DNA of 64,000 nucleotides from positions 1 through 64,000 of the forward strand of contig CAJJCT010000023.1 of assembly GCA_905182735.1 (NCBI GenBank). Direction: 5' to 3'. This document shows, piece by piece, positions 1-64,000 of this stretch. The notes under the pieces are model-generated. The model ran no database searches and was not told the origin of the DNA. It saw only the letters and a list, made by a program, of their open reading frames with translations. Position numbers and translations under genes: made by a program. Origin of the DNA: Candidatus Marivariicella framensis (GTDB lineage Bacteria; Bacteroidota; Bacteroidia; Flavobacteriales; Flavobacteriaceae). Position 1 is the stretch's first letter, and the number at the start of each line of letters is the position of its first letter.

Positions 1-1491
1 CTGCCAATCACTCTTTTTAGTCAAAATAAAGCTATTAATGCTTCAACACAATGGATCGAAGAAAATGGAGCAGATATGATTCATGAATATGCGCAATTTT
101 TAAAATTACCTAACCATGCATCAAATATTATTGATATTAATAAAAATGCAGAGTTTTTAAAAAATGGTTTTTCAAAGCGCGGCTTTGAAATGCAATTATT
201 AAAATTACCTGATGCCCCGCCAATTGTTTATGGAGAGAGAAAAGTTCCAGGGGCTAAAAGAACGTATTGTTTTTACATTCACTATGATGGTCAGCCTGTA
301 GATCCTGAAGCATGGAAACATGAGCCTTTTAACCCAACTCTATATGATAATGCAATGAATAAAGGTGGGAAAAAAATTGATTTTCCAAAATCAGGAGAAA
401 AAATAGGTAAAGAATGGAGAGTTTATGCACGATCTGCTAGTGATGATAAAGCACCATTTCTAACATTATGGTCTGCAATTGATGCTTTAAATAACTCAGA
501 CATACCTTTTTCTTCAAACATAAAATTATTTTTTGATGGAGAGGAAGAGTCTAGCTCTCCAAATGTCATGAAGTATCTTGAAAAATATTCTGAATTATTT
601 GATGATATTGATGTATGGCTATTAAATGACGGTGCAATTTTCCAAACGGGACAACCACAGTTTAAATTTGGGGGTAGGGGAGTCACAAGTTTAGAATTAA
701 CAGTTTTTGGAGCAAATGCTTCATTGCATAGTGGACACTATGGTAATTGGGCACCTGTTCCAGGTCAAATGATTGCAAGACTTCTAACAAGCATGAAAGC
801 TGAAGATGGAACTGTTTTAATAGATGGGTTTTATGATTCAGTTATACCTATTTCAGAATATGAAAGGGAACAGATTAATAATATACCTAACATTGATGAG
901 CACCTTAAAAGAGAATTGGGGTTATCATTTACTGAGGGAAATAATCAAAATCTATTTGAAAGAGTTTTAATGCCAAGCCTAACAATAAGAGGTCTTTCAA
1001 GTGGAAACGTTGGTGAAAAATCTAGAAATGTAATTCCGTCAATAGCCACTGCAACTCTAGGGATGAGATTAGTTAAAGGAAATGATCCTGAAAAAATGAT
1101 TGATCTAGTTGAGAAGCATATTAAAAGTCAGGGTTGGCATATAACCTATAAAGACCCAGATGAAAAAACTAGAAATACCTACCCAAAAATTGTAAAAGTT
1201 AAACGAAACCCTAATGGGTTTCCTGCTGGAAAAATTAATATGGATGATCCGACTGTCAGACCAATAATCGAAGCAGTAAAAAAACATATAAACCCTAATA
1301 TTGTATTGCTTTCAAGTTCGGGAGGGTCAAATAGAATTTATCAAATTATTTGGGAGGTTCTAGATAAGCCTGGAATATCAGTGAATATGGTCAATCACGA
1401 TAATAACCAACATGCTGCAAATGAAAATCTAAGATTAGGAAATTTATGGTATGGAATTAATTTAATGGCGTTATTATTGACCATGGAATGA
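1..1491 (+). CDS. Secreted M20-family metallopeptidase, 5' truncated by the window edge
   Basis: The frame is open from base 1, so the gene begins outside the window. The first visible residues (LPITLFSQ) look like the end of a signal peptide, so the internal ATG at 76 is not the true start. Counting from that Met, zinc-ligand motifs typical of M20/M25/M40 di-zinc peptidases are visible: H69-Y-D71, an Asp near 123 (SASDDK) and the catalytic Glu pair E156/E157 in FDGEEES. The length (496 visible residues) suits dipeptidase or acetylornithine-deacetylase-like enzymes with an inserted dimerisation domain. The likely role is hydrolysis of small peptides in the periplasm. The exact substrate cannot be told. 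The product is distinct from the cytoplasmic ArgE homologue at 33577. Confidence 0.85.
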   Translation: MPITLFSQNKAINASTQWIEENGADMIHEYAQFLKLPNHASNIIDINKNAEFLKNGFSKRGFEMQLLKLPDAPPIVYGERKVPGAKRTYCFYIHYDGQPVDPEAWKHEPFNPTLYDNAMNKGGKKIDFPKSGEKIGKEWRVYARSASDDKAPFLTLWSAIDALNNSDIPFSSNIKLFFDGEEESSSPNVMKYLEKYSELFDDIDVWLLNDGAIFQTGQPQFKFGGRGVTSLELTVFGANASLHSGHYGNWAPVPGQMIARLLTSMKAEDGTVLIDGFYDSVIPISEYEREQINNIPNIDEHLKRELGLSFTEGNNQNLFERVLMPSLTIRGLSSGNVGEKSRNVIPSIATATLGMRLVKGNDPEKMIDLVEKHIKSQGWHITYKDPDEKTRNTYPKIVKVKRNPNGFPAGKINMDDPTVRPIIEAVKKHINPNIVLLSSSGGSNRIYQIIWEVLDKPGISVNMVNHDNNQHAANENLRLGNLWYGINLMALLLTME

Positions 1492-1521
1492 TTTATCTGT
1501 ATTGCTAGTAGGGGCACTTAT

Positions 1522-2166
1522 TTAGAATAAATTTTTTAATTCTTTTCTACTAAAGTAAATAGATATCAAATAAATTATTGGAGTCATTAACACCCAACTT
1601 GATTGCGCTTGTAATGTAATTGGTCTTCCGGCTATTTTAAAAAGAGTAGGATTGAACGAAGATCCTAGTGGATGCAATGGAGCCCATGAGAGATCACCAT
1701 TAGAGCCTAATTGAAGATTATAAAAGAATGCTTCAATATAAATATTTTGAATAACAAACCACAAAAGAAAAATTGTAAAAGCTCCCCAGTTCCATTTTAA
1801 AAAAGGTGATTTTTTATTTCTATATAAAAATTTTACTAAAAACAATCCTATCCAAACGATCAGCACATCTGCTAATGAGTTTAATAACCAATTTATGTTA
1901 ATTGGTATCGCGCAATTTAGAGCAGTACTTCTTCTTTCATCAACCGAAAGTCCTCCTCCTAATCCATAAGTAAGCCATATTTCCCAACCAAGAGAGACTA
2001 TTAAAAAAGCACTAATTAAAGTCAGTGTAACTCTAGATGAGACCTTGCTTTTAATTATGTAATATATTGACAAAACTATTGGAATAAATGCAGCAATGTA
2101 AAGACGTGTAACAAGCCAATATTCAGTATAATTTAAATCACAATATTTGAAAAAATCGAACATCAT
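1522..2166 (-). CDS. Multi-span membrane protein of unknown function
   Basis: This 214-residue product is almost entirely hydrophobic, with about five or six membrane segments (near residues 18-40, 47-66, 93-113, 128-147 and 188-206) separated by short polar loops. I see no catalytic motif or known family signature. It is convergent with the M20 peptidase (30 bp between stops) and stands alone. Two adjacent Met codons are possible starts. Unknown function. That it is a real gene rests on the consistent membrane pattern and on the lack of any competing frame. Confidence 0.6.
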   Translation of the reverse strand: MMFDFFKYCDLNYTEYWLVTRLYIAAFIPIVLSIYYIIKSKVSSRVTLTLISAFLIVSLGWEIWLTYGLGGGLSVDERRSTALNCAIPININWLLNSLADVLIVWIGLFLVKFLYRNKKSPFLKWNWGAFTIFLLWFVIQNIYIEAFFYNLQLGSNGDLSWAPLHPLGSSFNPTLFKIAGRPITLQAQSSWVLMTPIIYLISIYFSRKELKNLF

Positions 2167-2417
2167 TAAATATAATAAATTAAAAATACTTAAATTTATT
2201 GAAGAAGATTTGACTTAGTTACTGATAAGTTTCATTATTAACATGACGGGCTATTAAGACTCATATAAATAATATCATTACTATGTTTGAAAAATATTTA
2301 AAACATAAATAAAAGGGAAACACTAAATAAAAATTGGTTCGCAGTCACACTTATTTCCTTAGACTCCAGTCTTTTTGCTTATATTTACTTTTACAACACA
2401 ATTAAAAAGATATTAAA

Positions 2418-3173
2418 ATGAAAAAAAGATTATTATTAACCTTTTGTTTGTTAGCTAATTTTTGTTTTTCTCAACAACAGGTAGTTTGGTTAACTTATCA
2501 CGACCCAGTTGATGGAAAATCACAAGAACTTTCAAGCGCAATTAAAGATAAAACACAGAAATTTAATCAAGATGAAAGTGGGATGAAACTATATACATAT
2601 CAAGTAATGGCTGGTCCTAGACAAGGGCAATTTTTAAGAGTTGGTCTTGGGCCTACTTGGGCTGATTTAGATAATAATTCTAATACTTCTAAAGAATTAG
2701 ATTATTGGAGAGATAATGTGATGCAATATATTAAGTCTAATAGTGGACGTGAGTATTTTGTTTCTGCTGATGAGGCAAGTTATGATGTAAGCGTTCCTGG
2801 TTCTAAAACTATGGGCTTTGTTTTACATTATAATATTGCAGCAGGAAAAGGTGAACATTTTTGGAAAGTTAGAAGAAATGTAGTTAAAGCTATAAAAGAA
2901 TCAGGTGAGGACATTTCTCTGGCTGTATGGAATTCTGTAGCAGGAGGATCATTAAATCATGTTATTGTTACTTTTGCACAAAAAGATTTTCAAGATTTTG
3001 GCAATGCTAATGGTAAATGGGTAAATGTGTCTAATAAATATAATGAAATATATGGTTCTGGTTCTTGGAAGACTGACTGGGATTTATTCAATGGAAGTTT
3101 AGAGATGTGGGGGAACTCAACAGAATTAACTAGATTTCTTTCCGAATTAAGCTCACCTATCCCAACAAATTAA
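2418..3173 (+). CDS. Secreted protein of unknown function, possible two-domain alpha/beta-barrel type
   Basis: The 251-residue product has a signal peptide ending near FCFSQ (residues 1-18), so it is exported. The mature part appears as two halves that each run from a strand (VVWLTYH; GFVLHYNI) through an amphipathic helix to a strand rich in G, W and V. That pattern recalls NIPSNAP/ABM-type dimeric alpha-beta barrels, but this is inference and no catalytic residue is evident. It has its own leader, nearly identical to an orphan leader at 5145-5174, and a strong terminator follows. It resembles the products at 4303 and 7585 in size, export and layout, although sequence identity is low by eye. 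Confidence 0.6.
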   Translation: MKKRLLLTFCLLANFCFSQQQVVWLTYHDPVDGKSQELSSAIKDKTQKFNQDESGMKLYTYQVMAGPRQGQFLRVGLGPTWADLDNNSNTSKELDYWRDNVMQYIKSNSGREYFVSADEASYDVSVPGSKTMGFVLHYNIAAGKGEHFWKVRRNVVKAIKESGEDISLAVWNSVAGGSLNHVIVTFAQKDFQDFGNANGKWVNVSNKYNEIYGSGSWKTDWDLFNGSLEMWGNSTELTRFLSELSSPIPTN

Positions 3174-3194
3174 ACAATAATGTAACATTATTCT

Positions 3195-3226
3195 ACCCCT
3201 ATAAATTTATAGGGGTTTTTTATTTA
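3195..3226 (+). terminator. Rho-independent terminator of the 2418 gene
   Basis: A 20-nt perfect palindrome (CCCCTATAAA/TTTATAGGGG, 3196-3215) is followed by a T-rich run and lies 22 bp after the stop codon. Confidence 0.88.
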
Positions 3227-3293
3227 TTTCAACAACGCCACTCTCCTTTTGAATGTTTATTAGATAGTTGTAGATTGTTTCTTTTAAATACCT

Positions 3294-4208
3294 ATGAAAT
3301 ACTTTTATCTATTATCTATCTCTCTTGCTTTATTTTCTTGTGATTCTTATCAAAATTCAAAAAATCATATTAATCCTACTCAAACCATAGAAACAATAAC
3401 ACTATTAGGAGATACACTAAGCAGTCCTGAAATAAAGAAAGGAAAAACATTTGACCAATTTAAATCAGCACAAATCACCTATTTTGATAATCAAAATAAT
3501 GCTGAAGCTCTAATTTGGTATGGACGTAGAACAGCCTATATGGGGTACTATAAAGAAGCTATTAAACTCTTTACTTTAGGAATAAAAAACCATCCTAATG
3601 ATGCTCGTTTTTATCGTCACCGTGGTCATAGATACATTTCTACCCGTCAATATGATAATGCAATCAGTGATTTTGAAAAAGCAGTACAATTGATTGATGA
3701 GAAAACAGATCAAATAGAACCTGATGGTTTGCCAAATGCAAAAAATATTCCTCTAAGTACACTTCACGGTAATATATGGTATCATCTTGGTCTGGCATAT
3801 TATCTTAAAAACGATATGAACAATGCTCTCAAAGCATTCAACAATAGAAGTGTTACTCATAAATACGATGATAATATTGTTTCAGGTGGTCATTGGTTAT
3901 ATATGATCAACAGAAGAGTAAATAAAATTGAAGAATCCAATACTGTTATTAATGAAGTTCACCAAAACATGGACATAATAGAAAACATGAGCTATCATCA
4001 ATCGTGTTTATTTTACAAGGGAGTGCTTAAAGAGTCTGAAATCGTAATTGATGAAGTCGCTTTATATAGCTTAGCCAACTGGTATGTATATGAAAAAAAG
4101 GATACTTTAAAAGCTAAAACATATTATCAAAATTTGCTTAGTACAGGAAATCCATATTCGTTTGCCTACATTGCTGGAGAAGCTGACTGGATTAAATTGT
4201 TTGAATAA
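3294..4208 (+). CDS. TPR-repeat lipoprotein
   Basis: The 304-residue product starts with a lipoprotein signal ending in LALFSC, making Cys16 the likely lipidated residue. Tetratricopeptide-like helices follow: residues 79-112 (ALIWYGRRTAYMG...), 113-146 (YRHRGHRYIS...) and around 163-190 (WYHLGLAYYL...). TPR proteins act as protein-binding scaffolds, so an envelope role with a protein partner is likely, but no enzyme domain is seen. It lies between two secreted proteins of unknown function and may be transcribed with the 4303 gene, although the 94-bp gap contains a promoter-like 18-mer. Confidence 0.75.
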   Translation: MKYFYLLSISLALFSCDSYQNSKNHINPTQTIETITLLGDTLSSPEIKKGKTFDQFKSAQITYFDNQNNAEALIWYGRRTAYMGYYKEAIKLFTLGIKNHPNDARFYRHRGHRYISTRQYDNAISDFEKAVQLIDEKTDQIEPDGLPNAKNIPLSTLHGNIWYHLGLAYYLKNDMNNALKAFNNRSVTHKYDDNIVSGGHWLYMINRRVNKIEESNTVINEVHQNMDIIENMSYHQSCLFYKGVLKESEIVIDEVALYSLANWYVYEKKDTLKAKTYYQNLLSTGNPYSFAYIAGEADWIKLFE

Positions 4209-4250
4209 AAGCTATTTCTTTCAAGCTTATAAAAATTGCTGACAAGGCAA

Positions 4251-4268
4251 GTATTTTTAATTCCTTAC
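4251..4268 (+). promoter_or_regulatory. 18-bp upstream element shared with 19247-19264
   Basis: These 18 bp (gtatttttaattccttac) are identical to 19247-19264, upstream of the M60 protease gene. Both copies continue into a TTTAA stretch before a start codon that encodes a secreted protein. This copy ends 34 bp before the ATG at 4303. It may be a promoter or transcription-start element. Function is inferred from sharing and position only. Confidence 0.4.
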
Positions 4269-4302
4269 TTTTAAACAACAATTAACTCATAAATCAATAA
4301 AA

Positions 4303-5067
4303 ATGAAAAAACTAATTTTAATTTCTAGTCTGTTTATTTCAACAGTTATTTTTGGCCAGACTGGAAAAAAACTTCCTCAAAATATTATTCAAATTACTTA
4401 CGTTCAAGTAGAAAATAAAGATTTTTCAGAATTTGAATCAAAAGAATTAAATCATTGGTCAAAAGTATCTGATAACGCTATTAAAAATGGCAAACAGGTG
4501 GGCTGGGCATTCTTTAGACTCGTAAATTCTGCATTTATTGAGGATGAGACAAAACCTACTCACGCTTTTGTAAATATTTATAAAGATTTCAAGCAAATGG
4601 CAGACGCACCAATTGAAGTTTGGGGAAATGCTGAAGCCGTTTTAGGAATAGATCCGAGTCTGATATCAACTAATGATTTGTCAAAAACAATGATGATGCA
4701 AACTTATAAAGTAGTTGATAACATCCCTACTGAAGAGTTTAAATATGCCGTTTGGAATTACGCTAAGCCAAAGAATATGTCTGGATTTCTTGAAGAAAAC
4801 TCAAAGTTATGGAAACCATATTTTGAAAAAAGAATCAATAAGAATGGTTTTGCTGGTTGGGGTGTTGCTGCTCGAGTCTATCCTCAAGGAATGAACGAAT
4901 CAAGTGTTTTTTCTTGGGATCATTACACCTCACTAGAGTCTGCAATGCTAGCGCTTTCTCCTACTGACTATGACGGAAGTATTTTATCTAAATCTAAAAT
5001 GAATGAATACGATCCAGATGGTTTTAGGTATCGTGTATTAGTTGAATTACTTAAGTTTAATATGTAA
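4303..5067 (+). CDS. Secreted protein of unknown function, same general layout as the 2418 product
   Basis: A signal peptide (residues 1-18, ending IFGQ) precedes a 236-residue mature protein. It shows two alpha-beta units: a strand IIQITYVQV followed by a helix near residues 40-62 and the motif GWAFFRLV, then a second unit with YAVWNYA, a helix and GWGVAARVY. The repeated strand-helix-GW-strand arrangement suggests a duplicated ferredoxin-like fold, as in small dimeric barrel proteins. No active-site residue is obvious. A terminator follows at 5113. The function is unknown. The tandem arrangement with 2418 suggests an expanded local family. Confidence 0.6.
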   Translation: MKKLILISSLFISTVIFGQTGKKLPQNIIQITYVQVENKDFSEFESKELNHWSKVSDNAIKNGKQVGWAFFRLVNSAFIEDETKPTHAFVNIYKDFKQMADAPIEVWGNAEAVLGIDPSLISTNDLSKTMMMQTYKVVDNIPTEEFKYAVWNYAKPKNMSGFLEENSKLWKPYFEKRINKNGFAGWGVAARVYPQGMNESSVFSWDHYTSLESAMLALSPTDYDGSILSKSKMNEYDPDGFRYRVLVELLKFNM

Positions 5068-5112
5068 TCTAATTACAATCAGCTATTAAAAAATAGCACT
5101 TCTTTGATTAAA

Positions 5113-5142
5113 ACGTCACTAATTAACTTTAGTGGCGTTTTC
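5113..5142 (+). terminator. Rho-independent terminator of the 4303 gene
   Basis: The stem acgtcacta/tagtggcgt (5113-5121 with 5130-5138, one G-U pair) has an 8-nt loop and runs into TTT. It lies 46 bp beyond the stop codon. Confidence 0.8.
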
Positions 5143-5144
5143 TA

Positions 5145-5174
5145 TTACAACACAATTAAAACTATATTAAAATG
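5145..5174 (+). repeat. Orphan copy of the 2418-gene leader, including its ATG
   Basis: This 30-bp segment matches the leader and start codon at 2391-2420 at 28 of 30 positions. Here the ATG opens only an 18-codon reading frame that runs into the 3' end of the convergent GMC oxidoreductase gene. It looks like the front end of a lost tandem duplicate. Confidence 0.55.
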
Positions 5175-5178
5175 ATAT

Positions 5179-6870
5179 TTATAGATTACTTTTTTTTAAT
5201 TCTTGAATTGCATGATTTGCTGCTCTAGCTGAAATAGCCATGAAGGTTAGGGATGGATTTTGTGTTGAGGTAGAAGTCATGCACGCTCCATCAGTTACAT
5301 AAACATTTTTACAGTTATGTAATTGATTCCATCGATTAAGTAATGAAGTTTTAGGATCTTTCCCCATTCTAACTCCACCCATTTCATGAATGTCATTTCC
5401 AGGAGTTCTATTATTATCATTAGTTTTGATATTAATAAAACCGGCTTTAGAATACATCTCCGTGAATTCATCAAAAAAATCTTTTAACATTTTTTCATCA
5501 TTTTCATCGTAATCGACATCTATATTTAATTGTGGGATTCCCCATTCATCAACTTTTTCTGAATCTAATGTGACCTGATTTGTTATTTTTGGAATTGTCT
5601 CACCCATCATGTGAGACCCTACATTCCAAACTCCTGTTTCACGTGTATTTAAGAGCTGTTTTTTTAAATTCTCTCCTAAGCCATCTCTATTGGTTTCTCT
5701 CTGTGGGCTTGCCCCAAAACCTGCTGCATATCCCCTTAAAAAATTTGTTTCTTGTTTGTGTACATTTCTAAATCGCGGAATATAATGAGAAGTTGGTTTT
5801 CTTCCTTTTGTCGTAAAATCAGGAAACCCTTCATATTCAGCACTAATAGTTCCCCTATAGTTGTGAAATGCAATATATTTACCTAATAAATCATTATCAT
5901 TTCCAAAACCATTAGGAAAACGATTTGATTTTGAGTTAAGTAAAATAAGATTTGTGTTTAAAGTTGATGCCGTAACGAAAATCACATTAGCAAAATAATC
6001 CTTACTTTCTTTAGTTTTAGAATCAATAACCCTAACTCCTGTCGCCTTTTGTTTAGACTCATCATATAAAATAGAGTGAACAACGGAATTTGGTTTAAGA
6101 TCAAGATTACCAGTTTTTATTGCCCAAGGAATTAATGTTGAGTTTACATTAAAGTATCCGCCGTAAGGACAGCCTCTTTGACATATATTTCTACCCATGC
6201 AAAGTCCTCTTCCTTGTTTTAAAAAGATAGGCTTGTTTTCAGTTAGATGTGCACAACGGCCATAAATTACGTGTCGATCGTTGTAGTGCTTTTTAATGGT
6301 TTTAGTAAAATATTCCTCTACAATATTCGTTTCCCAGGGTTTTAAAAAATCTCCATCAGGTAATGTATCTAATCCATCTTTATTTCCACTTACTCCTACA
6401 AATTTTTCTACATAAGTATACCAATCACTTAAATCATTATAATTAATCGGCCATTCTACTGCAAACCCATCTCTTTCTGGTCCTTCAAAGTCATATTTAC
6501 TCCATCTTTGAACTTGTCTTGCCCACATTATAGATTTACCCCCTACTTGATAGCCTCTGATCCAATCAAAAGGTTTTATTTGTCCATATTTATGTTCTTT
6601 GTCCTTAACAAAAAAGTGTTTAGCATCTTCTCGAAAAGCATAACAACGACTTGCAATAGGGTTTTCTTCCATATCTTTAGAAGTCAATCTTCCTCGGTGT
6701 TTAAATTCCCAAGGCTGCATATTTGTTGTGGGATAGTCTTTTATGTGTTCAACATTTGGACCTCTTTCAAGCAACAATGTCTTAAACCCTTGTTCACAAA
6801 ATTCTTTTGAAGCCCAACCTCCTGACATGCCTGCTCCAACTACTATCGCGTCGTATTTATTTTTAATCAT
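5179..6870 (-). CDS. GMC-family FAD-dependent oxidoreductase
   Basis: This 563-residue flavoenzyme shows the N-terminal Rossmann FAD motif GAGMSGG (residues 12-18) with the acidic end ERGPN. It has a cysteine-rich insert (GLCMGRNICQRGCPYGG, around residues 220-236) and the C-terminal GMC signatures HEMGGVRMG and NPSLTFMA. GMC enzymes oxidise alcohols, sugars or sugar acids, and relatives paired with a subunit-3 protein include gluconate and sorbosone-type dehydrogenases. No signal peptide is present. The start lies 5 bp after the stop of the Tat-signal-bearing partner, so export by co-folding with that partner is plausible. No cytochrome subunit is adjacent. The substrate is unknown. Confidence 0.85.
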   Translation of the reverse strand: MIKNKYDAIVVGAGMSGGWASKEFCEQGFKTLLLERGPNVEHIKDYPTTNMQPWEFKHRGRLTSKDMEENPIASRCYAFREDAKHFFVKDKEHKYGQIKPFDWIRGYQVGGKSIMWARQVQRWSKYDFEGPERDGFAVEWPINYNDLSDWYTYVEKFVGVSGNKDGLDTLPDGDFLKPWETNIVEEYFTKTIKKHYNDRHVIYGRCAHLTENKPIFLKQGRGLCMGRNICQRGCPYGGYFNVNSTLIPWAIKTGNLDLKPNSVVHSILYDESKQKATGVRVIDSKTKESKDYFANVIFVTASTLNTNLILLNSKSNRFPNGFGNDNDLLGKYIAFHNYRGTISAEYEGFPDFTTKGRKPTSHYIPRFRNVHKQETNFLRGYAAGFGASPQRETNRDGLGENLKKQLLNTRETGVWNVGSHMMGETIPKITNQVTLDSEKVDEWGIPQLNIDVDYDENDEKMLKDFFDEFTEMYSKAGFINIKTNDNNRTPGNDIHEMGGVRMGKDPKTSLLNRWNQLHNCKNVYVTDGACMTSTSTQNPSLTFMAISARAANHAIQELKKSNL

Positions 6871-6875
6871 ATAAG

Positions 6876-7376
6876 TTAAATAGAAACACTCCCTAAATAT
6901 CTTCCAGGAATAAATTCAAAGTTTAAATAATCAATCATATAATTTTCTGAAGATTCAAAGTGAAGTAAAGAGTGTTTTTTTAAAGTTTCAATGAAAAAAG
7001 AAGAAGGATTTTTTGATAGATAGCTTTTGTCAATAAAAGAAATTTGTTCATTTAATGAAAATTTTCCAAATTCAATATCCTTAAGTTCAGTTGATATCAT
7101 TTCAAACCCTTTTGAAAATCTTTTTATTTTCGATGTACCATAACAATCATTTACCATAGTTAAAATAAATTCTTGACGAGACTCCATAGTTGGAAAATTA
7201 ATTGCGTCTTCAGGTAAAATTATATTAGACAAGTAGCCTATTGTTTGTTGCTGTGATTTTTTTATCATTGGCAAGTTTGAATATATAACCTCAGGCTCAA
7301 TATTACACCCATATGGAGTTATAACTAAACCTGCGGTTATCAATCCCACATGCTTTAAAGCAATTCTTCGATTCAT
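6876..7376 (-). CDS. Gluconate 2-dehydrogenase subunit 3-like protein with Tat signal and lipobox
   Basis: The 166-residue product begins MNRRIALKHVG, a twin-arginine-like signal, followed by a hydrophobic segment and a lipobox-like TPYGC with Cys24. The mature part carries the subunit-3 pattern: a helix with an IILPED turn, then FILTMVNDCYG and a long C-terminal helical region. In this family the small subunit binds and co-exports the GMC flavoprotein. Here it lies directly upstream of the GMC gene, 5 bp apart, and is surely cotranscribed. The lipobox would tether the complex to a membrane, which is an inference from the signal alone. Confidence 0.75.
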   Translation of the reverse strand: MNRRIALKHVGLITAGLVITPYGCNIEPEVIYSNLPMIKKSQQQTIGYLSNIILPEDAINFPTMESRQEFILTMVNDCYGTSKIKRFSKGFEMISTELKDIEFGKFSLNEQISFIDKSYLSKNPSSFFIETLKKHSLLHFESSENYMIDYLNFEFIPGRYLGSVSI

Positions 7377-7542
7377 TGATTGTTTTGTAAATATTTTACA
7401 CTCAAAAGATATTAAATTAATCTCAAAGCATGCGAAAGTAAAGGTGTTTTTATAAAATCAGTCTAAGATTAAAAATGATCCTTTATTTGGTATCAACTTT
7501 GATTGACAATAATTTAAATGTCATACTCTGTTAATCGATATT

Positions 7543-7570
7543 AAAAAAAGGCGCTAAAGCGCCTTTTTTT
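7543..7570 (-). terminator. Terminator of the 7585 gene, bidirectional in form
   Basis: A perfect GGCGC/GCGCC stem (7550-7554 with 7559-7563) is flanked by A7 on one side and T7 on the other, so it can end transcripts in both directions. It lies 15 bp from the stop of the minus-strand gene at 7585. Confidence 0.88.
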
Positions 7571-7584
7571 AAATAGACGTTTTT

Positions 7585-8397
7585 TTAACGATCTTTTCCA
7601 GCCAAGTCAAAAATTCCTTTCTCTAGATTTACATGTCCAATGTGGACATAAATTTGGTCTTCGTGAGCACCATCAACTAAACTCCAAAATGTTTTTTTAG
7701 CCTCTATAGCTTCTTCTGATTCTGTGGTTTTAGCTGTTACCGATTTTGCAAACTCAACTAAGTTGGTATAACATTGCCAAACTTCAACATCAGAGCTTGA
7801 ACCCATGTAATGGTATGAAACACCTCCAGACATTGAAGTCCCGCTGTCTACAGAATCCTTAATTCTCCAATCGAAAAAGGCATTTCCCATTTTTCCCCAG
7901 CTTCCAGAAGAATTATACTTTCCAACAACATAAGCAAAAGGAATATCAAAATCAGTGTTTTCAAGTTGATAAAATCCAGTTTTTGAATTAGCTGCTCTAA
8001 CTTCATCCGAGTGTCCATTTGCAAAGGATCTATATTCTGCCCATTCTTGCATAAGAGTCTCTTTTTTACTTGCGTCCTCAGTTGCGTCAATTTTAGCTTT
8101 AATATTTTGATTTGCAAGATCAGCATCTTTATGGAAATCGTCCATAGAGGCATATTGGGTATAAATTACAAAGGTGTGACCCGAGCCATACCAATGTCTA
8201 AAAACCCATTCCCCAGTCATTGTTCTGTTTTCTCCTAAAGACATGTCTGTGAATTTTTTGTGTAATTTGACAAATCTTGGAATTTCAGCAATAGCTAGAT
8301 CATTAATATATAGCGCTGATTCATAAGTAATTTCATCTTGTGAATAGCTCGATAAAGACAGTAAACCGATAAAAAGTAATAATAATATTTTTTTCAT
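7585..8397 (-). CDS. Secreted protein of unknown function, third member of the local secreted set
   Basis: I place the start at the internal ATG at 8397, not at 8478, because a clean signal peptide (MKKILLLLFIGLL...SYSQ) begins there. The product is 270 residues. The mature protein has two alpha-beta units: strand SALYINDL, a helix, then GEWVFRHWYGSGHTFVIYTQY; later AYVVGKY, a helix and GVSYHYMG. The layout recalls tandem dimeric alpha-beta barrels and resembles the 2418 and 4303 products. No metal or catalytic motif is evident. It is separated from the GMC operon by a strong terminator. The function is unknown. Confidence 0.65.
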   Translation of the reverse strand: MKKILLLLFIGLLSLSSYSQDEITYESALYINDLAIAEIPRFVKLHKKFTDMSLGENRTMTGEWVFRHWYGSGHTFVIYTQYASMDDFHKDADLANQNIKAKIDATEDASKKETLMQEWAEYRSFANGHSDEVRAANSKTGFYQLENTDFDIPFAYVVGKYNSSGSWGKMGNAFFDWRIKDSVDSGTSMSGGVSYHYMGSSSDVEVWQCYTNLVEFAKSVTAKTTESEEAIEAKKTFWSLVDGAHEDQIYVHIGHVNLEKGIFDLAGKDR

Positions 8398-8723
8398 TTT
8401 AAATATAGATTGTGATTTAATTATAAAAATATTAAAAATAAAACCTATTCTCAACTGATTAATACTTTTATTCTGCAATTTAAACTATTCTAAGCTTAGT
8501 ATGCACCCTATATACTAGCGGTTAATCCGATAACAGATACTATAGCGATTGGGAGTAATACAATAATTTAATAGACATGATTTGTTGCCTATATTACTTC
8601 TGAACTTTCATTTGCATCTCCACCACTAACACACGCTAACTATCGAGTCCGGGGAACATGTCCAGATTAGGCATATCTTTTTTTGATGACAATTTATGAT
8701 CCAAGCCTAACAAGACATTTTAA
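8398..8723. other. Intergenic region, no gene seen
   Basis: This 326-bp stretch separates the sulfatase stop from the start of the 7585 secreted protein, and must hold the latter's minus-strand promoter. I see no tRNA, clear terminator or coding frame. The part around 8640-8680 is somewhat richer in G+C than its surroundings. Confidence 0.5.
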
Positions 8724-10208
8724 TTATTCTTCAGTTTTACTATTGGTGACGTAGTTTTTCCACTTTTTATACAATTCATTTAGCTCTTTTTCTATTTTTA
8801 CTTCTTTATAAATTAAATTTACTCTTTCTTCCACATCAATATCAAGGTTATTTAAAAATTCACCAAGTTCTAACTCCACCATTTCATATTTTGCTTCCTT
8901 GTCATTAAATGATTTACGTAGTTTCCAATTTCCTTTCCTTACTGCAATTTCATGACCAGTATCCCAAAAAAGATAATCGTGTTGAATGTTTTCGTTTATT
9001 CCTTGTAAAAGAGGAGAAAGACTAATTCCATCAACATAATTTGGAATTTTGATCTTAACCTCTTCGCATATTGATGGCAATATATCCATAGCGCTTACCA
9101 TATTTTTATAAACTCTACCTTTTTCATATTTTCTTGGATAAGAAACTAACAGCTGTGTTCTTATGCCTCCTTCATACAAAAGATATTTTGACCCTCTCAA
9201 AGGTGTATTGTCCGCATAAATTGGAGTTGAACCTCCATTATCACTAATAAAGAAAATAAGCGTGTTTTCTCGCAAATTCTTTTCTTCTAGCATATCGAGA
9301 AGTTTGCCAATTTCTTGATCCATGTAGTGTAATTGCCCCAAATAGTGTGCTCTTCCTTCTTCATTGTTTGGGTATCTTCCTTTGACATACCACTCATAAT
9401 ATTCTTCTACTGCTGGATTCCAATCATGATATCCTTTAAGTTTAAATTTATCTAAATATTCTTGAGGTAGTTGATGCGTAAAATTATGAGCAGCGTTAAA
9501 CGCAATTTGCAGAAAAAATTTATTGTCTTTGTTTTTATTAATAAACTTCCTAGATTTTTCACCCACTAATTTGGTGAAGAACGCAATAGTATCTACAGGA
9601 TTTTTATTTTCCCAAAGTGAACCTTGTCGCAATGTTTGTCCTTTTCTCATATACTTCTCTTTTGTTTCTATAAAAGCATCTTCAATCTCTTTTTTATGAT
9701 TCATATAATGCTTACGTGCAGAAGTGTGTCCAAAATAATAATCAAAACCATGATTAAGAGGAAAACTACGATTAGAAGTATCTGAATCATAGTCTCCATA
9801 ATGTACTTTACCAACATACCCTGAATGATAATCTTTTTGCTTTAACAATTCTGGAATAGTTTTATATTTAGAATCATGCAATCCATCAGCGCTGTACCAA
9901 TATGAACCTAAACGTTGAGGATAAACTCCTGTTATTATTCCAATTCTAGATTGATTACAGATGGGAGAATTGTCGTATGCTTGAGTAAAACGCACACCAC
10001 TATATGCTATACGATCAATATTTGGCGTAAATACGTCATTAGCCAATTTTGCACATCCAATATCTGCATAACCTAAATCATCTGCAACAATAAGGATGAT
10101 ATTGGGCGTAATGCTATTTTCAATTGGCGCGTTCTCATCTTTTGTTTTACAAGAAGTAATTATTGTAAATATTACTGGAATAATTAAGATTTTTTTTAAA
10201 TTGCTCAT
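8724..10208 (-). CDS. Sulfatase (alkaline-phosphatase superfamily) lipoprotein with unusual active-site motif
   Basis: This 494-residue product has a lipoprotein signal with Cys20 (TIITSC). The type I sulfatase fold is shown by VADDLGYADIG (metal-binding D43/D44), the active-site segment at Cys84 (CNQSRIGIITG), conserved HNFTHQ and DNGGST elements, and a C-terminal segment WKLRKSF. The active-site Cys would be converted to formylglycine. The canonical core is C-x-P/A-S-R, and here the third position is Gln. The likely role is desulfation of an algal or glycan substrate at the cell surface. No sulfatase-maturating enzyme or glycoside hydrolase lies in the window. The substrate is unknown. Confidence 0.85.
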   Translation of the reverse strand: MSNLKKILIIPVIFTIITSCKTKDENAPIENSITPNIILIVADDLGYADIGCAKLANDVFTPNIDRIAYSGVRFTQAYDNSPICNQSRIGIITGVYPQRLGSYWYSADGLHDSKYKTIPELLKQKDYHSGYVGKVHYGDYDSDTSNRSFPLNHGFDYYFGHTSARKHYMNHKKEIEDAFIETKEKYMRKGQTLRQGSLWENKNPVDTIAFFTKLVGEKSRKFINKNKDNKFFLQIAFNAAHNFTHQLPQEYLDKFKLKGYHDWNPAVEEYYEWYVKGRYPNNEEGRAHYLGQLHYMDQEIGKLLDMLEEKNLRENTLIFFISDNGGSTPIYADNTPLRGSKYLLYEGGIRTQLLVSYPRKYEKGRVYKNMVSAMDILPSICEEVKIKIPNYVDGISLSPLLQGINENIQHDYLFWDTGHEIAVRKGNWKLRKSFNDKEAKYEMVELELGEFLNNLDIDVEERVNLIYKEVKIEKELNELYKKWKNYVTNSKTEE

Positions 10209-10243
10209 CTATTAGTGTTTAATACATAAAACTTAAATGTAAT

Positions 10244-10284
10244 AAAAAAACCCTAACATATTGTTTGTAAATATATTAGGGAAT
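10244..10284 (-). terminator. Stem-loop terminator, sister of the one after tRNA-Ser
   Basis: The outer stem is CCCTAA/TTAGGG (10251-10256 with 10276-10281) and the inner stem is ATATT/AATAT. On the minus strand it runs into T7. It would end transcripts from the AraC gene. The near-identical element at 22789-22826 lies just after tRNA-Ser, which suggests common descent. Confidence 0.7.
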
Positions 10285-10307
10285 TTTGTTGCGGAGAAAG
10301 CGGGACT
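10244..10307 (-). repeat. Left copy of a 64-bp direct repeat including a tRNA-Ser 3'-end fragment (possible att scar)
   Basis: The segment matches 22789-22851 at most positions. Shared stretches include ccctaacatattg, tagggaattt and ttgcggagaaag. The last 17 bp (10291-10307) correspond to the tRNA-Ser 3' end with two mismatches, and similarity stops there. A partial tRNA 3' end plus its terminator, left at a distance from the intact tRNA, is what tRNA-targeting integration leaves. Confidence 0.55.
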
Positions 10308-10386
10308 GCATGAAAATAGGGAGTCGAGGTCATTGCTGAGTAATTTGTGACTCGGTGGGTATCAATTCCCATGTTCTATATATATT

Positions 10387-10408
10387 CGACCCACATACCG
10401 ACCCACAT
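10387..10408. repeat. Tandem direct repeat CGACCCACAT, 12-bp period
   Basis: The 10-mer cgacccacat occurs at 10387-10396 and again at 10399-10408. Similar short repeat pairs with a period of 11-12 bp lie at 17356-17374 and 22760-22777, which are the other apparent boundaries of this region. They may be recombinase arm sites. Confidence 0.4.
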
Positions 10409-10560
10409 GAATTTCCGTCTTGATCACCCGAATTGAGAAACAGGAAAGTGCTATGCTGATTAAAATCCATAAACCAAAAGCAGCATAATCAATCAGGGTA
10501 AATAAGAAAATCATCATGTATCGAATATACATAAATTGAGTTACCATTTACATTTATTCT

Positions 10561-11412
10561 TTAGCCGTCGGCAGTAGGGTTGTTTTTAAAGGCTGATGGA
10601 TTTTCTCCACTTATTTTTTTGAAGGTCCGGTTGAAGTACGATAAACTTTCGAAACCACAGCCATAACAGGCCTCACTTACATTCTTTCCGGTAAGGAGTA
10701 AGCGTTTGGACTGTGAAATTCGATACTGGTTTAAAAAGGCTGTAAAAGTGTTTCCACTGTGTTTCTTAAAGTACCGACAAAAAGCTTCTTTGCTTAGATT
10801 AACCAATTGCGCCACCTCTTCGACCTTAATTTTTCGGATGTAGTGTTCATCAATAAAAGAGTATACCTTTTGTAAGCGTTGCTGTTGTTTTTTATCCGAG
10901 GTATTGTAAACAGGTTGTTTGTGTAAAAGTTCAAACTCTTCAGACGAAGCAAGTGTTTTCAAGATTTGAATAACAGCAATGAATTGGTCAAAAGCATCCA
11001 ACAAATGCAGTGTTTTTATTTTTTCCCCGACAATCTTCTTTGTTTTTTCATGAAAGGCAATCCCGTGTTGTGCTTGTTCGAATAAGTTATAAATGCTCGA
11101 AAGCTCTCGAACCTGCTTAAAAATTTGTTCTTTAAAAGGAGGGCTTATGTGTAGAACCTCTTTTCTGTAAGCAGTCTTTATTCCGTAGTCAAAATTCAAA
11201 TGTGGAATGTTCGACCCAATCAACACCAAATCGCTTTGCTGGTAATTGGAACGATGCTTCCCAACATGTCGAGTCCCATCTGCTCCTTCGATATAGACCA
11301 ATTCATATTCTGGGTGAAAATGCCAAAAAAACAAGTCATTCAGTTTTGGATCGTGTAATAACCGAAACGAACTCTTGTCATCGGGTTGAATATTTTCGAG
11401 TTGAATTTTCAT
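10561..11412 (-). CDS. AraC-family transcriptional regulator with cupin sensor domain
   Basis: I choose the ATG at 11412 (MKIQLENIQ), giving 283 residues. The upstream extension to 11454 is hydrophobic and unlike the family. The N-terminal half is cupin-like (FFWHFHPEYELVYIEG, His-rich strands near residues 25-45) and probably binds a small ligand. The C-terminal roughly 100 residues hold two helix-turn-helix units (VEEVAQLVNLSKEAFCRYFKK, then VSEACYGCGFESLSYFNRTFK). It is divergent from the dioxygenase-symporter-SDR operon, so it probably controls that operon in response to its substrate. Base composition is less AT-rich than in the core genes, matching the operon beside it. Confidence 0.88.
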   Translation of the reverse strand: MKIQLENIQPDDKSSFRLLHDPKLNDLFFWHFHPEYELVYIEGADGTRHVGKHRSNYQQSDLVLIGSNIPHLNFDYGIKTAYRKEVLHISPPFKEQIFKQVRELSSIYNLFEQAQHGIAFHEKTKKIVGEKIKTLHLLDAFDQFIAVIQILKTLASSEEFELLHKQPVYNTSDKKQQQRLQKVYSFIDEHYIRKIKVEEVAQLVNLSKEAFCRYFKKHSGNTFTAFLNQYRISQSKRLLLTGKNVSEACYGCGFESLSYFNRTFKKISGENPSAFKNNPTADG

Positions 11413-11483
11413 TAAATTGTCATTTATCACACTTAATATAATCAATATGATCAATATAGTTCAAATTACAATCAATATCAAGG

Positions 11484-11514
11484 TTGTAGCCTTGTATTTA
11501 TACGTATAGATTTG
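11484..11514 (+). promoter_or_regulatory. Bacteroidota-type promoter of the dioxygenase operon
   Basis: A TTG at 11484-11486 and TAGATTTG at 11507-11514 are separated by 20 bp, fitting the Bacteroidota sigma-ABfr consensus (TTTG, 19-21 bp, TAnnTTTG). The start codon is 36 bp downstream. The divergent AraC gene lies on the other side, so its operator should lie around 11413-11484. Confidence 0.6.
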
Positions 11515-11550
11515 AATTATATATTTCCAAATTAACTTAAAGGCAGTATT

Positions 11551-12522
11551 ATGAAGAAAGAAGTAAAAACAACAATGGCCAATAAAGCCCATGAAGAAAT
11601 TCCGGGGAACCCATCCGTATCTACTAGTAGTGATCAAAAGCTAAACGACCGTTCGAACGGAAAGGCATTAAGGGTTCTGTCGGAAGAGGATTGGCAATTT
11701 TGGATGCACAATGGATATATCGTAATAAAGAATGCAATTCCTAAAGACCAAGCAAAAGCTACTGCAGATTTTTTATGGGAATTTGACGAGAAAGATCCGA
11801 ACGACCCATCGACCTGGTATTCGAATCCGCGGGCTGAAATGAAAATGAAAGAATTGGCAGGAACCGGAATGGTTGAGGCCTACAATCATCAAACCCTTTG
11901 GAATAATCGTCAGATGCAAAAAGTATACGATGCCTTTGTAGATGTATGGGGTACCGAAAAATTATGGGTAACAATTGATCGGGTAAACTTGAATTTTCCG
12001 CAACGACCCGGCGAAGAAAAAGAAGGCTTCATTCATTGGGATTATGATCCTGAAACCAGACCACAAAACGTACAGGGTGTTATTGCACTTGCCGATCAGA
12101 TGGACCCAAACATGGGTGGTTTTCAATGTATCCCGTGGCTGTACCGAAACTATAATACTTGGAAGCTAACCCAACCAGAAGACAGGGACCGTTTTAAACC
12201 CAATTTGGAGAAGTTAAAGGATAAGCTTGTAAAAGTAGTAATGGAAGCAGGAGACCTATTAATTTTTAACAGTACAGAACCCCACGGAATCCGTCCCAAC
12301 CGATCGGGGGATAAAGTCAGAATCGCACAGTATATTTCGATGATGCCCGCAGAAGAAGAGAATCAGGAACTCAAAGATTGGAGAGTAAACTCTTGGAAAA
12401 ACAGAATTGCCCCAGAAGGTTTTGCATTTCCTGGTGATCCGAGAAGTTGGGAGCAGAAAAAACATGAAACGGCTGAACTGTCCGAGTTGGGTAAAAAATT
12501 ATTGGGACTAAACAACTGGTAA
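11551..12522 (+). CDS. Phytanoyl-CoA-dioxygenase-family Fe(II)/2-oxoglutarate oxygenase
   Basis: The 323-residue product has the iron-binding facial triad H162-x-D164 (FIHWDYD) and H245 (STEPHGIRPN), with a likely 2-oxoglutarate-binding Arg at 257. This is the double-stranded beta-helix arrangement of the PhyH family. No signal peptide is present. Such enzymes hydroxylate or oxidatively cleave diverse small molecules, so the substrate cannot be read from sequence. It heads an operon with a sugar-type sodium symporter (33 bp to the next gene) and an SDR, under a probable AraC regulator, which points to oxidative catabolism of an imported compound. The local G+C is visibly higher than in the core, suggesting acquisition. 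Confidence 0.85.
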   Translation: MKKEVKTTMANKAHEEIPGNPSVSTSSDQKLNDRSNGKALRVLSEEDWQFWMHNGYIVIKNAIPKDQAKATADFLWEFDEKDPNDPSTWYSNPRAEMKMKELAGTGMVEAYNHQTLWNNRQMQKVYDAFVDVWGTEKLWVTIDRVNLNFPQRPGEEKEGFIHWDYDPETRPQNVQGVIALADQMDPNMGGFQCIPWLYRNYNTWKLTQPEDRDRFKPNLEKLKDKLVKVVMEAGDLLIFNSTEPHGIRPNRSGDKVRIAQYISMMPAEEENQELKDWRVNSWKNRIAPEGFAFPGDPRSWEQKKHETAELSELGKKLLGLNNW

Positions 12523-12555
12523 AAGAAAGAATAGAACGACATAAAACAGTATTAC

Positions 12556-14235
12556 ATGCTAACATCATTAAGTTTATTAGACATTTTTATTATACTAATT
12601 TATTTTGGAATTATTCTATGGATAGCCCATTGGGCTTCAAAAAGTAAAAGCGAGTCAGGGCGGGCAGTTGATTATTTTTTAGCAGGAAAGAACTCTGGAT
12701 GGCTGGTTATTGGAGCATCTCTTTTTGCCTCAAACATTGGATCTGAAATTATCCTGGGAGTTTCGGGTGCAGGAGCTCGAGGTAATATGCCTATGGCAAA
12801 TTTTGAAATAATAGCTTCCTTAGTATTGATACTATTGGGCTGGGTTTTTGTCCCTTTTTATTTACGTACGGGCGTATTTACGATGCCCGAATTTTTAGAG
12901 AAACGGTATTCTGTAGCGTGTCGGAATTATCTCTCTATAATTTCGATTTTGGCCTATGTAATTACAAAGATTTCTTTAATCATCTTTGCCGGTGCATTGG
13001 TATTCGAAACGATCGGAATTTCTTTCTGGACCGGTGCAATTATTACCGTTGTTGCAACTGGGTTTTATACCGTTTTAGGGGGATTAAAAGCTGTGATTTA
13101 TACGGATATGGTTCAAGCGTTTATTCTGCTTTTGGGAACCATATGTGTTACAGGATTTGGACTTTACGCACTTGGAGGATGGGATAATTTATTAACCATA
13201 CTTACCGAAGCCTCTGCAGTAGAAGGAAATCCACCCCGAGAACAGTTTTTTAACCTATGGCGACCCATGGCTGACACGGAATATCCATGGACAGGAATGC
13301 TGTTTGGAGCACCTATTTTAGGGGTTTGGTATTGGTGTACGGATCAATACATTGTTCAGCGAGTACTTTCCTCTAAAGACGAAAACAATGCAAGGAAAGG
13401 AGCCTTGTTTGCGGGGTATTTAAAATTACTACCGGTATTCATCTTCTTTATTCCGGGGGTAATTGCTTATGCGCTTTTACAAGAAGAAGCAATTGATTTT
13501 TCAATTGAAAATGCAGATCAAGCACTTCCCGCTATGATTAACCAATTTTTACCTACAGGATTAAAGGGACTTGCGATTGCGGGATTACTAGCTGCTTTAA
13601 TGAGCTCACTTTCTTCAGCATTTAATTCTAGCTCAACACTCTTAACGATCGATTTCTATTTGAAATATAAGCCAAAGGCATCCCAAAAAGATTTGGTTCG
13701 TTTTGGACAATTTGCTACCGTTATTTTAGTGGTTGTTAGTTTGGGATGGATACCCTTTATGAAATCATTAATGGGTGGGGGAATTTTTCACTACCTACAA
13801 AGTATTCAGGCATATATATCTCCTCCAATTGCTGCTGTTTTTCTTTTTGGATTGTTCTATAAATGGATTAACGCAAAAGGTGCAATCGTATCATTGTGGT
13901 TAGGTTTTATCCTAGGAATTTTTAGATTAGTAGCAGAATTTCTTTATAATGAAGGAAGTCTAGTTGTTGCGGAAGATTCACTTTTAGGGCTTTTTATAGG
14001 CGTAAACTTTTTGCATTTTGCCTTATTTTTATTCCTCTTCTGTGCTTCAGTTTTAATGCTTGTTAGTAAACTGACACCACCTCAGCCATTAGAAAAACTA
14101 GAATTAGTTACCTTTAAATCGAGGAGCCTTAGACCTAAATTTATATGGTCAACGGATATGACCTTAACAGTACTATTAATTGGACTAGTATTGATGATTT
14201 GGACACTGTTTAGTCCTTGGGGTATTGCAAATTAG
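12556..14235 (+). CDS. Sodium:solute symporter (SSS family), SGLT-like
   Basis: The 559-residue protein is predicted to have 13-14 membrane helices. The segment YFLAGKNSGWLVIGASLFAS followed by NIGSE (about residues 40-65) is the signature of the SSS family, and the NIGSE form is typical of the glucose/galactose-transporter branch (vSGLT-like). Sodium-driven uptake of a sugar or polyol is the best guess. It is the second gene of the AraC-controlled operon and would feed the dioxygenase and SDR. It is full length and the reading frame is intact. Confidence 0.87.
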   Translation: MLTSLSLLDIFIILIYFGIILWIAHWASKSKSESGRAVDYFLAGKNSGWLVIGASLFASNIGSEIILGVSGAGARGNMPMANFEIIASLVLILLGWVFVPFYLRTGVFTMPEFLEKRYSVACRNYLSIISILAYVITKISLIIFAGALVFETIGISFWTGAIITVVATGFYTVLGGLKAVIYTDMVQAFILLLGTICVTGFGLYALGGWDNLLTILTEASAVEGNPPREQFFNLWRPMADTEYPWTGMLFGAPILGVWYWCTDQYIVQRVLSSKDENNARKGALFAGYLKLLPVFIFFIPGVIAYALLQEEAIDFSIENADQALPAMINQFLPTGLKGLAIAGLLAALMSSLSSAFNSSSTLLTIDFYLKYKPKASQKDLVRFGQFATVILVVVSLGWIPFMKSLMGGGIFHYLQSIQAYISPPIAAVFLFGLFYKWINAKGAIVSLWLGFILGIFRLVAEFLYNEGSLVVAEDSLLGLFIGVNFLHFALFLFLFCASVLMLVSKLTPPQPLEKLELVTFKSRSLRPKFIWSTDMTLTVLLIGLVLMIWTLFSPWGIAN

Positions 14236-14252
14236 AAAACAACATATAGAGA

Positions 14253-15047
14253 ATGGATTTAGAATTAAAAGGGAAAACGGTTTTTATTACAGGATCAACA
14301 GCCGGAATTGGGTTTTCAACTGCAAAAGCGTTGCTCAGCGAAGGCGCTAGCGTCATCCTGAATGGCCGAACCTCCGCAACAGTAGAGTCTGCTATTAAAC
14401 GCTTAGAACAAGAGTTCCCTGAAGAAGCGATTTCTGGTATAGCTGCTGACTTCAGCATACTAAATGAAGTGAACAATCTCTTAGAAAACCTACCCAAAAT
14501 AGATATCCTAATTAATAATGTTGGTGTGTATTCTTCCGGCTCTTTTTTTAAAACAGATGATGCGGAATGGTATCGTCAGTTTGAAGTAAATGTGATGAGT
14601 GGGGTCCGATTATCGAAAAGCATCCTGCCGAGTATGTTGGCCAATAATTGGGGACGGATTTTGTTTATTTCCAGCGAGTGTGCTAGCCTAACCCCTCCTG
14701 ATTTAATTGCATACAGCATGACCAAAGCCGCTATTTTAGCAGTTTCTCGCGGTCTAGCTCAATTAACAAAAGGAACCAATGTCACTGTAAATTCAGTGAT
14801 TCCTGGTTCTACTTTGTCCGAAGGAGCTGAACAATTTTTAGAAGCTGCCGCACAAAAGGAACAGAAGACAAAAGGTCAAATAGAAAATGCTTTTTTCACA
14901 GAAGTTAGAACGACCTCATTGCTTCAGCGTTTTGCAAAAGTGGATGAAGTAGCCCACACGATTACATATATAGCCAGTCCGCGTTCTTCCGCAACAAACG
15001 GGACTTCAATTAAAGTTGATGGGGGAAGTTCTGGAGGGTTGTTTTAG
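14253..15047 (+). CDS. Short-chain dehydrogenase/reductase (SDR)
   Basis: The 264-residue enzyme has the NAD(P)-binding TGSTAGIG motif (residues 13-20), the NNVG motif (88-91), structural N113, and the catalytic Ser140/141, Y154 and K158 (YSMTK). The C-terminal ATNGTSIKVDGG is the usual SDR end. It would oxidise or reduce a hydroxyl/keto group of the compound handled by the upstream dioxygenase and symporter. It is the last gene of the operon, 17 bp after the symporter stop, and faces the convergent esterase. Cofactor preference is not certain. Confidence 0.88.
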   Translation: MDLELKGKTVFITGSTAGIGFSTAKALLSEGASVILNGRTSATVESAIKRLEQEFPEEAISGIAADFSILNEVNNLLENLPKIDILINNVGVYSSGSFFKTDDAEWYRQFEVNVMSGVRLSKSILPSMLANNWGRILFISSECASLTPPDLIAYSMTKAAILAVSRGLAQLTKGTNVTVNSVIPGSTLSEGAEQFLEAAAQKEQKTKGQIENAFFTEVRTTSLLQRFAKVDEVAHTITYIASPRSSATNGTSIKVDGGSSGGLF

Positions 15048-15093
15048 TTTCAGCCGTTTTAATATTAAAAGTAGATAGAAATAATTAATAATT

Positions 15094-16836
15094 TTAAAAG
15101 CCCCAGTTTTTGAGTTTATGGTTTCTAGGAGCCGTTTTTTTCAATCGGCCTTTTATCTTATCAAGATACATAGTGTTGTAACGAAGACGTGAAATATAAT
15201 TTGGATTTTCTTGATCTCCATTCCAGCAATGTTCAGCATTATTACCATAATCAACTTCACCACCATAATAGGGGTTTTTTGTAGATTCTAAAAATTCTTC
15301 AGTGAGCACAACTGCATTGTTTAGATAATAATTATCCATGTCGCCACAGTAGATATTTATTTTTCCTTCCAGATCCTTTCCAATTTTATCCCAATCCCGC
15401 TGCATGATATAACTTAGGTCGTAATTTTCCTTCCAGTAATTTGCTACATCATGATCTATTTCACCTGTAAGTTTGTCCCATATAGGCATAGGATATCCAT
15501 CTTTTCCAACCGGCGAATAAACTGCTTGCCAGATATCCCATTGGTCACCAGATCTACCTTTATCTCCTAATATAAATTCTCTTCTGTTCATATCGATTAA
15601 TTGTGTTTTGATATGTCCTTTTCCATCTCTCATTCCAGGGCGAAGAATCTTCCTAAAAGTTCCGCTTTTGTAGTAAGCATTTTTATCTTTATAAATATCA
15701 ACAACAGTATAGGCTCTAAAATCAATTGGATCTGGACAGGCAGCAAAGCAACCGTTGTACTGTTTAGGATAAAAAACTTGAACAGCTAATGCTTCCCATC
15801 CGCCAGTTGATCCCCCATATAAAAATCGACCCCAGCCTTCTCCAACACCGTTGAACATTTTTTCAATTTGTGGGATAAGTTCGTAAGTGATTGCATCACC
15901 ATAAGGACCAAGGTTTGCAGAATTTACCGCATAGGAATCATCGTAGTAGGGGTTTTGGTGTTGGATTTCTATCACAAGAAACCTAGGAAAATCATCCGAC
16001 ACCCAATTTTTGTAGAAATCGTATGCTTCTTTTTCTTGTATGTATTTATAACCTGTAATTCCAAACCTACTACTGAAAATTGTATCTTTTTCAGGAGCAG
16101 TAGGAGGGGTAGTTCGAAACCCTCCAATTGTTTTGGGGAAATGCCCATGAAAAACCATTAATGGATATTGGGTTTTACTTTCTTTATTAAATCCTTGTGG
16201 AACTAAAACATTGGCTTGAAGATACATTGGTGTTCCCCAAAAATTTGAGAGAAGTTCACTTTTGATTTTAACATGTTTTATGTATTTAGAATCTTCAACA
16301 GGTTCTATTGGAGGAATTTCTTCAGTTATTACAATTTCAAAAGGTCTCTTACTGTTTTTATCAAACTCTATTTTAATGGGCTTACTATAAATGTTCTTTG
16401 GACTGGTATTCCAGTGTTGACCTTCTCCTTGATCCATAGGAAGTTGAACAGTATGCCCGCTTGACAGATTAAAAGTGTCGTATTTATGGAGTAAGGCTTG
16501 AACAAAATAAGTTCCTGATTTGAGTTGGTTTAAATTTTCAATTGGGTAAGCCTGTGCAGAAGAATTAAATAATTCTTTTTGGCCTGGTGTCCACTGTTGA
16601 ACATTTTTTCCAATGATTATTCCTGTTTCATTTGAATCGTTAATTTGAAAGCGTGGCTCTTTAAGTGAATCTTTAGTGATCATTAATAAAAGACGACCAT
16701 CATAACCTTCTAATCCTAATGCGGAGTCGTAAGTAACCTCAAAGATTGTAGCCTCTTTAGTATTACATCCAGCTAAAACTATAACTAAACATAATGCAGC
16801 AGAATAGGCTAGAAAAAAACTTTTTAAATTATTCAT
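15094..16836 (-). CDS. Putative esterase (alpha/beta hydrolase) lipoprotein
   Basis: The 580-residue product starts with a lipoprotein signal (IVLAGC, Cys24). Residues 27-180 form a beta-rich N-terminal region without recognisable motifs. The C-terminal part is an alpha/beta hydrolase of the esterase-D type, with the nucleophile elbow GGSTGG at Ser343 and late DMDNYYLNN and AEHCWNG segments that may provide the Asp and His. It is probably exposed on the cell surface or in the periplasm and cleaves ester bonds on a polysaccharide or other polymer. It is followed by, and probably cotranscribed with, the upstream NTF2-like lipoprotein gene (2-bp gap). Confidence 0.75.
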   Translation of the reverse strand: MNNLKSFFLAYSAALCLVIVLAGCNTKEATIFEVTYDSALGLEGYDGRLLLMITKDSLKEPRFQINDSNETGIIIGKNVQQWTPGQKELFNSSAQAYPIENLNQLKSGTYFVQALLHKYDTFNLSSGHTVQLPMDQGEGQHWNTSPKNIYSKPIKIEFDKNSKRPFEIVITEEIPPIEPVEDSKYIKHVKIKSELLSNFWGTPMYLQANVLVPQGFNKESKTQYPLMVFHGHFPKTIGGFRTTPPTAPEKDTIFSSRFGITGYKYIQEKEAYDFYKNWVSDDFPRFLVIEIQHQNPYYDDSYAVNSANLGPYGDAITYELIPQIEKMFNGVGEGWGRFLYGGSTGGWEALAVQVFYPKQYNGCFAACPDPIDFRAYTVVDIYKDKNAYYKSGTFRKILRPGMRDGKGHIKTQLIDMNRREFILGDKGRSGDQWDIWQAVYSPVGKDGYPMPIWDKLTGEIDHDVANYWKENYDLSYIMQRDWDKIGKDLEGKINIYCGDMDNYYLNNAVVLTEEFLESTKNPYYGGEVDYGNNAEHCWNGDQENPNYISRLRYNTMYLDKIKGRLKKTAPRNHKLKNWGF

Positions 16837-16838
16837 AT

Positions 16839-17282
16839 CTAGTCATTTATCTGCTCAGAAAAGTAAAATTTGAATTTTAATTTTCCATCTTTTTTGACTA
16901 GGTATGCACTTTCAAGCCACTCATAAGATAAAAAGGTTTTTCCGTCAGGTGTTGGGGTCTCTAACTCAAACTCTCCTATGTGTTCTAAACTAATGTGAGC
17001 AGAATTAATATCTGTATCTATAACTAAATTTTTGAACTCTCTTTTTGACTTAAATTCTCCAAAACCTTTAACAAATTGAATGAATTCATCAGTGTTCCAT
17101 TTTCTGCTAACTTCAAATATCATATAATCATCAGTCAGGTAGTCTCTAATTTTTTCTACATCATTATCCAGAAAATAAAAAAACTCATTAAATGTTTTCA
17201 TTACTTCTTCCTCGGAAATCTTTTTTGGTTTACTACAAGCTATAAATAAAAGAGCAAGTAAAGTCAAAGATATTTTTCTCAT
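16839..17282 (-). CDS. SnoaL/NTF2-like lipoprotein
   Basis: The 147-residue product has a lipoprotein signal with Cys16 (LLFIACSKP). The rest has the helix-then-curved-sheet pattern of the NTF2/SnoaL fold: VMKTFNEFFYFLDN, DYLTDDYMIFEV, then alternating strands ending in KDGKLKFKFYF. Proteins of this fold are ligand-binding or small enzymes, and no catalytic residue can be named. It is the first gene of the two-gene unit with the esterase. Assignment is by fold pattern only. Confidence 0.6.
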   Translation of the reverse strand: MRKISLTLLALLFIACSKPKKISEEEVMKTFNEFFYFLDNDVEKIRDYLTDDYMIFEVSRKWNTDEFIQFVKGFGEFKSKREFKNLVIDTDINSAHISLEHIGEFELETPTPDGKTFLSYEWLESAYLVKKDGKLKFKFYFSEQIND

Positions 17283-17355
17283 TATCTAATTTTTGTTCAT
17301 AATATCTAATATAAGTAAATTAAAAAAACATTGTAGACTTTTCACAAACTAATCA

Positions 17356-17374
17356 GGGACAAGTTTCGGGACAA
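17356..17374. repeat. Tandem direct repeat GGGACAA, 12-bp period
   Basis: The 7-mer gggacaa occurs at 17356-17362 and 17368-17374. It sits in the divergent gap between the esterase unit and the surface protease genes, so it may mark a junction within the island. Compare 10387 and 22760. Confidence 0.4.
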
Positions 17375-17452
17375 ATTAAAAGAAGTTATTTCATATTACA
17401 AGTATATGCAATATTCATAAAATTGAGATATTTTTGAATAAAATTTAACACT

Positions 17453-19051
17453 ATGAAAAAGCTACTTCTTGTTTTACTGTTTGTTCCACTTGTTTATTGT
17501 TCTTCAGATAGTGAAAGTGAAGCTACAACACCACCTCCAACCACTACAACTCCTCCGCCTGTTGTAAATTATACTCTCACCGTTAGTGCGGGAGATGGTG
17601 GAGCTGTTAGTTCAACAGGAGGCACTTATACCTCTGGAGAATCAGTAAGCATTACGGCTACAGCTAATTCAGAGTATGTTTTTTCAGGATGGTCTAACGG
17701 TTCTACTGATAATCCTTTGAGTGTAACGATGAACTCAAACCAAACTATTACCGCATCATTTGAAAAGGTAACATATACTTTATCAACTTCTACTGAAGGA
17801 GAGGGAACGGTTACAGAGGTTTTGGTTTCTTCTGGAAGAACTGCAGATTATAATTCTGGAAGTTTGGTAAGATTAACTGCTGTGCCATCAGATGGATGGA
17901 GTTTTAATGGATGGACTGGAGACTATATTGGAGTAGAAAACCCTATAGAGGTAGATGTTACCCAAGCTAAAAGTTTTAATGCGGTTTTTGAAGCACAACC
18001 ATCAGTGAGTTCAACTTATTTAGGTACAAATTGTAAAGAAGTTTCTTACTCAAGTAAGCCTGATGCAGATTATGTCAATGGTGATTATTCTTATTACACA
18101 TACGGATGGCAATCGGATGGGACAGACCAAAATTCCTGTGTTAATGCCTATAACGGGGTTACTACTTTTGGAGTAGATTTGGTCAATGCTGTTTTGTCTG
18201 ACGCGAAAGAAAAACTGGGTCAAATTGTCCCAGTAAATGCTTGGATATTCCATACTCAAAATTCAGATATAGAAACTATTTGCTCAGACTACTCACCCTT
18301 TACAGACGATTCAAGCTGTTTTGATCTTCAACAAATGGCTGCTGCAACGGTTACACAATATGTATTACATAATGGTGGAGAATTTAAACTTTCTGAAATT
18401 TTCTGGAGTGATGAACAACAAAATGGTACAGGTTATAAGGTTGCTTACCATGAATTTTTTCACGTCCACCAAAATTCTCATAAGTTTTATTTCGAAGAAA
18501 CTGAGAATTTTGGTATCAACATGACACAATTTAGAAATGTTGATGACAACGAGGGAGTAAATTTAGTTGGACCCGTATGGCTTGAAGAGGGGGGAGCTGA
18601 GTTTGCAGGCGTTTGGTACTCATCTTTAAAAGGATGGGTAAACTATAATGAAAATTGGATAAATTATTTGGATGAAGCCAGAAGTGTTATTTCTGACGCT
18701 GCATCGAGAGGGGATATAGTTTCTTTGAGGGATTACGAGACTAGATATTCGATTCAGAAAGTAGAATCTTCTGAAAATCCAACGGGCACATCAAGAGAAT
18801 TCGCATATGCATATTCAGGAGGTGGACTAGCACATATATACTTAATTAGTAAGGGCTTTACTGATTTAAATAATTCAATGATTGAGTATTACAGGAACAT
18901 AGCAGAATTAGAAAGGGAACATATTGGCGAGGGATATATTTATGCATTTGAGGAATATTTTGGAATGCCTTTAGATAGTTTTTATACTGAATTTGACGAT
19001 TTTATGTTGAAACCTAGAGAAGAACAATTATCTATCCTAGGATTAGAATAA
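17453..19051 (+). CDS. Surface lipoprotein: InlB-type repeats plus HExxH metalloprotease-like domain
   Basis: The 532-residue product has a lipoprotein signal (Cys16, LVYCSSDS) and a Thr/Pro-rich linker (residues 24-40). Two repeat units follow (about 42-105 and 107-180), each with a GxGxV...G...Y..G..V.ltA.p..gw.F.GW pattern ending in F, typical of divergent InlB B-repeat/bacterial repeat domains. The C-terminal domain has H333-E-F-F-H337 and, about 40 residues later, WLEEGGAEF, which could supply the third ligand as in gluzincins. It is probably a surface-anchored zinc protease. The substrate is unknown. It is followed by another secreted metalloprotease. Confidence 0.7.
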   Translation: MKKLLLVLLFVPLVYCSSDSESEATTPPPTTTTPPPVVNYTLTVSAGDGGAVSSTGGTYTSGESVSITATANSEYVFSGWSNGSTDNPLSVTMNSNQTITASFEKVTYTLSTSTEGEGTVTEVLVSSGRTADYNSGSLVRLTAVPSDGWSFNGWTGDYIGVENPIEVDVTQAKSFNAVFEAQPSVSSTYLGTNCKEVSYSSKPDADYVNGDYSYYTYGWQSDGTDQNSCVNAYNGVTTFGVDLVNAVLSDAKEKLGQIVPVNAWIFHTQNSDIETICSDYSPFTDDSSCFDLQQMAAATVTQYVLHNGGEFKLSEIFWSDEQQNGTGYKVAYHEFFHVHQNSHKFYFEETENFGINMTQFRNVDDNEGVNLVGPVWLEEGGAEFAGVWYSSLKGWVNYNENWINYLDEARSVISDAASRGDIVSLRDYETRYSIQKVESSENPTGTSREFAYAYSGGGLAHIYLISKGFTDLNNSMIEYYRNIAELEREHIGEGYIYAFEEYFGMPLDSFYTEFDDFMLKPREEQLSILGLE

Positions 19052-19246
19052 AGCATACTTTGCAAGGTTTAAATGAATCTAACTTTAAACTAAGGTTCAT
19101 GATATTTACCAATCTAAGAATTTTAGATCTAAAGTATCAGTATAAAGTTACGATAGGAAGATTGGGTAACCACAGAAGATATGTGACTTCTTACAATATT
19201 TAATCTCCTAAATAATAGTCTGCAATATCTTCTTCTTTTAAATCAG

Positions 19247-19264
19247 GTATTTTTAATTCCTTAC
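19247..19264 (+). promoter_or_regulatory. 18-bp upstream element shared with 4251-4268
   Basis: Identical to the 18-mer upstream of the 4303 gene. Here it ends only 10 bp before the ATG at 19275, so a promoter role would place the transcript start very close to the start codon. A shared origin by duplication is the alternative. Confidence 0.4.
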
Positions 19265-19274
19265 ATTTAATACT

Positions 19275-22200
19275 ATGAAAAAGTTACTTCTTCTACTTTT
19301 ACTCCCGATAGTTTCTTTTAGTCAAGACTCTTTAATTTGCGTAATTGATAATGCAAACAATTTACTTCCTTCATCATATAATTTGAATGCAAATAATTTA
19401 AAAAAAACAAACGACAATAAAGAGACGATGAATCTCTGTGTTGCGGTTGGAGGTAAAGTCTGGAAAGATAACAGTCGAAACTCTTTATATGATAATAATG
19501 AACCTCTGATTGAAGGGGTTAATGTTGCTCTCTATAGTGATGATGATGGGGATGGGAATCCTACTAATTGGAATGGAGCTATTAAAACTGATCAAAATGG
19601 AGAATATAGGTTTAGTGGTTTAGATCCTGGAAAATATATTGTATTTATTTGGTTAGTTGATAACTGGGGTGTAAATGAACCATTACACAACTTGTACTCT
19701 TCACCAATTTTTTCTGCAGACCCTAATAATGATATTATAAATGATAATAGTGGTCCTGGAGAGCAAATGTTTGATTTGTCATTTTATCCTAAACCAAGAG
19801 GTCCAAGAGATATACGTAGTGGGATTATTGATCTTTCAATAAACGAAGAACCTACGAATGAAAATGTAGTCATGAATGTTGGAGATTGTTCTGACAGTTC
19901 AGAAAACATGACTATTGATTTTGGTTTTTATTCTAATGAGATTTCTCCTTGTGATTGGATTCCCTCCGGAGATGGACTTTCTGAATTTATATTAGCCTTA
20001 AACGCAATGACAAATCATGTGAATGATAACAACTTATTAATTGAAAATCAATTAATAAATCATTTGAACACCATCAAAAGCTATGCATTATGTAATCTTT
20101 CGGCTGCAAAAACAGAGATATTTGATTTTACAGATACTTACGAGGAAAACAATCCTCCTGTTTTTTCCAACAATAATAGCCCAGTCAAGTTCTCTGAACT
20201 AGCAATTGAGACACAAGCATTCATCTTTTTACAACAAACTATTTTTGATGAACAATATTCAGACTCTAATTTAATTAATATGTCAGGAATTAAGTATGAA
20301 GCGGCTAACCATTTTCCTGGAGAAGTTAATCAAAATGCTCCAAGAGTTGAAAGTACATTGGTTGAGATTGATGGTAATTATAGTTATGTTCCTGGCGCTA
20401 GACATTTAGGTGATACCTGGCCTGCTAAGAGACCTACTGGCTATTATGTAGCTCCAGGAGAGCTAGTTACCATTACAATTCCCAATGATTTTATAGATAA
20501 AGAACTCAAAGTAAAGGTTGGTGTTCACGAGAGAGACCATTCAAACCTTGGAGAAACTAATCGATTTTTAAGAATATCCAAAGATTACAAATTAGATAAT
20601 GAAATAACTACCATTATGAATCCTTTTGGAGGAGGTATTTATATTTTAGTTCCTGAAGGATCAAGCCTAGGTTCATTTAATATTACAATTAATGGGGCTG
20701 TTAAAGCTCCTTATTTTTCGTGTAGAAATGAAAATGAGACCAATCTTAGCGTATGGCAAGATGAATTAGCTAGTCAAAACGTTCCATGGGCAGATATAGA
20801 AGGAGATAAATTTATGATGACCGTCAGAAGTGATCACCTCTACGGAAATGGTTCAATAAATTTAACAGATCCAACTTTTTTAATGCAAAAATGGGATGAG
20901 GTAGCAGATGCCTTTAATTTCATTGGAGGTAGACCTCCTTTCAGATCTCGAGCAGAGTATATCATTTCTGATTCAAGAATACCTGATGGAAGTTATGGAA
21001 CTGGTTATCCTGCAGTATACGACCAAAATGATAATGGAATGATTCCCACTTCTTTACTTTTTGAAAACAGTTATACTGATGGAGGAGTAATGACATTGTT
21101 TCATGAAATGGGACATCTAGAATGGCATCCTACTTTAAATAAAAGTATAGAATCAATAGTTCACTTACCTGCAGTTTACTTATGGAATACCTACGATAAC
21201 GTTCCATTAGATATAGCTTTTAAATATTCTGCATTTCAGAGATTAACGATGGATCAAACAACTATAGATTGGATTATGACCGATAATTTCAGAAATAATA
21301 GACCAATGGAATGTGATCCAACTGTGGAGTCAAGTGTTTGCCAAGAAGTTAGATATCAACACAGGGGTCATGCTATGTATGTTGAAATAGCTGAACTTTT
21401 CGGCTGGGAAGCCATATATAATACTCATAAAATATTTTATGACGAATGGAAAGATAATGACCAAGAAGAATGGAATTTCATGAATCCTTCTAATGGAAAT
21501 AGCATAGAAGGTGATGAATTAATCCTAGCAGCATCTAATTCTAACCAAGTTAACATGGCTCCGCTTTTTCATTTTTGGGGACTTCACCCATCAAATTCAA
21601 TAATGAGTCAATTAAATAGCTTACCTAATTCCTGTCAGATATATAACAGAATTCTTCACTATAAATCAATAACCCCTGATAATACTGAAGAATTTAAAAC
21701 ATGGTATGATTTGAATTATGAACCAGTAGGTGGAGTTCAACAAGTTAGGTATGACTATGCACTAAGTAATTATGATTCCGATAATTACAGTCAAAAAATA
21801 AATGAGCAAATTGATTTTATTATTGAAACTTACTTTGGTGATGAAAATTATAACTCTAATGGTATAATTGAATGTCCTGATAACCTTATACAAGAACCTT
21901 TTAATCCTCCAGCCAATAACTTTAATGTTGGAGTTGTTGGTGCTTCATGTGTTGGTCAAAGTAGTGGTAAAATAAACATTTTATTAGTTGACCAATCTAA
22001 AAACTATATAGCTTCTTTAGATGGAAATGAATTTATTAATTTTAATCTCACTAAAGGATACAGTCAATCTTTTGAAAACCTTAGTACTGGGGTTCATCAG
22101 GTGTGTTTTTCTGTAGATGTTGATGCTAATTTTACTAGGTGCTTCTCCCTTAACGTAACAGAACCGCAACCACTATCAGTTTATTCTAAAGTAGATTCTT

Positions 22201-22625
22201 CCAAAAAATCATTATCGCTGAATATGGGTGGATCAAATAGATATACGATAAGACTAAATGGTAAAATATCAGTAATTGAATCGAACTTTTCTGAACTTCA
22301 ATTAAAATCGGGGATCAACCTACTTGAGGTTTACACCGACCAGGAATGTCAAGGAGTTTATACTGAAGAAATTTTTGTTAGTGAAGAAGTTCAATACTAT
22401 CCAAACCCAACTAGTGGATCTGTTCAGGTATTTGTCTCTGGAGAAGACAAACAGGTAAATCTAAGCATTAATGGTGTTAGCGGTTATTGTTATTCCGATC
22501 AATCAGTCGCCGTATCTAGTTCAAGAAAAATTGATTTGGACCTGTCTTCATTTAATAATGGGGTATACATTATTAATGTTGAAGGACCAACAGTTAGTAA
22601 ATCATTTAAGATAATTAAAAAATAG
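19275..22625 (+). CDS. Secreted M60-like metallopeptidase with SdrD-type domain and T9SS sorting domain
   Basis: The 1116-residue product has a signal peptide (1-17). An SdrD B-like beta domain follows (about 53-165: GGKVWKDNSRNSLYD..., GEYRFSGLDPGKY). An M60-like peptidase region covers about 370-760, with the accessory motif ARHLGDTWPAKRPTGYY and the active site H610-E-M-G-H614 with E626 as likely third ligand. The end (residues 1043-1116, YYPNPTSG...NNGVYIINV...KSFKIIKK) is a type A T9SS sorting domain, so the protein is exported across the outer membrane. M60-like enzymes attack glycoproteins such as mucins. Preceding it is another surface metalloprotease, which suggests a joint role. Confidence 0.82.
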   Translation: MKKLLLLLLLPIVSFSQDSLICVIDNANNLLPSSYNLNANNLKKTNDNKETMNLCVAVGGKVWKDNSRNSLYDNNEPLIEGVNVALYSDDDGDGNPTNWNGAIKTDQNGEYRFSGLDPGKYIVFIWLVDNWGVNEPLHNLYSSPIFSADPNNDIINDNSGPGEQMFDLSFYPKPRGPRDIRSGIIDLSINEEPTNENVVMNVGDCSDSSENMTIDFGFYSNEISPCDWIPSGDGLSEFILALNAMTNHVNDNNLLIENQLINHLNTIKSYALCNLSAAKTEIFDFTDTYEENNPPVFSNNNSPVKFSELAIETQAFIFLQQTIFDEQYSDSNLINMSGIKYEAANHFPGEVNQNAPRVESTLVEIDGNYSYVPGARHLGDTWPAKRPTGYYVAPGELVTITIPNDFIDKELKVKVGVHERDHSNLGETNRFLRISKDYKLDNEITTIMNPFGGGIYILVPEGSSLGSFNITINGAVKAPYFSCRNENETNLSVWQDELASQNVPWADIEGDKFMMTVRSDHLYGNGSINLTDPTFLMQKWDEVADAFNFIGGRPPFRSRAEYIISDSRIPDGSYGTGYPAVYDQNDNGMIPTSLLFENSYTDGGVMTLFHEMGHLEWHPTLNKSIESIVHLPAVYLWNTYDNVPLDIAFKYSAFQRLTMDQTTIDWIMTDNFRNNRPMECDPTVESSVCQEVRYQHRGHAMYVEIAELFGWEAIYNTHKIFYDEWKDNDQEEWNFMNPSNGNSIEGDELILAASNSNQVNMAPLFHFWGLHPSNSIMSQLNSLPNSCQIYNRILHYKSITPDNTEEFKTWYDLNYEPVGGVQQVRYDYALSNYDSDNYSQKINEQIDFIIETYFGDENYNSNGIIECPDNLIQEPFNPPANNFNVGVVGASCVGQSSGKINILLVDQSKNYIASLDGNEFINFNLTKGYSQSFENLSTGVHQVCFSVDVDANFTRCFSLNVTEPQPLSVYSKVDSSKKSLSLNMGGSNRYTIRLNGKISVIESNFSELQLKSGINLLEVYTDQECQGVYTEEIFVSEEVQYYPNPTSGSVQVFVSGEDKQVNLSINGVSGYCYSDQSVAVSSSRKIDLDLSSFNNGVYIINVEGPTVSKSFKIIKK

Positions 22626-22759
22626 GCATATCTTCTTCAATTGGATAATATACCCATATAGCGAAGCACTCCCAAAAAGCAAAGTGGATTTAATTTTAGA
22701 GTAGTGGGGTAATTCTTTAAGTTCTTGGAACAGATTTTTTAGACTTTTAGATCACTAGC

Positions 22760-22777
22760 CGTACAATAATCGTACAA
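22760..22777. repeat. Tandem direct repeat CGTACAA, 11-bp period
   Basis: The 7-mer cgtacaa occurs at 22760-22766 and 22771-22777, about 12 bp from the terminator of tRNA-Ser. It resembles the repeat pairs at 10387 and 17356 in size, period and the shared ACAA core of two of the three. Confidence 0.4.
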
Positions 22778-22788
22778 ATACGCATAAT

Positions 22789-22826
22789 AAAAAACCCTAA
22801 CATATTGATAATTAATATACTAGGGA
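22789..22826 (-). terminator. Terminator of tRNA-Ser
   Basis: The stem CCCTA/TAGGG (22795-22799 with 22821-22825) has an inner ATATT/AATAT stem and, on the minus strand, a T6 tail. It begins 10 bp after the tRNA 3' end. Confidence 0.78.
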
Positions 22827-22851
22827 ATTTACTTGCGGAGAAAGAGGGATT
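22789..22851 (-). repeat. Right copy of the direct repeat (tRNA-Ser 3' end plus terminator)
   Basis: This is the intact counterpart of 10244-10307: the terminator and the last 16 bases of the tRNA-Ser gene. It marks the probable right edge of the 12.5-kb island. Confidence 0.55.
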
Positions 22852-22920
22852 CGAACCCCCGGAGGTGTGACCCTCAACAGTTTTCAAGACTGCCGCATTC
22901 GACCACTCTGCCATTTCTCC
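22836..22920 (-). tRNA. tRNA-Ser (anticodon UGA)
   Basis: The minus strand folds as an 85-nt tRNA with acceptor stem GGAGAAA/TTTCTCC, discriminator G, T-arm GGGGGTTCGAATCCCTC, a long class II variable arm and anticodon loop CTTGAAA with anticodon TGA (plus-strand 22884-22886). No CCA is encoded. The long variable arm and G discriminator fit serine. An open frame read across this gene is an artefact. Confidence 0.95.
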
Positions 22921-23002
22921 TTTGCGGTGGCAAATATACATTGTTTTTTAGGTAATAAAAAAAGTTTGTGCTTGGCTTTTATATACTAAGTATATTTACA
23001 TC

Positions 23003-23755
23003 ATGGAAGGAATTCAGGAAGTTTTAATATTGATTGTGTCTGGCTTTATTGCCGGCGTGATTAACACCTTAGCGGGTGGTGGATCTTTATTAACACTTCC
23101 AATATTAATTTTTTTAGGTCTGCCTCCAGGCGTTGCAAACGGAACAAATAGAATTGGAATTTTGATGCAATCAATTTCAGGAACATTGGGATATAAAAGT
23201 AAGGGCATAAGCACCTATCCATTTAATCTTTATTTAGGAATTTCAGCATCAATTGGTGCTATAATTGGAGCGCAGATTGCTATTGATATCCAGGGTGATT
23301 TGTTTAATAAAATTCTAGCAATAATTATTGTAGTAGTTGGGCTTTTGATAGTTTTTAAGCCTAAAAATAATATTAAAGTATTAGAAGAGAGACTGACAGG
23401 TAAATATTTATATATTAGCTGCTTAGGTTTCTTTTTTATTGGTATTTATGGCGGCTTTATTAATGCTGGAATTGGAATTGTTATTATGTTCTTTTTAACT
23501 AGGTATAATAGACTATCTCTTATTAAAACAAATGCTGCTAAAGTTGCTTTAGTTGGTGTTTATACTATTGGTGCTTTAGCTTTATTTGCTTATAATAATA
23601 AAGTTAATTGGTCAATGGGTTTATGGCTTTCTTTTGGAACAATATTTGGAGCTTGGTTTACAAGTAGATATTCTGTGAGAAAAGGGGAGAAGGTTATAAA
23701 ATTCTCTTTATTATTTATGGTTGTAGCAATGGCAGTTAAACTATGGTTCTTTTAA
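23003..23755 (+). CDS. TauE/SafE-family membrane transporter
   Basis: The 250-residue protein has about eight hydrophobic segments in two similar halves. Each half starts with a G/A-rich motif (GFIAGVINTLAGGGSLLTLP; GFFFIGIYGGFINAGIG) characteristic of the TauE/SafE (DUF81) family. Members export or import sulfoacetate, sulfite or other anions, and the substrate here is unknown. The stop overlaps the stop of the convergent ribB by 4 bp. A sulfite link to the sulfonolipid genes at 51.5 kb is conceivable but there is no local evidence for it. Confidence 0.83.
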   Translation: MEGIQEVLILIVSGFIAGVINTLAGGGSLLTLPILIFLGLPPGVANGTNRIGILMQSISGTLGYKSKGISTYPFNLYLGISASIGAIIGAQIAIDIQGDLFNKILAIIIVVVGLLIVFKPKNNIKVLEERLTGKYLYISCLGFFFIGIYGGFINAGIGIVIMFFLTRYNRLSLIKTNAAKVALVGVYTIGALALFAYNNKVNWSMGLWLSFGTIFGAWFTSRYSVRKGEKVIKFSLLFMVVAMAVKLWFF

Positions 23756-24885
23756 TAACCTACTTGGTCCGTTATCTCTAATCCATATCCAGTTAATCCA
23801 ATTCTAGGTATTTGTTTTGAATTACTAACTATTCTCAACTTTGTAATATTTAAGTCATGTAATATCTGTGCTCCGATACCAAAATCTTTATAATCCATTC
23901 TTAAAGGAGGAACTTGATTTACTTTTCCATCATCTTGAATATCCTTTAATGAATTGATTCGAGATAACAGATCTTCACTTGATTCTTGATGATTAATAAA
24001 AAGTATAGCTCCTTTTTTTTCTTTATTAATTAAGGAAAATATACCATCCAGACTTTTATCAGAAGCTCCAGTAAGAACGCCTAAAATATCATCATGTATT
24101 CTTGATGAATTAATTCTTGTTAAGATTGGTTCTTTTGCCTCCCAATCTCCAATTGAAAGGGCTAAGTGAATCTGACTATTAGTGGTTTGTTGATACGCTC
24201 TTAATCTATATTTGCCATACCTGGTTTCTATTTCTGTATCAACCTTTTTTAAAATTAAACTATCATGTTCCATTCTGTATGCAACTAAGTTTTCTATAGA
24301 TACAATTTTTAAGTCAAACTTTTTCGCAATTTCAACTAGCTCTGGAAGCCTTGCCATTGATCCATCGTCATTAATTATCTCAACTATAACTCCTGCTGGT
24401 TTTAAACCGGCCAACCTTGAAAAATCTATTGCAGCTTCAGTATGACCAGTTCTTCTTAAAACTCCTCCTTCTTTTGCAATTAACGGAAAAATATGTCCAG
24501 GTCTTGAAAGGTTATGAGGTTGAGTGTCGTTATCAACTAATGCTTTAATTGTTTTAGATCTGTCGTTAGCAGATATACCTGTGGTTACTCCATTTCCTTT
24601 TAAATCAACAGAAACTGTGAAAGCAGTCTCCAATGGATCGGTATTATTAGACACCATTTTATCTAAATTTAGATCATAACACCTGTTTTCATTTAATGGA
24701 GCGCAAACTAGTCCTCTTCCATGAGTTATCATGAAATTAACTAGCTCTGGAGTTACTTTTTCGGCAGCGCAGATAAAGTCACCCTCATTTTCTCTATTTT
24801 CATCATCAACGACAATTATAATTTTGCCTTTTTTTATATCTGATATAGCTTCAGAAATTGTATTTAATTCTATTTGTTTTTTCAT
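23752..24885 (-). CDS. ribB: 3,4-dihydroxy-2-butanone 4-phosphate synthase with degenerate GTP cyclohydrolase II domain
   Basis: The start is the ATG at 24885, overlapping the lptG-like stop (TGATG), which gives 377 residues. Residues 1-205 are RibB: DDENRENEGDF, THGRGLVCAPL, RPGHIFPL and RTGHTEAAIDFS, with the acidic and His catalytic residues present. It makes the four-carbon precursor of riboflavin. Residues 210-377 align with GTP cyclohydrolase II (RibA), but the segment that should carry the three zinc-binding cysteines reads LTRINSSRIHDDILGVL with no Cys. The RibA domain is therefore probably inactive and a separate RibA is needed. Last gene of the ftsK-lolA-lptG-ribB unit. Confidence 0.88.
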   Translation of the reverse strand: MKKQIELNTISEAISDIKKGKIIIVVDDENRENEGDFICAAEKVTPELVNFMITHGRGLVCAPLNENRCYDLNLDKMVSNNTDPLETAFTVSVDLKGNGVTTGISANDRSKTIKALVDNDTQPHNLSRPGHIFPLIAKEGGVLRRTGHTEAAIDFSRLAGLKPAGVIVEIINDDGSMARLPELVEIAKKFDLKIVSIENLVAYRMEHDSLILKKVDTEIETRYGKYRLRAYQQTTNSQIHLALSIGDWEAKEPILTRINSSRIHDDILGVLTGASDKSLDGIFSLINKEKKGAILFINHQESSEDLLSRINSLKDIQDDGKVNQVPPLRMDYKDFGIGAQILHDLNITKLRIVSNSKQIPRIGLTGYGLEITDQVGY

Positions 24886-26336
24886 CAATGTTTTTTACCC
24901 CCCATGTATTTAAAATAAAGTTTTTGAATTGGAATTAATAAAGGATCTAGATTTACAAGCCCTTTATCTGAAGATGCTCTTTTAGCTAATATAAAAGCAA
25001 ATGGAGCCAATATTATAGTGGAAATCCACGATGCAAACATTGGTGTAATGCTATTGTCTTCTGCAGCGTTTTTGCTAAAAAGACCTATGTAGTGATAAAT
25101 TAAAAATATTACAACAGATAAAACTAATGGTAAACCCAAACCTCCTTTCTTTATAATTGCACCAAGCGATGCTCCGATGATAAAAAGTAAGATTGAAGCA
25201 AATATTAAAGTATACTTATCATAAAGTGTTGTTTTATGAAGGTTTATTAGCTTTTGGAATAAGAAAAAATTACGTTTTTTGCTTTTTAGGTTATTAATAG
25301 TTCCAGATAAACGAGGGATTGTTGTTCTTATCACTTCAGCATATTTATATTTTTTATCAGCATTGATAAACTCTAAAACATTTGATCTTAAAAGATTAGA
25401 TAAACCAGTACTGTCTTTTTCGATTACAGTAAGTTGAGAAAGACCATTTGTTTTATTGTAATTTTCACTAAATATATTTTTTTGTTCTTCCAAATCAATT
25501 TCCAAAGAATCAATGCTTACTTTTAATTGCTTTGCTTTTTGCATTCTATAGGTGGTCGTATAATCTTGAGCCTCTAGGTCTACATTATTAAATTGTGAAA
25601 GGTCAATATTCATGATATACTCTTCAAAGTGAACTTTTGTAAATGGGTACTTGATTTGATCAGTAAGCTTTTTTGGAACAACATCTTCATATCTATATCC
25701 ATTATAGAGAACCATTTGAAGCATTGCATCTGTAGTTTCACTTCTTAACTCCCCTGATTCTGCTTTTATGACAACTCTATTTTTATTGTCTCTAGTTTTT
25801 TCATGTATAATAATATCTTCCATTAATTGATTATTATCACCATATTTTCTCATCACCTTTATTGTCATTTGACCTAAGTCATTAAAAACACCTTCTCTTA
25901 TCGCTAATGCTGGCTTTAATTTTGAAATATTTTTTCTAAGATTATATGATTTTAATTCTCCATAGGGGATTATATGATTTGAAAAAAAATAGGTGCCAAT
26001 ACCTAAAAAAATATGAAAAAAGACTAATGCTAGCATAGCTCTTTGTAATGAAATCCCTGTAGATTTCATTGCTGCAAACTCATAATTTTCAGATAAAGTA
26101 CCATAGGTCATCAAAGAAGCTAATAAAACAGAGAGAGGAAGGACCAGTGGTACTAGTTTGGGAGAATAGTAGATCAAAAATCTAAATATTGTTAAAAAAT
26201 CCAAACCTTTTCCAGCTAGTTCATCTATGTATAGCCAAAATGCTTGAATTATAAAGATTAGCATACAAATAACAAAGACTGAAACTAATCTAGTAGTGTA
26301 TAGTTTTAAAATATATAAATCAATTATTTTAATCAT
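24885..26336 (-). CDS. LptF/LptG-family (YjgP/YjgQ) permease
   Basis: The 483-residue protein has three N-terminal membrane helices (about 12-35, 55-78, 100-122), a large periplasmic region (about 125-370, partly coiled-coil around 270-300) and three C-terminal helices. This is the layout of LptF/LptG, which extract lipopolysaccharide from the inner membrane with the LptB ATPase. Bacteroidota often keep the two permease genes apart, so whether this is LptF or LptG is not decided here. It starts within the stop of the lolA-like gene (1-bp overlap) and shares one base with ribB, so translation is probably coupled. Confidence 0.85.
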   Translation of the reverse strand: MIKIIDLYILKLYTTRLVSVFVICMLIFIIQAFWLYIDELAGKGLDFLTIFRFLIYYSPKLVPLVLPLSVLLASLMTYGTLSENYEFAAMKSTGISLQRAMLALVFFHIFLGIGTYFFSNHIIPYGELKSYNLRKNISKLKPALAIREGVFNDLGQMTIKVMRKYGDNNQLMEDIIIHEKTRDNKNRVVIKAESGELRSETTDAMLQMVLYNGYRYEDVVPKKLTDQIKYPFTKVHFEEYIMNIDLSQFNNVDLEAQDYTTTYRMQKAKQLKVSIDSLEIDLEEQKNIFSENYNKTNGLSQLTVIEKDSTGLSNLLRSNVLEFINADKKYKYAEVIRTTIPRLSGTINNLKSKKRNFFLFQKLINLHKTTLYDKYTLIFASILLFIIGASLGAIIKKGGLGLPLVLSVVIFLIYHYIGLFSKNAAEDNSITPMFASWISTIILAPFAFILAKRASSDKGLVNLDPLLIPIQKLYFKYMGGKKH

Positions 26337-26980
26337 TAGTTTATATAAAATCCAGGATAATCAACGTCATTAAAAATAAAAAAGTCAGTAGATATGCTTT
26401 TATTGATAACGAAATTTTCAAGGGTAAGCGTTGTGGTTGTTCTTTGTTTACCAACTTCTATAAGTTTATAAATGTTTTTAGACTTTGTGTTTATTCCAAG
26501 AAGAATATAGGATACATCTTGACTTTCCTCAGTTGGGATTAATTTAACAAATTGAATCTTGTTGCCTCTAACAATCTGAAGTATGTCCCAATGAAAATCA
26601 TATCCAGATTTATATATATCAATTAGTTCTGTAGGATTTAAAATAGCAGTATCTTCTTGATCGGGTTTTGAAATTAAAACTTCTTCGTTTTCAGGAATTA
26701 TAGTGTATAAATCTTTACCATCGAACAGTTGAGTTATATCTGATGTAATTAATTTATATTTTTTAGCTGAAACAACAATACTACCACTGGTCTCTTGTTT
26801 TATGTTTTCTTGAGTATTTTCTAAAGCATACTTAAAATTAAACTGATAATTCTTGTAACTACTCATCTGAGTAGAAGTGTCATCTAAAAGTTTTTTAGCT
26901 TTTAATGAGGTTTGACTAAACAGGAAGTTAGATAGAACGAAAAGCAAACTAAATAATACTATTTTTTTAAATTTTCTCAT
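26336..26980 (-). CDS. LolA-like outer-membrane lipoprotein carrier
   Basis: The 214-residue product has a signal peptide ending FLFSQ (residues 1-23). The mature part is an alternating beta-sheet with an N-terminal helix (AKKLLDDTSTQMSSYKNYQFNF), matching LolA, the periplasmic chaperone that moves lipoproteins to the outer membrane. It contains the expected GKDLYTIIPENEEV and LILENF-like strands. It overlaps the 3' end of ftsK by 14 bp and is immediately followed by the Lpt permease, so two envelope-transport functions are cotranscribed with a division protein. Confidence 0.82.
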   Translation of the reverse strand: MRKFKKIVLFSLLFVLSNFLFSQTSLKAKKLLDDTSTQMSSYKNYQFNFKYALENTQENIKQETSGSIVVSAKKYKLITSDITQLFDGKDLYTIIPENEEVLISKPDQEDTAILNPTELIDIYKSGYDFHWDILQIVRGNKIQFVKLIPTEESQDVSYILLGINTKSKNIYKLIEVGKQRTTTTLTLENFVINKSISTDFFIFNDVDYPGFYIN

Positions 26981-29291
26981 TGTCCAAGTGATTGTTTAAA
27001 TGATTTAAATCTGAAACCAAAACCTGTCTTGCTTTACTTCCTTCAAAGGGTCCAACAATCCCAGCGGCTTCCATTTGATCAATAATTCGTCCAGCTCTAT
27101 TGTAACCCAATTTTAATTTTCTTTGTAATAGAGAGGCAGATCCTTGTTGAGCAATAACAATAACTTCAGCAGCATCTCTAAACAATGCATCTCTATCTGA
27201 AGCATCGATATCTAATAAATTATTATTTTCTTCACTAATATACTCAGGAAGTATATATGCATCACTAAATCCAGTTTGAGAACCAATATAATCTGCTATT
27301 CGGTCAACCTCAGGTGTATCCACAAAAGCACATTGTATTCTTGATAGTTCGTTGCCTTGAGTATATAACATGTCTCCACGACCTATTAATTGATCTGCAC
27401 CTCCACTATCTAAGATTGTTCTAGAGTCAATTTTCGATGTTACTCTAAATGCTATTCTAGCAGGAAAGTTTGCCTTAATAATTCCTGTAATTACATTTAC
27501 AGAAGGTCTCTGTGTAGCAATTATTAAATGAATTCCGACGGCCCTTGCTAATTGAGCTAAACGAGCAATAGGAGTTTCTACTTCTTTTCCAGCAGTCATA
27601 ATTAGATCAGCAAATTCGTCTACAACAAGAACTATATATGGTAGATATTTAAACCCATCATTTGGATTAAGCTTTCTGTTCTTGAATTTTTTGTTGTATT
27701 CGACTAAGTTTCTACATAATGCATTTTTTAAAAGCTCATATCTATTATCCATTTCAATACATAATGAATTTAGAGTATTTATAACTTTACTATTATCAGT
27801 TATTATGGGATCTTTACTATCAGGTAGTTTTGCTAGATAATGCCTTTCAATTTTATTATAAATTGTTAATTCAACTTTTTTTGGATCAACTAAAACAAAT
27901 TTAACTTCAGCTGGATGTTTTTTGTATAAAAGTGAAGTTAAAACAGCATTTAAACCCACTGATTTTCCTTGACCTGTAGCTCCAGCCATAAGTAAATGAG
28001 GCATCTTTGAAAGATCAACAACAAAAGTTTCATTGCTTATTGTTTTACCTAAAGCAATTGGAAGTTCCATTTCTGCTTTTTGAAACTTAGTTGATGAAAT
28101 AACTGATTTCATGGAGACAATGCTTGGATTTTGATTTGGAACTTCAATTCCTATAGTACCTTTTCCAGGAATAGGCGCAATTATTCTTATACCAAGAGCT
28201 GAAAGAGATAATGCAATATCATCCTCAAGGTTTTTAATTTTTGAAATTCTTATTCCAGCTTCTGGAACAATTTCATAAAGTGTTACTGTAGGTCCAATTG
28301 TAGCTTTAATTTGAGCAATACCAATTTTGTAATTTTTTAGAGTATTTACAATTTTTATTTTATTCTCCTCTAACTCTTCTTGGTTGATAGTTATTCCTGT
28401 ATTTGGGTAATCTTTCAACAAGTCAATAGATGGGATTTTAAATTTACTCAATTCTAGGGTTGGATCAAACTCTCCGTGCTTTTCAACTAGTTTTTCGGAT
28501 AATTTATCTTCTGAATCTTGATGAGTATCTTCTATTTCCATTTTTAATTCGTTATCATCATTCGAATTACCTACTACTTTATTATTATCTTTTAGCTTTT
28601 CTTCAAATTTTTCATCTAATTCTTTAATTTTGGAGTTAGAGAAATTTGACTTTTCAATATTTAAATTAGATGCTTCACTTTGAATTAAATCATTTTCATC
28701 AATGTCAAGATCTTCCTTAGCTTTAGTATCAGGTTTTTTAAAATATTGATAGATTTTTTCAGGAGTAAAATTCCAATGAAAAACGATGATACATAAAAAA
28801 TAGAAAAAGATTATAGAGCTGAAACCTAAGAAACCTGTGTAATCAGTGATAAGATTAGATAATTCATAACCAACAACCCCATCAATAACAGGAAATTCGT
28901 CATGAAAAAAGCTAAGAAAAAGTGAACCAAATAAAATATAGTTTAATCCCCAAGACCATTTAATAATTAAACTTTTTCGAGAAATATCAAAAAATAAGAT
29001 AGAACCAGTAATGAAAAATAAATAACTAAAAATATATGAAGAAATACCAAAAAGATTAAAAATAAATAAATGCCCAAGCCATGCACCTATTTTACTTAAA
29101 ATATTTTCAGTTTGTACGTCACGATCTTGAAATGATGTTAATGTTGATTGATCAACCTCCCAAGTTAATAGGTATGACGTAAAAGAGACGAAAAGAATTA
29201 AGCTTATTAAAACTAAAAAACTTCCTAAAATAATAGTTCTTTGTCTAATAGTTTCTTTGGAAGTTGGATTCTTTTTTTTACTTAAAGCCAT
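26967..29291 (-). CDS. ftsK: DNA translocase FtsK
   Basis: The 774-residue protein has four N-terminal membrane helices (about 24-46, 70-95, 103-125, 150-172) and a short acidic linker (180-270). The motor domain has Walker A GATGQGKS and Walker B VLVVDEFADL, followed by the conserved ATQRPSVNVITG. The winged-helix gamma domain that reads chromosome orientation sequences is at the C-terminus (LLQRKLKLGYNRAGRIID). It pumps DNA at the division septum for chromosome dimer resolution. The linker is short, as is usual in this phylum. First gene of the lolA-lptG-ribB unit. Confidence 0.95.
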   Translation of the reverse strand: MALSKKKNPTSKETIRQRTIILGSFLVLISLILFVSFTSYLLTWEVDQSTLTSFQDRDVQTENILSKIGAWLGHLFIFNLFGISSYIFSYLFFITGSILFFDISRKSLIIKWSWGLNYILFGSLFLSFFHDEFPVIDGVVGYELSNLITDYTGFLGFSSIIFFYFLCIIVFHWNFTPEKIYQYFKKPDTKAKEDLDIDENDLIQSEASNLNIEKSNFSNSKIKELDEKFEEKLKDNNKVVGNSNDDNELKMEIEDTHQDSEDKLSEKLVEKHGEFDPTLELSKFKIPSIDLLKDYPNTGITINQEELEENKIKIVNTLKNYKIGIAQIKATIGPTVTLYEIVPEAGIRISKIKNLEDDIALSLSALGIRIIAPIPGKGTIGIEVPNQNPSIVSMKSVISSTKFQKAEMELPIALGKTISNETFVVDLSKMPHLLMAGATGQGKSVGLNAVLTSLLYKKHPAEVKFVLVDPKKVELTIYNKIERHYLAKLPDSKDPIITDNSKVINTLNSLCIEMDNRYELLKNALCRNLVEYNKKFKNRKLNPNDGFKYLPYIVLVVDEFADLIMTAGKEVETPIARLAQLARAVGIHLIIATQRPSVNVITGIIKANFPARIAFRVTSKIDSRTILDSGGADQLIGRGDMLYTQGNELSRIQCAFVDTPEVDRIADYIGSQTGFSDAYILPEYISEENNNLLDIDASDRDALFRDAAEVIVIAQQGSASLLQRKLKLGYNRAGRIIDQMEAAGIVGPFEGSKARQVLVSDLNHLNNHLDNEKI

Positions 29292-29375
29292 TTGTTTTTT
29301 ACAATATCAAAATATTAGTTACAAAAATACAAATTAGTAATGATTTGATTTATTTTCAATATTTATTTATGAACA

Positions 29376-30806
29376 CTATTTTAAAGAACGTATTTTTATT
29401 TTTAATAGGGCATATAGAAGAGTCATGAATGGACTTATCCAATTAAAAATCGCATATATAAAATATTCACTTACTCCTACGTTGAGAACACTTGATTGGT
29501 ATGCTCCACAAGTGTTCCATGGAATTAATGCAGATGTAACAGTCCCCGAATCCTCAAGTGTTCTACTTAGATTTTCTGGAGCAAGATTCCGATCTTTATA
29601 TGCTTTTGAAAACATCTTTCCTGGAATTACAATTGCTAAATATTGGTCTGAGGCAGTTAAATTAATTGTTAAACATGTTGCAACTGTACTTGCGAATAAT
29701 TGAAAAGTGTTTTTAGCCCAATTTAAAAGTGTATTTGTAATGGAAGAGAGTGCACCAATAGCCTCCATTACCCCTCCAAAAACCATTGCACATATTATAA
29801 GCCAGATAGTGTCTAACATTCCCTTCATCCCTCCTGATGAAAAAAGATCATATAAGAGTTTATTTTCAGTTTCTATTTGACTACTTACTGAAATCGCATT
29901 CAAGATTCCTTTATAAGCACTGGAAAAATTATAGGTTTTTTCGCCACTTAAAGCTAAAACAATATCAGGTTGAAAAATCAATGCAAAAATTGCTCCTAAT
30001 ATTGTACCGGCTAAAAGAGCTATAAGCGGTGGTGTTTTTCTTGAAATTAAAAAGATTACAAATGCTGGAACTATGAATAACCAATAATTAATATTAAATT
30101 TTAATTCTATTTGATTTAATAAAGTTAAAATATCAGCTGCTCCTTTTTGCTCTTGAAAAAAACCGAGCATTATAAATACTATTATTGTTATTATTATACT
30201 AGGAAAAGTAGTTAAGGTCATATATTTAATATGAGTAAATAAATCCCCTCCAGACATTGCTGGAGCTAAGTTTGTAGTGTCACTTAAAGGAGATAACTTA
30301 TCTCCAAAATACGCGCCAGATATAACAGCACCTGCAATCATTCCCGGTGGTAAGCCTAATGCCTTACCAATTCCAATTAATGCAATCCCTACTGTTGCCG
30401 AAGTAGTCCAGCTGCTTCCTGTTGCAATAGATATTATGGCACATATTATTATACAAGAGGGAAGAAATATGGTAGGATGCAGAATTTTTAACCCATAATA
30501 TATCATAGCTGGAATTACTCCACTTGCTAGCCAAGTTCCCGCTAATGCGCCTACAAAAAGTAAAATTAAAATTGCACCCGCTACTGATTGAAAATTATCT
30601 GCAACTTTAACTAGCATTTTCTTATAAGATACTTTGTAATAAAAACCAACAGTTGCAGCAATAGAAGCACCAATTAATAAAATAAATTGATTTGATCCTG
30701 AGAGTGCATCATCTCCAAAAACAAAAACATTATATGCTAGGAGCAGTATAAGCATTATCAATGGAATTAATGATGAGACAATAGGAAGTGATTTTACTTT
30801 ATTCAA
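29376..30806 (-). CDS. nhaC: NhaC-family Na+/H+ antiporter
   Basis: The 476-residue membrane protein has about 11-12 helices and the NhaC patterns TGSSWTTSATVGIALIGIG and GAYFGDKLSPLSDTTNLAP (about residues 150-185), with a second half ending TVTSALIPWNTCGAYQ. It exchanges sodium for protons, which fits a marine cell. The only in-frame start is a TTG at 30806. The nearest in-frame stop lies 17 codons upstream and no ATG or GTG intervenes. It is divergent from lpdA. Confidence 0.88.
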   Translation of the reverse strand: MNKVKSLPIVSSLIPLIMLILLLAYNVFVFGDDALSGSNQFILLIGASIAATVGFYYKVSYKKMLVKVADNFQSVAGAILILLFVGALAGTWLASGVIPAMIYYGLKILHPTIFLPSCIIICAIISIATGSSWTTSATVGIALIGIGKALGLPPGMIAGAVISGAYFGDKLSPLSDTTNLAPAMSGGDLFTHIKYMTLTTFPSIIITIIVFIMLGFFQEQKGAADILTLLNQIELKFNINYWLFIVPAFVIFLISRKTPPLIALLAGTILGAIFALIFQPDIVLALSGEKTYNFSSAYKGILNAISVSSQIETENKLLYDLFSSGGMKGMLDTIWLIICAMVFGGVMEAIGALSSITNTLLNWAKNTFQLFASTVATCLTINLTASDQYLAIVIPGKMFSKAYKDRNLAPENLSRTLEDSGTVTSALIPWNTCGAYQSSVLNVGVSEYFIYAIFNWISPFMTLLYALLKIKIRSLK

Positions 30807-30887
30807 AACTTTTAATTTAAGATGATATCTATTTGTACAATGTTAAGAATTTTCTAACTAATTTTACATTATAATCAAACGGATAGT

Positions 30888-32288
30888 ATGAAATCATATG
30901 ATGTTACTGTAATTGGCTCAGGTCCTGGCGGATATGTTGCGGCCATAAGATGCTCTCAATTAGGACTCAAAACTGCTTTAATTGAAAAATATAAATCTTT
31001 AGGAGGCACTTGTTTAAACGTAGGATGCATTCCTTCAAAATCGCTACTTGATTCATCTCATCATTATGAGGAAGCTATTAAAAACTTTAATACTCACGGA
31101 ATAGAAATTTCTGGAGAGATAAAGGTTAACCTTAAAAAAATGATTGCAAGAAAGCAATCTGTTGTTGATCAAACAACTAAGGGTATAAATTATTTAATGG
31201 ATAAAAATAAAATTGATGTTTTTCATGGTATTGGTAGTTTTCAAGACTCAACTCATATTAAAATTGAATCTGATAAATCTGAAGTTATTGAATCTAAAAA
31301 TACAATAATTGCTACAGGATCTAAACCAACCACTTTACCTTTTGCTAAAATTGATAAAGAAAGAATTATTACATCTACTGAGGCTCTTTCATTGAAAGAA
31401 ATCCCCAAACATATGGTTGTAATAGGGGGAGGAGTTATAGGTCTTGAGCTAGGTCAAGTATATCGTCGAATCGGTTCTGAAGTTTCTGTTATAGAATATG
31501 CAGACCGTATTACACCAATCATGGATTCTAGTATATCCAGAGAGCTAACTAAGGTTTTAAAAAAACAAGGTATAAAGTTTTATTTTTCACATTCAGTAGT
31601 TCAAGTTGATCGTTTAAAAGAAGGAGTAATTGTAAAAGCATTAGATAAGAACAAATCTGAGATAACTTTCGAAGGTGATTACTGTCTTGTTTCTGTTGGA
31701 AGAAAGCCTTTTACTGATGGTTTAAATTCAGAAGCAGCTGGAGTGAAACTAAATGAAAAAGGAGAAGTTATTGTAAATGAAATGCTTCAGTCTAGTAATT
31801 CAAATATTTTTGCAATTGGAGACGTTGTTAGGGGAGCTATGTTGGCTCATAAAGCTGAAGAGGAAGGAGTTATGGTTGCAGAAATTATTGCTGGTCAAAA
31901 ACCTCACATTGATTACAATCTTATTCCAAATGTGATATATACATGGCCAGAAGTTTCCTCAGTTGGAAAAACAGAAGAAATGTTAAAATCTGAAGGAATT
32001 GATTACAAAGTTGGTCAATTCCCAATGAGAGCTCTAGGAAGAGCAAGAGCTAGCATGGATACAGATGGTTTTGTTAAAATATTAGCTGATTCCGAAACTG
32101 ATGAAGTTTTAGGAGTTCATATGGTAGGGGCTAGAGTCGCAGATCTTATTGCAGAAGCAGTAACAGCTATGGAGTTTAGAGCCTCGGCAGAAGATATTTC
32201 TAGAATGAGTCACTCTCATCCAACATATGCCGAAGCAGTAAAAGAAGCTGCTCTTGCTGCTACTGATAATCGCCCGCTACATATTTAG
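30888..32288 (+). CDS. lpdA: Dihydrolipoyl dehydrogenase (E3)
   Basis: The 466-residue flavoprotein has the FAD motif GSGPGG (10-15), the redox-active disulfide C42-LNVG-C47, an NAD motif GGGVIGLELG (about 178-187) and the C-terminal catalytic HxxxxE in SHPTYAEAVKEA. E3 reoxidises the lipoamide of 2-oxoacid dehydrogenase complexes and the glycine cleavage system. It stands alone here, without E1/E2 genes, as is common for Flavobacteriia. Its stop overlaps the stop of argH by 4 bp. Confidence 0.95.
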   Translation: MKSYDVTVIGSGPGGYVAAIRCSQLGLKTALIEKYKSLGGTCLNVGCIPSKSLLDSSHHYEEAIKNFNTHGIEISGEIKVNLKKMIARKQSVVDQTTKGINYLMDKNKIDVFHGIGSFQDSTHIKIESDKSEVIESKNTIIATGSKPTTLPFAKIDKERIITSTEALSLKEIPKHMVVIGGGVIGLELGQVYRRIGSEVSVIEYADRITPIMDSSISRELTKVLKKQGIKFYFSHSVVQVDRLKEGVIVKALDKNKSEITFEGDYCLVSVGRKPFTDGLNSEAAGVKLNEKGEVIVNEMLQSSNSNIFAIGDVVRGAMLAHKAEEEGVMVAEIIAGQKPHIDYNLIPNVIYTWPEVSSVGKTEEMLKSEGIDYKVGQFPMRALGRARASMDTDGFVKILADSETDEVLGVHMVGARVADLIAEAVTAMEFRASAEDISRMSHSHPTYAEAVKEAALAATDNRPLHI

Positions 32289-33565
32289 AACATTTTTTCA
32301 AACTTATGTTTTATTTTTTCTAAAGATAGGTTTCCAATACTTCCTGTATGTGAATGTTTTACTGATCTATTTGGTTTGAATTTTCCAGTTTTAATACTCT
32401 TTTTGTATTCAATATATACATCTCTAAATGGTTTACCTTTATTTACTTCAGCATATAAAGTATCCACACTAAATAGGGTGTCATATTTTTTTTGATTGGT
32501 AATTTTTTTAGAGATTTTAATTTGTGGTAAACTAAAAATTAAAATCTCTAAACATGATTTTAATTCTTCAATAGCATTAATTATAGGGCCTTTTGTTAAT
32601 TGAAATTCTCTATGGTATCCACTTGGAAGATTGCTCATTAGAATAGACAATTGATAAGGAATTCCTTGAAGCATATTACACTTGCCTCGAATTAATTCAA
32701 ATATATCGGGATTCTTTTTATGAGGCATTATACTCGATCCAGTAGTCAGGTTGTCAGGAAAAGAAATAAACTCATAATCTTGTCCCATGTATAAACATAT
32801 ATCCATTGATAATTTTGCAAGGGTACTTCCTAGTATACTTATAGCTATTGCAGTTGATTTTTCAACTTTTCCTCGACTCATTTGAGCAGCAGTAGAATTA
32901 AATTTAAGAGTTTTAAAGCCTAAAAGCTTTGTAGTTAATTCTCTGTTTATAGGAAAAGAACTTCCAAAACCTGCCGCACTCCCTAAAGGATTTTGATCTG
33001 ATAAACAATACGCTGTATTTAAAAACTGAACATCATCAATTAGGCTTTCTGCATAAGCAGAAAACCACATTCCAAATGAAGTCGGCATAGCTGTTTGAAA
33101 ATGTGTATAACCAGGCAGTAAATCTGCTTTATGTTTTTCAGATAAATTAATTAGCAAATCAAATAAATTTTTGGTTTCTAATTTTATTAATGAAATTTCA
33201 TTCTTTAAGTATAAATGCATTGCAACTAAAACTTGATCATTTCTTGATCTAGCTGTGTGAATTTTTTTACCAATATTCCCTAATTTGTCAATCAAAATAT
33301 ATTCAATTTTTGAATGCATATCTTCAAATTTATTTTCAATAGTAAAGTTTCCATTTTGAGCTTGAATTTTAATTTCTAATAATACTTCACAGATCTTATT
33401 CGCTTCGTGTTCTGTTAAAATTCCTATTTCATATAACATTTTGGCATGAGCAATTGAAGCTTCACAATCATATTTAGCTAGTTTAAGATCATATTTACGA
33501 TCATTTCCTACAGTAAATTGATCTACTTTTTCATTTATTTTTTTATTTTCTCCCCAGATTTTCAT
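32285..33565 (-). CDS. argH: Argininosuccinate lyase
   Basis: The 426-residue enzyme has the fumarase-superfamily signature GSSIMPHKKNPDIFELIRGK (about residues 270-290), HTARSRNDQV near 105 and GYTHFQTAMP near 150. It splits argininosuccinate into arginine and fumarate, the last step of the pathway. It is somewhat shorter at the C-terminus than the roughly 460-residue E. coli enzyme, which is usual for Bacteroidota. Last gene of the arginine operon, 11 bp after argE. Confidence 0.94.
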   Translation of the reverse strand: MKIWGENKKINEKVDQFTVGNDRKYDLKLAKYDCEASIAHAKMLYEIGILTEHEANKICEVLLEIKIQAQNGNFTIENKFEDMHSKIEYILIDKLGNIGKKIHTARSRNDQVLVAMHLYLKNEISLIKLETKNLFDLLINLSEKHKADLLPGYTHFQTAMPTSFGMWFSAYAESLIDDVQFLNTAYCLSDQNPLGSAAGFGSSFPINRELTTKLLGFKTLKFNSTAAQMSRGKVEKSTAIAISILGSTLAKLSMDICLYMGQDYEFISFPDNLTTGSSIMPHKKNPDIFELIRGKCNMLQGIPYQLSILMSNLPSGYHREFQLTKGPIINAIEELKSCLEILIFSLPQIKISKKITNQKKYDTLFSVDTLYAEVNKGKPFRDVYIEYKKSIKTGKFKPNRSVKHSHTGSIGNLSLEKIKHKFEKMF

Positions 33566-33576
33566 ATTAATCCTTT

Positions 33577-34635
33577 TTATAAAATTTTTTTTAATAGCTG
33601 TATATAAATTTCAATTGCTTCATCAATTTCATTAATATATATATATTCATTGGCTGTATGGGATCTAGTCGATAAACCTGGACCCATTTTTAATGATGGA
33701 CAACTTAATGCAGCTTGATCTGAAAGGGTAGTAGAGCCGTACGTAATTCTCTTAATACTAATTCCTGACTGAACCAATTCATGATTTATGTCTATAGATG
33801 AAGACCCTAACCCCAAAGATCTTGGAATTAACTTGCAGGGAGCTTCCTTCATTAGGATTTCTGAAACATCTTCATTAGTATATTTATCATTTACTCTAAC
33901 GTCAATTACTAAATTTACTTTGGCTGGAATTACATTATGTTCTTTCCCAGAATGAATTTGTGTAATCGTAATTTTCACTGGACCTAATAAATTTGATTTT
34001 TTTTCAAATGAAAAATTTTCAAACCATTCTAATACTTTAGGTAATTTCATAATTGCACTATCATTGTTATAATGTGCCGCATGAGTTGCAGTACCGTTTA
34101 TAACACCATCAAATACAATTAAACCTTTTTCTGCAATCGCTAAATTCATCTCGGTAGGTTCTCCAATAATTGCAAGATCAATTGAAGGTAGTTTAGGAAT
34201 TAAACCTCTCAAGCTGTTGATCCCTGCAATTTCCTCTTCACCTGATGCTGCAATTACAAGGTTGTATTTTAATTTTTTTTGTTTATAATAAAAAGTGAAT
34301 AATGCAATAAGAGAAACTAATGCACCACCTGCATCATTACTGCCTAAGCCATATATTTTTCCGTTTTCAATGTCAGCTTTGTATGGGTTTCTAGTATATG
34401 CAGTGTTTGGTTTTACAGTATCATGGTGAGAGTTTAAAAGAAGAGTAGGTTTGTTTGAATCGTAATATCTGTTTAATGCCCAAATATTATTTTTCGATCT
34501 GTTAAATATAATCTCGTTTTCAATGAACCACTTTTCAATTCTATTTGCAGTTTTGTCTTCTTCACCTGAAAAAGATTGAATGCTAATCAAGTCTTTTAAT
34601 AATACTATTGCCTTTTCTGTCAATTCCTTTTTCAT
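33577..34635 (-). CDS. argE: N-acyl-ornithine/N-acyl-citrulline deacylase, M20 family
   Basis: The 352-residue cytoplasmic M20 enzyme shows the zinc motifs NSHHDTV, GSNDAGGALV, SGEEEIAG and a late metal-binding GPGLSTRSHTANEY. Position in the operon between argB and argH indicates removal of the N-acyl group. In the Bacteroidota route the substrate should be N-acetyl- (or N-succinyl-) citrulline, not ornithine, because the carbamoyltransferase acts earlier. Start 1 bp after the argB stop. No ornithine acetyltransferase (argJ) is present, so the pathway is linear. Confidence 0.88.
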   Translation of the reverse strand: MKKELTEKAIVLLKDLISIQSFSGEEDKTANRIEKWFIENEIIFNRSKNNIWALNRYYDSNKPTLLLNSHHDTVKPNTAYTRNPYKADIENGKIYGLGSNDAGGALVSLIALFTFYYKQKKLKYNLVIAASGEEEIAGINSLRGLIPKLPSIDLAIIGEPTEMNLAIAEKGLIVFDGVINGTATHAAHYNNDSAIMKLPKVLEWFENFSFEKKSNLLGPVKITITQIHSGKEHNVIPAKVNLVIDVRVNDKYTNEDVSEILMKEAPCKLIPRSLGLGSSSIDINHELVQSGISIKRITYGSTTLSDQAALSCPSLKMGPGLSTRSHTANEYIYINEIDEAIEIYIQLLKKIL

Positions 34636-34636
34636 A

Positions 34637-35410
34637 TTATAAAATTAGAGTTGTATGAGCTTCATTAACATTAATCATTTTTGGTGATCCAATTTTAACC
34701 ATTTTTACTCCATTTTGGAGAGCATCAAAACAATTATCAATTTTTGGGATCATCCCTAAATTGACAATTCCCTTTGATTTAAGGTTATCATAAGTTTTGG
34801 GATTAATCAACTCAATTACACTTTGCTCGTCACTAATAGATCCTAGAACGCCATTTTTTTCAAAACAATACCATAAAGACACTTCAAAATAATTTGAAAG
34901 ACTTTTTGCAATAGCTGATGCTATAGTATCTGCATTGGTATTTAAAAGCTGACCATTTTTATCATGTGATATTGCACAACATACAGGGGTTAGAGCATTT
35001 TCTAACAATAATAAAAACAAGTTTAAATTGATTTCCGTAATGTCTCCAACAAATCCATAATCAATATCTTTCACAGACCTTTTTACTGCTGAGATTGAAT
35101 TACCGTCTGCCCCCGAGAGTCCAATAGCGTTACAATTCAATGCTTGTAGCTTTGCTACAATATTTTTGTTAATTTTCCCTCCATACATCATAGTGATGAC
35201 GTCTAAATTATCTTCATTTGTGATTCTTCTTCCTTCGATCATTTGAACAGGAATATTTAGTTTATCGGCCATTTCTGTAGCTTTTTTACCCCCACCATGA
35301 ATTAATATTTTGAATCCTTTTAGCGCAGTAAAATCTTGTAAAAAAGATTCTAATTTTGCAGAATTTTCAATTACATTACCTCCAATTTTGACAACAAAAA
35401 GTTTATCCAT
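34637..35410 (-). CDS. argB: N-acetylglutamate kinase (acylglutamate kinase)
   Basis: The 257-residue amino-acid kinase starts KIGGNVIE and has the glycine loop HGGGKKATEMADKL (about 39-52) and a NTNADTIASAIAKSL nucleotide-binding segment. It phosphorylates the N-acyl glutamate made in step one. It overlaps the argF' gene by 8 bp, so expression is coupled. I cannot judge arginine feedback sensitivity. It lacks the N-terminal helix seen in arginine-inhibited hexameric forms, so it may be insensitive (inference). Confidence 0.92.
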   Translation of the reverse strand: MDKLFVVKIGGNVIENSAKLESFLQDFTALKGFKILIHGGGKKATEMADKLNIPVQMIEGRRITNEDNLDVITMMYGGKINKNIVAKLQALNCNAIGLSGADGNSISAVKRSVKDIDYGFVGDITEINLNLFLLLLENALTPVCCAISHDKNGQLLNTNADTIASAIAKSLSNYFEVSLWYCFEKNGVLGSISDEQSVIELINPKTYDNLKSKGIVNLGMIPKIDNCFDALQNGVKMVKIGSPKMINVNEAHTTLIL

Positions 35411-36350
35411 TTTCTAAAATTTCTTTTAAAACTGCTTGTGCAGCATAAATTCTATTTTCTGACTGTTTTATAACCAACGAATTAGGATTATCCAAAACAC
35501 TATCTGCTACAACAACATTTCTTCTTACAGGAAGACAGTGCATGAATTTAGCATTATTGGTGAGTTTCATTTTTTTTGGGGTTATCATCCATTTGTCATC
35601 AGTTCTTAATATTTGACCATATTGCTCATAAGAACACCAGCTTTTTGCATATACAAAATCGGCTCCTTCAATAGCTTTATCTTGATTTGTATATATTTTC
35701 ACCCCTTTTGTTATTTCTGGATTCAAAGCGTATCCTTCGGGATTAGCTATTATAAATTCAGCATCAATATTTTTCATCATCTTTGTAAAAGAGTTCCCCA
35801 CTGCATGTGGAAGTGCTTTGGGATGAGGCGCCCAGGTTAAAACTATTTTAGGACGATGAGGTGTCCTATGTTCTGTTAGTGTAATAGCATCAGCAAGAGC
35901 TTGAAGTGGATGCGCCGTAGCACTTTCCATGTTAATAATTGGAATAGTTGCATACTTTGAAAAACTGTTTAATACAATTTCTGCTTCATCTTTTTCTTTG
36001 TTAGTCAGAGAGGCAAATGCCCTTATAGCCACCATATCAAAGTATTGCGAGACTACTCCAGCAGCTTCTTTAATATGTTCGGATCGTATTCCAGTCATTC
36101 TTGTCCCATTTTCAAATTCTAAAGCCCAAGCTTCATTACTAAAATTCATTATCATTGAATGAACCCCAAGACTGTTTGCAGCTTTTTGTGTACTTAACCT
36201 TGTTCTTAAACTAGGATTAAAAAATAACATTCCTAATGTTTTTCCTTTACCTAGGGCACTATATTTAGTAATGTTTTTTTTTAAGTCAATTGCTTGTGAA
36301 AGTGTTTCGTTAAAATTTGTTAGATCTTCTAGCTTGATAAAATTTTTCAT
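35403..36350 (-). CDS. argF': N-acyl-ornithine carbamoyltransferase (AOTCase/SOTCase type)
   Basis: The 315-residue transcarbamylase has the carbamoyl-phosphate loop in the variant form FFNPSLRTRLS (about 43-53) in place of STRT of ordinary OTCase. It also has HPLQALADA (about 148) and the C-terminal HCLPVRRNVVV. The variant loop and a EFENGTRMTG segment are typical of enzymes that use N-acetyl- or N-succinyl-ornithine. The residue known to decide between the two lies next to EH at 91-92. Here it is Ser90, neither the Pro of the Bacteroides succinyl enzyme nor the Glu of the Xanthomonas acetyl enzyme, so the acyl group is undecided. Confidence 0.9.
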   Translation of the reverse strand: MKNFIKLEDLTNFNETLSQAIDLKKNITKYSALGKGKTLGMLFFNPSLRTRLSTQKAANSLGVHSMIMNFSNEAWALEFENGTRMTGIRSEHIKEAAGVVSQYFDMVAIRAFASLTNKEKDEAEIVLNSFSKYATIPIINMESATAHPLQALADAITLTEHRTPHRPKIVLTWAPHPKALPHAVGNSFTKMMKNIDAEFIIANPEGYALNPEITKGVKIYTNQDKAIEGADFVYAKSWCSYEQYGQILRTDDKWMITPKKMKLTNNAKFMHCLPVRRNVVVADSVLDNPNSLVIKQSENRIYAAQAVLKEILENG

Positions 36351-37471
36351 AACAATTCTTTTAATGCTTTAAAAAATTTATCAAAATGAGTCTTTTGAAT
36401 GGTTAAAGGCGGTAAAATCCTCAATAGGTTTTTATTACCACTTCCACCAGTAAATATTTTCTTATCATAAATTAATTTTTTTCTAAGGTCACTAACTTGA
36501 AAGTCAAACTCTAAACCTAACATCAACCCTCGACCTTTAATTCTAATTACTTGAGAAATGCTTTTCGCTTTTTTAACAAAATAATCTCCCATAATTTTAG
36601 CATTTTCTTGGAGTTTCTCTCTTTTAATAACATCTAAAACAGTTATTGAAGCTGAGCACGCAAGGTAATTTCCGCCAAATGTTGTTCCTAACATTCCATA
36701 TTTAGCCTTTATATTTGGGTGAATAAGAACTCCTCCAACAGGAAAACCATTCCCCATTCCTTTTCCCATGCAAATAAAATGTGGTTCAATATTGTATTTT
36801 TGGAAGGCAAAGAATTTTCCAGATCTACCAAAACCAGACTGTACTTCGTCAGCAATTAAACAAGCTTCGTATTTCTTACACATTTTTTCTATTGATAAGA
36901 TAAATTCTTCACTTGGCTCATCTAAGCCACCATAACCCTGAATTGATTCAAATAAAACTGCGCAAACATCACCTATTTTTAATTCATTTTCTAAAGCATA
37001 AATATCATTAAGTGAAATAAACGTTACTTTTTGTTGTTGGTCTAAAGGAGAATGAAAACTTCTAAAATCTGTTGCTGCAATAGCCGCACTTGTTCTTCCA
37101 TGAAATGAATTTTTAAAGGCGATAACTCTTTTCTTTCCAGTATGCATTGAAGCAAGTTTTAATGCGTTTTCATTTGATTCAGCTCCTGAGTTACATATGA
37201 ATAATCGATAATTATAACAACCCGATAAACTTTCAATTGAATTTGCCAGTTCTTTTTGTAGAGGGTTTATTACTGAGTTTGAATAAAACCCAATTTTATT
37301 TAATTGACTAGATATGTTTTTAATATAATCTGGATGAGAATGACCTATTGAAATAACAGCATGTCCTCCATAAAGATCAAGATATTCTTTTCCATCTTTA
37401 TCATAAACAAATACATTTTTTGCTTTTGTAGGGTTAACATCATATAAAGGGTAAACATCAAATAGTTTCAT
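36347..37471 (-). CDS. argD: Acylornithine aminotransferase
   Basis: I choose the ATG at 37471 (MKLFDVYPLYDV), one base after the proC stop. A start at 37504 would overlap proC and add a tail absent from the family. The 374-residue class III aminotransferase has NSGAESNENALKLA, the PLP-binding DEVQSGFGRSG and the Schiff-base Lys in MGKGMGNGFPVG. It converts N-acylglutamate semialdehyde to N-acylornithine. It overlaps argF' by 4 bp. Confidence 0.92.
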   Translation of the reverse strand: MKLFDVYPLYDVNPTKAKNVFVYDKDGKEYLDLYGGHAVISIGHSHPDYIKNISSQLNKIGFYSNSVINPLQKELANSIESLSGCYNYRLFICNSGAESNENALKLASMHTGKKRVIAFKNSFHGRTSAAIAATDFRSFHSPLDQQQKVTFISLNDIYALENELKIGDVCAVLFESIQGYGGLDEPSEEFILSIEKMCKKYEACLIADEVQSGFGRSGKFFAFQKYNIEPHFICMGKGMGNGFPVGGVLIHPNIKAKYGMLGTTFGGNYLACSASITVLDVIKREKLQENAKIMGDYFVKKAKSISQVIRIKGRGLMLGLEFDFQVSDLRKKLIYDKKIFTGGSGNKNLLRILPPLTIQKTHFDKFFKALKELL

Positions 37472-37472
37472 A

Positions 37473-38267
37473 TTATTGTTTTGAGATTTCATTAATCTTT
37501 TCAAAAGATGCCACTATGCCTTTAATGAGAGACGAACTCAAACCTTGATGTTCCATTTCATTTAGGCCTGTTATAGTACATCCTCTTGGAGTTGTCACTT
37601 TATCAATTTCTTTTTCTGGATGGGATCCAGTATCTATTAATAAAGTAGCGGCTCCTAGTGCAGTATACATTGACATTTTCATTGATTCATTTGCATCAAA
37701 ACCTAATTGAACTCCACCTTGAGTAGTTGCTCTAATAAGTCGCATCCAGAAAGCAATTCCACTAGCACAAAGAACTGTAGCAGCTTGCATATGTTGCTCT
37801 TCAATTATAATTGAAGTTCCAAGAGCGTTAAATATTGCAGTAGCAATATCAATACGTTTCTTTCCGGTTTTATTACTACATAAACATGTCATTGACTTAC
37901 CAACAGATATAGCAGTATTTGGCATTGATCTTATAATAGGATAGTTTGTGCTAACAATAGATTCAATTCGATTAATTTTGAAACCGGTTATAGTTGATAT
38001 TATAACATGTTTTTCATTTAACAGATCTACAACTTCTTTAAGAATATTTTCAAACTGACTTGGTTGTACTGCGAAAATTAATATATCAGAGTTTGATACA
38101 GCTTCTCTATTATCATTAGTTACTGTTATATTTTGATTTTCATTCCATTTTTTCAAATCTTCACAATTTCTTTTAGTTAGATAAAGCTTAGTAATTATAT
38201 CATTGATTATAAGCCCTTTGGCAATACTCAATCCTAGATTTCCTGTCCCTATAATGGCTATTTTCAT
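37473..38267 (-). CDS. proC: Pyrroline-5-carboxylate reductase
   Basis: The 264-residue product begins with a nucleotide-binding GTGNLGLSIAKGL (7-19). It has IRSMPNTAISVGKSMT (about 113-128) and the C-terminal signature TPRGCTITGLNEME. It makes proline from pyrroline-5-carboxylate. Its place inside the arginine operon links proline to glutamate semialdehyde/ornithine metabolism, an arrangement I recall as common in Flavobacteriia. It may also scavenge pyrroline-5-carboxylate formed from ornithine. The gaps to argC (11 bp) and argD (1 bp) show cotranscription. Confidence 0.92.
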   Translation of the reverse strand: MKIAIIGTGNLGLSIAKGLIINDIITKLYLTKRNCEDLKKWNENQNITVTNDNREAVSNSDILIFAVQPSQFENILKEVVDLLNEKHVIISTITGFKINRIESIVSTNYPIIRSMPNTAISVGKSMTCLCSNKTGKKRIDIATAIFNALGTSIIIEEQHMQAATVLCASGIAFWMRLIRATTQGGVQLGFDANESMKMSMYTALGAATLLIDTGSHPEKEIDKVTTPRGCTITGLNEMEHQGLSSSLIKGIVASFEKINEISKQ

Positions 38268-38278
38268 TTTAATTCTAT

Positions 38279-39253
38279 TTAATATATACTTGATTTTAGT
38301 TTCAAACCTAAATTTTCATTCCATCCCATCATTAAATTGAGGTTTTGTACAGCTTGACCTGAAGCACCTTTTATTAAATTATCAATTACAGAGGTAATTA
38401 ATAAAAGATTTTCATGTTTATATAAATGAATAAAGCAGTTGTTAGAATTAACTACATTTTTTAAATCAATTTCATTTTCTGAGATATGTGTAAAGGGAGC
38501 ATCTAAATAAAAATCATTATATAATTTTTCAGCTTCCTTAACCGTTCCTTTATATTCAAGATAGGCTGTTGAAAAAATTCCTCGGGTAAAATCACCCCTA
38601 TGGGGAAGAAAAATAAGATTTGTCTCATTATTTTGAAGACTTGAAAGTGTTTCAGTAATTTCTCCCAAATGTTGATGAGCAAAAGGCTTGTACCACGAAA
38701 GATTATTATTCCTCCAACTAAAATGTTTTGTTGAAGAGAATTGGGCTCCAGCTCCAGTACTACCAGTAGTAGCATTGACATGAACCTTACTATTAAGTAG
38801 TCTGTGTTTTGCTAAAGGTAATAATGCTAACTGAATTACAGTTGCAAAGCACCCTGGATTAGATATAGCATTTGCAGCTTTAATATTTTCTTTTTTATAT
38901 TCTGGTAGCCCATAAACAAATTTTCTTCCTTTAAACGTATTGTCTTGCTTTAAACGAAAATCATTACTTAAATCAATAATTATAGTAGAATCAGAAAAAA
39001 TGTTATCCTCTAAAAATTTAAAAGATTTTCCATGCCCTAAACAAAGAAAAACTACCTCAACTTGTTCATTAATTTTATTTGTAAAACATAAGATAGTACT
39101 CCCTAATAAATCAGGGTGAGTATCACTTATAAGTTTGTTTTGCTTAGTCCTGCTATAAACAAATTCTAATTCTATTTTTGGATGATTGATTAATAATCGA
39201 ATTAATTCTCCACCTGTATAACCAGATCCTCCAATAATTCCTGCTGTTTTCAT
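38279..39253 (-). CDS. argC: N-acetyl-gamma-glutamyl-phosphate reductase
   Basis: The 324-residue enzyme has an N-terminal GGSGYTGGELIRLL dinucleotide-binding motif, the catalytic Cys in SNPGCFATVIQLAL (about 133-146) and the conserved HQHLGEI. It reduces the acyl-glutamyl phosphate made by ArgB to the semialdehyde. The start overlaps the argG stop (ATGA). It is full length with no frame problem. Confidence 0.93.
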   Translation of the reverse strand: MKTAGIIGGSGYTGGELIRLLINHPKIELEFVYSRTKQNKLISDTHPDLLGSTILCFTNKINEQVEVVFLCLGHGKSFKFLEDNIFSDSTIIIDLSNDFRLKQDNTFKGRKFVYGLPEYKKENIKAANAISNPGCFATVIQLALLPLAKHRLLNSKVHVNATTGSTGAGAQFSSTKHFSWRNNNLSWYKPFAHQHLGEITETLSSLQNNETNLIFLPHRGDFTRGIFSTAYLEYKGTVKEAEKLYNDFYLDAPFTHISENEIDLKNVVNSNNCFIHLYKHENLLLITSVIDNLIKGASGQAVQNLNLMMGWNENLGLKLKSSIY

Positions 39254-40434
39254 TCTTTGTTATTTATGCTTTTATGAATTTTATGTGCGTTTGACGTTAT
39301 TTTTATAAAACCTTTTGCATCAATTGCCGACCAGTTCTTATTCATTTCTCCATAGTCTCCAAATGACGTATTCATTAAATCATTTTTAGATTTAATACCT
39401 TCCAGTTCGAATCTATAAGGGTGAAGCTTTAAAAAAACTTTCCCATTAACAGTTTTTTGACTCTTTTGTAAAAAGGCTTCTATATCTCTCATAACTGGAT
39501 CTAGATAGTTTCCTTCATGTAAAAGCATTCCATAAAAATTTGCTAATTGCTCTTTTTGAAATTGTTGCCATTTAGATAGGGTATGCTTTTCTAATAAATG
39601 ATGAGCATTGATTATTATTAGAGGAGCTGCTGCTTCAAATCCAACACGCCCTTTAATACCTATAATAGTATCACCTACATGAATACCTCTTCCAATAGCA
39701 AAACCTTTAGCTATTTTTTGTAGCTTATTAATTAAAATAACAGAATCACCTTCTTTTCCATTTAATGCTACCACCTGTCCATTATTAAACTCAAGGGTTA
39801 TTTTTTTTGATTCTGTCTCAACTAATTGACTTGGATAAGCCTTTTCAGGTAAGCCGTTAAGTGAAGTCAAAGTTTCGTTACCCCCAACACTAGTACCCCA
39901 TAAACCTTGATTTATAGAATATTGAGCATTTTTCCATGAAATGTTAATTCCATTTAATTTCAAGTATTTAATTTCATCTTTTCTACATAATCTTTGATCT
40001 CTAATTGGAGTAATTATTTCTATATTAGGTGCTAATATTTGAAAAATTAAATCAAAACGTACTTGATCGTTTCCAGCGCCCGTACTTCCATGTGCAACAT
40101 ATTTAGCATCTATACTTTTAGCATAGTTAATTACTTCAATTGCTTGAATAATTCTTTCTGAACTAACAGATAACGGGTAAGTATTATTTTTTAAAACATT
40201 TCCAAATATTAAGTATTTTATAATTTTCTCATAAAATGAATTTAGAGCGTTAATTGATTCATAGTATTTTGCACCAAGTTTAATGGCTTTATTTTTTTGT
40301 TTCCTTATGTCATTTGTTGTGAAACCACCTGTGTTTATTGAAACTGCATGGACCTGGTAGCCTTCTTGAGAAAGCTTCATTATACAATAAGATGTATCAA
40401 GACCACCACTATAGGCAAGAACTAGTTTTTTCAT
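39250..40434 (-). CDS. argG: Argininosuccinate synthase
   Basis: The start at 40434 (MKKLVLAYSGGLDTS) places the family N-terminus exactly and lies 1 bp after the GNAT stop. An upstream in-frame extension to 40512 lies inside the GNAT gene and is not real. The 394-residue product has the PP-loop AYSGGLDTS, GSTGAGNDQVRF and YPSQLVETESK. It joins citrulline and aspartate using ATP. It is more divergent in its C-terminal part than the E. coli form but keeps the motifs. Confidence 0.93.
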   Translation of the reverse strand: MKKLVLAYSGGLDTSYCIMKLSQEGYQVHAVSINTGGFTTNDIRKQKNKAIKLGAKYYESINALNSFYEKIIKYLIFGNVLKNNTYPLSVSSERIIQAIEVINYAKSIDAKYVAHGSTGAGNDQVRFDLIFQILAPNIEIITPIRDQRLCRKDEIKYLKLNGINISWKNAQYSINQGLWGTSVGGNETLTSLNGLPEKAYPSQLVETESKKITLEFNNGQVVALNGKEGDSVILINKLQKIAKGFAIGRGIHVGDTIIGIKGRVGFEAAAPLIIINAHHLLEKHTLSKWQQFQKEQLANFYGMLLHEGNYLDPVMRDIEAFLQKSQKTVNGKVFLKLHPYRFELEGIKSKNDLMNTSFGDYGEMNKNWSAIDAKGFIKITSNAHKIHKSINNKE

Positions 40435-40435
40435 T

Positions 40436-40966
40436 TTACTTTTTTTTATTGGACTCATATAGCATACCTGTGCAAAGACATAATTTTCTTTCGGTTCGAT
40501 TAAGCACATCATAATTCTTACATGTCTGACATCCTTTCCAAAATTCAGGGTTTTTAGTTAGCTCAGAAAAATGAACGGGTTTATAGCCTAGTTCATAATT
40601 TATTTTCATAACAGCTTGACCTGTGGTTATTCCAAATAATTTTGCTATTGGAAATTTTTTTCTAGAAAGTTCAAAAATCTTTTTTTTAATTTTCCTAGCT
40701 AAACCTTTGCCTCTAAATTTTGGATCAACAATTAAACCAGAATGAGCTACATAATCACCATGATCCCATATTTCTATATAGCAAAACCCTGCAAATTCAT
40801 TATTTATCGAAGCAATGACTGAATTTCCTTTTTCTATCTTTTCAGAAATATATGCAGGGGATCTTCTTGCTATACCGGTGCCTCTAACTTTTGCTGAAGC
40901 ATCAATGCAAGCTGAAATTTTATTTGCATGATGTAGATGTGTCGGATTTGAAATTTCAATATCCAT
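40436..40966 (-). CDS. GNAT acetyltransferase heading the arginine operon, candidate N-acylglutamate synthase
   Basis: The 176-residue protein has the GNAT core: SGLIVDPKFRGKGLARKIKK holds the acetyl-CoA pyrophosphate loop RGKGLA (about 89-94), followed by FGITTGQAVMKINYELGY. The C-terminus adds a small Cys cluster (CQTCKNYDVLNRTERKLCLC, four Cys around 150-168) that could bind a metal. No other enzyme for the first step of arginine synthesis is in the operon, so this gene probably acylates glutamate. That is inference from position, since its sequence does not resemble E. coli ArgA by eye. First gene of the operon. Confidence 0.75.
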   Translation of the reverse strand: MDIEISNPTHLHHANKISACIDASAKVRGTGIARRSPAYISEKIEKGNSVIASINNEFAGFCYIEIWDHGDYVAHSGLIVDPKFRGKGLARKIKKKIFELSRKKFPIAKLFGITTGQAVMKINYELGYKPVHFSELTKNPEFWKGCQTCKNYDVLNRTERKLCLCTGMLYESNKKK

Positions 40967-41322
40967 GATTAGAAAAAATAATAATTAATAAAAAAGTTGA
41001 AAATTTTTTAGGAACCGGACTCACCTAGATTCCATATATATGTAATGCCCTTAGGCGGGACGTTGAAAGTTAGGGCGTCCAGAGATAAATAATATGCGAG
41101 AAATTGATAAAAATTTCATGACGTCAAATATCATAATAATAATTTAATAAACTCAATTCCTATTTATTTTTATCATATTATTTATTTTTAGCTATTTAAT
41201 TTAATTATGTTTAAAAAAATCTTTGATTTAGTATGTTTTTTCAACAAAACTTTCATTTATATAAGTTTTAATTACAATATTAAATTCATAAAACGTCTAT
41301 TAATAGTTAATTTTGCTCTTAG
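40967..41322. other. Divergent gap between the arginine operon and tilS
   Basis: This 356-bp region must hold promoters for both directions. Most of it is very AT-rich. An island of G+C-rich sequence at 41009-41085 is described separately as a possible structured leader. I found no tRNA or ORF in it. Confidence 0.6.
41009..41085 (-). ncRNA. Candidate structured leader RNA of the arginine operon
   Basis: In a nearly pure A/T gap, this 77-nt block is G+C-rich and holds two helices: GGACG/CGTCC (41058-41062 with 41076-41080) and CCCT/AGGG (41048-41051 with 41072-41075). Their order is that of an H-type pseudoknot, since the second helix pairs the loop of the first with flanking sequence. A third weak hairpin uses TAGG/CCTA (41009-41012 with 41024-41027). 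It lies 43 bp before the first operon gene on the same strand, so a leader or regulatory element is likely. It matches no riboswitch class I recognise. Confidence 0.45.
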
Positions 41323-42621
41323 ATGAGTATAAAATCTTTAAAAATAGAAGACTTATATCCGCAGCTCAAGAATAAAAAATCTCTTTTAGCTGTAAGTGGA
41401 GGAGTTGACAGTATTGTTCTAACGCATTTATTTTCTAATTCAAAATTTAAGTTTTGTATTGCGCATTGTAATTACAATCTAAGAGGAAAGCATAGTGACA
41501 ACGATGCTATTTTAGTTAAAAATTTAGCAAATAGTTTAGATGTTGATTTATTTCTTAAAAAAGTTGACACTATTGAATATTCTAAGAAAAACAAGTGTTC
41601 AATTCAAATGGCCGCTAGAGACATTAGGTATAATTGGTTTAATGATTTATTAATTGAGAATGACATTTCTTGCGTAATAACTGCACATCATCTAAATGAT
41701 CAATTAGAAACATTTTTAATTAACATCAGCAGGGGTAGTGGTATAAACGGTTTGATTGGTATACCTGAAACAAATAAATTAATAAGACCACTATTGAATT
41801 ACACCAAGGAAGAGCTCTTAGCATATGCTAATGAAAATAATCTTAAATGGAATGAAGATAAAAGTAATTTAAAGAATGATTATTTAAGAAACTCAATAAG
41901 GAATTTAGTTATTCCAGAATGGAAAAAGATCATACCTGATCTTGAAAAATATTTTCAAAAAACTATCAATCATATTGGTGATGCTAGCAAAGCATTAAAT
42001 ATTCAAATAGATGATTTTAAAAAAAATTTTTTTATAAATATTGAAACAGGTATTAAAATAGACCTTAAGGATATAAACAAGCTAAGTCCTAAAGAATTTT
42101 TTTTACATGCAATTTTTAAACAATACGGATTTATTCATCCATTGGAGTTGGAAAAATTGATTAACTCGTCTCCAGGCAAATTAATATCTTCTGACTCTCA
42201 CGAATTGTTAAGAGATCGCGAATGTCTTATTTTAAGAAAAAAAATAGAACAAATTAAAATGTCTCATGAAATTAATTTAATTCCACAAAAGTTGAAATTT
42301 CCATTTAATATTGAAATAAGTCTAGAGCCACTTCATGATATAATTAATTCAATTGAAGTTGATCCTTCATTGCTAAACTCGATATTAGAAATTAAGAAGC
42401 CTTATGTTGGCGCATATTTTTATCCAACAGGAATGTCTGGTAGAAAAAAATTGAGTAAATATTTTAAAGATGAAAAATTTTCTTCATTTGAAAAAGAAAA
42501 TCAATGGATTTTAACTTCTAATAATATGGTTGTATGGGTTATTGGAAAAAGAGCAGACAGAAGGTTTTTATCTAATATAAATTCAAATAAAAGGATGTAT
42601 ATTCGTATCGATTTATCATAG
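41323..42621 (+). CDS. tilS: tRNA(Ile)-lysidine synthase
   Basis: The 432-residue protein has the PP-loop motif SGGVDS (25-30), HCNYNLRGKHSDND (about 48-61), and the TilS-specific HHLNDQLETFLINISRGSGI segment near 125-145. It also has an extended C-terminal region ending in a SGRKKLSKYFKDEK motif (residue about 370 onward). It modifies cytidine 34 of tRNA-Ile(CAU) to lysidine so AUA codons are read. Start ATG at 41323. It is followed after 4 bp by dsbD, so the two genes are cotranscribed. Confidence 0.93.
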   Translation: MSIKSLKIEDLYPQLKNKKSLLAVSGGVDSIVLTHLFSNSKFKFCIAHCNYNLRGKHSDNDAILVKNLANSLDVDLFLKKVDTIEYSKKNKCSIQMAARDIRYNWFNDLLIENDISCVITAHHLNDQLETFLINISRGSGINGLIGIPETNKLIRPLLNYTKEELLAYANENNLKWNEDKSNLKNDYLRNSIRNLVIPEWKKIIPDLEKYFQKTINHIGDASKALNIQIDDFKKNFFINIETGIKIDLKDINKLSPKEFFLHAIFKQYGFIHPLELEKLINSSPGKLISSDSHELLRDRECLILRKKIEQIKMSHEINLIPQKLKFPFNIEISLEPLHDIINSIEVDPSLLNSILEIKKPYVGAYFYPTGMSGRKKLSKYFKDEKFSSFEKENQWILTSNNMVVWVIGKRADRRFLSNINSNKRMYIRIDLS

Positions 42622-42625
42622 AAAA

Positions 42626-44581
42626 ATGCAAAGATTACTTCTACTTTTTTTTGTAATATCATTAAATTTATTAAAATCTCAAGATGCAATAGAGCCTGTA
42701 AAATGGAACTTTAGTTATGAGGTGATAAGTGATTCGACCATAGCTTTAAAGTTTGAAGCCAAGATTGAGGATAATTGGCATATGTACTCCCAATTTATAG
42801 AAAACGAACCACCTCTTTCAACAATGTTTTTATTTGAAGAAGAGCCATATAGTTCAATACTAAAAGTTAGTGAAGGAGAAAGCATTATTTCATATGATCC
42901 TATTTTTGAAAAAGATTTAAAATATTTTGAAAAGAATGCTTTATTTGAACTCGAAATTCAAATTAATGATTCCATAGACTCAATATCAGGTACAGTTGAA
43001 TATCAAGCATGTGATGATAAATTGTGCGTATTTAGGTCTGAACCATTTAATTTCAGTCTCAAAAATAATGTTGTATCAAAAAGTGTTTCAATTGATGAAA
43101 AAAGTATATCCATAGCCAATTCTTTAAAATTAAATTTATCTGAATCGGAATATTTAACAAATAATAAAAATAATAATTCAAATAAAAGTAATTGGAAAAT
43201 ATTTATGTTAGGAATGTTAGGAGGTATTCTAGCCTTATTAACTCCTTGTGTGTTTCCAATGATTCCTCTTACAGTTTCATATTTTATTAAAAATGTAAAA
43301 TCAAGATCAAAAGGGGTGAAAGATTCTTTTATATATTCATTTTTTATAATTCTTATATACGTTTTATTAAGTCTTCCATTTCATCTATTTGACTCTTTAG
43401 ATCCTGAAATATTAAATGTAATTGCAACTAATGTTGTTGTTAATTTAATATTCTTTTTTGTGTTTATATTTTTTGCTTTTTCATTTTTCGGATTTTACGA
43501 ACTTACTTTGCCTAATAAATGGTCTAATTTTTCTGATTCTGCATCTTCAAAATGGAAAGGTGTAATGGGTTTATTCTTCATGGCTTTAACATTGTCAATT
43601 GTTTCTTTTTCATGTACTGGACCAATATTAGGTTCTTTGTTAGCAGGATCGCTAACATCTGATGGTGGTGCAGCACAATTATCATTTGGTATGCTTGGTT
43701 TTGGGATAGCCTTGGCGTTGCCTTTTGGCTTGTTCTCTTTGTTTCCAAAAAGCTTAAAGCTTATTCCTAAATCTGGCACCTGGCTTAACACAACAAATAT
43801 TGTTATTGGCTTTATTGAACTGGCTTTAGCTTTAAAGTTTTTATCAAATGCAGATTTAGTTTCTCATTGGGGAATATTAAAACGTGAAGTTTTTGTATCA
43901 ATATGGGCATTAATATCTTTGCTAACAGCACTATATTTATTTGGAATATTTCATTTTCCACATGAGGTTAAACATAAAATAAAAATTTTTAGAAAATCAA
44001 TTGGATTATTTTTTGTTTTCTTCACCATATACCTTGTTCAGGGTTTATTAGTAAAAGGAAATAACTTAAAGTTATTAAGTGGCTTTCCTCCTCCACTTTT
44101 TTATAGTATAAATGACTCAAATAACGAATGTCCTCTTAATTTAGATTGCAATAAAGATTTTTTTGATGGTCGAGTTATTGCTGAGAAGACAAATAAACCA
44201 ATTCTAATTGACTTTACTGGTTGGGCTTGTGTCAATTGTAGAAGAATGGAAGAAAATGTTTGGTCTGACCCACAAGTATTTGAAATTTTAAATAATGAGA
44301 TAGTATTAGTTTCGCTTTATGTAGATGATAGAAATGAATTGATAAAAGAAAATCAATTTAGTATAAAACGATTAAATGGAACATTGAAAAATATTAAAAC
44401 TATTGGACAAAAGTGGTCAACTTTTCAATATTTAAATTTTAAAACAGCATCACAGCCATTTTATGTTTTAATAACCTCTGATGGAGAGCTGCTAAACGAT
44501 CCTATTCAATATGCAGATAAAACTGTATTTAAAAACTGGTTGAATAAAGGATTGGAAAACTTTAATAAAAATCGACTTTAA
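42626..44581 (+). CDS. dsbD: Thiol:disulfide interchange protein DsbD
   Basis: The 651-residue protein has a signal peptide (1-18) and an N-terminal DsbD-alpha-like domain with a CDDKLC pair (C129/C134). An eight-helix membrane domain carries the redox Cys pair at C208 (LTPCVFPM) and C330 (FSCTGP). The C-terminal thioredoxin-like domain has GWACVNCRRME (C535/C538). It passes reducing power from the cytoplasm to periplasmic thioredoxin-like proteins, including cytochrome c maturation. All six expected cysteines are present. It starts 4 bp after tilS. Confidence 0.93.
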   Translation: MQRLLLLFFVISLNLLKSQDAIEPVKWNFSYEVISDSTIALKFEAKIEDNWHMYSQFIENEPPLSTMFLFEEEPYSSILKVSEGESIISYDPIFEKDLKYFEKNALFELEIQINDSIDSISGTVEYQACDDKLCVFRSEPFNFSLKNNVVSKSVSIDEKSISIANSLKLNLSESEYLTNNKNNNSNKSNWKIFMLGMLGGILALLTPCVFPMIPLTVSYFIKNVKSRSKGVKDSFIYSFFIILIYVLLSLPFHLFDSLDPEILNVIATNVVVNLIFFFVFIFFAFSFFGFYELTLPNKWSNFSDSASSKWKGVMGLFFMALTLSIVSFSCTGPILGSLLAGSLTSDGGAAQLSFGMLGFGIALALPFGLFSLFPKSLKLIPKSGTWLNTTNIVIGFIELALALKFLSNADLVSHWGILKREVFVSIWALISLLTALYLFGIFHFPHEVKHKIKIFRKSIGLFFVFFTIYLVQGLLVKGNNLKLLSGFPPPLFYSINDSNNECPLNLDCNKDFFDGRVIAEKTNKPILIDFTGWACVNCRRMEENVWSDPQVFEILNNEIVLVSLYVDDRNELIKENQFSIKRLNGTLKNIKTIGQKWSTFQYLNFKTASQPFYVLITSDGELLNDPIQYADKTVFKNWLNKGLENFNKNRL

Positions 44582-44587
44582 TAGGTT

Positions 44588-45698
44588 TTATATTTCGTCA
44601 TCATCATTATTTTTCTGTCCCATATACATTAAATATCCTTTTAGAAACTTATCGATTGAACCATTCATTACAGCATCTACATCGTTAGTTTCAACCTTAG
44701 ACCTGACATCTTTTATTAACTTATAGGGATGCATCACATAATTTCTTATTTGTGAACCCCATTCAATTTTCATTTTTGATGACTCTATTTCTTCTCTTGC
44801 AGACATTTTCTTTTGTAATTCAATTTCATATAATTGAGATTTGAGTAACTGCATTGCTTTTCCTTTATTTTCTAGCTGAGATCTTGTTTCTGAGTTTTCA
44901 ATAACTATTCCTGATGGTTTGTGTCTTAATCTAACAGCTGTTTCAACTTTATTCACATTTTGCCCTCCAGCTCCACTTGAACGCATAGTTTCCCAGGTTA
45001 TGTCTGAAGAATTTATAATTATTTCAATTGTATCGTCAACCAAGGGGTAGACATAAACAGAAGCAAAAGAAGTATGTCTTTTAGCGTTGCTGTCAAAAGG
45101 AGAAATTCTAACTAATCTATGAACTCCATTCTCACTTTTTAACCATCCAAAGGCGAATTCACCTTGCAATTCAATAGTTACTGTTTTAACTCCAGCTACA
45201 TCTCCTGCCTGATGATTTAGTTCTTTTAATTTAAATCCATTTTTTTCCCCCCACATTAAATACATTCTCATTAACATTTCTGCCCAATCACAACTTTCCG
45301 TACCACCAGCTCCAGCAGTTATTTGAAGTATTGCAGAAAGATTATCTCCTTCATCAGACAACATGTTCTTAAACTCTAATTTCTCAAAAAGCTCTATGAT
45401 TTCTTTGTATAAGTCATCCAGCTCATTCTGGCTAGCCTCTCCATCGCTTAAAAATTCTAATAAAATTTCTAATTCTTCCAATTTATCTCGAATTAGGTTA
45501 TAATCTATAACCCATTTTTTTTGAGATTGAAGTTCACGCATAAATGATTCTGCATCTTCAGGATTATTCCAAAAATTTGGAGATAAAGTTTTTTCCTCTT
45601 TATTTGAAATTTCTATTTCCTTTGCAGGTATGTCAAAGATACCTCCTTAACGCGCCAAGGCGATCTATAAGCTCTTTAAATATTTCTGTAGTGAGCAT
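44588..45698 (-). CDS. prfB: Peptide chain release factor 2, with programmed +1 frameshift
   Basis: The gene reads as two frames. The first runs from ATG 45698 through 21 codons ([10 protein letters not shown]...RRYL) and meets a TGA at 45633-45635. The rest (45634 down to 44588, about 348 residues) is in the +1 frame. The join has the classic signal AGGAGG TAT CTT TGA C, so translating ribosomes slip on CTT at low RF2 levels and make a full-length product of about 369 residues. The GGQ motif in [11 protein letters not shown] and [13 protein letters not shown] confirm RF2. Calling only the downstream frame would drop the N-terminus. Confidence 0.96.
45632..45650 (-). promoter_or_regulatory. 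prfB programmed +1 frameshift site
   Basis: Read on the minus strand: internal Shine-Dalgarno-like AGGAGG, a 3-nt spacer, slippery CTT, then TGA C. The order and spacing match the conserved autoregulatory RF2 frameshift site. A strong SD-like sequence in a genome where start-site SDs are weak is notable. Confidence 0.95.
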
Positions 45699-45850
45699 GT
45701 TTTAAAAGTTGTTTAGCTAAAGTAATTTACTTTATTGGTATTATCGATCTAAGCTTAGCTTTTATTATACGATTAATAAAAATTTTTATTAATATAAAAT
45801 GTAAACCTACATGTCTCTATTTTTATTAGTTTTATTTAAAATCAATATAA

Positions 45851-48298
45851 ATGAAAAATAAAAAATTCGTATTGGGTTTATTGCTAATGTTTTTATCTGT
45901 AAATATTATCGCTCAACGCAAAGAAATAAGAAAAAATAAAGGCAAGTCTAGAGTTAAAACATCTAAATATGATTCAATGAAATCTTATTTAGGGTATTTT
46001 AATTTTTATTATGACAACACTAATGACCATATTTATTTAGAGGTTAAAGAATTGGAAAAGCAGTTTTTGTATGTAAATAGCTTAAGTGAAGGAATTGGAA
46101 GTAATGATATTGGTTTAGACAGAGGACAACTTGGGGGTAGGAGAGTAGTATACTTTAAAAAAGCAGGAAATAAGCTGTTATTAGTTGAACCAAATCAAAA
46201 ATATCGTGCAAATTCAAACAATTATTTAGAAAAAAAATCAATTAAACAAGCATTTGCAAAATCAGTTATATGGAGTTTTCCGATTAAGGAATCTAATAAA
46301 AATGGATATGTAATTGATTTAAACGAGTTTTTGTTAAATGATACGCATGGAGTGTCGCAAAGATTAAAGTCTAGAAAGCAAGGTTCTTATTCTGTCAACA
46401 AGTCAAGATCCTCAATGGAACTTAAACGGACAAAGGCTTTTCCTAAAAATATTGAATTTGATATTCAACTAACTTTTACTGGTCAGCCTCAAGGCAGTTT
46501 GATAAAGACTGTAACTCCATCTGCTGATGCAGTATCAGTTAATCAACACCACTCTTTCATTGAATTACCTCCATTAGACTTTAAAATGAGACGCTTTGAT
46601 CCAAGGAGTGGAGTAAATGCATTTAGGTTTTATGATTATGCAACTCCTGTAAACGAACCCACACTTCAAGAATATGTGGTTAGACATCGTTTAGAAAAGA
46701 AAAATCCTGAATTAAAAATCAGTGAACCAATTGAGCCAATAGTCTATTATCTTGACAATGGAACACCTGAGCCAGTTAGGTCAGCATTACTAGAGGGGGG
46801 TAGATGGTGGAATCAAGCTTTTGAGAATATAGGCTTTAAAAATGCATTTCAGGTAAAAATATTGCCAGATGATGCTGATCCTCTCGATGTTAGGTATAAT
46901 GTTATTCAATGGATTCATCGCTCTACAAGAGGTTGGAGTTACGGAGCCAGTATAATTGATCCAAGAACTGGAGAGATTTTAAAAGGGCAAGTAAGTCTGG
47001 GTAGTTTAAGAATTAGACAGGATTTTATGATTGCTTTAGGTTTAACTGAATCACCATTTAAAATCAACAACAATAAGGATAAAAAAGCTTTAGAAATGGC
47101 TTTGGCAAGAATTCGACAATTATCAGCACATGAAATTGGACACACATTAGGGTTTGCTCATAATTTTGCTGCAAGTGCAAATAATAGATCTTCGGTTATG
47201 GATTATCCACATCCTACATTAAGCATTATTGAAGGAAAAATAAATTATGATAATGCCTACGCTATAGGAATAGGAGATTGGGATAAGGTTAGTGTTTCAT
47301 ATAATTATTCAGTTTTTTCTGATGAAATTGATGAAAACTTTGCACTTCAAAATATATTAGAAAAAAGCTATATAAATGGTCATAGATTTATTTCTGATTC
47401 TGATTCAAGACCAATTGGCGGTGCTCACCCAAAATCACATTTATGGGATAATGGAGCAATTGCGACCAATGAATTAGATAATTTATTAAAAATCAGAAAG
47501 ATAGCCATGAATCAATTTTCTTTAGATCATATTAGATTTGGTGAAAATTATTCAGTTCTTGAAGATAGACTAGTTCCAATGTATTTTTTGCATAGGTATC
47601 AGTTACAGGCTGTTGTAAAGTTAATTGGTGGAATAAATTATGATTATGGTGTTAAAAGCAATATTAAATATGAAACATCACCTGTAAATACTAGTGATCA
47701 AAAACTCGCTTTGAAAAGTTTGTTGAATTCAATTTCCCCTTCGGAATTAACAATTCCAAAATCACTCCATTCAATATTAAGTCCAAGAACTTTTGGAAAT
47801 TATCGAAATCGAGAGAGTTTTGGATCACAAACTGGAGTTGGGTTTGATTATTTAGGTGTTGCAAATTCATTAAGTGATGCTGTAATAGGTATGATTTTAA
47901 ATCCTCAAAGAGTATCAAGGTTAATTCAGCAAGATGCTATTTATAAAGATCAGTTGACTTTTAATGATGTTATTTTACAATTAATCGAAGAAATATTTAA
48001 AACAAATACAACTGATTCTTATTTTCAATCAATTAAAGAGATTAATCAAGCCAATTTACTTAAACATCTTATGATTTTAAGTAATTCTAATAATGTTTAC
48101 CCTCAGATTAGGGGTGAAATTTATAATGAGCTAGATGATTTATCTACATGGCTTAATAAAAATTCAGAGATTAGATTTTCTAAGTTTTATCAAAACCAAA
48201 TAAGTCAATTTAAGTCCCAACCTGAACTTATTTCTCCCTTAAAAACTGAAAAAATACCGGATGGCTCGCCTATTGGTTCAATTGTATGTGATTTTTAA
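45851..48298 (+). CDS. Secreted zinc-dependent metalloprotease (DUF5117/DUF5118-type)
   Basis: The 815-residue product has a signal peptide ending IIAQ. A long N-terminal region (about 35-300) of the DUF5118/DUF5117 type follows, then a metzincin-like active site H427-E-I-G-H431-TLGFA-H437 (HExxHxxGxxH). A C-terminal region (about 480-815) carries repeated helices. It is probably a periplasmic or secreted protease. It is the first gene of a tight unit with threonine aldolase (2-bp gap) and an S9 peptidase (2-bp gap). The physiological target is unknown. Confidence 0.83.
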   Translation: MKNKKFVLGLLLMFLSVNIIAQRKEIRKNKGKSRVKTSKYDSMKSYLGYFNFYYDNTNDHIYLEVKELEKQFLYVNSLSEGIGSNDIGLDRGQLGGRRVVYFKKAGNKLLLVEPNQKYRANSNNYLEKKSIKQAFAKSVIWSFPIKESNKNGYVIDLNEFLLNDTHGVSQRLKSRKQGSYSVNKSRSSMELKRTKAFPKNIEFDIQLTFTGQPQGSLIKTVTPSADAVSVNQHHSFIELPPLDFKMRRFDPRSGVNAFRFYDYATPVNEPTLQEYVVRHRLEKKNPELKISEPIEPIVYYLDNGTPEPVRSALLEGGRWWNQAFENIGFKNAFQVKILPDDADPLDVRYNVIQWIHRSTRGWSYGASIIDPRTGEILKGQVSLGSLRIRQDFMIALGLTESPFKINNNKDKKALEMALARIRQLSAHEIGHTLGFAHNFAASANNRSSVMDYPHPTLSIIEGKINYDNAYAIGIGDWDKVSVSYNYSVFSDEIDENFALQNILEKSYINGHRFISDSDSRPIGGAHPKSHLWDNGAIATNELDNLLKIRKIAMNQFSLDHIRFGENYSVLEDRLVPMYFLHRYQLQAVVKLIGGINYDYGVKSNIKYETSPVNTSDQKLALKSLLNSISPSELTIPKSLHSILSPRTFGNYRNRESFGSQTGVGFDYLGVANSLSDAVIGMILNPQRVSRLIQQDAIYKDQLTFNDVILQLIEEIFKTNTTDSYFQSIKEINQANLLKHLMILSNSNNVYPQIRGEIYNELDDLSTWLNKNSEIRFSKFYQNQISQFKSQPELISPLKTEKIPDGSPIGSIVCDF

Positions 48299-48300
48299 TT

Positions 48301-49326
48301 ATGAATGTAAATTTAATTAGCGACACTTTTACTATTCCTTCAAAAGAAATGTTAAACTCAATGATGGAGGCGAAAGTTGGTGATGATGTTTTTAAAGAAG
48401 ATCCAACATTAAATAAGCTTGAAGAAAGGGTCGCTAAATTATTTGGTAAACAAGCGGGTTTGTTTTTTCCTTCTGGAACAATGTCTAATCAAGTAGCTAT
48501 TAAAATCCATACTCAACCTGGTGATCAGTTAATTTGTGATCACTATTCTCACATATATCACTATGAGGGTGGAGGTGTCAGCTTCAATTCTGGCGTTTCT
48601 TGTCGATTAGTTGAAGGTAGTAGAGGGTTGTTAAATAAAGATCAAATTGAAGAAGTAATAAATCCTTCAGATTTTTATCATAGTCCTCCAACAACATTAG
48701 TAAGTCTTGAAAACACATCTAATAAAGGAGGGGGGGCATGCTATAACTTGGAAACACTTAGGTCAATTAGCTTATTGTGTAAAAAAAAAAATATATCAAT
48801 TCATCTTGATGGTGCGAGAATATGGAATGCTATGATAGCGACAAACACAAACGCTATTGATTACGGAAAATTATTTGATACTATTTCTGTCTGTTTTAGT
48901 AAAGGTTTGGGTTGCCCAATTGGTTCAATGCTATTAGGAAGCACTGAAACTATAAAAAAAGCTATTAGGTTTCGAAAGGTTTTAGGTGGAGGTATGCGAC
49001 AAGTAGGATATATTGCTGCTGCTGCAAACTATGCTCTAGATAATAATATTATTGATTTGGTAAAAGATCATGAAAAAGCAATAGAACTTGGAAGTGTTTT
49101 AAAAAATCTATCTTATGTTGATTTAGTTCAACCTATCGATACTAATATTATAATATTTTCTTTAAAAGCAGAATGTAATGAAAATGATTTTATTAAAATT
49201 TTAGAAAAAAATAATATAAGATTAATTCAGCTTGGAAAAGGAAAAATTAGAATGGTGACTCATAGAGACTACACTAACGAACAGCATCAATATACTATGA
49301 AAATACTATCTAATTTAAAATTTTAA
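48301..49326 (+). CDS. Low-specificity threonine aldolase / beta-eliminating lyase family
   Basis: The 341-residue PLP enzyme of fold type I has LISDTFTIPS at the N-terminus, FFPSGTMSNQVAIK, DGARIWNA (Asp for PLP) and the Schiff-base Lys201 (CFSKGLGCP). Threonine aldolases split threonine or allo-threonine to glycine and acetaldehyde. Its position between two peptidase genes (2 bp on each side) suggests use of amino acids released from peptides, but the order may also be coincidental in a compact genome. It is full length. Confidence 0.85.
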   Translation: MNVNLISDTFTIPSKEMLNSMMEAKVGDDVFKEDPTLNKLEERVAKLFGKQAGLFFPSGTMSNQVAIKIHTQPGDQLICDHYSHIYHYEGGGVSFNSGVSCRLVEGSRGLLNKDQIEEVINPSDFYHSPPTTLVSLENTSNKGGGACYNLETLRSISLLCKKKNISIHLDGARIWNAMIATNTNAIDYGKLFDTISVCFSKGLGCPIGSMLLGSTETIKKAIRFRKVLGGGMRQVGYIAAAANYALDNNIIDLVKDHEKAIELGSVLKNLSYVDLVQPIDTNIIIFSLKAECNENDFIKILEKNNIRLIQLGKGKIRMVTHRDYTNEQHQYTMKILSNLKF

Positions 49327-49328
49327 CT

Positions 49329-51467
49329 ATGATAAGTTCTAAAATGTTTTATTATTCACTAATAGCATTTATTTTTGCTTCATCTTGTAATGAAAATGTT
49401 TTAATGAAAGAAAACTCGAAACTACCACCTCCAAAAGCTGAAAAAATTCCCTATCAACACAAAATACATGATGATATTAGAGTTGATAATTATTATTGGC
49501 TTAGAGAAAGAAATAACCCAGAAGTAATTGAATATTTAGAAAGGGAAAATGATTATTACAACAAATTGACAATACAATCAAAACCTATTCAAAAAGAATT
49601 ATTTTTTGAAATGAAAGCTAGAATTAAAGAAGATGATAGTTCTGTTCCATATTTTTATAATGGATACTGGTATATAACCAGGTTTGAAATTGGAAAATCA
49701 TATCCGATATACACCAGAAAGAAGGATTCTCTATCTGCTAATGAGGAGATATTAGTTGATGTGAATATAGAAGCAAAAGGTTATGAATACTTTAGTCTTG
49801 TTGGAATTAATATTAGTCCTGATAATTCAAAAATGTCATATGCAATTGATACTCAATCTAGAAGAAAATATACGCTTTATGTTAAAGATTTAATTACCAA
49901 TGAAAATATTAAAACAAATATTAAAAACACAACTGGAGGTAGTGTATGGGCAAATGATAATAAACATTTATTTTACACAAAAAAGGACCCCAAAACCCTA
50001 AGGTCAAATGAAGTTTATAGGTGTAATATAGAATTTAAAGATGTCAATGAATTGATTTATACGGAAGCTGATAATACATTTGAGGTTGGGATTGGTAAAT
50101 CTAAATCTAATGAATATATTTTTATATCATCTTATAGTACATTGACAAGCGAACACCAATATTTAAATGCAAATAACCCAACTGATAATTTTAAAAAAAT
50201 ACAAGAAAGAATAAGAGGACTTGAATATAGTGTCTCTCATTACAATAATTTTTTCTATATAATAACAAACCATAATAACTCCTATAACTTTAAACTTGTT
50301 AAAGCTCCTTTAAATAATACGGAAATTAAACATTGGACTACAATTATTGATCACAGAAAAGATGTATTGTTAGAGGATATAGAGTTATTTGAAAACTTTT
50401 GGGTTACTAGTGAAAGACACAATGGATTAAATCAATTAATAATTCATTCATGGGATGATGACCCAAGCTATTCTCTTCCAATTGAAGGAGAAACCTATAG
50501 TTTGTATAGTGTATATAATCCTCAATTTACTAGTTCTAAGTTAAGGTATTCTTATAGTTCTTTGTCTAATCCACCTTCAATAATGGAGTTCGATATGTAC
50601 TCAAAGGAAAATGTTATTTTAAAAACTCAAAAGGTTCTAGATGATGATTTTAATTCAAATAATTATGTAGAAAAGAGAATTTGGGCTGAAGCCACTGATG
50701 GGGTCAGAATACCAATATCATTGATTTATCATAAAGAAACTAAACTTTCAAAAGACACACCTCTTCTTCAATATGCTTATGGATCATATGGAATAACCAG
50801 AGATCCATACTTTTCATCTACACGATTAAGCTTGTTGAATAGAGGTTTTATATATGCAATAGCTCATGTTAGAGGTGGAGAATACCTTGGACGTTCTTGG
50901 TATGAGGAGGGTAAACTATTCAAAAAGAAAAATACCTTTAGTGATTTTATATCATGTTCAAAATTCTTAATAGATCAAGGCTACACATCCTCCAAACATC
51001 TTTATGCTTATGGAGGTTCAGCTGGAGGTTTATTAATGGGTGTTGTTTTAAATGACTCACCTGAAATATATAATGGAGTAATTGCAGCAGTTCCTTTTGT
51101 TGATGTTATAACAACAATGTTGGATGAAACAATTCCTTTAACAACGGGAGAGTACGATGAATGGGGTAACCCTAAAGATAAAGATTATTATAATTATATG
51201 TTGTCATATTCACCATATGATCAAGTTAAGAATCATGCATACCCAAATATATTGGTTACCACAGGTTTACATGATTCACAGGTTCAATATTGGGAGCCAG
51301 CAAAATGGGTAGCAAAACTTCGAGATTATAAAACTGATTCAAATGTTATTTTTCTTCATACAAATATGAATACTGGTCATGGTGGTGCCTCAGGTAGGTT
51401 TGATTCACTAAAAGAAGTAGCAAAGGATTATGCTTTTTTATTACAATTAGAGGAGCAAGTAGATTGA
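49329..51467 (+). CDS. S9A serine peptidase, oligopeptidase B-like lipoprotein
   Basis: The 712-residue product has a lipoprotein signal (FIFASSC, Cys20). A beta-propeller follows (about 80-430), then a prolyl-oligopeptidase catalytic domain with Ser564 in YGGSAGGLL, a probable Asp near 649 (TGLHDSQVQ) and His684 (NTGHGGASG). Oligopeptidase B cuts short peptides after basic residues. The conserved acidic pair that binds Arg/Lys was not checked. The lipobox puts it in the periplasm or outer membrane. Third gene of the peptidase-aldolase-peptidase unit. Confidence 0.87.
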   Translation: MISSKMFYYSLIAFIFASSCNENVLMKENSKLPPPKAEKIPYQHKIHDDIRVDNYYWLRERNNPEVIEYLERENDYYNKLTIQSKPIQKELFFEMKARIKEDDSSVPYFYNGYWYITRFEIGKSYPIYTRKKDSLSANEEILVDVNIEAKGYEYFSLVGINISPDNSKMSYAIDTQSRRKYTLYVKDLITNENIKTNIKNTTGGSVWANDNKHLFYTKKDPKTLRSNEVYRCNIEFKDVNELIYTEADNTFEVGIGKSKSNEYIFISSYSTLTSEHQYLNANNPTDNFKKIQERIRGLEYSVSHYNNFFYIITNHNNSYNFKLVKAPLNNTEIKHWTTIIDHRKDVLLEDIELFENFWVTSERHNGLNQLIIHSWDDDPSYSLPIEGETYSLYSVYNPQFTSSKLRYSYSSLSNPPSIMEFDMYSKENVILKTQKVLDDDFNSNNYVEKRIWAEATDGVRIPISLIYHKETKLSKDTPLLQYAYGSYGITRDPYFSSTRLSLLNRGFIYAIAHVRGGEYLGRSWYEEGKLFKKKNTFSDFISCSKFLIDQGYTSSKHLYAYGGSAGGLLMGVVLNDSPEIYNGVIAAVPFVDVITTMLDETIPLTTGEYDEWGNPKDKDYYNYMLSYSPYDQVKNHAYPNILVTTGLHDSQVQYWEPAKWVAKLRDYKTDSNVIFLHTNMNTGHGGASGRFDSLKEVAKDYAFLLQLEEQVD

Positions 51468-51526
51468 GTTATTTTATTTAAATTTGTAAGCAATTAGTAT
51501 TAAAAATAATAAAAAATTACTCTGGT

Positions 51527-52546
51527 TTGATTTATAATAACGTACTTGAATTAATTGGAGGGACCCCTCTAATTAAATTAAATAGATTAGTTAAAGGTTT
51601 TTCTGGCAAATATTATGCTAAATGTGAAGCATTTAATCCAGGTCATTCTAATAAAGATAGAATTGCTCTACATATTATAAAGGAGGCTGAGGATAAAGGT
51701 CTTTTGAAACCAGATAGTACAATTGTTGAAACAACGTCAGGAAATACTGGATTTAGCCTTGCTATGGTTTCATTAGTAAGAGGTTACAAGTGCATATTAG
51801 CGGTTAGCTCAAAGTCTTCAAAGGACAAAATAAATATGTTAAAATCAATGGGAGCGAAAGTTTATGTTTGTCCAGCGAATGTTTTATCTGATGATCCTCG
51901 TTCATATTATCAGGTAGCTAAGAGGATAAGTAAAGAAACAAAAAACTCATTTTATGTTAATCAATATTTTAATGATCTTAACACAAGGGCTCACTATCTG
52001 TCAACAGGTCCAGAAATATGGAATCAAACAGAAGGAAAATTAACTCACTTAGTTGGTTGTTGCGGAACTGGAGGAACTTTAACTGGATCAGGAAAGTTTT
52101 TAAAAGAACAAAATACCAATATTAAAATAATTGGTGTTGACGCTTACGGCTCAGTATTAAAAAAATATCACGAAACAGGTGAATTTGATGAAAATGAAAT
52201 CTACCCAAATAGAATTGAAGGTTTAGGGAAAAATTTAATTCCATCGGCTACTGATTTTTCTGTAATTGATAGCTTTATAAAAGTTACCGATGAAAAAAGT
52301 GCACATATGGCTAGAAAAATTGCTAAAAATGAAGGAATGTTTGTTGGATATACTTCTGGGGCTGCCATGCAGGCTGTAGCTCAACTTAATAATCAGGGGA
52401 TGTTTGATGATAAAAGTAATGTAGTTGTTATTTTACCAGATCACGGCTCAAGATATATGAGTAAGATTTATAATGATGAATGGATGAATAATCAAGGATT
52501 TAACAAAAATGATGAAGAAATTGTTCATCAAATTGAATATATTTAG
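51527..52546 (+). CDS. Cysteine-synthase-fold PLP enzyme, candidate cysteate synthase of sulfonolipid synthesis
   Basis: The 339-residue fold type II PLP enzyme has [11 protein letters not shown] (9-19), the PLP Lys43 in [17 protein letters not shown] (about 71-80), and the phosphate loop [11 protein letters not shown]. It belongs to the CysK/CBS superfamily. The only in-frame start is a TTG at 51527. It lies 2 bp before an alpha-oxoamine-synthase-type acyltransferase. In Flavobacteriia and other Bacteroidota such pairs make cysteate and join it to a fatty acyl unit. An ordinary cysteine synthase remains possible. The lysine-motif context SNKDR differs from the CysK form SVKDR. Confidence 0.7.
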
Positions 52547-52548
52547 AT

Positions 52549-53808
52549 ATGAAAGATTTATTTGCTAGAATTCAACAAAATAAAGGTCCACTAGGTAAAT
52601 GGGCAAAACATGCAGAGGGATATTTTGTTTTTCCCAAACTTGAAGGCCCAATTGGCAATCGAATGTCTTTTAACGGAAAAGAAGTTGTTACTTGGAGTAT
52701 AAATGACTACTTGGGTCTAGCAAATCATCCAGAAATTAGAAAAGTTGATGCTGATGCTGCTTTAGAATATGGCTCTGCCTACCCGATGGGTGCGAGAATG
52801 ATGTCTGGACATACTGAATTGCATGAACAGCTTGAAGTTGAACTTGCAGATTTTGTTCAAAAGGAATCTGCCTACCTTTTAAATTTTGGTTATCAAGGTA
52901 TTTTATCAACTATAGATAGTCTTGTTAGCAAAGATGATGTGATAGTTTATGATGTTGACTCACATGCATGTATCATTGATGGAGTAAGGCTTCATCACGG
53001 TAAAAGATATACATATCAACATAACGATATAGAAAGTTTAGAGAAAAACTTAATAAGAGCAACTAAAATAGCTGAACAAACTGGAGGAGGCATACTTGTA
53101 ATTTCTGAAGGTGTTTTCGGCATGAGGGGTGAACAAGGAAAGTTAAAAGAAATAGCAGCCTTAAAAAATAAATATAATTTTCGTTTTTTAGTTGATGATG
53201 CTCATGGATTTGGAACTTTAGGCAAAAATGGAGCTGGAGCTGGTGTTGAACAAGGAGTTCAAGATGAAATAGATGTCTATTTTGCAACGTTTGCAAAATC
53301 AATGGCTTCAACTGGTGCATTCGTTGCAGCGGACAAAGAAATAATTGATTATTTAAAGTATAATATGCGTTCTCAAATGTTCGCAAAGTCTTTACAGATG
53401 GTTTTAGTTAAAGGAGCCCTAAAAAGATTAGATATGCTCAGAACCAGGCCGGAATTTAAAGACAAACTTTGGAGAAATGTAAATTCTTTACAAGATGGTT
53501 TAAAAGAGAGAGGTTTTGATATTGGATTAACGAAAAGTTGTGTTACTCCAGTATATTTAAAAGGAAGTATTCCTGAAGCTATGGTTTTAGTGAAAGATTT
53601 AAGAGAAAATTATTCAATATTTTGCTCTATTGTTGTGTATCCTGTAATTCCAAAAGGATTAATATTACTTAGACTAATCCCTACCGCGTCTCATAACTTA
53701 GAAGATGTTTCTATGACTCTTAATGCATTTTCGAAAATCAGAGAAAAGTTAGAAAAAGGAACCTATAAAAGATTATCTGAATCTATAGCCTTTTCTGTTA
53801 GTCATTAA
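52549..53808 (+). CDS. Alpha-oxoamine-synthase-type PLP acyltransferase, candidate cysteate fatty acyltransferase
   Basis: The 419-residue enzyme has the fold of serine palmitoyltransferase/KBL/BioF: YLGLANHPEIRK, GSAYPMGARMMSGHTELH, the PLP-binding DDAHGFGTLG, and Lys250 in TFAKSMASTGAF. Family members condense an amino acid with an acyl-CoA or acyl-ACP. The cysteine-synthase-like gene directly upstream (2-bp gap) points to cysteate as the amino acid, giving the 3-keto precursor of capnine. Serine as substrate is the alternative and would make it a sphingolipid enzyme. Its stop overlaps that of dnaN by 11 bp. The proposed product was linked to gliding in a related flavobacterium. Confidence 0.72.
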   Translation: MKDLFARIQQNKGPLGKWAKHAEGYFVFPKLEGPIGNRMSFNGKEVVTWSINDYLGLANHPEIRKVDADAALEYGSAYPMGARMMSGHTELHEQLEVELADFVQKESAYLLNFGYQGILSTIDSLVSKDDVIVYDVDSHACIIDGVRLHHGKRYTYQHNDIESLEKNLIRATKIAEQTGGGILVISEGVFGMRGEQGKLKEIAALKNKYNFRFLVDDAHGFGTLGKNGAGAGVEQGVQDEIDVYFATFAKSMASTGAFVAADKEIIDYLKYNMRSQMFAKSLQMVLVKGALKRLDMLRTRPEFKDKLWRNVNSLQDGLKERGFDIGLTKSCVTPVYLKGSIPEAMVLVKDLRENYSIFCSIVVYPVIPKGLILLRLIPTASHNLEDVSMTLNAFSKIREKLEKGTYKRLSESIAFSVSH

Positions 53809-54916
53809 GCATTACTGGCATTACAAGCATTGTAATCTCTTCTCCTGTATCATTTTTTTCGACGGGTGTAATTAGTCCAGCTCGGTTTGGAAGTGACATA
53901 GATAATTTAATAGATGACGAATTCAGATTATTTAGCATTTCAATAACAAACCTAGAATTAAATCCAATTTGCATATCTTCTCCTGTATACTCACAATCTA
54001 ATCTTTCATCGGCCTTATTACTATAATCAAAATCTTCAGCAGAGATATTAAGTGAAGACCCAGCAATTTTTAACCTTATTTGATGCGTAGTTTTATTAGA
54101 AAAAATACTTACTCTTCTAACCGTATTTAAAAACAAAGCACGGTCAATTATTAAAACATTAGGATTTTCTTTAGGAATGACAGCCTCATAATTAGGATAT
54201 TTTCCATCAATCAATCGACATGTGAGTGTTGATGATCCAAAAATAAATTGAGCATTGGTATCATTATATTCAATTTTAATATCATCTTCATTACCTAACA
54301 TTATTCCTTTTAGTATCTGCAAGGGTTTTTTAGGCATTATAAATTCTGCACTTTTTTCGGTATTATAATCGGTTCTTGAATATTTAACCATTTTGTGAGC
54401 ATCTGTAGCAATAAAATTTAAGCCTTCAGAACTAAATTGAAAAAAAACACCACTCATTACCGGGCGTAAGTCATCATTTCCTGAAGCAAACAAGGTTGAA
54501 TTAATTGAGGTAGAAAGCACATCACCTTTAATAGTTGTAGAGCTAGGATCTTTGATGCATAAAGCTTTAGGAAATTCGTCACCTGGCACATAAGCAACTG
54601 CGTATTTACCATTGTTAGCACTAATTTCAATAGTGTTTGATTCCGTTTTAATAAAAGTTAGCGGTTGTTCCGCAAAAGTTTTTAAAGTATCAATTAATAA
54701 CCTTGCAGGAATAGCTAATGAATATATATCTGTTGATTCAATATTTATACTAGTTGACATTGTTGTTTCAAGATCTGATGCAGATAAGGTCAAAGTTTCA
54801 TTATTTACTTCAAACAAAAAATTATCAAGAATTGGAAGTGAATTTGTGGAATTTACAACACCACCAATAATTTGTAATTCTTTTAATAAGGCTACACTTG
54901 ATACAATGAATTTCAT
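53798..54916 (-). CDS. dnaN: DNA polymerase III beta subunit (sliding clamp)
   Basis: The 372-residue protein shows three similar clamp domains and the conserved segments NSLPILDNFLFEV (about 25-37), DLETTMS, SATDAHKMVKYSR-like (FIATDAHK, about 160) and a C-terminal LVMPVML that is the usual clamp end. It forms the ring that tethers polymerase III to DNA. In this window it lies downstream of gldG on the same strand, 73 bp away. It is full length. Confidence 0.95.
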   Translation of the reverse strand: MKFIVSSVALLKELQIIGGVVNSTNSLPILDNFLFEVNNETLTLSASDLETTMSTSINIESTDIYSLAIPARLLIDTLKTFAEQPLTFIKTESNTIEISANNGKYAVAYVPGDEFPKALCIKDPSSTTIKGDVLSTSINSTLFASGNDDLRPVMSGVFFQFSSEGLNFIATDAHKMVKYSRTDYNTEKSAEFIMPKKPLQILKGIMLGNEDDIKIEYNDTNAQFIFGSSTLTCRLIDGKYPNYEAVIPKENPNVLIIDRALFLNTVRRVSIFSNKTTHQIRLKIAGSSLNISAEDFDYSNKADERLDCEYTGEDMQIGFNSRFVIEMLNNLNSSSIKLSMSLPNRAGLITPVEKNDTGEEITMLVMPVMLND

Positions 54917-54989
54917 TTAAATATAGGATTTAAATCAAAGATATTTTAAATGATCTTTAATCAAAAAAGAACTTATACACATTTGTTAA

Positions 54990-56639
54990 CTAATACCTCT
55001 TTTGACGTTTAGCAACAATATAATTTAAGGTTATTAATGCCAATAAAGGAGTAATTAAAATCAGTACATATCCATAATAAGAACGATTGTTAACTTTGAT
55101 TTGGTTAAATAAATTTATTTTAATTTTTTTTGATCTAACTTTTGTTATAAAATTTTGATCAATAAGGTAATGAACACTATTCATTAAAAATTTTTTGTTT
55201 GAATAAAAATTATTTGTCCATTTATCATAACCTAACTCAAGAGGGTTGTCGTTTTCTGTTTGATTTTCTCCAAATTGACCATCACTGATTAATATCAACT
55301 TACTAATGCCGTCATTTTTTTTGATTATATCTTTTATTGGAGAAATACGATTTTTAAAAAGTGACTGATAAACTCCTTCAGAAAGTACAGCAAATGGTTT
55401 TGATTTTAAATTAAATTTGTCAGGTTTTAAGGAGTTAATTGCAGAACTTAAATCAACAACAGATGGAATTGCTTGTAATTGAATGTAGTTTGAAGATGCA
55501 GCTAAATAATTATGGTTCATGGTGCTTGTTAACGTATCAATTGGACTAACGAATCTAAACCATAAACTTCCAATGTTAGTTCTATTGATTATCGTGTTTT
55601 TTGGTTTACTCATAGGATAGTATACCCATGGAAACGGAACATATTGAGTTTGATTGCCCTTTCCATTTGCTATAACTAAAGGAGCACAATACATGTCTTT
55701 AACTAACTCTGTGTTAATTCTCAAACCATAGTTAAAAAAATAATCATCTAATCCAATGTCATTTTTTTCTGCAACGGCTATACCATTGTTTTTAAATAAT
55801 GAATCAATGTTAATTTTGATTCTATCTATTAACCATAATATATTTCCACCATTAATTTGATATTGATCCAGAATAAATTTTTCTTCTGAAGTAAATATTT
55901 CTTTTGGATTTGATATTATCAAAAGAGGATATGTTATTAAATTATCAAGTGTTTCTTTTGGATTATGTTTATATTTTTTAAAATCAAATACTGATACTTC
56001 ATAATACATTTGAAGACTTTTTAACCAATCTGAAATTTTAAGTCTGGAGCTTGTGCCATGGGAAGTTATGAAAGCTAATTTTGTTTTGGAATTATTAGTT
56101 AATCTTTGAATTCCATTAATTATTTTATACTCTAGTTGTTCAATTCCATTAATTATTTTTTGTTCATCTGAATCTCCAAGGCTCGCTTCTATTAACGAAA
56201 TCAAAACTGATTGATTACCGTCATTTAAAATAGCCCAAGGAAAAATAATTTTTTTCTCTATACTTTGATTTTTTGTATCAACTATATATTCAGGTTTCAT
56301 TCCATAAGAAGCCATTTGACTTATTAAATCCTCAATAGATAAATCATCATTGAATGGATTAATGAAATTAACTTTAAAATTATTATTTATAGATTTGAAT
56401 GAATTGAGAAGTTCATCTGTTTCTATTGATAATTTTCTGTATGAGCTTGGTAAGTCACCAGATAAAAAAACATCAATCCTTATCTCTTGTTTAATTTTTT
56501 TAACTAAGGAAACCGTGCTTGGAGTTAAAGTAAATCTATTATTATTTGTTAAATCAATTTTATAATCTAAAGTCTGAGAAATGAGCATAACAAAAACCCC
56601 AAAGAATAGATATAAATTAATTATGATCTTATTATTCAT
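54990..56639 (-). CDS. gldG: Gliding motility ABC transporter protein GldG
   Basis: The 549-residue protein has an N-terminal membrane helix (about 8-26), a long periplasmic domain of the GldG/ABC-type-uncharacterised family (KIKQEIRIDVFLSGDLPSSYRKL near 48-70, then a DVFDFKKYK-like segment and WLIDRIKI around 275), and a C-terminal helix (524-543). In Flavobacterium, GldG acts with GldF (permease) and GldA (ATPase) and is required for gliding. GldA is not in the window. It starts on the base after the gldF stop, so the two are coupled. Confidence 0.9.
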   Translation of the reverse strand: MNNKIIINLYLFFGVFVMLISQTLDYKIDLTNNNRFTLTPSTVSLVKKIKQEIRIDVFLSGDLPSSYRKLSIETDELLNSFKSINNNFKVNFINPFNDDLSIEDLISQMASYGMKPEYIVDTKNQSIEKKIIFPWAILNDGNQSVLISLIEASLGDSDEQKIINGIEQLEYKIINGIQRLTNNSKTKLAFITSHGTSSRLKISDWLKSLQMYYEVSVFDFKKYKHNPKETLDNLITYPLLIISNPKEIFTSEEKFILDQYQINGGNILWLIDRIKINIDSLFKNNGIAVAEKNDIGLDDYFFNYGLRINTELVKDMYCAPLVIANGKGNQTQYVPFPWVYYPMSKPKNTIINRTNIGSLWFRFVSPIDTLTSTMNHNYLAASSNYIQLQAIPSVVDLSSAINSLKPDKFNLKSKPFAVLSEGVYQSLFKNRISPIKDIIKKNDGISKLILISDGQFGENQTENDNPLELGYDKWTNNFYSNKKFLMNSVHYLIDQNFITKVRSKKIKINLFNQIKVNNRSYYGYVLILITPLLALITLNYIVAKRQKRY

Positions 56640-57374
56640 TTATTGATGTCTAGATTTATTAAGAAAAAACAAGGACACTCCCATTAGTAAAACATCTAAG
56701 CCAACAAAGTAGCCAATATCAATTATTGGCATAACTCCACTAATAAATTTGGAGTAATGTTCCTGACTTCCGATATTTAAAATAAGCTCATATAAAAAGC
56801 CTGAATTTGAAAGAACTGACAATTGATTAAATAAAAAATATTGAAGAAAACATATAAATGAGCTGGCTATAAAAACAGTTATCTGGTTTTTAAAAATTAT
56901 TGAAATTGGAAGACACAAACTAATGAAATTTGACCCTAGAAGTAATAAACCAAAATAACTTCCAATAATGACCTGAAAATCAACTTGACTGTCTGGTGAC
57001 GAAAATTGAAAGACATATATTATATTTATAATAGAAGGTGAAATAGAAAGAATAAATAAAAACAAACATCCAAAAAATTTAGACCATAAAATATTTATAA
57101 GCGAGATAGGTTTTGAAATTAAAAGGTCAATTGTGCCAGATTGAAATTCTTCGCTAAATGATCTCATTACAATGATCGGTATTAAAACAATTAACATCCA
57201 TGGTGTTATGGTGAAAAATTCATTAAAATCTATGAAGCTTTTTTGAAAGAAATTGTAATCATTTTGAATAACTATAAAAAGAAGTGTGTTAAATGTCCAA
57301 AATATCCCAAGAATTATATATCCTATAGGAGTAATAAAAAAATACTTTATTTCTTTAAAAAACAATACTAACAT
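56640..57374 (-). CDS. gldF: Gliding motility ABC transporter permease GldF
   Basis: The 244-residue ABC-2-type permease has six membrane segments and an LVLFFKEIKYFFITPIGYII start, followed by SFSEEFQSGTIDLLISKPIS (residues about 70-90), the conserved coupling region of this family. With GldG and GldA it forms a transporter that supports gliding. Its substrate is not known. It begins 2 bp after the SAM hydrolase gene, so all three are one operon. Confidence 0.9.
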   Translation of the reverse strand: MLVLFFKEIKYFFITPIGYIILGIFWTFNTLLFIVIQNDYNFFQKSFIDFNEFFTITPWMLIVLIPIIVMRSFSEEFQSGTIDLLISKPISLINILWSKFFGCLFLFILSISPSIINIIYVFQFSSPDSQVDFQVIIGSYFGLLLLGSNFISLCLPISIIFKNQITVFIASSFICFLQYFLFNQLSVLSNSGFLYELILNIGSQEHYSKFISGVMPIIDIGYFVGLDVLLMGVSLFFLNKSRHQ

Positions 57375-57376
57375 GT

Positions 57377-58207
57377 TTAATTAAATATAATTGTTACTGC
57401 GTCTCTGTAATTTAGTCCGAATAAGCTACTTGCACTCCCAACTGTTGAAGGATTGCTTTTGTAAATGGCTAATTCTAAATGACCTGCAGTATTAAATAAA
57501 GCAATCTTTTTTCCGTCTTCTTCTCTTTTAGCTTTATCTATATTAAAATCTATTGCCTCACTATAATTATTAAATATTTTTTCAAACTTTATTGTTCTTG
57601 CATTTATAACAAAACTTCTTGACTTACCAATATCCTTAAATATAGTTTCTGTTATATTAGTAATTACATTTCCATAGTTATCAATATAAATAACACTTCC
57701 TAAAATTTTATTTTTTAAATTATTTATTACTGGGTTTACATTTGTTAATTCTAGAATAGAATTAATTTTTTTGCCAATAACCTCCAATTCACCTTTTCTT
57801 GAAATATGACCTGCTATTTTAACAAAAACATCTAAAATAGGAAAACTTGTAACAATATTTTTATGGATGTTTATTGAGACTATAATATCTGCTTTTTTAT
57901 TATTTATTATTAATGAGAAAATACCATTATCAGCACCTATAAAATAATGTCCATCAAACATCATTACCAAATGTTTATTTTCTGGAGTTAATTCTGAATC
58001 TACTCCAATAAGATGAATTGTTCCTTTGGGAAAAGATTTATACGCGTTTTTTAAAATATATGCAGCTTCAGTAACATTATAAGGGCTGATTTCGTGACTT
58101 ATATCAAATATATTTATATTATTAAGTTCAGAAAATAAGGCAGCTTTAGTAGCAGAAACAAAATAATCTTTAGTTCCAAAATCTGTAGTTAAAGTAACAA
58201 TGCTCAT
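57377..58207 (-). CDS. SAM hydrolase / SAM hydroxide adenosyltransferase (DUF62)
   Basis: I choose ATG 58207 (MSIVTLTTDFG) over an extension to 58225. The 276-residue product has the DUF62 N-terminal TLTTDFGTKDYFV, the DISHEI motif near residue 40, the GADNGIFS loop and a C-terminal beta-barrel half with FNTAGHLELAI. Characterised members hydrolyse S-adenosylmethionine to adenosine and methionine. The cellular role is unclear. It heads the operon with gldF and gldG and is divergent from phoH. Confidence 0.85.
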   Translation of the reverse strand: MSIVTLTTDFGTKDYFVSATKAALFSELNNINIFDISHEISPYNVTEAAYILKNAYKSFPKGTIHLIGVDSELTPENKHLVMMFDGHYFIGADNGIFSLIINNKKADIIVSINIHKNIVTSFPILDVFVKIAGHISRKGELEVIGKKINSILELTNVNPVINNLKNKILGSVIYIDNYGNVITNITETIFKDIGKSRSFVINARTIKFEKIFNNYSEAIDFNIDKAKREEDGKKIALFNTAGHLELAIYKSNPSTVGSASSLFGLNYRDAVTIIFN

Positions 58208-58302
58208 ACTATAATTTAATATCAATTTTCAATCAAAAGATGTACATTTGAAAATAATCAACAATGTAACAAAAAAATAATTTTTTATAACTCTTCTTTG
58301 TA

Positions 58303-59253
58303 TTGAATGAACTTGAAATTATATTATCTGATATAAATCCACAAGAATTTTTTGGAAATCAAAATAGTAATTTAGAATTATTGAAGTCATATTATCCTAA
58401 ACTTAAGATAATAGCAAGAGGAAATAAAATTAAAGCTTTTGGTGAAGCAGTTGTCCTTGAGGAATTTGAAAAAAGAGTTGATATGCTTTCAGTTAGATTT
58501 GCCAATGAAAACTATTTAGATGTTGATGAAATTGAAAGACTTTTAATGACAGACAGTGATGAGCTTTTGAAATTTAAAAATAATGAGTCCTTTATAATTC
58601 ATGATGTTAGAGGCAAAGTAATAAAAGCTAAAACTGTTAATCAGTTAAAGTTAGTGAATTTGATAACTCAAAATGATATGGTTTTTGCAATTGGACCTGC
58701 AGGTACAGGAAAAACATATACCGGTATTGCGATGGCAGTTAAGGCTTTAAAAGAAAAAAAAGTTAAGCGAATTATTTTAACGAGACCTGCTGTAGAAGCT
58801 GGAGAAAACCTTGGTTTTTTACCTGGAGATTTAAAAGAAAAATTAGATCCATATATGCAACCACTCTATGATGCATTGAAGGATATGATTCCTGCAGATA
58901 AACTTAAATCATATATCGAAAAGGAAATAATTCAAATTGCACCATTAGCATTTATGAGAGGACGAACTCTAGACAATGCCTTTGTAATACTTGATGAAGC
59001 ACAAAACACTTCACATTCTCAAATGAAAATGTTTTTAACTAGAATGGGGTCAAATGCAAAATTTATGATAACTGGTGATCCTGGTCAAATTGATTTACCA
59101 AAGAAAATTATTTCAGGATTAAAAGAAGCATTAATAATTTTAAAAAAAATCTCTGGAATTGGAATGGTTTTTTTAGATGACAGTGATGTTATTCGTCACA
59201 AAATTGTTAAAAGAGTTATTAATGCCTATAAAAATATAGAAGATCAAAATTAA
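58303..59253 (+). CDS. phoH: PhoH-family ATPase
   Basis: The 316-residue product starts at TTG 58303. It is the only possible start in frame, since a stop lies five codons upstream and there is no ATG. It has a KH-like N-terminal region, then a P-loop NTPase with Walker A IGPAGTGKTYT (about 129-139) and Walker B VILDEAQNT. PhoH proteins are cytosolic ATPases related to RNA helicases, linked to phosphate stress in some bacteria, with no confirmed reaction. It is followed by purC after 3 bp. Confidence 0.88.
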   Translation: MNELEIILSDINPQEFFGNQNSNLELLKSYYPKLKIIARGNKIKAFGEAVVLEEFEKRVDMLSVRFANENYLDVDEIERLLMTDSDELLKFKNNESFIIHDVRGKVIKAKTVNQLKLVNLITQNDMVFAIGPAGTGKTYTGIAMAVKALKEKKVKRIILTRPAVEAGENLGFLPGDLKEKLDPYMQPLYDALKDMIPADKLKSYIEKEIIQIAPLAFMRGRTLDNAFVILDEAQNTSHSQMKMFLTRMGSNAKFMITGDPGQIDLPKKIISGLKEALIILKKISGIGMVFLDDSDVIRHKIVKRVINAYKNIEDQN

Positions 59254-59256
59254 TCT

Positions 59257-60198
59257 ATGAATAAAACTATTACAAAAACAAAATTTAATTTTAAAAACCA
59301 ACAATCTAAGTATACTGGTAAAGTCAGAGAAGTATATAAGCTTGATAACGAAAAGCTAATAATGATAGTAACAGATCGAATTTCAGCATTTGATGTAGTT
59401 CTTTCAAAAGGAATCCCATTTAAAGGACAGATTCTCAATCAAATTGCTACTAGAATGATGGATAAAACAAAAGATATTGTACCAAATTGGATTACTGAAA
59501 CTCCAGACCCTAACGTTGCAATTGGTTTAAACTGTGTTCCATATAAAGTAGAAATGGTTATTAGGGGATATTTAGCTGGACATTCTGCAAGAGAATATTC
59601 AAAGGGTAAAAGGAAATTATGTGGAGTTAATCTTCCTGAAGGTTTAAAGGAAAATGATAAGCTTCCCAAACCAATTATAACTCCAGCAACAAAGGCTGAC
59701 AAGGACCATGATGAAGATATTTCAAGAGAAGAAATTATTAACAAGAACATAGTTTCTTTAGATGACTATCTTTTGATTGAAAAGTACACATACGAATTAT
59801 TTCAAAGAGGCAGTGAATTAGCATCAAAACAAAATTTAATTTTAGTTGATACGAAGTATGAATTTGGAAAAACAAAAGATGGAAAAATTATTTTAATTGA
59901 TGAAATTCATACTCCAGATTCTTCAAGATATTTTTACAAAAAAGGTTATGACCAAAGGCAATTAAAATCTGAACCACAGAAGCAACTTTCAAAAGAGTTT
60001 GTGCGTAAATGGTTGATTTCAAATGATTTCCAAGGTTTAGATGGGCAAATAGTTCCTGAAATGAGTGATCAGTATGTAAATGAAGTTTCTGAAAGATATA
60101 TTGAATTGTATGAAAAAATAATGGGAGAAAAATTTCGAAAAGCTGATACAAAAAATATTGATGAGCGTATTAGAAAAAACATTTCTAATTATTTATGA
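59257..60198 (+). CDS. purC: Phosphoribosylaminoimidazole-succinocarboxamide synthase
   Basis: The 313-residue enzyme shows [25 protein letters not shown] (about 23-47), [18 protein letters not shown], and [12 protein letters not shown], the family landmarks. It joins aspartate to CAIR in de novo purine synthesis. It is longer than the 237-residue E. coli form and matches the yeast/Bacteroidota type. Its stop overlaps that of miaA by 10 bp. The gene is cotranscribed with phoH. Confidence 0.94.
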
Positions 60199-61088
60199 TA
60201 ACCTATAATACTATTTATCGATTCATGAGGCTTCATCCACTTTGCTGATTTATATTTTTTAAACCATGTAAGTTGCCTTTTGGCGTATCTCCGGGAATTT
60301 TTTTTAATTTCCTCTATCACATTCTTTTTTTTACATTCCCCGTTCCAATAAGGTAACCATTCTTTATATCCAACTGTTTGAAGAGCTCTCAAATGTTTCA
60401 TTTTATTAAGATATTTAGCTTCAATTTCTAATCCATTTTCTATCATTTGATCAACTCTGAAATTAATTTTATTATAAAGCTTGTCTCTATCCTCATTAAT
60501 AACATAAATGTGTTCTTTAAAATTTCTTTTTTGATTAATTCTACCTAAAAAACTGGAATAAGGAGTTTTAGATTCAATAGATACAGATAAAGCTCTAATT
60601 ATTCTTCTATGATTATTTAAATCAACCTTGTTGTAGTATTCAAAATCTATCTTTTTTAATAAGTTTTGAATATGAGTTAACCCTTTATTTATATATATAT
60701 TATTAACTTCATCAAGAGTATGCTTTGATATGTTTGGTAGTGAGTCTAGTCCGAAAAGAATTGAATGTGCATATAAGCCAGAGCCTCCTACTAAAATTAA
60801 ATTTTTAGTTTTTTTAAATAGATTGTTTATGATATTTATTGCTTCTTTTTCATATTCTCCAGCAGATAAGTGATCTAACACACTTCTATCCTGAATAAAA
60901 TGATGATTGATTTTATTTAATTCATCTTTTGATGGAGGAGCAGTTCCAATTTTCAATTCTTTATAAAATTGTCTAGAATCACATGAAATAATTTCAGTTG
61001 AAAAATGCTTAGCAATTTCTATTGCAATTAAAGATTTACCTACAGCTGTTGGACCTCCAATGTAAATAAGATTTTTATCACACATCAT
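60189..61088 (-). CDS. miaA: tRNA dimethylallyltransferase
   Basis: The 299-residue protein has Walker [10 protein letters not shown] (about 11-19), SCDSRQFY, the [11 protein letters not shown] segment and the C-terminal [14 protein letters not shown] substrate-binding motif. It isopentenylates A37 of tRNAs that read codons starting with U. The start overlaps the stop of the ion-channel gene by 11 bp. Two adjacent Met codons are possible starts. Confidence 0.95.
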
Positions 61089-61902
61089 TTAAGTTTTTAC
61101 CACAGTGATAGCAAAAAATAGAGTCATCAGGATGGTCACTAGTCATACAATGTAAACATGCTTGAGTATTAAGGTCTATTTTTTTATTCTGATCAGTTAG
61201 TTCAACAGTTACAATTCCAGTTGGAACAGCAATTATTCCATATCCCATTATCATAATTACAGATGCAATAAATTGACCTATTGATGTCATTGGGGCAATA
61301 TCTCCATAACCAACGGTTGTAAGAGTTACTATACACCAGTAAATACTCTTTGGAATACTTGTAAAGCCACTTTCATCGCTTTCAACCAGATACATTAATG
61401 TTCCAAAAATTATACAGATAACTAAAACACTAAAAATAAAAACTCCGATTTTTGCTCTACTTGATATTAATGCTTTCATTAATATATTTGACTCCCCGAC
61501 ATATCTAGTCATTTTTAATATTCTAAAAACTCTTAAAAGTCTTAGCGCTCTTAGTGCAACAAGAGATTGAGTTCCAACTAAAAAAAGTGATAAATATTTT
61601 GGTAGTGTGGATAATAAATCAATAATACCATAAAAACTAAACACATACTTTATTGGTTTGTGAACAGCAATAAGTCTTATTATATACTCAATTGTGAAAA
61701 TAGCTGTAATTACCCATTCAGAAATATTCAAAAAATAACTGTAGCGGTTATAAAAGCTATCAATACTTTCAAGAGCAACAAGAACAACACTTAGAATGAT
61801 GATAATTAATAAAACTAAATCAAATAGCTTTCCGGAAGGAGTATCTGCTTCATATATAACCTCGTGTAGTCTATGTCTCCAATTGTTAGATTTTTTTATC
61901 AT
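61078..61902 (-). CDS. Voltage-gated-type potassium channel with C-terminal zinc ribbon
   Basis: The 274-residue protein has six membrane segments with a charged S4 helix (ALRALRLLRVFRILK, about 115-129) and the selectivity filter TTVGYGD (about 195-201). It is a Kv-like subunit and should form a tetramer. After S6 a short tail ends in two CxxC-type pairs (CLHC...CYHC), a zinc-ribbon-like element, with no cyclic-nucleotide or RCK domain. Translation is coupled with miaA. Zinc binding of the tail is inferred from the Cys pattern. Confidence 0.88.
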   Translation of the reverse strand: MIKKSNNWRHRLHEVIYEADTPSGKLFDLVLLIIIILSVVLVALESIDSFYNRYSYFLNISEWVITAIFTIEYIIRLIAVHKPIKYVFSFYGIIDLLSTLPKYLSLFLVGTQSLVALRALRLLRVFRILKMTRYVGESNILMKALISSRAKIGVFIFSVLVICIIFGTLMYLVESDESGFTSIPKSIYWCIVTLTTVGYGDIAPMTSIGQFIASVIMIMGYGIIAVPTGIVTVELTDQNKKIDLNTQACLHCMTSDHPDDSIFCYHCGKNLNDV

Positions 61903-61940
61903 TATTATAAAATTACAAAATAAACATTCACAGTTAAAAG

Positions 61941-63299
61941 TTACAATTGAATTATTTCTTTAAACTTTTTTAGCGTCATATAATTATATACTATTGAGAA
62001 AACATCTTGATTATGATCTATTTTAACAAGTCTATTTCTAATTCTATCCAAAGATTTGATTTGATTATTTAGTTCATAATATCCAAAACCTTTAATTAAA
62101 TAATTTTCAATTAAAACAAAACTTTTTTCATTAATACTTCTTCCTTTGTCAATCATTATAAATGTAGGAAAAGTAAATTTTAAATTCTTAAAAAGATTTT
62201 TCATTCTTTTATTGTATGACTTTGAACCTTCTTTAGAACAACAAGCTCCTTTACATAATTTAATATCATATTGATTACATACACTCTTATTATTTGACAA
62301 AGAGGTTAGGTTTTGGCATAGGTTATAATCATTTATCCATAGATTTAATTTATTCAATGCATTAATTTTATTATTGAAAACAAATAAATATTGTTGTTTG
62401 TTTTTTATTTGTTCAACTTTTAAATTATCATAACCATTTGTGTCCTTAATCAATCTAATACCTATGGGAAACAATTGATATTTATATATCAAATTTAATT
62501 TAGGTTGATTTTCTTTTATTTCTTGCTGTTCCTTTAGTAAAGCCAGTAATTCATTTCCAGTTTGATCATAACTAATTTTATCAATTTGATTTTGAATTTT
62601 AATTGCTTTTGATCCTAAAGAAGTTAAATGTGTATTTACTCTTTTTTTTAAATTCTTGCTTTTTCCAATATAAATTATAGAATCTTTATCGTATATGTAA
62701 TAAACTCCTATCTCACTTGGTATTTGATCAATAATCTTTATGTATTTAGATTTAATATTTGGTTGGTGAAGTCCTTTAATATAGCTGTTTAAAATAATCT
62801 TCTTTTTGTCCTTTTGAATTAACAACTCAAATAGTTTTACTGTAGCAAGAGCGTCTCCTTGAGCTCTGTGTCGATCGCTAATTGGTATTCCCAGGTTTCT
62901 TACTAATCTTCCTAGCTTATATGATTCTAATCCTGGAATCAGTTCTTTCGACAATTGAACAGTACACAATGATTTTCTTTTAAAATCATAACCCAAGCGT
63001 TTAAACTCTGTTCTTAGTATTCTGTAATCAAATTCTGCATTATGAGCAACTAGTATACAACCATCAGTAATTTCAATTATTCTCTTAGCTATTTCAAAGA
63101 ATTTAGGTGAATTTTTTAGCATTTTATCTGTAATTCCAGTTAAACCTACTACAAAGGGTTGAATAGGTCTATCAGGTTTAACAAGTGAAATAAATTGATC
63201 AATGACTTGATTCTGATCAAATCTATATATTGCTATTTCCGTAATAGCCTCCTCGTTAAATTTACCACCAGTAGTTTCAATATCGACGATTGCGTACAT
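61941..63299 (-). CDS. DEDDh exonuclease fused to GIY-YIG nuclease domain
   Basis: The 452-residue protein has an N-terminal DnaQ-like exonuclease (about 1-165: VDIETTGG with Asp/Glu metal ligands, LVAHNAEFDYRILR, and HRAQGDALAT). A GIY-YIG domain resembling the UvrC N-terminus follows (about 190-275: GVYYIYDKDSIIYIGKSK...KRV), then a C-terminal region with Cys residues. The exonuclease-GIY-YIG fusion is a known type in Bacteroidota and Actinobacteria. The role, perhaps DNA repair, is unconfirmed. It lacks UvrC's UVR and HhH domains. Confidence 0.87.
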   Translation of the reverse strand: MYAIVDIETTGGKFNEEAITEIAIYRFDQNQVIDQFISLVKPDRPIQPFVVGLTGITDKMLKNSPKFFEIAKRIIEITDGCILVAHNAEFDYRILRTEFKRLGYDFKRKSLCTVQLSKELIPGLESYKLGRLVRNLGIPISDRHRAQGDALATVKLFELLIQKDKKKIILNSYIKGLHQPNIKSKYIKIIDQIPSEIGVYYIYDKDSIIYIGKSKNLKKRVNTHLTSLGSKAIKIQNQIDKISYDQTGNELLALLKEQQEIKENQPKLNLIYKYQLFPIGIRLIKDTNGYDNLKVEQIKNKQQYLFVFNNKINALNKLNLWINDYNLCQNLTSLSNNKSVCNQYDIKLCKGACCSKEGSKSYNKRMKNLFKNLKFTFPTFIMIDKGRSINEKSFVLIENYLIKGFGYYELNNQIKSLDRIRNRLVKIDHNQDVFSIVYNYMTLKKFKEIIQL

Positions 63300-63301
63300 T
63301 T

Positions 63302-63949
63302 CTAATTTCTTTCCCCAAAAATTTTGCTTCCTACCCTAATCATTGTGGAACCGATAATAATTGCACTTTTATAATCTCCACTCATACCCATTGATAAAAC
63401 ATCAAACTTCTTATTGTTTAGTTTTAATACATCAAATTTTGATTTTAACGACTTAAACTCAGACTCAATCAATGAACTGTCATTTGTAAAAGTTGCCATA
63501 CCCATCAAACCTTTAATCTGTATATTTTCTAATGATTGTAATTTTTTAAAGACTAAATCTAATTCGATAACATTAAATCCTTGCTTGGTCTCTTCTTTTG
63601 CAATATGAACCTGAAGTAAACAGTTGATTGTTCTATCATTTTTTTTGGCTTGTTTATTAATTTCAATGAGTAGCTTTAGACTATCTACTCCGTGAATTAA
63701 CGAAACAAATGGAGCCATATATTTAACTTTATTTCTTTGAACATGACCAATCATATGCCATTCGATATCTTTAGGTAATGTTTCCCATTTCAACACCATT
63801 TCTTGGACTTTATTCTCTCCAAAAACTCTATGACCAGAATTATAAGCTTCCATTATTAATTTATTTGATTTTGTTTTAGATACAGCAACTAAAACAACAG
63901 ATTCTGGTATTCTTGATTTAATTAAACTTAAGTTTTCTTTAATTTTCAT
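63302..63949 (-). CDS. YggS-family PLP homeostasis protein
   Basis: The ATG at 63949 (MKIKENLSLI) is preferred to 63967, giving 215 residues. The protein has the PLP-binding Lys in LVAVSKTKS (about 21-30), GENKVQEMV, WHMIGHVQRNKVKY and the SMGMSGDYKSAI phosphate loop. YggS/PLPBP proteins hold PLP and maintain vitamin B6 and amino-acid balance, and no catalytic reaction is known. The stop is 2 bp before the next gene on the same strand (exonuclease), so they are cotranscribed. Confidence 0.92.
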   Translation of the reverse strand: MKIKENLSLIKSRIPESVVLVAVSKTKSNKLIMEAYNSGHRVFGENKVQEMVLKWETLPKDIEWHMIGHVQRNKVKYMAPFVSLIHGVDSLKLLIEINKQAKKNDRTINCLLQVHIAKEETKQGFNVIELDLVFKKLQSLENIQIKGLMGMATFTNDSSLIESEFKSLKSKFDVLKLNNKKFDVLSMGMSGDYKSAIIIGSTMIRVGSKIFGERN

Positions 63950-64000
63950 ATGTAGGTTTGTAAACAATTACACTAATTCAGATATGGTTAAACCTGTAAG

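Follow-up and report, generated by a model that had tools for sequence, protein, structure and literature searches.

The interval from 10244 to 22851 of the window (the whole 64,000-nt stretch of DNA analysed here, from the assembly designated G000) contains eight genes and ends at an intact tRNA-Ser(UGA) gene, the sole tRNA reported by ARAGORN in the window. The initial annotation described it as a single old and fixed 12.5-kb island in which no integrase survives. The latter statement holds for all eight genes of the interval, none of which encodes an integrase, and the PF00589 matches of the assembly lie on other contigs. The features of the interval and its left flank are shown in Table 1.

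Table 1 Features of the tRNA-Ser(UGA) locus, in window coordinates
Feature	Position	Strand	Basis or comment
Weak cassette-type site, left flank	2159-2220	-	Profile E 1e-5
Sulfatase	8724-10208	-	Segment 8738-10256 95% identical on a different G001 contig
Displaced older terminator, left copy	10244-10288	-	Repeat alignment and hairpin
Displaced tRNA-Ser 3' end, ~17 nt, then divergence	10289-10307	-	Alignment to right copy
Tandem repeat CGACCCAC x2, period 12, arm-like, left end	10387-10408		Type also at G001 right end
Four-gene block: AraC-type regulator, PhyH dioxygenase, sodium:solute symporter, short-chain dehydrogenase	10561-15047		Foreign composition
Weakly esterase-like protein, Pfam below cut-off	15094-16836	-	91% nt identical in G001, same tRNA
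Small cargo gene, no family match	16839-17282	-	Family searches
Internal element end: module end and GGGACAA x2 (17356-17374)	17331-17387		Comparison with C25
InlB-repeat protein, cargo, secreted judging by N-terminus	17453-19051	+	Domain search
Cassette-type site (recombinase 3' end) ahead of M60 gene	19223-19290	+	Profile E 8.9e-11; pattern 19222-19247
Secreted M60 metallopeptidase with type IX secretion tail, last cargo gene	19275-22625	+	Domain search
Short fragment like tyrosine-recombinase 3' end, overlaps M60 stop codon	22625-22640	-	Profile 22608-22640, E 9e-5
Right-end module, common to elements at tmRNA (G004) and tRNA-Ala (G000)	22641-22757		Sequence comparison
Tandem repeat CGTACAA x2, period 11, presumed integrase arm sites, right end	22760-22777		Repeat search
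Right copy of tRNA terminator	22789-22834	-	Repeat alignment and hairpin; adjoins intact tRNA-Ser(UGA)
Intact tRNA-Ser(UGA), integration target	22835-22920	-	ARAGORN; RF00005 59.7 bits; right-flank homology start

The two ends of the interval carry a repeat of 61 nt (10245-10305 and 22789-22849, 12,544 bp from start to start) with 87% identity between the copies. The gapped local alignment scores 85, whereas ten randomised versions of the window (first-order Markov, one strand each) gave 25-31 and the runner-up elsewhere in the window, with the query itself set aside, gave 30; the next match in the whole 1.9-Mb assembly is tRNA-Ser(GCT) (E 3.3e-6). On the minus strand, a terminator-like hairpin of 12 pairs is present in both copies (10281-10251 and 22825-22795), and the left copy retains 10289-10305 of the tRNA and diverges beyond, so that the two matching tRNA-Ser 3' ends with terminators described initially, and the break about 17 bp into the left tRNA copy, were both recovered by alignment. 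The interval has a duplicated tRNA 3' end at its far border, as expected of an integrative element at a tRNA 3' end, and the earlier proposal of integration at this position agrees with the left copy being a displaced end and with homology to sister genomes beginning at the tRNA.

Ten tandem repeats of arm-like kind were found in the window, three of which could be assigned to element ends. From their position, the three assigned repeats are presumed to act as integrase arm sites. In G004, CGTACAA repeats adjoin an integrase gene and a displaced tmRNA-like end on contig C17 (tmRNA identity by eye) and an intact tmRNA gene on contig C22 (RF00023, 142.6 bits); the tmRNA-like fragment of locus L073 gave no Rfam match, its likeness being judged by eye. 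The internal end at 17331-17387 is 95% identical to an element end at tRNA-Ala on contig C25. Tandem repeats occur within 150 bp on the 3' side of 9 of the 65 tRNA genes in G000 and G001 together and on the 5' side of 3 of the 65, with 1.4 expected from the background of the window. A first reading of the paired repeats as a peculiarity of the tRNA-Ser locus was dropped, since integrase genes and other tRNAs have them alongside too. The right-end module was considered as a small gene. One frame on its minus strand runs uninterrupted through two of the three copies but is disrupted in the other and lacks an ATG, and the module is therefore not claimed to be coding.

The left half of the interior had been noted for its different composition. 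Computed GC and GC3 bear this out for the block 10561-15047 (GC 0.37-0.42, GC3 0.29-0.40), to which the foreign composition is limited; GC3 is 0.21-0.25 in the remaining four island genes, 0.16-0.21 in 19 genes of the right flank and 0.18-0.24 in eight genes of the left flank.

Four sister genomes (G001, G002, G003 and G004) covered the right side of the locus, while the G006 contig stops inside tauE and G005 had no tauE match. Homology of the right flank begins at 22832-22835, the 3' end of the tRNA, in all four, and to the left of the tRNA each differs, with a distance from the left anchor lpxD to tRNA-Ser of 2.1 to 17.5 kb across the sister genomes; in G000, lpxD is on contig C39, separated by a gap from the window contig. 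The names LpxD (TIGR01853) and RibB domain (TIGR00506) are supported by scores above cut-off, and MnmE is the best match for three gene ends, with scores below the whole-protein cut-offs because the gene ends are partial. The sole whole island gene found at the same tRNA is 15094-16836, at 91% identity and in G001 only among the four sisters, where its neighbours differ and homology is restricted to 15087-16838; the other G001 matches to the island are partial (in the repeat domain of 17453-19051) or a 75-bp start-of-gene match. Relatives with the same genes in the same place and no junction, which would have spoken against an island, were not seen among these sisters. None of the four has an exact empty site in which 10.24 kb joins directly to tRNA-Ser; G003 comes closest, its lpxD lying 2.1 kb from tRNA-Ser and the vicinity of the tRNA being free of arm-like tandem repeats. 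The variable region extends to the left of 10244, with the sulfatase gene (8724-10208) and other left-flank genes found on other G001 contigs. G002 has a displaced right end of the window type some 0.23 kb to the left of its tRNA-Ser (88% over 78 bp), and another displaced end lies at the same tRNA in G032. The sisters diverge strongly in the single secreted or degradative genes carried at the tRNA-Ser place.

The differing repeat types, the differences on the left side and the displaced right-end copy in G002 mark the 3' end of tRNA-Ser(UGA) as a hotspot of serial insertion. This hotspot, together with a likely integron-like working of the tags within it, is the best overall explanation of the locus (probability about 0.72). 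Tyrosine integrases would insert elements that each bring a tRNA 3' end and terminator of their own. Every insertion would give the tRNA a new 3' end on the right, and the earlier terminator with some 17 nt of tRNA would be moved leftwards; 10244-10307 would be one end displaced in this way. The displaced ends and repeat types are read directly from the sequence, and they point to a composite of at least two and probably three insertions whose integrases appear to have been lost. One ordinary 12.5-kb genomic island, integrated once at tRNA-Ser and then decayed, would also account for a displaced tRNA end opposite the intact tRNA and for a block of foreign composition. We consider it quite improbable, given that the arm-like repeats differ between the two ends, with a third type inside, that just part of the interval is compositionally foreign and that the region left of 10244 is likewise non-syntenic; the only element that could be paired (G004 tmRNA, on two contigs, the pairing itself being presumptive) has the same repeats at both ends. 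The initial picture of a single fixed island was abandoned on these grounds, together with the other displaced ends at the same tRNA in G002 and G032.

Within this hotspot a further repeated sequence was found, a tag of about 26 bp. The tag is the 3' terminus of a tyrosine-recombinase gene; translated in frame it gives the C-terminus of that enzyme, and the substitutions between copies largely preserve the peptide. The tag was found at 39 places in six of the seven genomes of the genus (22 in G000 and 12 in G001), compared with 0 for a backward-pattern control; one of the 39 (G005:C5:91849) lies inside a 215-codon reading frame and is probably a chance match. The window has one pattern-matching tag (19222-19247, two mismatches), and a profile trained on 32 sites, G005:C5:91849 among them, adds two weaker places; the tag is thus weak at two of its three places in the window, and the one at 22625 lacks the second half of the pattern. 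Contig C11 of G000 has 14 profile matches (E up to 0.01, some of them in the training set) in 28.5 kb. For five of the nine segments shared with G001, that genome has a tag no more than 150 bp from a segment end, a count which is illustrative only because the loci were picked partly for holding tags or matches. A common start-of-gene sequence often follows the tags. A viral origin was also considered and dropped, none of the 37 pattern matches in viral_contigs being a relative.

All four recombinases of the family that were searched score above the PF00589 cut-off, as tyrosine recombinases do, and the nearest solved chain is the XerC-like 4a8e (E 2.7e-9). Residues H321 and Y330, which we take to be catalytic, are invariant in seven recombinases. 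In G000 (86% complete) PF00589 did not detect a recombinase of the cassette family; of its three matching places, two belong to the XerC/XerD size class and the third is an integrase next to mnmE. Duplication along the gene was examined with 30-codon tiles in 65 recombinases, drawn from 76 that have a stop codon among the 79 loci. The last 30 codons have 37 extra copies in 26 loci, of which 30 are downstream on the same strand, two downstream on the opposite strand and five upstream, and the other tiles have 0-5 extra copies each (three of those of tile 1 are downstream). A downstream same-strand copy was found for 22 of the 65 recombinases, the other 43 having none in the sequence examined; a single such copy is present at 15 of these 22 loci (16 with the L249 site taken once), and seven recombinases have two or more tile matches (six on the same counting). 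Homology in the 30 downstream rows (one L249 site appears in two of them, and the alignment of L250 is weak) runs up to the stop codon, with a median end of -1 bp and a median start of -72 bp; in 26 rows the start is within 100 bp of the stop codon. The interval between recombinase end and downstream copy holds one ORF in 20 of the 30, and coding on the strand facing the recombinase amounts to 6459 aa against 2249 aa on the opposite strand (control, 10309 against 9901). The identity of the tag and the confinement of the duplication to the 3' end, with its boundaries and strand, follow from these comparisons of sequence. Synonymous positions near the end of the recombinase gene had been expected to be strongly conserved, but their conservation proved modest (0.534 for the last 24 codons, a value reached by 25 of 299 body windows), so a constraint at the DNA level is not clearly supported.

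In some relatives with the recombinase, genes face its 3' end and are separated from it by copies of that end, which forms an array of repeated sites beside a recombinase gene as in integrons. In the island, the secreted-protein genes lie between 3'-end copies of this recombinase gene, which is distinct from the integrases of the inserted elements, and the tags suggest integron-like collecting of genes. A circular cassette of one gene and one recombinase-3'-end copy would recombine into the recombinase's own 3' end, restore its reading frame and displace the previous 3'-end copy. As the cassettes would carry a spare recombinase 3' end, each capture would replace the C-terminus, and the old end would remain as the next site. 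The circular cassettes, catalysis by the recombinase and the position of the crossover are presumptive parts of this scheme. We give even odds to a capture system of this kind in the Flavobacteriia, unrelated to IntI and using as its site the recombinase 3' end with the presumed catalytic tyrosine codon, with the window holding orphan cassettes in the tRNA-Ser hotspot. No prior description of a cassette site at an integrase 3' end was found in a non-exhaustive literature search.

A single downstream copy would be expected equally from an ordinary element with an attachment site in its integrase gene, and the tags could be debris of complete elements whose recombinase was deleted, leaving the 3' end without any cassette recombination. 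Most recombinase loci with a copy have one only, G000 has tags without a recombinase of the family, and some of its contigs (C22, C24 and C25) terminate in these repeats, all of which would suit such debris. Random deletion, however, predicts fragments of all lengths, which does not agree with the clustering of 26 of the 30 starts near the stop codon, nor do the rarity of duplicates from other parts of the gene and the prevailing orientation of the genes between tags towards the recombinase, and we regard debris as a doubtful explanation. It is quite improbable that the tags are only regulatory sequence, a terminator or promoter common to gene borders that homologous recombination between the repeats has spread: their position at gene ends, often next to the common start-of-gene sequence, and the 98% identity of a 114-bp start-of-gene repeat at two loci would fit, but the tag reads in frame as the recombinase C-terminus, with its peptide largely preserved, and is duplicated beside an intact recombinase gene.

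If integron-like capture is correct, a tagged cassette system would explain the movement of genes between genomes one at a time, the easily recognised tag would allow mobile genes to be listed by profile search, and integron-like gene capture would have a second, independent origin, seemingly with double-stranded sites.

Parts of this arrangement are known from other systems. The archaeal integrases of the SSV type have attP inside the integrase gene, and integration splits that gene; the recombination site would likewise be inside the gene here, whereas the recombinase gene would remain intact, its end being supplied by the incoming copy. SCC elements insert in tandem at the 3' end of rlmH and restore its C-terminus, as in the scheme proposed above, but they use serine recombinases and an unrelated target gene. 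Genomic islands and other integrative elements at tRNA 3' ends share the displaced end with terminator, the arm-like repeats and the hotspot behaviour, whereas the interval in the window is serial, composite and without an integrase. Tycheposons, found in Prochlorococcus and reported in Methylophilaceae too (PMC10872708), resemble the locus in the tRNA border, the tyrosine recombinase and the cargo genes in a small genome, but an array of recombinase 3' ends is not mentioned for them in the available portion of PMC10872708. Integrons and CALINs, with IntI, attI and attC as general components (PMC8618304), are similar in having a tyrosine recombinase beside mostly one-gene units with a repeated site in one orientation, or, in CALINs, orphan arrays without the recombinase, here on G000 contig C11. 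Single-strand folding like that of attC was considered and discarded, seven strands of five sites giving z from -1.0 to 0.25 and no significant fold. The recombinase described here differs from IntI (TIGR02249 18.5-27.1 bits in four of four recombinases, cut-off 265), the site that is repeated belongs to the recombinase gene, being its 3' end, and, unlike in integrons, most genes point towards the recombinase and seem to have promoters of their own.

The repeat bracketing the interval 10244-22851, described in the initial annotation as two copies of a tRNA-Ser 3′ end with its terminator, was recovered as a 61-nt alignment of 10245-10305 with 22789-22849 at 87 % identity. The local score of 85 compares with a maximum of 31 across ten Markov randomisations; elsewhere in the window the next-best place reached 30. 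After both copies, the best match in the assembly as a whole (1.90 Mb in 40 contigs; completeness 86 %) had an E value of 3.3e-6. Both copies contain a terminator-like hairpin of 12 pairs. The right copy runs on into the whole tRNA-Ser(UGA) (22835-22920, minus strand), and the left copy ends about 17 nt into the tRNA, as had been claimed. The repeat and the integration at a tRNA are ordinary in kind. In G038 (locus L050), a further tRNA-Ser copy, nearly complete (95 % identity across 82 bp), is found 8.7 kb away from the intact one, with different genes intervening.

Deviant composition in the left part of the island was likewise borne out: GC3 is 0.29-0.40 in four of the eight genes (10561-15047) and 0.21-0.25 in the remaining four (15094-22625), compared with 0.16-0.21 for 19 genes of the right flank. 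No integrase was found among the eight island genes, in agreement with the earlier statement that none survives. Window positions 1-127 match the end of contig C17 exactly; the window therefore begins at an assembly break, probably within the variable region.

Coordinates of features in the window, and words of the tandem pairs in the window and in related genomes
Feature	Coordinates	Details
Left-end tandem pair	10387-10408	word CGACCCAC
AraC-type regulator, PhyH dioxygenase, sodium:solute symporter, SDR (adjacent genes)	10561-15047	GC3 0.29-0.40
Weakly esterase-like protein	15094-16836	
Small protein	16839-17282	
InlB-repeat protein	17453-19051	
M60 peptidase with T9SS tail	19275-22625	
Right-end tandem pair, at tRNA-Ser	22760-22777	word CGTACAA
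Tag found by profile	19223-19290	E 8.9e-11
Tag found by profile	2220-2159	E 1e-5
Tag found by profile	22608-22640	E 9e-5
Tandem pair at tRNA-Ser, G001		word TCGACCCAC
Tandem pair at tRNA-Ser, G004		word CGTACCCA
Tandem pair at tRNA-Ser, G002		word CGTAAGTAA
Tandem pair, G026		word AGGCAAC

Gene order to the right of the tRNA (tauE, ribBA and further genes) is conserved in the sister genomes G001, G002, G003, G004 and G006, the G006 contig stopping inside tauE; a tauE search in G005 gave no match. DNA homology with G001-G004 starts at window positions 22832-22835, the tRNA 3′ end, and the sequence left of the tRNA is different in every sister genome. The left anchor is lpxD (TIGR01853 above cut-off), which is separated from the tRNA by 2.1 kb in G003, 7.5 kb in G004, 9.9 kb in G002 and 17.5 kb in G001; G004 has an additional lpxD-like copy at another place. 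In the window's own assembly (G000), lpxD is on a separate contig, C39, and ends 668 bp short of the contig end, so the variable region would be at least 22.8 kb if the arrangement is alike.

Of six genomes examined, five have a word of 7-9 bp directly beyond the terminator, present twice at a spacing of 11 or 12 bp; near the tRNA of G003, which has the shortest lpxD-tRNA interval, no tandem pair of this arm-like kind was found. The whole 64-kb window contains 10 such repeats, so single ones do arise by chance. In a census of the tRNA genes of G000 and G001, 9/65 had a pair up to 150 bp away on the 3′ side and 3/65 on the 5′ side, the expectation from the window background being 1.4. Like pairs adjoin five accessory integrase genes of the genus, sited at mnmE 3′ ends (three), a tRNA-Met (one) and a displaced tmRNA-like end (one). 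PF00589 was above cut-off in four of these integrases, the fifth (L073) being truncated by a contig end, and PF13102 in four, with L071, which carries the arm-binding domain PF17293, short by 0.2 bits. At the G004 tmRNA gene, both ends of seemingly one element, on two contigs and presumably paired, bear CGTACAA pairs. Because the pairs lie beside integrases and are alike at both ends of this element, they are taken as probable arm sites of a resident integrase. The mnmE-associated integrases with tandem repeats are on G000 contig C36 (L070), G004 contig C18 (L069) and G001 contig C5 (L072); the genus has its second hotspot of integration at the mnmE 3′ end.

The initial annotation had read the interval as one old island, which fails to account for the repeat types and displaced ends. 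The tandem pairs at the two island ends differ in word, and positions 17331-17387 share 95 % identity with an element end at the tRNA-Ala on contig C25 that bears GGGACAA pairs. A module at the right end (22641-22757) was found again at the G004 tmRNA (90 %) and the G000 tRNA-Ala (89 %), and goes with two different tandem-repeat types and different targets. In G002, the window's right end is present as a displaced copy about 0.23 kb left of the tRNA (88 % over 78 bp), and G032 has a further displaced end. Serial insertion at a single tRNA would produce such mixed repeat types, a shared module and displaced ends, and does account for them; the island is composite and the locus a serial hotspot, not a single island. 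A start-of-gene block at 17378-17491 (promoter region and first codons) is found again, with 98 % identity across 114 bp, at the end of contig C24, and there are similar blocks in many places.

A dispersed tag was traced from GGCATATCTTCTTC, the sequence that opens the right-end module. Its 26-bp pattern, with up to 3 mismatches, occurs at 39 places in six of seven genus genomes, at least one of them probably a chance match within a gene. G000 accounts for 22 of the places, of which one lies in the window (19222), and G001 for 12; the pattern read backward gave 0 matches. On the opposite strand most tags read P-[ED]-L-[TK]-E-E-D-M-P or close to it, and on G001 contig C10 this frame extends upstream into the C-terminus of a tyrosine recombinase. 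A 33-residue query from that contig (E ≤0.05) matched full-length recombinases and short C-terminal fragments in 22 of 299 family genomes. On contig C13 of G232, a genome of the same family, three pieces of a recombinase gene's 3′ end lie downstream of the gene itself (10629-11672, minus strand), and the intervals contain one or two genes each, every gene facing the recombinase. A profile trained on 32 tags, with the C25 module copy included and the window's own places excluded, found three tags in the window and 14 matches at E ≤0.01 on G000 contig C11, several of which belonged to the training set. No recombinase of the tag family was found in G000, despite its tags.

All four recombinases tested had PF00589 above cut-off; the best NCBIfam match was XerA-like and the closest solved structure 4a8e. 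In genome_contigs, relatives are encoded by 182 of 227 candidates, and the best 80 of these 182 yielded 79 loci (L245-L323), of which 76 are labelled Bacteroidota in their record titles and the others Nitrospirae, Rhodobacteraceae and Euryarchaeota. Among the 62 genes with at least 60 bp upstream, hand counts gave 17 in which a tRNA lies 32-57 bp upstream with its 5′ end towards the start codon, and 24 in which a tandem pair starts within 26 bp of that codon. In G026, on contig C51, a recombinase of the tag family is immediately adjoined (L215 3067-3407) by tandem repeats, the module, a terminator and a tRNA-Met, by eye without its 5′ end; Rfam gave no tRNA above threshold at this locus. The upstream tRNA 5′ ends and the G026 tRNA-Met point to possible integration of this family into tRNA genes from the 5′ side.

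The stop codon lay inside the locus in 76/79, and a length and tyrosine-motif filter left 65 recombinases, whose genes were split into 30-codon tiles, each searched against the remainder of its own locus. The last tile had 37 extra copies in 26 loci (30 downstream on the same strand, 2 downstream on the opposite strand, 5 upstream); remaining tiles had 0-5, tile 1 having five, three of them downstream. With reversed sequences, tile 11 had 1 copy and tiles 0-10 had none. In the 30 downstream copies, which include one L249 site entered twice and an L250 alignment of just 18 bp, the stretch of homology runs up to the stop codon (median end -1; quartiles -8.75, 1), with its start at a median of -72 (quartiles -84.75, -59.5) and within 100 bp in 26. 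Their intervals (median 879 bp) contained one ORF of at least 60 codons in 20 cases, two in 7, none in 2 and four in 1, and coding facing the recombinase amounted to 6459 aa vs 2249 aa on the other strand; more than 2 kb beyond the last tag it was 10309 vs 9901. The recombinase 3′ end has modest synonymous conservation.

A single downstream copy, as in 15 of the 22 recombinases with any downstream same-strand copy, would likewise be expected from a simple element whose site lies in its integrase gene; 43 of the 65 have none in the sequence examined. The sequences suggest possible cassette recombination at the tags. The tags differ from integron attC sites and are without attC-like folding, and the integron-integrase model scored 18.5-27.1 bits on the recombinases against a cut-off of 265. 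Although these two defining integron tests failed, the tag system would work like an integron, and it could be the part of the locus that is new.
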